This document shows, piece by piece, positions 1 through 23,553 of a stretch of 23,553 nucleotides of DNA. The notes below the pieces were generated by a model. That model was not told where the DNA came from. It was given only the letters and a program-made list of their open reading frames with translations, and searched no databases. Origin of the DNA: a virus; IMG/VR virus record IMGVR_UViG_3300013126_000251, positions 1 through 23,553 of that record; one strand, written 5' to 3'. Made by a program: the position numbers and the translations under genes. Each line of letters opens with the position of its first letter. The stretch's first letter is position 1.

Positions 1-42
1 CGGCGCGGCGTCGTCGATCGACGCGAGGGCGATGCTGGTCAC
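1..42 (-). CDS. Unknown protein, N-terminal fragment (cut by window edge)
   Basis: Only the first 14 codons lie in the window, reading (V/M)TSIALASIDDAAP. The GTG start is supported by a perfect AGGAGG ribosome binding site 8 bases upstream, which overlaps the stop codon of the preceding 48-residue gene. It continues the leftward early operon that begins at the Ner-like gene. Too little sequence is present to name a family. In Mu-type phages this part of the early region usually holds small host-takeover or Gam-like genes, but nothing here shows that. Confidence 0.5.
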   Translation of the reverse strand, partial: MTSIALASIDDAAP

Positions 43-54
43 GGGTCGGGCCTC

Positions 55-201
55 CTAGTGCTTGATGAAGTCGAGGGGAGCGCCGCGGCCGGCCGCGGCC
101 GTGCTGACGGCGATGTGGACGCCCAGCCGCTCGGCGTGCGCGAGCGGCAGGCGGCGTGGGCGCGCGAACAGCCGCGCGACCAGGTCGAGGAGGCGTCTCA
201 C
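55..201 (-). CDS. Small unknown protein (48 aa)
   Basis: A short frame starting at GTG, which overlaps the TGA of the upstream gene as GTGA, with GGAGG five bases upstream. The product is basic at its N-terminus (RRLLDLVARLFARPRR), could form an amphipathic helix there, and ends in DFIKH. No family is recognised. The same frame stays open much further upstream, but that longer reading is antisense-type arginine-rich sequence and conflicts with two better supported genes, so the short form was chosen. The support is the RBS and the four-base overlap, which match the rest of this operon; there is no homology argument. Confidence 0.45.
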   Translation of the reverse strand: MRRLLDLVARLFARPRRLPLAHAERLGVHIAVSTAAAGRGAPLDFIKH

Positions 202-482
202 GGCCGCCTCCCGCGCCAGCGGCCGATGTGGACCACGACGCGGCCGGCCGCCGGCTCCTCGGCCTCGAGCTGCTGGTAGAGGATCGCGGCCGCGGTGGCG
301 GCGCCGTACATCGGCACGATCTCGGGCCGGCGCCGGCGCGCGTCCTCCATCGCCTCGGCGAAGTCGCGCGTGCGTTCGAGCAGCTCGCGATGCGAGGACA
401 GCACCTCGAGGAGCTGCTCGTAGGTCGGTTCGGGATGGGCATCGAGCGCCGCGAGCGCGGCGCTGCACTGAGCTGACAACAT
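198..482 (-). CDS. Small helical protein of unknown function (94 aa)
   Basis: Begins at ATG with a GAGGGAG-type ribosome binding site about nine bases upstream, only six bases after the end of the Cys-containing regulator gene. The product is mostly charged helix: residues 18-50 (EPTYEQLLEVLSSHRELLER and following) look amphipathic. A short alanine-rich stretch (YGAATAAAILYQQ) and a basic C-terminus (GRWRGRRP) follow. There is no signal peptide or membrane segment. Codon use matches the neighbours. It is probably an accessory early phage protein expressed with the transposition genes; I do not recognise the family and assign no function. Confidence 0.6.
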   Translation of the reverse strand: MLSAQCSAALAALDAHPEPTYEQLLEVLSSHRELLERTRDFAEAMEDARRRRPEIVPMYGAATAAAILYQQLEAEEPAAGRVVVHIGRWRGRRP

Positions 483-488
483 GACGGG

Positions 489-902
489 TCACTCCCTCGG
501 GCTGGAGGTGTCGGGTTTCGGATGCGGCGACGAGGACGGGGACGGCCGCGTGCGCTTGTGGGGACAGGTCGGGCAGCTCCGGTGGAGCTGCACGCGGACG
601 GGATTGGCGGCCGAGAACGGCCGCTTCTGGTTCTCGAGGCAGAGATCCACGCCGATCTCGCCCAGCACCGGGCAGACGACGGTGGTGCCCATCAGGGCGC
701 CGCGCACCTTCTGCTCGACGTTGCCGAGCCGCGCCTTGTATCTGCGCCGCACGACTTCGTTGATCGTGGTCTTGGAGACGCCGATGCGGCGCGCCGTGGC
801 GCCCTGGCCGCCGCGGTCGCATTCGTCGGCCAGCGCGACGATCCAGTCCGGGATCGCCTCGCCCCACGCCTTGTGGGCCTCGTCGAGAGTGTGGCGGCTC
901 AT
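489..902 (-). CDS. HTH protein with a four-cysteine C-terminal motif (probable phage regulator)
   Basis: The 137-residue product has an N-terminal helix-turn-helix region (about residues 20-56; ATARRIGVSKTTINEVVRRR fits a recognition helix with an upstream turn). A conserved-looking block follows, with CPVLGEI at residue 77, DLC at 88, and RSCPTC at 110-113. These four cysteines could bind one zinc. The last 25 residues are Pro/Ser-rich and probably disordered. I recall similar HTH plus CPVLGEI proteins from alphaproteobacterial Mu-like prophages, but this is memory rather than a search. Its ATG overlaps the stop of the upstream winged-helix gene as ATGA, so the two are probably made together. 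The likely role is control of early or middle phage transcription. Confidence 0.7.
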   Translation of the reverse strand: MSRHTLDEAHKAWGEAIPDWIVALADECDRGGQGATARRIGVSKTTINEVVRRRYKARLGNVEQKVRGALMGTTVVCPVLGEIGVDLCLENQKRPFSAANPVRVQLHRSCPTCPHKRTRPSPSSSPHPKPDTSSPRE

Positions 903-1300
903 CGCGCCGCCTTTCGCGCCGGCGGCGCGAGCTGCAGCTTGTTCAGCCAGTTGGCGCGGCGGCCGATCGGCGGCGGCGCGCCGCCGTCGACGCCCACCAC
1001 CTGGCGCAGGTTGCGGTCGACCGCGGCCGTCAGGCGCTTGCCCTTCATGATGAAGAGCGGCGGCTTCGGGCCGCTGTCGCGGATCAGGCGCCACGTGCAC
1101 TCGTGGTAGCCGACGCGCTCGTCGTCGGCACGCACGTAGCCAGTGCGGCTTAGGAACCGCAGCTCGCGCTGCACCGTGTTCTTCGGCCGGCCGGTGACGG
1201 CGACCAGGTGCTGCGTCGTGGCGCTGCGCAGGATCCTGAGGGTCTGCCACAGGATCTCGCGCTGGCGCGGCACGCGCGGCGGCTTCAGGGGTCCGCTCAT
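899..1300 (-). CDS. Winged-helix DNA-binding protein (133 aa)
   Basis: Residues 12-60 read as a winged helix: REILWQTLRILRSATTQHLV, then a recognition-helix region with VTGRPKNTVQRELRFLSRTGYV, then a hairpin leading to ECTWRLIRDSG. The C-terminal half is basic (MKGKRLTAAVDRNL, later RRANWLNKLQ), which would suit DNA contact. It starts ten bases after the MuB-like ATPase stop and its own stop overlaps the next start. Such small wHTH proteins are common downstream of MuB in Mu-like prophages of alphaproteobacteria. The target and direction of regulation are unknown. The fold call is moderately sure; the function is not. Confidence 0.65.
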   Translation of the reverse strand: MSGPLKPPRVPRQREILWQTLRILRSATTQHLVAVTGRPKNTVQRELRFLSRTGYVRADDERVGYHECTWRLIRDSGPKPPLFIMKGKRLTAAVDRNLRQVVGVDGGAPPPIGRRANWLNKLQLAPPARKAAR

Positions 1301-1310
1301 GGTGCGGGCC

Positions 1311-2096
1311 TCAGGAGCCCAGCGCGTGGCTGGCGAGCTTGTTGGCGCGGGCGATGCCCGCCTCCATCATGTGCAGCGGCTGCTTGCCCCACTCGGCCTC
1401 GCCGACCTTCTTCAGGTTGCGCTTCAGCGCAAACTGCTCGATGCGGGCGAGGCCGACCCGGACCAGGCGCGCGCTGCCCTCCGAGGCCTCGTGCAGGCGC
1501 TTCAGCAGCGCGTCGTCGATCTCGGGGAGCATCGCCTGCGGCTTGCGGTCGTCGGCCAGCAGGTGCTTCGCCAGGAGGTGCGTGTCGTCGAGGTCGAGCG
1601 GCTTGAACTCCAGCTCGAAGGCGACGCGGCCGCTGAACTGGCGCTGGTCGATGCGGGTGCGCAGCTTCTTCACGAAGTCGGCCATGCCGACCAGGATCAC
1701 CGGCATGGTGCTGAGGTCGTGCAAGTCGCGCAGCGTGTTCAGGAGCCGCTTGCTGTCGACCACGTAGTCGGCCTCGTCGACGATCAGGATGCGGTTCTGC
1801 CGCACCAGCTCGCCGACGATGCGGGTCAGCGTCTTGGCCAGCGAGCGGTCGGGCTGCACGTCCAGCTCGCCGGCGATCGTCTCCAGCATGGTGAGCGGCG
1901 ACCAGAGCTGCAGGGCGCGGACGTAGACGGCGCGCTCCTGGCGCACGCCGTACCAGGCGAGCCCGGTGGTCTTGCCGTAGCCGGTCTCGCCGAACACCAC
2001 GCCGATGCCGGGCGTCGACAGGCTACGATCTTTCAGCGACTCGCCGAGCTCGGCGAGGCGCAGCAGGTTCTTGACGGGGGCGATGACGTCTTTCAT
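1311..2096 (-). CDS. MuB-like AAA+ ATPase, transposition target-DNA activator
   Basis: In Mu-type transposition this ATPase coats target DNA with ATP, delivers it to the MuA-DNA complex and gives target immunity. The 261-residue protein has a Walker A loop GETGYGKTT at residues 36-44, a Walker B ILIVDEAD at 103-110, and a sensor-like VILVGMAD at about 133-140. The arrangement is that of the AAA_22/MuB family. MuB of phage Mu is about 312 residues with an N-terminal HTH; here the ATPase core begins almost at once, so that domain is missing. It lies 85 bases downstream of the transposase, the standard A-then-B order. The ribosome binding site (GAGTGAG, about ten bases upstream) is only moderate. 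Confidence 0.88.
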   Translation of the reverse strand: MKDVIAPVKNLLRLAELGESLKDRSLSTPGIGVVFGETGYGKTTGLAWYGVRQERAVYVRALQLWSPLTMLETIAGELDVQPDRSLAKTLTRIVGELVRQNRILIVDEADYVVDSKRLLNTLRDLHDLSTMPVILVGMADFVKKLRTRIDQRQFSGRVAFELEFKPLDLDDTHLLAKHLLADDRKPQAMLPEIDDALLKRLHEASEGSARLVRVGLARIEQFALKRNLKKVGEAEWGKQPLHMMEAGIARANKLASHALGS

Positions 2097-2128
2097 TTTG
2101 GTATCTCACTCTTCGTTGCGAGTTGCCG

Positions 2129-2160
2129 GAGCCGGTCGGTGTTGCAAGCGCCGCCGGCTC
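2129..2160 (-). other. Inverted repeat in the transposase-ATPase gap
   Basis: The 85-base gap between the MuA-like and MuB-like genes contains a 7-bp inverted repeat, GAGCCGG/CCGGCTC, separated by 18 bases. It is the largest gap in this otherwise near-overlapping leftward operon. There is no U-run after it on the leftward transcript, so it is not a classical terminator. It could weakly attenuate or process the mRNA, or be chance in GC-rich DNA. Confidence 0.25.
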
Positions 2161-2181
2161 TTCTCGTGTTTGGCGCGGCCT

Positions 2182-4494
2182 TCAGCCCGCGCTGTCCTCC
2201 TCGACCATGCGATGGGCTTTCCATTCGCCGGTGGTCGGGTAGATCTGCAGCCAGTGGCGGTCGTCGGCGGCGATCTCCGCGCCGGCGTCGGCCTCTTCCT
2301 TCAAGAGCTTCCAGCGCGCGTAGCGCTCGTGCGGCTGTTCCTCAGGCAGCGCCGGCGCGTCGAACGCGGCGACGAAGGCGGCGTGACGTTCCTGCTCCTC
2401 GGGCGTGGCCTCCGGGATCTCGCGGCGGCCCTGCGAGCGGACGGCGCGCGCCGCCTCCTCGAGGGCGGGCGTCAGCCAGGTCACGTTCGAGCTGGGGGCG
2501 GCGGGCGGCGGCGCTTCGCCGATCATGCGGGCCGCCACGGCGTGGACGTCGGCCTGGCGCGCGAAGCGGCGCAGCTCGGCCTTCCCGGCCTTCACGATCG
2601 CGTCCTGCTCGGCGCGCACCCGCATCGCCATCTCGGCGCGGTCGAGGCCCTTCAGCTCGGCGTTGACGGCGATGCCGACGAAGGCCCAGGGATCGCTGTC
2701 GGTGTAGACCCAGACCTGGCCGAGATCGTCGGGATCGAGCCGGACCTGCACGCGCTCGCCGACATCCATGCCGGCGCAGACATAGTCGATGCCCTCGACC
2801 GAGACGCCCTTGCGCGTGATCGTGCGGACGTGGTCGCGCGCCGGCGGCATCAGCAGCATGCCGATCGCCGCCGGGTCGGCGAATTTCTGCGGATGGGCCG
2901 CCACGCCCTCGACCCACACGTCGTGCGGCGTGCGGCCGTCGAGCCCGGCATGCGGCGAGACGTCGTAGTCGTTGGCGATCCAGCCGGCCAGGCGGGCCTG
3001 CAGCTCCTCGCCGGTAAGGTCGACGGCGAACACCTTCTCGTCGCTCTCGCCCAGGCGCTGGGCGAAGGAACGCCGCGCCTCGATCTCCTTGCGGGCCGCC
3101 ACGTCGGGCCCGACGTAGCCCGGCTGGTAGGGCATGAAGCCGTGCTGCACGGTGCCGATGGCGCGCTCGACGAACGGCTTCTTCTCCGGCGAGTAGGGCG
3201 GCGTCGGCTGCAGCACGATCTCGAGCTGCGTCATGGCGAGGACGAAGTGCTTCGACGTGAAGTCGGAGCCGTTGTCGGTGACCAGCACCTCGGGCACGCC
3301 CCACGTGGCGATCGCGCGGGCGACCAGGAGCAGCGAGGCCGCGGTGCGCGGCGTGCGCGAGACCAGCGCCATCATGCGGCGCGAGAAGACGTCGACGACG
3401 ACGTAGATCGAATGGCGGCCGTCGAGACAGAGCACGTCGGCCGGCGAGGCGTCGATCTGCCAGCGCTGGTTCGGCCGCTCGATGCCGCCCGAGGCGTTGC
3501 CGAGCGCGAACCGGAACTTGGAGCGGTAGCCGTCGGGATCGTTGAGCGCCGACAGCACGGCGGCGTTCTGCGCGTCGGCCTTCCACTTCGCGAGGAAGCG
3601 CGCGATCGCGCCCTGCGACGGCAGCGCCATCATGAGCCCGAGGCGGTCCGGCGCGCCCTGGGGGAACTTGTGCGCGACCAGCTTGGCGAGGCCCTGGGCG
3701 CTGATCGCCGGCTGGCGGACGTGGCAGCCCAGCACGAACTCGGCCAGCTCGGCCGACTGGTCGAACACGGACTTTCGACCGCAGTTCGAATATCGGTCGA
3801 CCAGCTCGTGGGCGCGGCCGGCGGCGCGCGCGGCGAGCCAGCGCTGAAGCGTGCGGCGGCTGAGCCTGGCGAGCAGCGGCCGCGCCCACTCCGGCAGCAC
3901 GACGTGCCCGGCCTTCACCGCCTGCACGAAGGGATCGAGCGACGCGCGATCGGAGCGTCCGCCCCGGAAGCGGTCGAACTCGGCGAGCAGAACCTGACGG
4001 GCGCTCAGCCGCTCGGCCTGCCGCGCCTTGAGAGTGGAAGCGACGGTGGCGGGGATGGGGGCGGGCACGGCCGCGCGATTGGCGGGGCTGGCGGCAGAAC
4101 GATCGGCGGGACGGTGCGTCGCCGCGATGACGCGCCGGCGCAGGATCTCGCCGCGCACGTCGGCCGGCAGGGCGGAGAGGGCGAACTCGCGGCCGCCGCC
4201 GCGGCCCTGCCGCTCGCGGCTCGACCAGCGCTGCCGCGTCGCCAGCTTGGAGATCTGTTCGCGCCGCTGCGGCAGCCCGTCGAGCCTGAGCGCGGCCAGC
4301 TCGGCCGCCGAAAAAAAGTCGGCCCCGACATCGACCATCTCGCCTCGGTGATCGCCGGGGGCGGGTACGCGGTCGGTGTCGGGGCCAGTCGATCCGATCG
4401 CCGAGGGGATGGCTGGCGATCGGGAGGCTGCGTCGCCGGAGAGGGAGGTCTTCGGCGCGGGCTGCAGCGAACGGGTTGAAAGTCGGCGGGCCAT
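2182..4494 (-). CDS. MuA-type DDE transposase
   Basis: Catalyses integration and replicative transposition of the phage genome. Counting from the GTG one codon upstream (771 aa), residues about 58-118 are the Mu-type DNA-binding domain (FFSAAELAALRLDGLPQRR, then REFALSALP). The catalytic core carries D349 (WQIDASP), D408 (VTDNGSDF) and E444 (KPFVERAIGT). A MuA-type C-terminal barrel follows near 555-600 (GKGV-like TRKGVSVEGIDY, VQVRLDPDD). The C-terminal 100 residues are charged helix, where MuA contacts MuB. The ATG at 4494 overlaps the Ner-like stop as TGATG; GTG at 4497 or the internal ATG at 4338 (GAGG four bases upstream, just before the DNA-binding domain) are alternatives. The D-to-E spacing of 35 residues is shorter than in Mu's own transposase. 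Confidence 0.93.
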   Translation of the reverse strand: MARRLSTRSLQPAPKTSLSGDAASRSPAIPSAIGSTGPDTDRVPAPGDHRGEMVDVGADFFSAAELAALRLDGLPQRREQISKLATRQRWSSRERQGRGGGREFALSALPADVRGEILRRRVIAATHRPADRSAASPANRAAVPAPIPATVASTLKARQAERLSARQVLLAEFDRFRGGRSDRASLDPFVQAVKAGHVVLPEWARPLLARLSRRTLQRWLAARAAGRAHELVDRYSNCGRKSVFDQSAELAEFVLGCHVRQPAISAQGLAKLVAHKFPQGAPDRLGLMMALPSQGAIARFLAKWKADAQNAAVLSALNDPDGYRSKFRFALGNASGGIERPNQRWQIDASPADVLCLDGRHSIYVVVDVFSRRMMALVSRTPRTAASLLLVARAIATWGVPEVLVTDNGSDFTSKHFVLAMTQLEIVLQPTPPYSPEKKPFVERAIGTVQHGFMPYQPGYVGPDVAARKEIEARRSFAQRLGESDEKVFAVDLTGEELQARLAGWIANDYDVSPHAGLDGRTPHDVWVEGVAAHPQKFADPAAIGMLLMPPARDHVRTITRKGVSVEGIDYVCAGMDVGERVQVRLDPDDLGQVWVYTDSDPWAFVGIAVNAELKGLDRAEMAMRVRAEQDAIVKAGKAELRRFARQADVHAVAARMIGEAPPPAAPSSNVTWLTPALEEAARAVRSQGRREIPEATPEEQERHAAFVAAFDAPALPEEQPHERYARWKLLKEEADAGAEIAADDRHWLQIYPTTGEWKAHRMVEEDSAG

Positions 4495-4826
4495 CACGCG
4501 GCCCGCTCGTGGGGATTGGTGCGGGAAGCGGGGATAGTCTCAGAGGGGCCGCAATCGTTCCTTCTGGACTCCTTCTTGCCGCCGCGTTTAATCGGCACGT
4601 CTTGGCGGTCGTAGCGGGGGGGCCAGATCACATGGGCCGGAACGCCGATCGTGCGGGCGATGATCCGTTCGACCTTGGGCCAACGCTTCACCAGGCAGAC
4701 GCTCACGGCCGACGGCGAGAGATTGTGGCGTATCGACAGCCCTCGTTGCGTGAAGCCCTTGCGCTTCAACGCGGCGACGATGTCGGCCTTGTGCATTCCC
4801 TTCGGAGGTTTGGACCCGCTTTGCAT
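4494..4826 (-). CDS. Ner-like HTH regulator
   Basis: The 110-residue product contains a Ner/Nlp-type DNA-binding domain at about residues 11-72: MHKADIVAALKRKGFTQRGL, NLSPSAVSVCLVKRWP, then IIARTIGVPAHVIWPPRYD. The ending in a V-I-WP-P-RY motif is typical of that family. In Mu, Ner turns down both the repressor and early promoters when the lytic cycle starts. Here it is the first gene of the leftward transposase operon, divergent from the repressor, exactly as in Mu. The basic tail after residue 75 is unusual and may be disordered. The start is uncertain: the first ATG has only a distant GGGAG, and the second (residue 11, 4796) would begin right at the domain but has a GAAGGG that is too close. 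Confidence 0.82.
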   Translation of the reverse strand: MQSGSKPPKGMHKADIVAALKRKGFTQRGLSIRHNLSPSAVSVCLVKRWPKVERIIARTIGVPAHVIWPPRYDRQDVPIKRGGKKESRRNDCGPSETIPASRTNPHERAA

Positions 4827-4864
4827 TCCAGCTCGGCTCGCTCCCGCATATCTGCGTTAGTGAA

Positions 4865-4893
4865 CGCTAATCTGCGGGTGTCGGCCTTGTCAA
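4865..4893 (-). promoter_or_regulatory. Candidate early promoter (leftward, toward ner/transposase)
   Basis: On the minus strand a perfect TTGACA lies at 4888-4893, with a 17-base spacer to TTAGCG at 4865-4870, a poor but possible -10. The -10 falls inside one operator half-site and the predicted start of transcription falls near another, so repressor binding would block it. The distance to the Ner-like start is about 40 bases. Confidence 0.45.
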
Positions 4894-4913
4894 CTCATAT
4901 ATGCGGTTTCAAC

Positions 4914-4927
4914 CCGCTCAAGAGCGG
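4914..4927. promoter_or_regulatory. Short palindrome CCGCTC-AA-GAGCGG
   Basis: A perfect 6-bp-arm inverted repeat with two bases between the arms sits between two operator half-sites, upstream of the repressor start. It contains the CCGC core shared by the half-sites and may be a further regulator site. Alternatively it is chance, as such palindromes are easy in GC-rich DNA. Confidence 0.35.
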
Positions 4928-4957
4928 TCCCGCGGATCAAATAAGCGGGGCGTCCTG

Positions 4958-5710
4958 ATGGCTCCACGCCCCAAGGATGTCGACCTGCGCCTCGCGCCAT
5001 TGGCTGAGGGTTTCGGCAACAGGGTGAATGTTGCAGCGTTGCGCATTGGCACGCGGCCCGAGGCGGCGGCGGCGATGGGCCTGTCCGACGATCAGCTCGG
5101 TCGCATCATCAAGGAGAAGGCCGTGCCGACGCTGCCGGCGATCGCGGGCCTCGCCAAGGCAAGCGGCTGCACGCTGGAGTGGCTGGCGTTCGACCAGGGC
5201 TCGCAGTTTGCCGAGACGTCGTTCGCCGTGCCGATCGTCGCCAAGGTCGCAGCGAAGGTGATGGCGACCACCAACTACGACAGCGTGCTCGCCGACACCG
5301 TGCTTGTGCCGCGCTACGACGTGCGGTTCTCGGCCGGGCCCGGCGCGTCGGGCGGCGACGACCGGATCGTGGCGACGCTGCCCTTCTCGCGGCGCTATCT
5401 CGAAGGCGTGCTGCGCTGCGCGCTCGACGACGTGGCGATCGGCGAGGCCGACGGCGACTCGATGGAACCGACGATCGGCGACGGCGACCTGCTCATGGTG
5501 CACCTGAAGCGCAAGCGGATCTCGGACGGGCACATCTTCGTGCTGCGGCTCGCCGACGAGCTGGTGGTGAAGCGCGTGCAGCGCGAGCTCGACGGCTCGC
5601 TGATCCTGATGAGCGACAACAAGGCCTATGCCGATCGGCGGCTGACCCAGGCCGAGGCCGACCAGGTCGACGTCATCGGCCGGCTGATCTGGAGCGGCGG
5701 GCCGGTCTAG
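4958..5710 (+). CDS. cI/LexA-type phage repressor (HTH plus peptidase S24)
   Basis: Maintains lysogeny by shutting the early promoter and is likely relieved by RecA-assisted self-cleavage. From the ATG used here (250 aa), residues about 20-75 form an HTH (GTRPEAAAAMGLSDDQLGRI, then VPTLPAIAGLAKASGCTLEW). The C-terminal S24 domain has Ser158 in GDSMEPTI and Lys195 in ELVVKRV. That gap of 37 equals S119-K156 of E. coli LexA. A possible scissile Ala126-Gly127 lies in FSAGPGA. An ATG at 4901 would add 19 residues, but those read through the operator sites and look non-coding, so 4958 is preferred despite a modest GCGGGG binding site. Its 3' end overlaps the convergent secreted-protein gene. Confidence 0.9.
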   Translation: MAPRPKDVDLRLAPLAEGFGNRVNVAALRIGTRPEAAAAMGLSDDQLGRIIKEKAVPTLPAIAGLAKASGCTLEWLAFDQGSQFAETSFAVPIVAKVAAKVMATTNYDSVLADTVLVPRYDVRFSAGPGASGGDDRIVATLPFSRRYLEGVLRCALDDVAIGEADGDSMEPTIGDGDLLMVHLKRKRISDGHIFVLRLADELVVKRVQRELDGSLILMSDNKAYADRRLTQAEADQVDVIGRLIWSGGPV

Positions 5711-6306
5711 CGCGCGCGTGCCCGCGCCGCGGCATCCTTCAGCCACCCGGGCTGCGTCATGTCGCTGAAGCGCGCGCCGAATGTCGGGACGTTGAACTCG
5801 GCGCCCGGCGAGGAGACACCTTCGGCATAGCCTCGCCGCTCGTCGATCATGAGCGAGCCGCTCGCGACCACGGCATCGTCGAACCGCATCGTGCGCAGGA
5901 GGTCGACGACGGCGCCGGGCTCCGGGGGGATGGCCGTATCGGCGATGTTCGTGAAGAGCGGCTTCGCGCCGTTGGCCACGGCGGCGAGCAACGTGTAGAC
6001 GCGCCGGCGATCGTCGGACGGCCGCGCGAGCTGCACGACGAACACCCATCTCGAGAAGATCCCGGACGGACCCAGCACGCGTCGCAGCTCACGGCCGCGC
6101 TCGACCACCAGGCGATCGAGCGTCGCCTGGTCGGCGTGCTTGAAGGCGAGGGCGGCGTAGCGCTCGATCACGTCCGTGAACTCGCGTTGCGCGACGGGGA
6201 TGGCCTCGGGCGGCGGCGCCAGCCGCGCCCATGACCTGGTCGAGACGGCCATGGGCAGGGAGGCGAGGGCGCCGACCAGGGCACAGCGGCGGGATAGGGC
6301 GGCCAT
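5707..6306 (-). CDS. Exported protein of unknown function (199 aa), candidate moron
   Basis: Residues 1-27 look like a cleavable signal peptide (ALSRRCALVGALASLPMAVS), with a twin-arginine SRR in its n-region and a possible cut near TRSWA. The mature part is soluble alpha/beta-like, with charged helices (EFTDVIERYAALAFKHADQA), a central WVFVVQLARP strand and a Gly/Pro-rich C-terminus. No catalytic motif is recognised. It is transcribed toward and overlaps the end of the repressor gene, and lies 33 bases downstream of a second exported-protein gene. The start has no good ribosome binding site. In a prophage, such a cell-envelope gene next to the repressor would fit superinfection exclusion or lysogenic conversion; a host origin is the alternative. 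Confidence 0.7.
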   Translation of the reverse strand: MAALSRRCALVGALASLPMAVSTRSWARLAPPPEAIPVAQREFTDVIERYAALAFKHADQATLDRLVVERGRELRRVLGPSGIFSRWVFVVQLARPSDDRRRVYTLLAAVANGAKPLFTNIADTAIPPEPGAVVDLLRTMRFDDAVVASGSLMIDERRGYAEGVSSPGAEFNVPTFGARFSDMTQPGWLKDAAARARAR

Positions 6307-6339
6307 GGCGGCGAGTGTCGCGGGCCGCCGCGCCGGCGT

Positions 6340-6780
6340 CTAGCTCCCGGCGGCGCAGCGGTCGACGATCCCCTTCGCACCGGCATCGACGCCGCCCAGG
6401 TCGGCGACCAGCTTGCGCCGGCGCCACTCCACGATGCTGCCCGCGCCGTCGGCGCGCACCGTGTAGATGGCCATGACGTCGGGCGTCGCCTTCGAGGCGA
6501 TGACGATGGTCGCCGTCGACCTCTCCCGATCGAAGGTCGGGGTGGCGGCCCATTCCTGCGCCGAGCGCCGCGCGATGCAATTCGCCATCGGCTCCCAGGG
6601 AACGGCCTGGCGCTGGGTGAGCCGGACGGGTTGGGCCTCGACGTCGTCGATCGAGGTGCAGGCGCCGCTCGTCACCGCGAGCGCGAGGGCGGCAAGGATC
6701 GCCGCGCGGCGGGACAGCCGGGGGGACAGCCAGGGGGACAGCCGGCAGGGCCGCCGGCAGGGCAGATGGGGAAGGCGCAT
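6340..6780 (-). CDS. Probable lipoprotein or secreted protein (146 aa), candidate moron
   Basis: The N-terminus has a long basic leader with a four-residue repeat (LSPW-LSPR-LSRR). A hydrophobic segment (AAILAALALAVTSGAC) ends at a cysteine that may be the lipidated residue, although the lipobox is poor (S-G-A-C rather than L-A-G-C). The mature part has CIARRSAQEW, TIVIASKATPDVMAIYTV and a last Cys (VDRCAAG), giving two further cysteines that could form a disulfide. The start has AGGAGC six bases upstream. It is followed by the second exported protein, so the two form a small leftward operon starting in the 6781-7069 gap. The family is unknown. Confidence 0.65.
   Translation of the reverse strand: MRLPHLPCRRPCRLSPWLSPRLSRRAAILAALALAVTSGACTSIDDVEAQPVRLTQRQAVPWEPMANCIARRSAQEWAATPTFDRERSTATIVIASKATPDVMAIYTVRADGAGSIVEWRRRKLVADLGGVDAGAKGIVDRCAAGS
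6711..6746. repeat. Three tandem 12-bp units (GGGACAGCC(G/A)GG)
   Basis: Three consecutive 12-base copies differ at one or two positions and are followed by a degenerate CCGGCAGGGC pair. They lie inside the leader of the exported-protein gene, and because the unit is a multiple of three, copy-number changes would lengthen or shorten the leader by four residues without a frameshift. Confidence 0.8.
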
Positions 6781-6806
6781 TCGGGCTCCTTTATTGCCGC
6801 CCGGTT

Positions 6807-6837
6807 GGGGCCGGGGCCGGGGCCGGGCGGGTGGGGG
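6807..6837 (+). other. G-quadruplex-like G-tract cluster
   Basis: Six runs of three to five G are separated by one or two bases (GGGG-CC repeated, then GGG-C-GGG-T-GGGGG). This meets the usual G4 pattern on the plus strand, which is the template strand for the exported-protein gene starting about 27 bases away. A regulatory effect is only a possibility. Confidence 0.5.
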
Positions 6838-6955
6838 AAGCCTGAGTTTCGGGCCGCCCGGGCCGGCCGGTCCAGCCCGCCGCCTGGGGGTATCGGCCGA
6901 TTTGGCCGTGGGGCGCCTGCAGGGGGGAAGACGGGCCGGGACTACCGGGAAATTC

Positions 6956-6976
6956 TTCGAACGCGTTTTCGAACGC
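6956..6976. repeat. Direct repeat TTCGAACGC x2, 12-base period
   Basis: Two exact copies of TTCGAACGC, each containing the palindrome TTCGAA, are separated by GTT. They stand about 95 bases upstream of the protease start, in a local AT-rich patch. They could be activator or repressor sites for the late operon, or transposase-binding sites of a phage end, since Mu end sites also carry CG-TTTTCG-type cores. Sequence alone does not decide. Confidence 0.4.
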
Positions 6977-7069
6977 CCGCAGGGCCGGGGAAGGGCGGTT
7001 CGGGGGCGGACCGCAGGGGAAGCCCTTCCCTCGTGAACCGTTTCCGGCGCCGACCTAGCGTCCCCCGGC

Positions 7070-8278
7070 ATGCTGAACCGCGTCAAGCATCTCCTGAGCG
7101 GCCTTTCCCGGAGGCTCGTATGTGACCCACGCCAAGTGGCCCTGCTCGACGCCTCGGGCGGCGGGCTGACCGCACCGCTGTCGATCGAGCTGCTGTCGTC
7201 CGGCGCGAACGATCCGCCGGAGTGGGTGCGGTTCCTGGCGCCGGGCGTGAACAAGGGACGGTCCGGCCGCGAGTACACGGTCCTCAGCGTCGACCAGGTC
7301 ACGCGAGCCTCGAATGCCTGGAAGGGCGCGATCGATCTCATCTGCTGCTTCGAGCACCAGTTCGACCGCGCGCGCCAGAACGGCCAGCCGGCGCCGGCCG
7401 CCGCCTGGATCAAGGAGCTGTCGGCGACCGGCCCCGACGGTTCGCCCGGTCTGTGGGCGCGCGTCGAGTGGCTGCCGGAGACCGCGCAGCTCATCCGCGC
7501 CCGCAAGTATCGCTACCTCTCCGCCGTCATCGAGCACGACGCCGCCGGCAACGTGCTGCGCGTGCTGCGCGCGACGCTGACGAACCAGCCGGAGATGGAC
7601 ACCGCCACCGCGCTTTTTTCTGCACTGCCAACCAAGGAGCCCACCGTGAACCTGCTGCAGAAGCTGCTGGCCGCCTTCGGCCTCGCCGCCACCACGAACG
7701 AGGACGCCGCCGTCGCGCACGCCTCGGCGCTCGCCACCCTCTGCGCCGCGCTCGCCAAGCAGGTGGGCGTCGAGATCGCCGCGCTGTCGGCGATGACCGC
7801 CGACCAGGTCACGACGGCGCTGCAGAAGCCGCTGGCCGAGCGGATCGCCACGCTGTCGGTCCTCGCCAAGGTCACGGGCGAGGCGACGCCCGAGGCGATC
7901 GCCGCCGGCATCCGCGCCCAGGGCGTCGATCCGGCACAGCATGTCGCGCGCTCCGTCTACGACGACGTCGCCGCCCGCCTCGCCACGCTGACCGCCGAGA
8001 CCCGCGCGCGCACGATCGACGAGGCGACGAAGGCCGGCAAGCTCACGCCCGCGATGAAGGGCTGGGCCGAGAGCATGACGCTCGAGCAGCTCACCGCGTT
8101 CCTGTCGACGGCGCCCGTGATCGTCAATCCGAACGGCGGCGCGCCCGCTGGACAGACGCAGGTCGCGATCCTGTCGGCCGAGGAGAAGGCGCAGGCCCGG
8201 CAGATGGGTGTCACAGACGAGGACTTCCTGGCGGCCAAGAAGGCCCAGGCGGCCTTCGAAGCCCGCTTCACCGCCTGA
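7070..8278 (+). CDS. Mu I-like prohead protease with C-terminal scaffold
   Basis: First gene of the rightward virion operon. Residues about 30-175 match the Mu-like protease family: LSSGANDPPEWVRFLAPG, GREYTVLS, WIKELSATGPDG, GLWARVEWLPET, then RKYRYLSAVIEHD and TLTNQPEMD. Residues 193-402 are Ala/Glu/Lys-rich helix, as expected of a scaffold removed during head maturation. The 402-residue length is close to Mu gpI (about 360). No good ribosome binding site precedes the ATG, but it is the first in-frame start after an upstream TGA. The usual upstream neighbours, terminase, portal and MuF, are absent here. A T6 run (7614-7619) marks the linker between the two halves. Confidence 0.85.
   Translation: MLNRVKHLLSGLSRRLVCDPRQVALLDASGGGLTAPLSIELLSSGANDPPEWVRFLAPGVNKGRSGREYTVLSVDQVTRASNAWKGAIDLICCFEHQFDRARQNGQPAPAAAWIKELSATGPDGSPGLWARVEWLPETAQLIRARKYRYLSAVIEHDAAGNVLRVLRATLTNQPEMDTATALFSALPTKEPTVNLLQKLLAAFGLAATTNEDAAVAHASALATLCAALAKQVGVEIAALSAMTADQVTTALQKPLAERIATLSVLAKVTGEATPEAIAAGIRAQGVDPAQHVARSVYDDVAARLATLTAETRARTIDEATKAGKLTPAMKGWAESMTLEQLTAFLSTAPVIVNPNGGAPAGQTQVAILSAEEKAQARQMGVTDEDFLAAKKAQAAFEARFTA
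7646..8278 (+). CDS. Nested scaffold protein (gpZ-like internal start)
   Basis: An in-frame GTG at codon 193 of the protease gene is preceded six bases upstream by AAGGAG, a much stronger ribosome binding site than that of the full-length gene. It would give a 210-residue product covering just the helical scaffold half (VNLLQKLLAAFGLAATT to the end). Phage Mu makes its scaffold gpZ, and lambda its Nu3, in the same nested way. What is seen is the RBS, frame and domain boundary; actual use of the start is inference. Confidence 0.6.
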   Translation: MNLLQKLLAAFGLAATTNEDAAVAHASALATLCAALAKQVGVEIAALSAMTADQVTTALQKPLAERIATLSVLAKVTGEATPEAIAAGIRAQGVDPAQHVARSVYDDVAARLATLTAETRARTIDEATKAGKLTPAMKGWAESMTLEQLTAFLSTAPVIVNPNGGAPAGQTQVAILSAEEKAQARQMGVTDEDFLAAKKAQAAFEARFTA

Positions 8279-8310
8279 TCCCGTTCACGAACCCTCACTA
8301 AGGAGCTGAC

Positions 8311-8724
8311 ATGGCTGCAACTGCTTCGGACCGCGTCACCCAGACGCGCTCCGGCGAGATCGTCTCCCTGCCCGTGGCTGCGGCGACCAAGATCCCCGCC
8401 GGCGTCATGGTGCAGAACGATGCCACCGGCTGGGCCGTGAACGGCTCGGCCACGATCGCCAACCGCACGATCGGCATCAGCGTCGCCCAGGCCGACAACT
8501 CGGGCGGCGCGAACGGCGCGATCAAGGTCGACGTGCGGCGCAAGATCGTCGCCATCTTCGGCAACTCGGCCGCCGGCGACCTGATCGCCGCCGCCGACAT
8601 CGGCAACGACTGCTACGTAGTCGACAACCAGACCGTGGCCAAGACGAACAACGGCGGCGCGCGTCCCGTGGCCGGCCAGATCGTCGACGTCGACAGCCGC
8701 GGCGTCCACGTCGAGTTCGCGTAG
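8311..8724 (+). CDS. Capsid decoration (cement) protein, 137 aa
   Basis: A small protein encoded between the protease/scaffold and the major capsid gene, the usual place for a head-stabilising protein. It is rich in beta-type sequence: SGEIVSLPVAAATKIPAGVM, ATGWAVNGSATIANRTIGIS, VDVRRKIVAIFG, then VDVDSRGVHVEFA. This resembles the DUF2190/capsid-cement group found beside gpT in B3-like and RcapMu-like phages. It likely trims the outer capsid surface after expansion. AAGGAG six bases upstream of the ATG makes the start secure. The exact family is from memory. Confidence 0.75.
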   Translation: MAATASDRVTQTRSGEIVSLPVAAATKIPAGVMVQNDATGWAVNGSATIANRTIGISVAQADNSGGANGAIKVDVRRKIVAIFGNSAAGDLIAAADIGNDCYVVDNQTVAKTNNGGARPVAGQIVDVDSRGVHVEFA

Positions 8725-8773
8725 ACGGACCGGCGCCCCCTCCCCCCACGACTGACCACCAGGAGCACCACGC

Positions 8774-9676
8774 ATGATCCGCGTTTCGAGCGGCCGGCTT
8801 GCCACCATCAACATCGGCTTCCGCGCCAACTTCCAGCAGGGCCGCATCGCGGCCATGGCCGACAACCACTACCAGCGCATCGTCACGCCGGTTCCCTCGA
8901 CCACGCGCGAGGAGGAGTACGGCTGGCTGAAGGACATCCCGCAGATCCGCGAGATGGGCGGCGAGCGCATCATCAACGCGCTGGCCGAGGACGGCTACAA
9001 GATCAAGAACAAGAAGTTCGAGCTGACGATCGGCGTCAAGGGCGACGACATCAACGACGACCGGGTCGGGATCTACGCGCCGCGCTTCACGATGATGGGC
9101 GACGAGGTCGCACGCTTCCCAAACCGCCTGGTGTTCGACCTGCTGAAGGCCGGCTTCGCCGCCGAGTGCTACGACCAGCAGTACTTCTTCGACACCGATC
9201 ACCCCTACATCAAGGCCGACGGCTCGATGGGCACGCAGAGCAACTACCAGGCCGGCGCCGGCACGCCCTGGTATCTCCTCTGCACCAAGCGCCCCCTGAA
9301 GCCGATCATCCATCAGACGCGTGAGGAGTTCGAGTTCGTCGCGCTCGATCGTCCGACCGACCAGAACGTGTTCATGAAGGACGAGCTGCTCTACGGCGTC
9401 GATGGCCGCTGCAACGTCGGCTACGGCTTCTGGCAGATGGCGCTGGGCTCCAAGGCCGACCTGACGGACGCGAACGTGAAGGCGCTGCGCACGATCGGCG
9501 AGAGCCTGCTGGGCGACCACGGCAAGGCGCTGGGCCTCACCTACGACCTGTTCGCCGGCCCGCCGGCGCATCGCGACAAGGCGGACGAGCTGTTCAACAC
9601 GCCGACCCTCGCGGCCGGCGGCGGCAACCCCCTCTACAAGGCGTTCGACACCCTCATCACGCCGTACCTCATCTAG
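8774..9676 (+). CDS. Major capsid protein, Mu gpT-like
   Basis: Forms the icosahedral shell. At 300 residues it is nearly the same length as Mu gpT (about 305). The N-terminus matches the family (GRLATINIGFRANFQQG, then STTREEEYGWLKDIPQIREM). The middle carries LTIGVKGDDINDDRVGIYAP, and then a FFDTDHP segment, a hallmark I associate with this family. The C-terminus ends in ALGLTYDLFAGPPAHRDKA and a last strand. AGGAG lies eight bases before the ATG. The 141-base gap behind it is filled by strong hairpins, which may set its high expression relative to downstream genes. Confidence 0.92.
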   Translation: MIRVSSGRLATINIGFRANFQQGRIAAMADNHYQRIVTPVPSTTREEEYGWLKDIPQIREMGGERIINALAEDGYKIKNKKFELTIGVKGDDINDDRVGIYAPRFTMMGDEVARFPNRLVFDLLKAGFAAECYDQQYFFDTDHPYIKADGSMGTQSNYQAGAGTPWYLLCTKRPLKPIIHQTREEFEFVALDRPTDQNVFMKDELLYGVDGRCNVGYGFWQMALGSKADLTDANVKALRTIGESLLGDHGKALGLTYDLFAGPPAHRDKADELFNTPTLAAGGGNPLYKAFDTLITPYLI

Positions 9677-9805
9677 CGACAACCCCTGCGGACAGGGCGG
9701 CGGCCCGCGGCACCGGCGACACGGTGCAGCCGCCGCCCGCTTCGCAAGCCACCGGGCCGGTGCCGTCCGCGGCACGTCTCCCGGTGGCTTCCGTGGCGAC
9801 AACCC
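9676..9805 (+). repeat. Two nested hairpins flanked by GCGACAACCC direct repeats
   Basis: The gap behind the capsid gene holds two elaborate stem-loops. The first pairs 9695-9704 with 9729-9738 (10 bp) around an inner 6-bp stem (9710-9715/9722-9727). The second pairs 9746-9756 with 9780-9790 (11 bp) around an inner 6-bp stem (9760-9765/9770-9775) with a TCCG loop. Exact 10-base copies of GCGACAACCC stand at 9676-9685 and 9796-9805, one at the capsid stop and one just before the next ribosome binding site. There is no U-run, so it is not a typical intrinsic terminator. An mRNA stabiliser or an inserted palindromic element are both possible. Confidence 0.7.
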
Positions 9806-9817
9806 GAGGAGAAGACG

Positions 9818-10078
9818 ATGGCGCGCCCCAAGGTGCAGGTTTCGAGGTTCCTAGTCGACGGCAGGGTTCCGCCGTTCGGCGTGATCGTGAAGAAGGCGAT
9901 GTGGCGCGGCGGCCGGCAGTGGTCGGCCGGCGTCCACATCTTCGACACGCCGGAGAAGATCGACGAGCTGGGCGAGCCGGAGGCGGTCGCCGCGATGCTC
10001 GACACGCTCGCGCTCTATCCCGACGACTTCGAGATCAAGACGGCGGCCGCGGCCGAGAAGGAGCCGCCGAACGCGTAG
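9818..10078 (+). CDS. Small head-region protein, unknown (86 aa)
   Basis: The product is basic at the start (MARPKVQVSRFLVDGRVPPF) and has a beta-type core with VIVKKAMWRGGRQWSAG and HIFDTPEKIDELGEPEA, then an acidic tail. The ATG has GAGGAG about seven bases upstream. It lies between hairpin-rich gaps in the head region. Mu-like phages often have one or two small unassigned proteins between gpT and gp36. I do not recognise the family; a head-completion or regulatory role would be guesswork. Confidence 0.6.
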   Translation: MARPKVQVSRFLVDGRVPPFGVIVKKAMWRGGRQWSAGVHIFDTPEKIDELGEPEAVAAMLDTLALYPDDFEIKTAAAAEKEPPNA

Positions 10079-10088
10079 GCATTCCCGG

Positions 10089-10173
10089 AGGGGAGCGCGC
10101 GTACCAACGCTCCCCTGGCCGCCGGCGCGGATGCCGGCGGCCGCGTTTCAAGCCCCGCCTCGAGGCGAGGCTT
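10089..10173 (+). repeat. Three consecutive hairpins in a 118-base gap
   Basis: Stem 1 pairs 10089-10097 with 10108-10116 (AGGGGAGCG/CGCTCCCCT, 9 bp). Stem 2 pairs 10117-10126 with 10133-10142 (GGCCGCCGGC/GCCGGCGGCC, 10 bp, 6-base loop). Stem 3 is AAGCC/GGCTT (10150-10154/10169-10173) around the perfect palindrome CGCCTCGAGGCG. They follow one another almost without spacing. There is no U-run. Together with the preceding gap, this brackets the 86-residue gene with structured RNA. Confidence 0.65.
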
Positions 10174-10196
10174 CAGTCGCGGACACCGGAGCCACC

Positions 10197-10475
10197 ATGA
10201 AGCCCACGATCGGTCGCATCGTCCATTTCTTCGACGCCGCTTTGCGTGCCGACGCCAACAACCACGTCGGCCCCGGCCCCTATGCGGCCGTCGTCACACA
10301 GGTGTTCGACGGCGCTTGCGTCAACCTCAAGGTGATCGTGCCCTTCGGCGACGACCGGCACGAGGGCAGCGTGCCGGAGAAGAAGGCGGGCGACTACAGT
10401 GCCCGCTACTGGACCTGGCCGCCGCTCACGCCGCCGGCCGCGCCGATCGGCGTCGGCTACGGCGATCGCATCTGA
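10197..10475 (+). CDS. Small phage protein, unknown function (92 aa)
   Basis: Reads MKPTIGRIVHFFDA, then GPGPYAAVVTQVFDGACVNL, then KVIVPFGDDRHEGSVPE and a closing ARYWTWPPLTPP. This pattern (an N-terminal GRIVH, a central PYAAVVTQV, and a Trp-rich W-WPP end) is one I recall from small proteins of many alphaproteobacterial phages and prophages, always without known function. The ATG has GGAG five bases upstream; a longer frame from 10131 would read through hairpins 2 and 3 and is rejected. Its stop overlaps the next start as TGATG. Confidence 0.65.
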   Translation: MKPTIGRIVHFFDAALRADANNHVGPGPYAAVVTQVFDGACVNLKVIVPFGDDRHEGSVPEKKAGDYSARYWTWPPLTPPAAPIGVGYGDRI

Positions 10476-10903
10476 TGGCCTATACGAACACCGCAGGCAT
10501 GACGGCGCGCTTCGGCGAGGCGCTGCTGAAGCTCGTCGCCGATCGGGACAACGACGGTACGATCGATGAGGCGGTGGTCGCGCAGGCGATCGCCGACGCC
10601 GACGCGCTGGTGGATCTGCACTGCCGCGGCCGCTACGCCGTGCCGCTGGCGCCGGTGCCCGCCGAGATCGAGCGCGCAGTGTGCGATCTCGCGCACCGCT
10701 TCCTCTACGGCAACAGCGCGGACGTTCCCGATCCGGTCGTGTCGGCCGACAAGGTGGCGCGCGATCTGCTGAAGTCGATCGCCGACGGCAAGGTGCAGCT
10801 CGACGCCGCGCCGGCGCCGGCCGCGAGCGACAGCGCAGCGCTCGAGATCGAGGTCGCGGGCGAGGCGCCGTTCTTCACCGGCGACGGGCTGAAGGGCTTC
10901 TGA
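10475..10903 (+). CDS. Mu gp36-like head-tail connector protein (DUF1320)
   Basis: The 142-residue product matches the gp36/DUF1320 pattern: MTARFGEALLKLVADRDNDG near the start, then IDEAVVAQAIADADALVDLH, CRGRYAVPL and PAEIERAVCDLAHRFLYGN. It ends in an acidic linker and PFFTGDGLKGF. Members of the family are thought to be head-completion or adaptor proteins bound at the portal vertex. The gene starts within the upstream stop (TGATG) without a good ribosome binding site of its own, so translation is likely coupled. Position after the capsid gene and before gpG agrees with Mu. Confidence 0.82.
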   Translation: MAYTNTAGMTARFGEALLKLVADRDNDGTIDEAVVAQAIADADALVDLHCRGRYAVPLAPVPAEIERAVCDLAHRFLYGNSADVPDPVVSADKVARDLLKSIADGKVQLDAAPAPAASDSAALEIEVAGEAPFFTGDGLKGF

Positions 10904-10965
10904 TGGTCGGGCGCCTCGTCCTCCTGGCAGGCGTGCCGGCGCTCACGCCGCGGAGCGCGTCGTGA
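10903..10965 (+). CDS. Possible 20-residue relay peptide
   Basis: A tiny frame (MVGRLVLLAGVPALTPRSAS) starts in the stop of the gp36-like gene (TGATG) and stops in the GTG start of the next gene (GTGA). It exactly bridges the 58-base space. It may serve only to carry ribosomes across and couple translation. The peptide itself has no recognisable feature. Confidence 0.25.
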   Translation: MVGRLVLLAGVPALTPRSAS

Positions 10966-11471
10966 GCGCCACCGCGATCCTCACCATCGATGGCGCCGGT
11001 CTCCGCGAGCTCGCGCGCCAGCTCGACGACGTCGACGGCGACAAGGCCGAAGCGCTCGAGGCGATCGGCGGCGGCTGGGAGACGCTGACCAAGGAGCACT
11101 TCGACACCGGCATCGGGCCCGACGGCGTTCCCTGGAAGCCGAGCCAGCGCGTGCTCGCCGGCAAGAAGCGCGGCGGCGGCACCCTCGTGCTCGAGGGCGA
11201 CCTGCGCGACGCCAACAGATCCGAGGTGGTCGGCAGCGACGCGGTCGAGCTGGGCAACAACAGGATCTATGCCGCCGCGCATCAGTTCGGCGCCACCATC
11301 CAGCGCGCCGGCGCCCATGCCGTGCCGCTCGTGCTGCCGGCCGGTGCGGTCGGCGGCACGGTGATCACACTGCCGGCGCGGCCCTTCATCGGCTGGAACG
11401 CCGAGCACGACGCCATGGCCGCCGAGATCCTGGAAAGCTTCATCGCCAGGAAGACGGGAGCGCAGGCATGA
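10962..11471 (+). CDS. Phage virion morphogenesis protein (Mu gpG-like)
   Basis: Belongs to the virion morphogenesis (Phage_tail_S, gpG/gpS) family, which acts at the head-tail junction. The 169-residue product has the family's order: an N-terminal charged helix (LRELARQLDDVDGDKAEALE), then HFDTGIGPDGVPWKPSQR, LVLEGDLRDA, YAAAHQFGATIQ and TLPARPFIGW near the end. PARPFIG and HQFG are the diagnostic blocks. The GTG start is supported by GGAG seven bases upstream and the overlap with the short relay frame. Its stop overlaps the next ATG as ATGA. Confidence 0.88.
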   Translation: MSATAILTIDGAGLRELARQLDDVDGDKAEALEAIGGGWETLTKEHFDTGIGPDGVPWKPSQRVLAGKKRGGGTLVLEGDLRDANRSEVVGSDAVELGNNRIYAAAHQFGATIQRAGAHAVPLVLPAGAVGGTVITLPARPFIGWNAEHDAMAAEILESFIARKTGAQA

Positions 11472-11896
11472 GCGACCTGCCGTCCCTGGTGATCGCGCAA
11501 CTGGCCGGCACCGCGCCCTTCGTGTGGGTGAAGGGCGCGCGCGAGTTCGGCGCGGCGCTGCAGGCGCCGCCGGTCGACAAGATGCCGGCGGCGTTCGTGC
11601 TGCCCTACGCCGAGAGCTACCGGCCAAACGCGCGGCTCAATCGGCTGAGCCAAGCCGGCAAGGAGCAGGTGACCATCGCCGTCATGGTCGCGGTGAAGCC
11701 CGCGATCGGCGCCGACGTGCACAACCCGCTGGCGGCGCCCCGCGATGCCCTGGTCGCCCGCCTGCTCGGCTGGCAGCCGGAGAGCGAGCACGGCGAGCTC
11801 GAGATCGTGAGCGGCGCGCTCACCGAGGCCAAGCCGACGCACCTCACCTACCAGTTCGTCTTCCAGCGCGACCACACGGTCGCCGTCACCGCCTGA
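11468..11896 (+). CDS. Tail terminator-type protein (Mu gp37-like)
   Basis: A 142-residue alpha/beta protein: SLVIAQLAGTAPFVWVKGAR, MPAAFVLPYAESYRPN, EQVTIAVMVAVKPAIGAD, AARDALV-like helix, LLGWQPE, then THLTYQFVFQRDHTV at the end. The layout (helix, strand with VLP, strand with IAVMVA, LLGW) is that of tail-terminator and gp37/DUF1834-type proteins, which cap the tail and join it to the head. Position between gpG and the tail tube agrees. GGGAG lies eight bases upstream of the ATG. The family assignment is by pattern and place, so moderately sure. Confidence 0.65.
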   Translation: MSDLPSLVIAQLAGTAPFVWVKGAREFGAALQAPPVDKMPAAFVLPYAESYRPNARLNRLSQAGKEQVTIAVMVAVKPAIGADVHNPLAAPRDALVARLLGWQPESEHGELEIVSGALTEAKPTHLTYQFVFQRDHTVAVTA

Positions 11897-11907
11897 AGGA
11901 GCACGCG

Positions 11908-12114
11908 ATGGCCAAGAGCAGCACAACCGCCTTTCCGACCGCAGGCGGCAGCTATGTCGTGAAGCCCGACGGCAAGGTCGACCAGGTCGAGGCGACCAAG
12001 CCGCTGCCCGCCGTTCATGTCCACGACGATCACAAGCCGGCGCCGATGCCGGCCGGCCCGCAGGCGGCCCCGCAGCCGGCGGCGACGCCGCCCGCACCGA
12101 AGGCGAAGGAGTAG
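11908..12114 (+). CDS. Small Pro/Ala-rich protein (68 aa)
   Basis: A strong AAGGAG seven bases before the ATG shows that this is a real gene. The first 30 residues (FPTAGGSYVVKPDGKVDQVE) could form a small beta unit; the rest is Pro/Ala-rich with a His-containing AVHVHDDHKPAP and is probably disordered. In Mu-like phages a comparably small gene (gp38-type) sits just before the tail tube or sheath gene, but the sequence does not clearly match that family. Function unknown. Confidence 0.6.
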   Translation: MAKSSTTAFPTAGGSYVVKPDGKVDQVEATKPLPAVHVHDDHKPAPMPAGPQAAPQPAATPPAPKAKE

Positions 12115-12120
12115 CGATCC

Positions 12121-13041
12121 ATGTCCATCCGTTTCGAGCGCAAGGCCGCGCTGCTCAAGACCGAGGCCGTCTACGCGACCGATCCCGTTCCGACCGGCGC
12201 CGCCAATGCCGTGCTGCTGAAGCGCGGCTCGTTCAACCCGCTGGAGGGCGAGCACCTGCCGCGCGAGCTGCTGCGCACCGGCTTCGGCAGTCATCCCGGC
12301 ACCTTCGTCGGCCGGCACGTCTCGTTCGAGCTGGCGGTGGATCTCGCGGGCTCCGGCGCCGCCGGCACGGCGCCGGCCTACGGCGCGATGCTGCGCGCGG
12401 CCGGCCTCGCCGAGACGATCGCCGCCGGCGTCAGCGTCACCTACACGCCGGTCGACACCGGCTTCGAAAGCCTCGGCGCCTACTTCAACCACGAGGACAC
12501 GCGCCACATCGCGACCGGCGCGCGCGGCAACGGCCGGCTGCTGTTCCAGAGGCAGCGCAATCCGGAACTCGTCCTGAACGGCCTCGGCCTGTGGCAGTCC
12601 GACACCGCCGTCGCGTTCCCCGCGCTGACCACGGCGGCCTGGAGGGATCCGCTGCCGTCGACCAAGGCCAACACGCCCACCTTCACGATCGACGGCGTGC
12701 CGGTCGTCGCGTCGAGCTTCGAGCTCGATCTCGGCCTGTCGGTCGCCTACCGCGAGCGCATCAACCAGCAGGACGTCCCGGTCCGCGATCGCCGGCCGAA
12801 GATCAAGGCGCTGATCGAGGAGCTGCCGATCGGCACCAAGGACTTCTTCGCCATGGTCGGCGGCGCGCCGGTGCCGCTCCAGTACGTGCACGGCGTCGGC
12901 GCCGGCAACGTCATCACCATCGCCATCGGCCTGGTGCAGCTCAAGCAGGTGCCGCGCCAGGAGGAGGAGACCGACACGATGCTGAACGTCGAAGGCGAGG
13001 TCACGCTGGGATCGCCCGAATTCTCCATCGCCTTCACCTGA
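12121..13041 (+). CDS. Major tail tube protein (siphovirus type)
   Basis: The 306-residue protein forms the stacked rings of the non-contractile tail. The N-terminus (FERKAALLKTEAVYATDPVP, then LLKRGSFNPLEGE) is typical of tail tube proteins of lambda-V-like and RcapMu-like phages. Further support comes from FVGRHVSFELAVDLAGSG, PAYGAMLRAAGLAETI and a late IALVQL-like strand before LGSPEFSIAFT. GAAGGAG lies about nine bases before the ATG. No sheath gene is present, so the virion has a flexible tail rather than Mu's contractile one. It is followed directly by the tail chaperone pair. Confidence 0.87.
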   Translation: MSIRFERKAALLKTEAVYATDPVPTGAANAVLLKRGSFNPLEGEHLPRELLRTGFGSHPGTFVGRHVSFELAVDLAGSGAAGTAPAYGAMLRAAGLAETIAAGVSVTYTPVDTGFESLGAYFNHEDTRHIATGARGNGRLLFQRQRNPELVLNGLGLWQSDTAVAFPALTTAAWRDPLPSTKANTPTFTIDGVPVVASSFELDLGLSVAYRERINQQDVPVRDRRPKIKALIEELPIGTKDFFAMVGGAPVPLQYVHGVGAGNVITIAIGLVQLKQVPRQEEETDTMLNVEGEVTLGSPEFSIAFT

Positions 13042-13071
13042 TCTCGTTAAGCCACGAAAGGACGACAGCCC

Positions 13072-13404
13072 GTGTTCGATTTTCAGCAAGCGTATCGCTT
13101 CAAGTGGCCGGTGAAGGTGCTCGTGCCCACGCTGGAGGGGCAGCAGGAGAAGACGTTCACCGGCATCTTCCGCCTGATCGGCAAGGAAGAGCGCGAGGAG
13201 ATCGACAGGGACTTCGGCACGCTCGGCGCCACCGAGCTGGTGCGGCGGGCCTGGGAGGGTTGGGACCAGCTCACCGAACGGGGCGAGCCGCTCGCCTACA
13301 GCGACGCCCGGCGCGACGAGCTCTACCAGGTGCCGTTCATCGCGTCGGGCGTCGCGCGCGCCTACTGGACGGCGATCACCGGGGCGCTGCTCGAAAAAAA
13401 CTGA
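13072..13404 (+). CDS. Tail assembly chaperone, short form (lambda gpG-like)
   Basis: A 110-residue protein between tail tube and tape measure, the universal place for the G chaperone that keeps tape measure protein soluble during tail assembly. It starts at GTG with AAAGGA about ten bases upstream. It contains VKVLVPTLEGQQEKTFTGIF, FRLIGKEEREEI and YQVPFIASGVARAYWTAIT, and ends in LLEKN at a stop just after an A-run. The small size and ending at the slippery site fit family G. The extended product is given separately. Confidence 0.85.
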   Translation: MFDFQQAYRFKWPVKVLVPTLEGQQEKTFTGIFRLIGKEEREEIDRDFGTLGATELVRRAWEGWDQLTERGEPLAYSDARRDELYQVPFIASGVARAYWTAITGALLEKN

Positions 13405-13838
13405 AGCGCGCGGCGCGGCAGTGGGTCGACTGGCGATCCGCCGCCGCCCCGCGCCGGACCACGGACGACGAGCGCGGCGAGATCGCGGCACAGCTCGCGG
13501 AACTCGGGGCCGACCCAGCGGAGACGATGTCGGAATGGACCGGCGGCACGATTGCAGAGACCACGGACGGGGCGGGACCGCTCGCGCTGCCGGTCGAGCT
13601 GGAGCCGGCGGTGAGCGCGTTCCTGCTCGCCGCGACGCAATGGCGCTGGGCGACCGCCGGCCGCTCGATCGTCGTGCAGGGCTTCCCGATCGTCGAGATG
13701 GAGTCGCGCCGCGTCGGCCTGGACTATGGCGGCCTGCGCGCGGCGCTGGCCTTCGCCGGCCGCCGGCTCACGCCGGAGGACTTCGCCTCGGTGCGCGTCA
13801 TGGAGGCGCACGCGCTGAAGCTGTTGGCGCGATCGTGA
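13072..13838 (+). CDS. Tail assembly chaperone, -1 frameshift fusion (gpGT-like)
   Basis: Join of 13072-13401 with 13401-13838 after a -1 slip, giving about 255 residues. The second frame continues KKLKRAARQWVDWRS and later TGGTIAETTDG, VSAFLLAATQWRWA, IEME-like VEMESRRVGLDYGG and FASVRVMEAHALKLLARS, then stops ten bases before the tape measure gene. That region has no credible start of its own at the right place, and its protein-like composition is only explained by read-in from G. In lambda the T half recruits tail tube protein to the tape measure complex. Seen: site and frames. Inferred: efficiency. Confidence 0.82.
13395..13401 (+). promoter_or_regulatory. Programmed -1 frameshift site, A AAA AAC
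   Basis: The zero-frame codons are GAA AAA AAC TGA, so the heptamer A AAA AAC is in perfect slippery register and is followed at once by the G stop. A possible stimulatory stem (GGCGCGG at 13412-13418 with CCGCGCC at 13449-13455) begins 11 bases downstream. This matches the conserved G/GT frameshift of long-tailed phages. Confidence 0.9.
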
Positions 13839-13848
13839 GGGCGCGCGC

Positions 13849-16800
13849 ATGACCGAAGTCAAGGCACGCCTCACCCTCGACACGTCGGACTTCGAACGGG
13901 GTTCCGCCAAGGTCGACCAGACCCGCGAGCAGTTCCAGCAGAAGACCGACCGGCGCAACGCCGAGGCCGAGGCCAAGGAGGCGGCGCGCAGCAAGGCCGC
14001 CGCCGATCGCGAGGCGCGTCGCCTGGCCGACAGGGAGGCGAAGGAGCAGGCCGCGACCGAGCGTGACGCCAAGCGCGCCGCCGCGACCGTCGAGCGGGAG
14101 GCCAGGCGCCAGGCCGACGCCGAGGCGCGCGAGCAGTCGACGGCCAAGCGGCGCGAGGAGCGCGCCCAGGCCGAGGCGGCGAAGGCCGCCGAGCGCGCGG
14201 CCCGCCAGGCGGCCACTGCGCAACGTACGGCCGAGCAGCAGGTCGCCAACGAGAACCGGCGGGTGGCCCAGCGCGCCGGCCAGCTCCAGCTCCAGCTCAA
14301 CGACATCTTCACGTCGATCGGCAGCGGGCAGAACCCGCTCACCGTGGCGATCCAGCAGGGGCCGCAGATCACCCAGATCTACGGCGGCCTCGGCGCGACG
14401 ATCGCCGCCATCCCGAAGGGCCTGCTGCTGGCCGGCGCGGCGGCGGCGGCCTTCTTCGGCATCCTCGCCGCCGGCGTGTCGGCCGCGGCCGAGACGGCGC
14501 AGCGGCAGCGCCAGTTCAACATCGAGCTGCAGGCGACCGGCAACATCGCGGCCGTCACGGCGCAGCGCCTCGACGAGCTGGTGCAGATCGAGGCGCAGCG
14601 GCCCGGCGCCAACCGGGCCGACACGGCGTCGTCGCTCGGCGTCTTCGCCCGCAACCCGGCGATCTCGGCCGAGGAGACCCTGGCCCGGGCGCTCGGCGTC
14701 GCGCGCGACCTCGCGCGGGTCAACCAGGTCGAGCTGCCGGCCTCGGCGCAGGAGCTCAACCAGTCGCTCGACGGCACCGCCGCCGGCGCGCGCAAGCTCG
14801 ACGCCGCCTACAACATCCTGACGGCGGCGGAGTACGAGCAGATTCGGCTGCTCGACGAGCAGGGCCGTAAGGTCGAGATCGTCAACATCGTCCTGGCCGC
14901 GGCCGAGCGCCGGTTCAAGGGCCTGAACGAGCAGGGCATCTCGCCGACCTCGAAGTACCTCAACGAGCTGGGCAACGCCTGGACGAATTTCGTCGACAAG
15001 GTCGGCCAGTCGAAGCTCGCCCGGGGCACGATGTGGGCCGGCGCCCAGGCGCTGAAGGGCGGCGCGATGCTGTTCGGCGGCCCGCCGCAGCAATCGCCGA
15101 ACGCCGGCGTGCCCGACGCCAAGGACGTCGCCGACGCCCAGGAGTCGCTGCGCGTCGCCGAGGCGCGGCTCGCACAGCTCCGCGAGCAGCACGGCGCGGC
15201 GCGCCCCGAGGCGAAGCCGTGGATCCAGGCCGAGATCGACAAGGCCAACGCGCTGGTCAAGGACCTGCAGGCGAACGTCGCCAACCTGCGCGCCCAGACG
15301 GCCGGCGCCACCGAGCAGCAGGCGGCGGCGCAGGCGCAGTCGGTGCAGGCCGAGACGGAGCGCGTCAAGAAGGCGGCGCAGGACACCGTCGCGGCGCTCA
15401 ACACCGTCGAGCTGCAGCGGCGCAAGCTGCTCGCCGATCGGGAGAAGCTTTCGGGCTACCTGCAGAACGGCCTGGTGTCGCCGGAGGATGCCAAGGCGGC
15501 ACGCGAGGCGATCCAGACGATCGACGGCCAGCTCGCCGCGCTGAACACGACGGCCGAGAAGCTGCACATCGACCAGGTGATCGAGGAGAAGATCGCCAAG
15601 CTGCCGCCGCACCTGCAGCCGCTGGAGCGCGCCTTCCAGGCGGCGTTGAAGCAGGGCGAGGCGGCGGGCCTCAAGGGCGCGGCGCTGATCGAGTTCGCCG
15701 AGAAGGCGCGGGCCAATGTCGCCCAGCAGCTCGCCTCGCAGACGCAGGAACAGATCGCGCTGCTGGGCGAGGAGGCGCAGGCCGCCCTTCGCGTCGCCGA
15801 CGCCTACGGCAGGAGCCGGGCCGAGGGCCTGCGCGCCGCGGCGATCGGCGCGGCGGGCGTCGCCGAAAGCCAGGGCCAGATCGCACCGGGCACCGCCGGC
15901 GCCGTCGCCCGGCAGCAGCTCGAGAAGCAGGCGGCGGCCACGGTCGCCGCCGCCGCCGAGAAGAACCGCGCCTACGGCGAGGAGATCGCGGCGCTCGAAC
16001 GGTTGACGGCGGCCGAAGCCCAGTCGGTCGAGGCGGCGCGCGAGGCCGAGCGCGTCAACCGCGTGGCCGCCTTCGCGGCCGAGCTGCGCGCCCAGGCCGA
16101 GGCGTCGGGCAGCGTGGCGATCGTCGCCGCGGCCGAACGGCAGATCGCGAAGTACGACGAGCTCTCCCGCAAGCAGCTCGAGCTGGACCGCCGGCGGGCG
16201 GCCAACCAGCTCAACGCGCAGTTCGATCCCGACACGGCCTACGCGCAACAGATGGCCCAGCTCGCCGAGCTGGAGCGGACCGGCGTCCTCACCCCGCGCG
16301 CCGTGGCCGAAGCGACCCGGCAGTACGAGCAGCAACGGCTGGAAAGCAGCCGCGATGCGACGGATGGGATGATCGCCGGGCTGCGTCGCTATGCCGACGA
16401 GGCGACGAACGCCGGCCGGGCGGCGGGCGAGGGCATCGCGTCGGGCATGCGCACGGCGGAGGACGCCGTCGTGCAGTTCGCCATGACGGGATCGTTCAAC
16501 TTCAACCAGTTCGCCAACTCGGTGATCGCCGACCTGGTGCGGGTGGCGACGCGGCAGGCGATCACCGGGCCGCTGGCGAAGGCGGCGGGCTCGGCGCTGT
16601 CGGGGATCGGCGACTGGCTCGGCGGGATGTTCGGCGGCGGGAGCAGCGGCTTCAACGTGCCGGGCATCGGCACCGGCACCGGCTACACCTATCACGCCGG
16701 CGGCGTCGCCGGCGACGGGGGCGTGCCGACGCGCGTCCTGCCCCTCTCGGCCTGGCAGGGCGCGCCGCGCCTGCACGGCGGCGGCATCTCCGGCGGAATT

Positions 16801-17121
16801 CCGGGGCTGGGCGCCAACGAGGTGCCGACCGTCCTCGAGCGCGGCGAGGAGGTGCTGACCGCCGACGATCCGCGCCACCGCGGCAATCTCGGCCGCGGCG
16901 GCATGCCGGTGCTCAAGCTCGACGTCCGGCTGATCGACAAGACCGACAAGGGCACGACGATCCGCGCCGAGCAGGGCGTCGGGCCCGATGGCGCGCCGCG
17001 GCTCGACGTCATCGTCGAGATGGCGGAGCGGCGGATGGCCGAGAACGTGGCGCGCGATCGCGGCGCGCTCTCCAGCGCCCTCAAGGGCACGTTCGGCCTG
17101 CAGACGGTGGGGCGCTCGTGA
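13849..17121 (+). CDS. Tail length tape measure protein
   Basis: Largest gene here (1090 aa). Residues 20-145 are an almost unbroken Ala/Glu/Lys/Arg coiled coil. The tape measure signature QLQLQLNDIFTSIGSGQNPL and IQQGPQITQIYGG lies at 145-180, followed by a hydrophobic segment at 186-214 (GLLLAGAAAAAFFGILAAGV). Long helices fill the centre. The C-terminus has Gly-rich stretches and the family's NEVPTVLERGEEVLT at about 988-1003. It sets tail length, fills the tail tube, and the hydrophobic part may help DNA cross the host membrane. Its ATG has a weak GAGGG and lies ten bases after the T stop. Its stop overlaps the next GTG. Confidence 0.93.
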   Translation: MTEVKARLTLDTSDFERGSAKVDQTREQFQQKTDRRNAEAEAKEAARSKAAADREARRLADREAKEQAATERDAKRAAATVEREARRQADAEAREQSTAKRREERAQAEAAKAAERAARQAATAQRTAEQQVANENRRVAQRAGQLQLQLNDIFTSIGSGQNPLTVAIQQGPQITQIYGGLGATIAAIPKGLLLAGAAAAAFFGILAAGVSAAAETAQRQRQFNIELQATGNIAAVTAQRLDELVQIEAQRPGANRADTASSLGVFARNPAISAEETLARALGVARDLARVNQVELPASAQELNQSLDGTAAGARKLDAAYNILTAAEYEQIRLLDEQGRKVEIVNIVLAAAERRFKGLNEQGISPTSKYLNELGNAWTNFVDKVGQSKLARGTMWAGAQALKGGAMLFGGPPQQSPNAGVPDAKDVADAQESLRVAEARLAQLREQHGAARPEAKPWIQAEIDKANALVKDLQANVANLRAQTAGATEQQAAAQAQSVQAETERVKKAAQDTVAALNTVELQRRKLLADREKLSGYLQNGLVSPEDAKAAREAIQTIDGQLAALNTTAEKLHIDQVIEEKIAKLPPHLQPLERAFQAALKQGEAAGLKGAALIEFAEKARANVAQQLASQTQEQIALLGEEAQAALRVADAYGRSRAEGLRAAAIGAAGVAESQGQIAPGTAGAVARQQLEKQAAATVAAAAEKNRAYGEEIAALERLTAAEAQSVEAAREAERVNRVAAFAAELRAQAEASGSVAIVAAAERQIAKYDELSRKQLELDRRRAANQLNAQFDPDTAYAQQMAQLAELERTGVLTPRAVAEATRQYEQQRLESSRDATDGMIAGLRRYADEATNAGRAAGEGIASGMRTAEDAVVQFAMTGSFNFNQFANSVIADLVRVATRQAITGPLAKAAGSALSGIGDWLGGMFGGGSSGFNVPGIGTGTGYTYHAGGVAGDGGVPTRVLPLSAWQGAPRLHGGGISGGIPGLGANEVPTVLERGEEVLTADDPRHRGNLGRGGMPVLKLDVRLIDKTDKGTTIRAEQGVGPDGAPRLDVIVEMAERRMAENVARDRGALSSALKGTFGLQTVGRS

Positions 17122-17597
17122 CGACCGCCATCGACTATCCGCGCACGCTGCCGTTGCCGCTGGTGCCGGGCTACGGCCTGCGCCGCCGGCCGAACATCCT
17201 GCGCACCGAGAAGGAAGACGGCCACGCCCGCCAGCGCCGGCGCACGATCGATAGCCCGTCCGACTATCCCGTCGTCTTCGAGTTCACGGCCGCCGAATAC
17301 ATGGTGTTCGACAGCTGGTTCCACTACGACGCGGCGGACGGCGCGGCCTGGTTCAACATCGAGCTGCTGGCCGCGATCGGCCTCGCGAACCATGAGGCGC
17401 GGGTCAAGGAGGGCAAGCTCGACGACGACCTGTTGCCGGGCGGCAACTGGCGCGTGGCCTGCGTGCTCGAAACGCGCCAGCGGCCGATGCTCGACCCGGG
17501 CGTCATGGCACTCCTGGCGAACGATACGGCCGACGCGCTGCTCGCGGCGATGGCCGCCTTCCACACGCTCGTCGAAACCCAGCTCTGGCCCGATTGA
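17118..17597 (+). CDS. Distal/minor tail protein (159 aa)
   Basis: Starts at GTG inside the tape measure stop (GTGA), with GGTGGGG just upstream. The opening TAIDYPRTLPLPLVPGYGLR, then RPNILRTEKEDGHARQRRR, is a pattern I recall from minor tail proteins coded after the tape measure in transposable siphophages. Then come FTAAEYMVFDSWFHY, WFNIEL and GNWRVACVLETRQRP. The position equals that of lambda gpM or the distal-tail protein, so it probably forms part of the tail tip ring. The longer upstream frame is antisense-like shadow of the tape measure and is left out. Confidence 0.72.
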   Translation: MTTAIDYPRTLPLPLVPGYGLRRRPNILRTEKEDGHARQRRRTIDSPSDYPVVFEFTAAEYMVFDSWFHYDAADGAAWFNIELLAAIGLANHEARVKEGKLDDDLLPGGNWRVACVLETRQRPMLDPGVMALLANDTADALLAAMAAFHTLVETQLWPD

Positions 17598-17609
17598 GGA
17601 CACGCGCCC

Positions 17610-18878
17610 ATGCCCACCATTGCCGAAGATCTCGCCGCCGCCGTCGCCCTGGCGCAGGCCGACGCCGCCAAGCTCGACGCCGTCGTGCACGGCCCGGCCG
17701 CCGGCCCGACCTCGCTGGTCGCGACCGATGCCGGCGACGCGAAGACGCTGGCCCGCATCACCGCCGAGGCCGCCGCTGCGGCGGCGGCCGGCGTCGTGCC
17801 TTTCACGCCGCCGGTGCCGTGGGTGTCCGGGCTCAATGCGGTCGTCGGGCCGCCGGCGACGGCGGTGATCTACCTGGGCGAGAGCTACTTCTGCAACACC
17901 GGCCACGTGACGGCCGCCACCTTCGCCCCTGACGCCGGCAAGTGGACGAAGCTCGCCGCCAAGGGCGTCGATGCGACGACGCCGGTGAGCGCCAAGGGCG
18001 ATCTATACGGGCATGACGGATCGGCCGCCGAGCGCGTGCCGGTCGGCACAGATGGCTCGGTGCTCATGGCGCGAGCGGTCGCGGTGCTGGGTCTCCAATA
18101 CGTCTCGCCCTTCACGGGCACGATCTTCGGCCTCACCTACGCCAACAACGCCACCGATCCGACGAATGACATCGACATCGTCGCGGGCGGCGGCATGTCG
18201 GACGACGGCACCGAGTGGATCGCGATCGCGGCCACCACCAAGCAGCTCGACGTCGCCGCCGAGGCCGACAACGGCGCGACGCCCACTGGCATGCTCGGCC
18301 CGGCCGCCGCGATCGGCAACTACGACTATGCGCTGTGGGCGATCAAGAACCCGACGACGGGGGAAAGCCGCGTCTTCGCCGAGAAGCAGGATACGGCGCC
18401 GACCTTGCCGGACGGCTTCACCAAGAAGCGGCAGTTCGGCTTCATCCAGCGCGTCGCCGGCGCGATCGCGCCCTTCACGACTTACGAGACGGCCGGTGGC
18501 GGACTGGAGTTCTGGTGGAATTCGCCAACCTCGGATTTCTTTCATAGCAATCTGTTGACCAACGCCAGGCGGACCGACGCGATCCGCGTGCCGAAGACTT
18601 TTTCCGTGCTCGCGAAGGTCACGATCCAGATCTACGACAGCACCACCGGCACGAATATTCGCATCGCGCGAGTGGGAGAGACCGACGTCGCGGTCACGGC
18701 GGATGGCTCGAATGGTGGCGCGGCCAACATGGGATATGCCGTCGGCGTGGTGGTCGCCATGGCCCATATGGACCTGCGGACCAGCGCCGACGGCAAGATC
18801 GCCGCGCGCTGCCAGACGGCAATGACCATCGATCAATACAATTGCGTCACAAACGGCTTCACCTGGTCGCGGAGGTAG
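17610..18878 (+). CDS. Tail-fibre-like / receptor-binding protein (422 aa)
   Basis: Residues 1-60 are Ala-rich helix (DLAAAVALAQADAAKLDAVV) of the kind that anchors a trimeric fibre. At about 124-152 the segment KGDLYGHDGSAAERVPVGTD and GSVLMA matches a short motif frequent in phage tail fibres. The C-terminal 230 residues are beta-rich (DIDIVAGGGMSDDGTEWIAI, RQFGFIQRVAGAI, FEFWW-like LEFWWNSP) and end in CVTNGFTWSRR. The base composition of the last third is visibly less GC-rich than the flanks, as expected of a swapped receptor-binding end. It sits inside the tail-tip block rather than after the J-like gene. GAGG lies about nine bases upstream of the ATG. Confidence 0.65.
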   Translation: MPTIAEDLAAAVALAQADAAKLDAVVHGPAAGPTSLVATDAGDAKTLARITAEAAAAAAAGVVPFTPPVPWVSGLNAVVGPPATAVIYLGESYFCNTGHVTAATFAPDAGKWTKLAAKGVDATTPVSAKGDLYGHDGSAAERVPVGTDGSVLMARAVAVLGLQYVSPFTGTIFGLTYANNATDPTNDIDIVAGGGMSDDGTEWIAIAATTKQLDVAAEADNGATPTGMLGPAAAIGNYDYALWAIKNPTTGESRVFAEKQDTAPTLPDGFTKKRQFGFIQRVAGAIAPFTTYETAGGGLEFWWNSPTSDFFHSNLLTNARRTDAIRVPKTFSVLAKVTIQIYDSTTGTNIRIARVGETDVAVTADGSNGGAANMGYAVGVVVAMAHMDLRTSADGKIAARCQTAMTIDQYNCVTNGFTWSRR

Positions 18879-18880
18879 CC

Positions 18881-19306
18881 ATGCTCACCGAACAAGAAAT
18901 CATCGCCGCCACCAGGCCCGTCCTCTTCGTCGTCAAGAACGCTGACGGGTCGATCCGCAGCCACGGCAGCACGCGGCCGGCCGGGCCGTGCGAGGCCTAC
19001 TACGCCGACGATCCGGCAATCGTCGCCGAGCTGACGAAGCCCCGCGTGCCACCCTCGATCGCCAACTGGAAGGCGCACGCCATCCTGAAGGTCGACAACA
19101 AGCACCAGGCAGTGCTCGACGTCATCGCGGCGATCGCCGACCCGGCGACCCGGGAGCTGGTGCAGATCGCGTTCGAGCGGCTCGACCCGATCCCGCGCGC
19201 CAGCACGACGCTCGTCTCGCTGCTGACGCACCCCACGGTGGGCTACGACGAGGCCGGCGTCGACGACCTGTTCGTCCGCGGCAACGCGCTGCAGATCGAT
19301 CCGTGA
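18881..19306 (+). CDS. Unknown tail-region protein (141 aa), possible fibre partner
   Basis: A strong GGAGG five bases before the ATG fixes the start. The first part (LTEQEIIAATRPVLFVVKNA, then DGSIRSHGSTRPAGPCEAYY) is mixed alpha/beta. The rest is helical (WKAHAILKVDNKHQAVLDVI and ELVQIAFERLDPIP). It follows the fibre-like gene by two bases and overlaps the DUF1833-like gene. By place it may be a fibre assembly or connecting protein, but I do not recognise the family. Codon use is again high-GC, unlike the end of the gene before it. Confidence 0.6.
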   Translation: MLTEQEIIAATRPVLFVVKNADGSIRSHGSTRPAGPCEAYYADDPAIVAELTKPRVPPSIANWKAHAILKVDNKHQAVLDVIAAIADPATRELVQIAFERLDPIPRASTTLVSLLTHPTVGYDEAGVDDLFVRGNALQIDP

Positions 19307-19848
19307 CCGATCCCGTCTACTCCGAGGCGATCCGGGAAGCCTACGCGCTGGCGCCGGTGAACGACGCCGTCGTGCACACGCTGGAGATCCGGCACCCCTC
19401 GTTCGTCGGCGACGACGGCCTGCCCGACTCGGCGTGGGTCGTGCTGAACGGCAAGGACCTGGTCGCGACCATCGAGGCGAGCGCGCCGGTGCGCGGCGGC
19501 GAGGCCGTGACCTTCATCGGCGTCTATTTCGAGCTGACCTTCCCGCCGATCGAGAACGCACCGTCGCCCGAGATGGAGCTGGCGATCGACGCGGTGACGC
19601 GGGAGATTTTCCAGAACCTCGACCGGGCCGTGAAGTCGCGGACCAAGATCGTCGCCTGCTATAGGGTCTACCTGGCGAGCGACCTCACCGTGCCGCAGCG
19701 CCTGCCGCCCGACGAGTTCACGCTGTCGAACGCCGAGGGCGACGCCCATGCGCTGCGCGCCCGGGCGCGGGTGCCGGTCGACCTGCGCGCCACGTTTCCG
19801 CGCGGGCTCTATACCGCGTCGGAATTCCCCGGGCTGCTCGGCCGATGA
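19303..19848 (+). CDS. DUF1833-like minor tail protein (181 aa)
   Basis: Matches my recollection of DUF1833: SEAIREAYALAPVNDAVVHT, LEIRHPSFVGDDG, then VRGGEAVTFIGVYFELTFPP and REIFQNLDRAVKSRTKI, ending in a YRVYLASDL strand and PRGLYTASEFPGL. Proteins of this family lie directly before the NlpC/P60 peptidase and the J-like protein in many siphophages and probably join the tail-tip hub. The GTG start overlaps the previous stop (GTGA) without its own good ribosome binding site. The end overlaps the peptidase ATG. Confidence 0.8.
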   Translation: MTDPVYSEAIREAYALAPVNDAVVHTLEIRHPSFVGDDGLPDSAWVVLNGKDLVATIEASAPVRGGEAVTFIGVYFELTFPPIENAPSPEMELAIDAVTREIFQNLDRAVKSRTKIVACYRVYLASDLTVPQRLPPDEFTLSNAEGDAHALRARARVPVDLRATFPRGLYTASEFPGLLGR

Positions 19849-20261
19849 ACGGGCAACACTGGTCGCTGCCCTTCATCGGCCTGCCCTATGCCCACGACGG
19901 CGAGGGGCCGCGCGCCTTCAACTGCTGGTTCTTCCTGCGCCACGTCCAGCGGGTCCGGTTCGGGCGCGACCTGCCGTCCTGGTCCTCGCCGCCGACGCGG
20001 CTCGGCCAGGCGCGCGCCCTGACGAGCTGGGCCGGCGCGTTCGGCTGGGTCGCGGTCGATCGGCCGATCTCGGGCGACGCCGTCTATCTCTCCCAGCTCC
20101 GCCACCCCAGCCATGTCGGCGTCTGGGTCGCCGACGTCGCGCGCGGCTCGGTGCTGCACTGCCTGCAGGGGGCGGGGTCGGTGTGCAGCCCGTCGAGCGT
20201 GCTGAAGGATCACGGCTGGAAGATCCTCGGCTGCTACCGCCCGGCCGGGGAGGTGCGCTGA
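19845..20261 (+). CDS. NlpC/P60-like tail peptidase (138 aa)
   Basis: A small cysteine peptidase of the tail tip, expected to cut cell-wall peptides during DNA injection. The probable nucleophile is Cys27 in RAFNCWFFLRHV, the base is His90 in HPSHVGVWVAD, and the third residue may be His105 in GSVLHCLQGAG. GDAVYL before the His strand also fits. The length is typical for the phage type. It sits between the DUF1833-like and J-like genes, as in lambda (K before J) and many transposable siphophages. ATG overlaps the previous stop (ATGA); its own stop overlaps the next ATG (TGATG). Confidence 0.82.
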   Translation: MNGQHWSLPFIGLPYAHDGEGPRAFNCWFFLRHVQRVRFGRDLPSWSSPPTRLGQARALTSWAGAFGWVAVDRPISGDAVYLSQLRHPSHVGVWVADVARGSVLHCLQGAGSVCSPSSVLKDHGWKILGCYRPAGEVR

Positions 20262-23200
20262 TGGGTGCCGCCGTCATCTTCCCGAACGCCTTCGATCCGA
20301 TGCAGCACGAGGTCGTGAAGCTGAAGCGGGTCCAGTCGATCGGCCGCTTCGTGCGCCGCACCCAGCGCCGCCGCACCGTGGTGCGGGAGGTCGGCGGCCG
20401 CCGCCTGCGCGTGTTCGTCCAGCCGACGCTGGTGCAGCTCAACGGCCGGCCGGTGCTGCGCCGCGACTGGTCGACGACGATGATCGGCCCGCTCGACGTC
20501 GTCTACTTCCGCGCGTTGCCGGCCGGCGGCCAGGGCGGCTCCAATCCGCTGGGCGCGATCCTGGCGATCGCCGTCGCCATCGCGGTGCCGGTCGTCGGGC
20601 CGATGCTGGGCGCCGCCCTCGGCTTCGCCGCCGGCAGCCTCGGCGCGGCGCTCGTCACGGCGGGCGTGGGCCTGGCGCTCAGCGCAATCGCCTACGGCAT
20701 CACGTCGCTGTTCGTGCAGCCGCCGCCGGCGGCGACGCCGATGATGCAGCAGAGCTACGGCGGCGTCGCCTCGACGCCGACCTCGCCCACCTATTCGGCG
20801 CAGGCGCAGGGCAACGTCGCGCGGCTCGGCCAGCCGATCCCGGAGCTGATCGGCCGCCATCAGATCTACCCCGACTTCGTCATGGAGCCGTATTCGCGGT
20901 TCGTCGGGAACTACCAGTACCTGCACATGCATCTCGGCCTGTCGATGGGCGAGCTCGAGATCGAGGAGCAGCGGCTGGGCGACACGCCGTTCAGCTCCTT
21001 CTCGTCGATCGAATGGGAGAAGATCGAGCCCGGGGCCGACCCCGACATCGCCATCTGCGACCCGCGCCTGCTGCTCTGCCGCGACCTCGCCCAGGTCGAG
21101 CTGCCGGACAGCGCCGCCGGCTCGCCCTGGAAGGGGCCGTTCGCCGCCAACCCGTCCGGCACCACGATCGACCACATCGAGATCGACCTCGCCGCCGTGC
21201 GCGGGCTGTGGAAGTTCAACACGGCCACCGGCGGCCTCAACGCGATGACCATCACCGTCGAGGTCGAGGCGCAGCAGATCGACGACGACGGCGCCACGGT
21301 CGGCGCCGCCTTCACGCTCGGCGCCATCGTCAAGACGGCGACGTCGCGCGAGCTGCTGCGCTGGACCGACGGCTTCGACGTGGCCGCGGGCCGCTGGCAG
21401 ATCCGGCTCCGTCGCACCGACCTCAAGGACAACGACATCCAGGCGGGGCACCAGGCCGACTGGATCGGCATGCGCGGCCGGCTCACGACGCTCCGCCGCT
21501 ATCACGGCATGACGGTGGTCGGCGTGAAGATGAAGGTCGACGGCGACATCAACGGCCAGACCAGCCGCCGCGTGAACTTCATCGCCACGCGCAAGCTGCC
21601 GACGTGGGACGACGTGGCGGGCCGGATGGGCACCGTGCTGGCGGCGACGCGCAATCCCTGCGACGCCTTCGCCCACATCGCGCGCACGGCGAACGGCGGG
21701 CGCCTCGCCGACGACCGCATCGCCCTCGCCGAGCTGTACGCCCACAGAGACCAATTCGCGGCCGACAACTGGACGTTCGACTTCGTCTTCGACCAGCCGC
21801 AAACGACGTTCGAAGCCCTGTCGAAGGTCGGCCGTGCCGTGATCGGCCAGGTGGTCCCGCAGGCCGGCAGGGTCCACCTGGTGCGCGACGTGCCGCACGA
21901 CGGCGTGCCGGTCCAGATGTTCTCGATGCAGAACATCCGCAAGGGCTCGTTCAAGTGCGAATGGAAGATGGTCGATGAGCAGACGGCGGACGCGCTGGTC
22001 GGCACCTACATGGACACCAAGTCGTGGAAGCAGGTCACCGCGACCGTCGCCTACGACGACAGCCCGCAGGACAATCCGTCGAACCTGCAGCTCCACGGCG
22101 TCACCTATAGGCCGCAGGGGCGGGCGGTGCTGTGGAACTGGATGCGCGGCAACTATCTGCGCCGCCGGGTGCTGACCTGGGAGACCGAGATGGAAGGGCT
22201 GATGACGCGCTTCGGTGCGCCGATCAGCCTGACGCACGACGTGCCGCGCTACGGCCAGTCGGCCGAGATCGTGGCCTTCGGCGGCAACTCGCGCATCGCC
22301 ACGCTCAACGAGCCGATGGCGTTCACCGAGGGCGTGCAGCACTACGTCGCGATCCGCAACCGCTTCGGCGACAAGAGCGGCGCCTTCGAGGCGTTCCCCG
22401 TCGACGGCGAGCCGATGCAGATCCGGATCGGCGAGGGCGAGCTGCCGCAGATCTTCACCGGCGGCGACCGCGAGCGGACCTTCATCCAGTTCGGCCCCGG
22501 CGAGGACTATGCCGCCAACCTGCTCGTCATGTCGGTGCGGCCGATCGGCGACAGCCACGCGCGGATCGAGGCGATGGACGACGATCCCGCCATGCACGAT
22601 CCGATCCCCGACGAGGTGCTGCCCGGCGAGGGCGGCGAGGGCGGCGTCGGCGCGCCGGCCGGGCCGCTGGAGATCCACGTCGCGGCCAACACGGCGAACC
22701 TCAACCTTCGGGCGCTCGCCGACGCCAACGGCTACACCGGCACGGCGGGCCAGCAGGTCACGATCGTGATCGATCCGGGCGTGCACGTGTACGCCACCGG
22801 CACGGGGCTGCCGGCGCTGATCCGCGGCACCTGGCCCGGCGGCTACCAGCCCATCCTGGTCAACCAGGGCACCATCTCGGGCGCGGGCGGCGCCGGCGGC
22901 AACTTCTCGGCCGGCGGCGGCAACGGCGGCACGGCGCTCGATGCGTCGAGCGGTCCGCTCAGGATCGACAACACCGGCGGCACGATCCGCGGCGGCGGCG
23001 GCGCCGGCGGCGGCGGCGGCAATTCGGGGCACTCGGCCGCCGGCGGCGGCGGCGGCGGCGCGGGCTTCAACAATGCGCCGGGCGGCCTGGGCTACACGGG
23101 CACCGGCGCGCCGGGCAGCAACGGCGGCAACGGCAGCTCGGGCGGGCCCGGCGGCGGTGGCGCCGGGGTGACGCAGGACGTCTACGAGACGGTCGGCAAC

Positions 23201-23416
23201 GACGAGAACGGGCCGATCCTCGTCTTCGACCACACCTGCAGCGGCGGCAACGGCGGCGACGGCGGCGGCTACGGCCAGCCGGGCCAGCCGGGCACGAACG
23301 GCAACCCCGACTTCGGGGCGGGCAACGGCGGCGGCGGTGCTGCAGGCCACGCGGTGACCGGCAACGCCAACATCGTGTGGGACAATGTCGGCACGCGCAC
23401 GGGGCCGATCGCATGA
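20261..23416 (+). CDS. J-like host-specificity / tail-tip protein with glycine-rich C-terminus
   Basis: The 1051-residue central tail-tip protein has GGGGAGG seven bases upstream of its ATG. Residues 1-90 are basic beta-type sequence, and 98-152 are strongly hydrophobic (ILAIAVAIAVPVVGPMLGAA and following), perhaps a fusion-like segment. Then comes the tip hub (GNVARLGQPIPELIGRHQIY onward), fibronectin/hub-type beta domains to about 790, and a fibre-tip module starting at LNLRALADANGYTG (about 815). The last 170 residues are extremely Gly-rich (GGAGG, GGGGGN, GGNGSSGGPGGGG), as in polyglycine receptor-binding tips of other phage adhesins. It probably chooses the host receptor. Overlaps the next ATG (ATGA). 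Confidence 0.9.
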   Translation: MGAAVIFPNAFDPMQHEVVKLKRVQSIGRFVRRTQRRRTVVREVGGRRLRVFVQPTLVQLNGRPVLRRDWSTTMIGPLDVVYFRALPAGGQGGSNPLGAILAIAVAIAVPVVGPMLGAALGFAAGSLGAALVTAGVGLALSAIAYGITSLFVQPPPAATPMMQQSYGGVASTPTSPTYSAQAQGNVARLGQPIPELIGRHQIYPDFVMEPYSRFVGNYQYLHMHLGLSMGELEIEEQRLGDTPFSSFSSIEWEKIEPGADPDIAICDPRLLLCRDLAQVELPDSAAGSPWKGPFAANPSGTTIDHIEIDLAAVRGLWKFNTATGGLNAMTITVEVEAQQIDDDGATVGAAFTLGAIVKTATSRELLRWTDGFDVAAGRWQIRLRRTDLKDNDIQAGHQADWIGMRGRLTTLRRYHGMTVVGVKMKVDGDINGQTSRRVNFIATRKLPTWDDVAGRMGTVLAATRNPCDAFAHIARTANGGRLADDRIALAELYAHRDQFAADNWTFDFVFDQPQTTFEALSKVGRAVIGQVVPQAGRVHLVRDVPHDGVPVQMFSMQNIRKGSFKCEWKMVDEQTADALVGTYMDTKSWKQVTATVAYDDSPQDNPSNLQLHGVTYRPQGRAVLWNWMRGNYLRRRVLTWETEMEGLMTRFGAPISLTHDVPRYGQSAEIVAFGGNSRIATLNEPMAFTEGVQHYVAIRNRFGDKSGAFEAFPVDGEPMQIRIGEGELPQIFTGGDRERTFIQFGPGEDYAANLLVMSVRPIGDSHARIEAMDDDPAMHDPIPDEVLPGEGGEGGVGAPAGPLEIHVAANTANLNLRALADANGYTGTAGQQVTIVIDPGVHVYATGTGLPALIRGTWPGGYQPILVNQGTISGAGGAGGNFSAGGGNGGTALDASSGPLRIDNTGGTIRGGGGAGGGGGNSGHSAAGGGGGGAGFNNAPGGLGYTGTGAPGSNGGNGSSGGPGGGGAGVTQDVYETVGNDENGPILVFDHTCSGGNGGDGGGYGQPGQPGTNGNPDFGAGNGGGGAAGHAVTGNANIVWDNVGTRTGPIA

Positions 23417-23553
23417 GCTTCGTCGATCCCGCGACCCGGCTGAGCGAGCCCGAGCTCGACCATGAGAAGGCGTGCGCCCTGCAGCGCATGGCCGGCGTGC
23501 GCGACGCCTTCATCTGGAGCGCCGACATGGCGGCGAGCCGGGCCTACAACACG
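23413..23553 (+). CDS. Unknown protein downstream of J-like gene (truncated by window end)
   Basis: The first 47 codons are present with no stop (MSFVDPATRLSEPELDHEKA, then a mixed helix to AASRAYNT). The ATG overlaps the J-like stop as ATGA, with only a weak GGGG upstream, so translation is likely coupled. By position it should be a tail-tip accessory or fibre-related protein. Too little is visible to name a family. Confidence 0.6.
   Translation, partial: MSFVDPATRLSEPELDHEKACALQRMAGVRDAFIWSADMAASRAYNT

Follow-up and report, generated by a model that had tools for sequence, protein, structure and literature searches.

Behind the capsid gene of a Mu-like transposable phage, we found a gap of 141 nt (gpT end 9676, next start 9818) filled by two nested stem-loops. 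Judged by their place and form relative to other Mu-like phages, these stem-loops are probably a post-capsid terminator or stabiliser hairpin, a version of one that Mu-like phages often keep (rough probability 0.6). The phage is the 23.5-kb virus record IMGVR_UViG_3300013126_000251, whose whole stretch of 23,553 nucleotides we call the window, and its parent contig spans 42 kb. The GC content is 70% in the phage and 77% in the post-capsid gap. Transposases A and B and a Ner-like repressor are encoded on the minus strand, and the region around the capsid gene is laid out as follows.

7070-8278, protease I
8311-8724, virion protein
8774-9676, plus strand, Mu-like major head (capsid) protein gpT (PF10124, E 2e-103; phrog_371, E 1e-98)
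9676-9685, plus strand, direct repeat copy 1, GCGACAACCC, exact, overlapping the stop codon
9687-9746, plus strand, stem-loop 1 (-43.2 kcal/mol, z -3.8)
9746-9790, plus strand, stem-loop 2 (-33.1 kcal/mol, z -3.7), no T-tract behind it
9796-9805, plus strand, direct repeat copy 2, GCGACAACCC, exact, abutting the GAGGAG Shine-Dalgarno of the next gene
9818-10078, plus strand, 86-aa gene without a family match, in the position of Mu gp35 by gene order
10197-10475, small gene
10472-10903, gp36

Stem-loop 1 consists of an outer stem of 6 bp (9687-9692/9741-9746), a main stem of 10 bp (9695-9704/9729-9738) and an inner stem of 6 bp (9710-9715/9722-9727), while stem-loop 2 has an 11-bp stem (9746-9756/9780-9790) enclosing an inner one of 6 bp (9760-9765/9770-9775). 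Both were also recovered by an inverted-repeat search. Folding and coordinates thus bore out the double nested hairpin with 10- and 11-bp stems, lying between exact copies of a 10-base repeat, that an earlier note on this DNA had described. The gap alone folded with a z of -3.66 (0/200 dinucleotide shuffles as good), positions 9660-9820 gave -3.33 against dinucleotide shuffles, and 9701-9800 ranked among the lowest-energy 100-nt stretches window-wide (-64.0, z -3.9). An Rfam scan returned nothing near the curated gathering threshold, only sub-threshold chance matches. The next gap (10079-10196, plus strand) holds three consecutive stem-loops, at approximately 10086-10116, 10116-10141 and 10149-10173 (-71 kcal/mol, z -4.2; 0/200 shuffles as good). 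The 86-aa gene, for which a search found relatives only in the two contigs of the same phage, is thus bracketed by hairpin clusters, one in each flanking gap.

The only relatives that bear the element are two contigs, both identical over it; in all other relatives the capsid proteins are at most 51% identical and the gap sequences unrelated, therefore we examined position and shape instead of sequence. We aligned 82 non-redundant Mu-like loci on the capsid stop codon (capsids at most 50% identical, except for the phage's own copy) and folded 70-nt segments from -900 to +900. The fold excess peaked exactly at the stop codon, with a mean z of -2.26 at offset 0 (49% of loci below -2) and -1.43 at +30, compared with about -0.3 elsewhere. 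Capsid gaps had a mean z of -3.04 (n = 45) versus -0.56 for other gaps of 40–300 nt in the same loci (n = 182; p = 5e-12), where the open reading frame starts were mechanically predicted and some gaps may be shorter than counted. The statistics to rely on are those at the level of clusters: with capsids collapsed at 65% identity the difference persisted (p = 0.0012), 11 of 23 clusters had a mean z below -2, and a strong post-capsid hairpin was missing in about half of the relative clusters. A further 22 prophage loci taken from whole genomes replicated the result (z -1.50 vs -0.30; p = 1.4e-4). At loci with a gene immediately after the capsid gene, the hairpin tended to sit after that gene (mean z -2.0 vs -0.4; p = 0.005), and in some short-gap loci (L262, L264) the fold signal is a coding inverted repeat at the next gene's start with a GFRRAG-type motif. 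The window's own gap shows its excess folding within ~100 nt of the capsid stop (z -3.7).

An alignable nested hairpin, built of an outer stem of 6 bp and an inner one of 12 bp, is common to eleven relatives, including those titled as Rhodobacteraceae genomes. In this alignment 96.9% of cells were paired and 11 of 18 pairs carried a compensatory change (0/500 shuffles), and sliding the partner by one column reduced pairing to ~56%. A covariance model built from the eleven (R1) gave hits behind the capsid gene in Rhodobacter phage RC1 and at one further locus (L037), and had no match away from the post-capsid site at E < 0.1. It did not match the window's stem-loops, which we therefore regard as analogues of the eleven-relative hairpin by place and form, claiming no common descent. 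As the window's close relatives all carry an unchanged copy of the element, its own base pairs lie beyond a covariation test. The earlier note had reasoned that relatives whose hairpins show compensatory changes while lacking the direct repeat would argue against insertion; this pattern was found for the site overall but not for the window's two hairpins, whose close copies are identical.

The form of the hairpins varies with base composition. In Mu itself, AAAAGGCGGTTCAGACCGCCTTTT lies directly behind gene T, at the same site as in the window, between the major head gene and gp35 (NC_000929; locus L244, between 3913 and 3962). It has the shape of a classical terminator, with AAAA and TTTT on either side of a single 12-bp stem (a 24-nt-stemmed palindrome), whereas the nested stems in the window are two in number, larger, and not followed by a run of T's. 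Comparable post-capsid stems with T-containing tails behind them occur in SuMu and RC1. At loci below 60% GC, A's precede the stems and T's come after, as in an intrinsic terminator, with 3.1–3.2 T in the 8 nt after the stem versus 1.5–2.2 expected. Loci above 66% GC have 1.9 T of 8, still twice the expectation, and only 1 of 18 has at least four. The window falls in this second group: a GC-rich stem-loop stands at the gene end, and its GC core is followed by TTCCGTGG, with no T-run directly after the stem. A scan of 7000-14000 found no terminator-like site and, by sigma-70 consensus only, no promoter between the capsid and tail genes. Because the tail genes extend downstream to ~23.4 kb on the same strand as the capsid gene, with no recognised promoter between, a complete stop at the hairpins is unlikely, and leaky termination or 3'-end protection is the better guess. 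The suggestion that a stabiliser or attenuator sits behind the capsid gene gains support from position and form across relatives.

Two measured systems place an element directly behind the major capsid gene, as in the window: T7, with terminator T-phi immediately behind capsid gene 10 (PMC5592923), and LUZ100, in which ONT-cappable-seq mapped a strong terminator right after the major capsid gene (PMC10134795). In both, transcription into the head-tail genes is limited and capsid mRNA is abundant, the role that we propose for the window's hairpins. They differ in being T7-type phages with a phage RNA polymerase, whereas the phage here is Mu-like and its stem-loops, which lack a T-tract, are known from sequence. 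A 3'-protecting hairpin structure between cistrons has been described for the puf operon of Rhodobacter (PMC7509114; PMC6238624, citing Klug et al. 1987). As described there, puf resembles the window in that a single operon of a high-GC alphaproteobacterium has several GC-rich hairpins placed between its cistrons, and differs in being chromosomal, unrelated in sequence and of experimentally shown function. The puf hairpins alter the decay of mRNA segments such that upstream genes are over-represented.

We infer that the post-capsid hairpin could act by either of two routes. Late transcripts would run from the protease gene into the capsid gene, and RNA polymerase would then meet a strong hairpin, either right after the major head gene or after the gene that follows it. 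A fraction of transcripts may end there in the manner of an intrinsic terminator, a form that is clear in Mu and lower-GC relatives; where the T-tract is missing, as in the window, the hairpins may instead leave the message with a structured 3' end at which 3'-to-5' decay is slowed. By either route, capsid mRNA would be more abundant than that of the head-tail and tail genes farther downstream, which would fit the hundreds of capsid copies in each virion when operon neighbours are needed in few. We found no description of terminators behind Mu-like capsid genes in the literature searched, and a hairpin keeping its place through sequence turnover would be a general device for that ratio in single-operon phages. 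Extending this to Mu-like phages as a group is tentative, and we would sooner doubt than assert it: the post-capsid hairpin, kept by position and shape rather than sequence, might set capsid mRNA above tail-module mRNA throughout, the T-tract being lost in high-GC hosts as the terminator turned into a multi-hairpin stabiliser.

The stem-loops might also have no function, a GC-rich non-coding gap in a GC-rich phage folding by composition and chance as other gaps do. The three hairpins of the gap at 10079-10196 would fit this, as would the z values below -3.5 that several further sites in the 23.5 kb reach and the lack of close homologues for testing selection. We consider it unlikely, however, as composition was controlled by the dinucleotide shuffles and the relatives are enriched for hairpins at this same site but not at other gaps. 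Less probable again is a translational insulator, in which the hairpins would keep the next ribosome-binding site apart from a capsid cistron under heavy translation and prevent coupling, while mRNA amounts would change little. The outer stem does stop close ahead of the next gene's AGGAG in several relatives (alignments A1, A2), and in the window stem-loop 2 stops ~15 nt short of GAGGAG, but the A and T flanks in lower-GC relatives are terminator-like and an insulator needs none.

We give the least credence, and very little, to a small palindromic element that inserted after the capsid stop, ahead of the next ribosome-binding site, and duplicated a 10-bp target, as the earlier note had raised. 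The flanks are indeed exact over 10 bp (copy 1 of GCGACAACCC begins on the final base of the capsid's TAG stop), collapsing them would leave a compact stop-to-start spacing of 21 nt, and only 0.2% of shuffled gaps had a 10-bp repeat in flanking position. Against this, a 10-bp repeat in any position occurred in 4.7% of shuffled gaps, 4% of the 131-nt segments of the contig have a 10-mer repeated at least 60 nt apart, and exact direct repeats of 10 bp or longer at a spacing of 60–200 number 76 in the window; the repeat by itself is a poor signal, not rare enough to demand explanation. The ends showed no terminal inverted repeats (8 of 25 end positions match), and in relatives the same site holds hairpins of different sequence. 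No more than one copy of the element is present in the window, in the 42-kb parent contig or in either of the two same-phage contigs. Distant blastn against phage and plasmid collections gave no second copy; all that matched were short GC-rich pieces of stem, most of them inside unrelated coding genes. Nor did the 9686-9795 element, which the earlier note had proposed to seek in the host, have further copies in four host-like genomes or ~390 Alphaproteobacteria; the DNA search of the latter yielded just five short stem-like matches. An exact-pattern scan of IMG/VR for the stem-2 arms found 113 stretches that carry such arms. We found no empty site, the two close relatives being identical over the element and others too distant. 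With a repeat this commonplace, no terminal inverted repeats and no further copies in the sequences searched, the insertion proposal is not supported, and a multi-copy element in the phage's host is improbable, as nothing in the data calls for one. The post-capsid gap of another locus (L298) also contains GCGACAACCCCT, to which we gave no weight, since about one such 12-mer chance match is expected per ~100 loci by rough estimate. A terminator or stabiliser hairpin remains our preferred reading of the stem-loops.

Several further features were observed at these loci. A second strong hairpin recurs in relatives (L064, L068, L073, L104 and L037, for example) ~2200–2550 nt before the capsid stop, in a gap of 44–161 nt at approximately the boundary before protease gene I; the corresponding gap in Mu is annotated with a gyrase cut site. 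L013 and L029 share an identical 36-nt post-capsid hairpin, GCCCGCCGCCCCGATTGTTGCCGCGGGGCGGCGGGC, in surrounding gap sequences that differ. In three Pasteurellaceae Mu-like prophages (L112, L110, L107) the post-capsid hairpin contains AAGTGCGGT, which we take to be the DNA uptake signal of Pasteurellaceae. Within the window, the leftward minus-strand transposase genes of 1-7070 adjoin a plus-strand CI-like repressor. Genes F and G, directly upstream of protease I in Mu, are absent there in this phage, and a Neck1/gpG-like match lies downstream at 10962-11471 instead. To the right of the window on the parent contig (L261; G001:38081-42015), inspection by eye identified two frames: one on the plus strand at ~2.5–3.6 kb that looks like a DNA cytosine methyltransferase, and one of 220 aa on the minus strand (1332-1994) that is SRAP/YedK-like.
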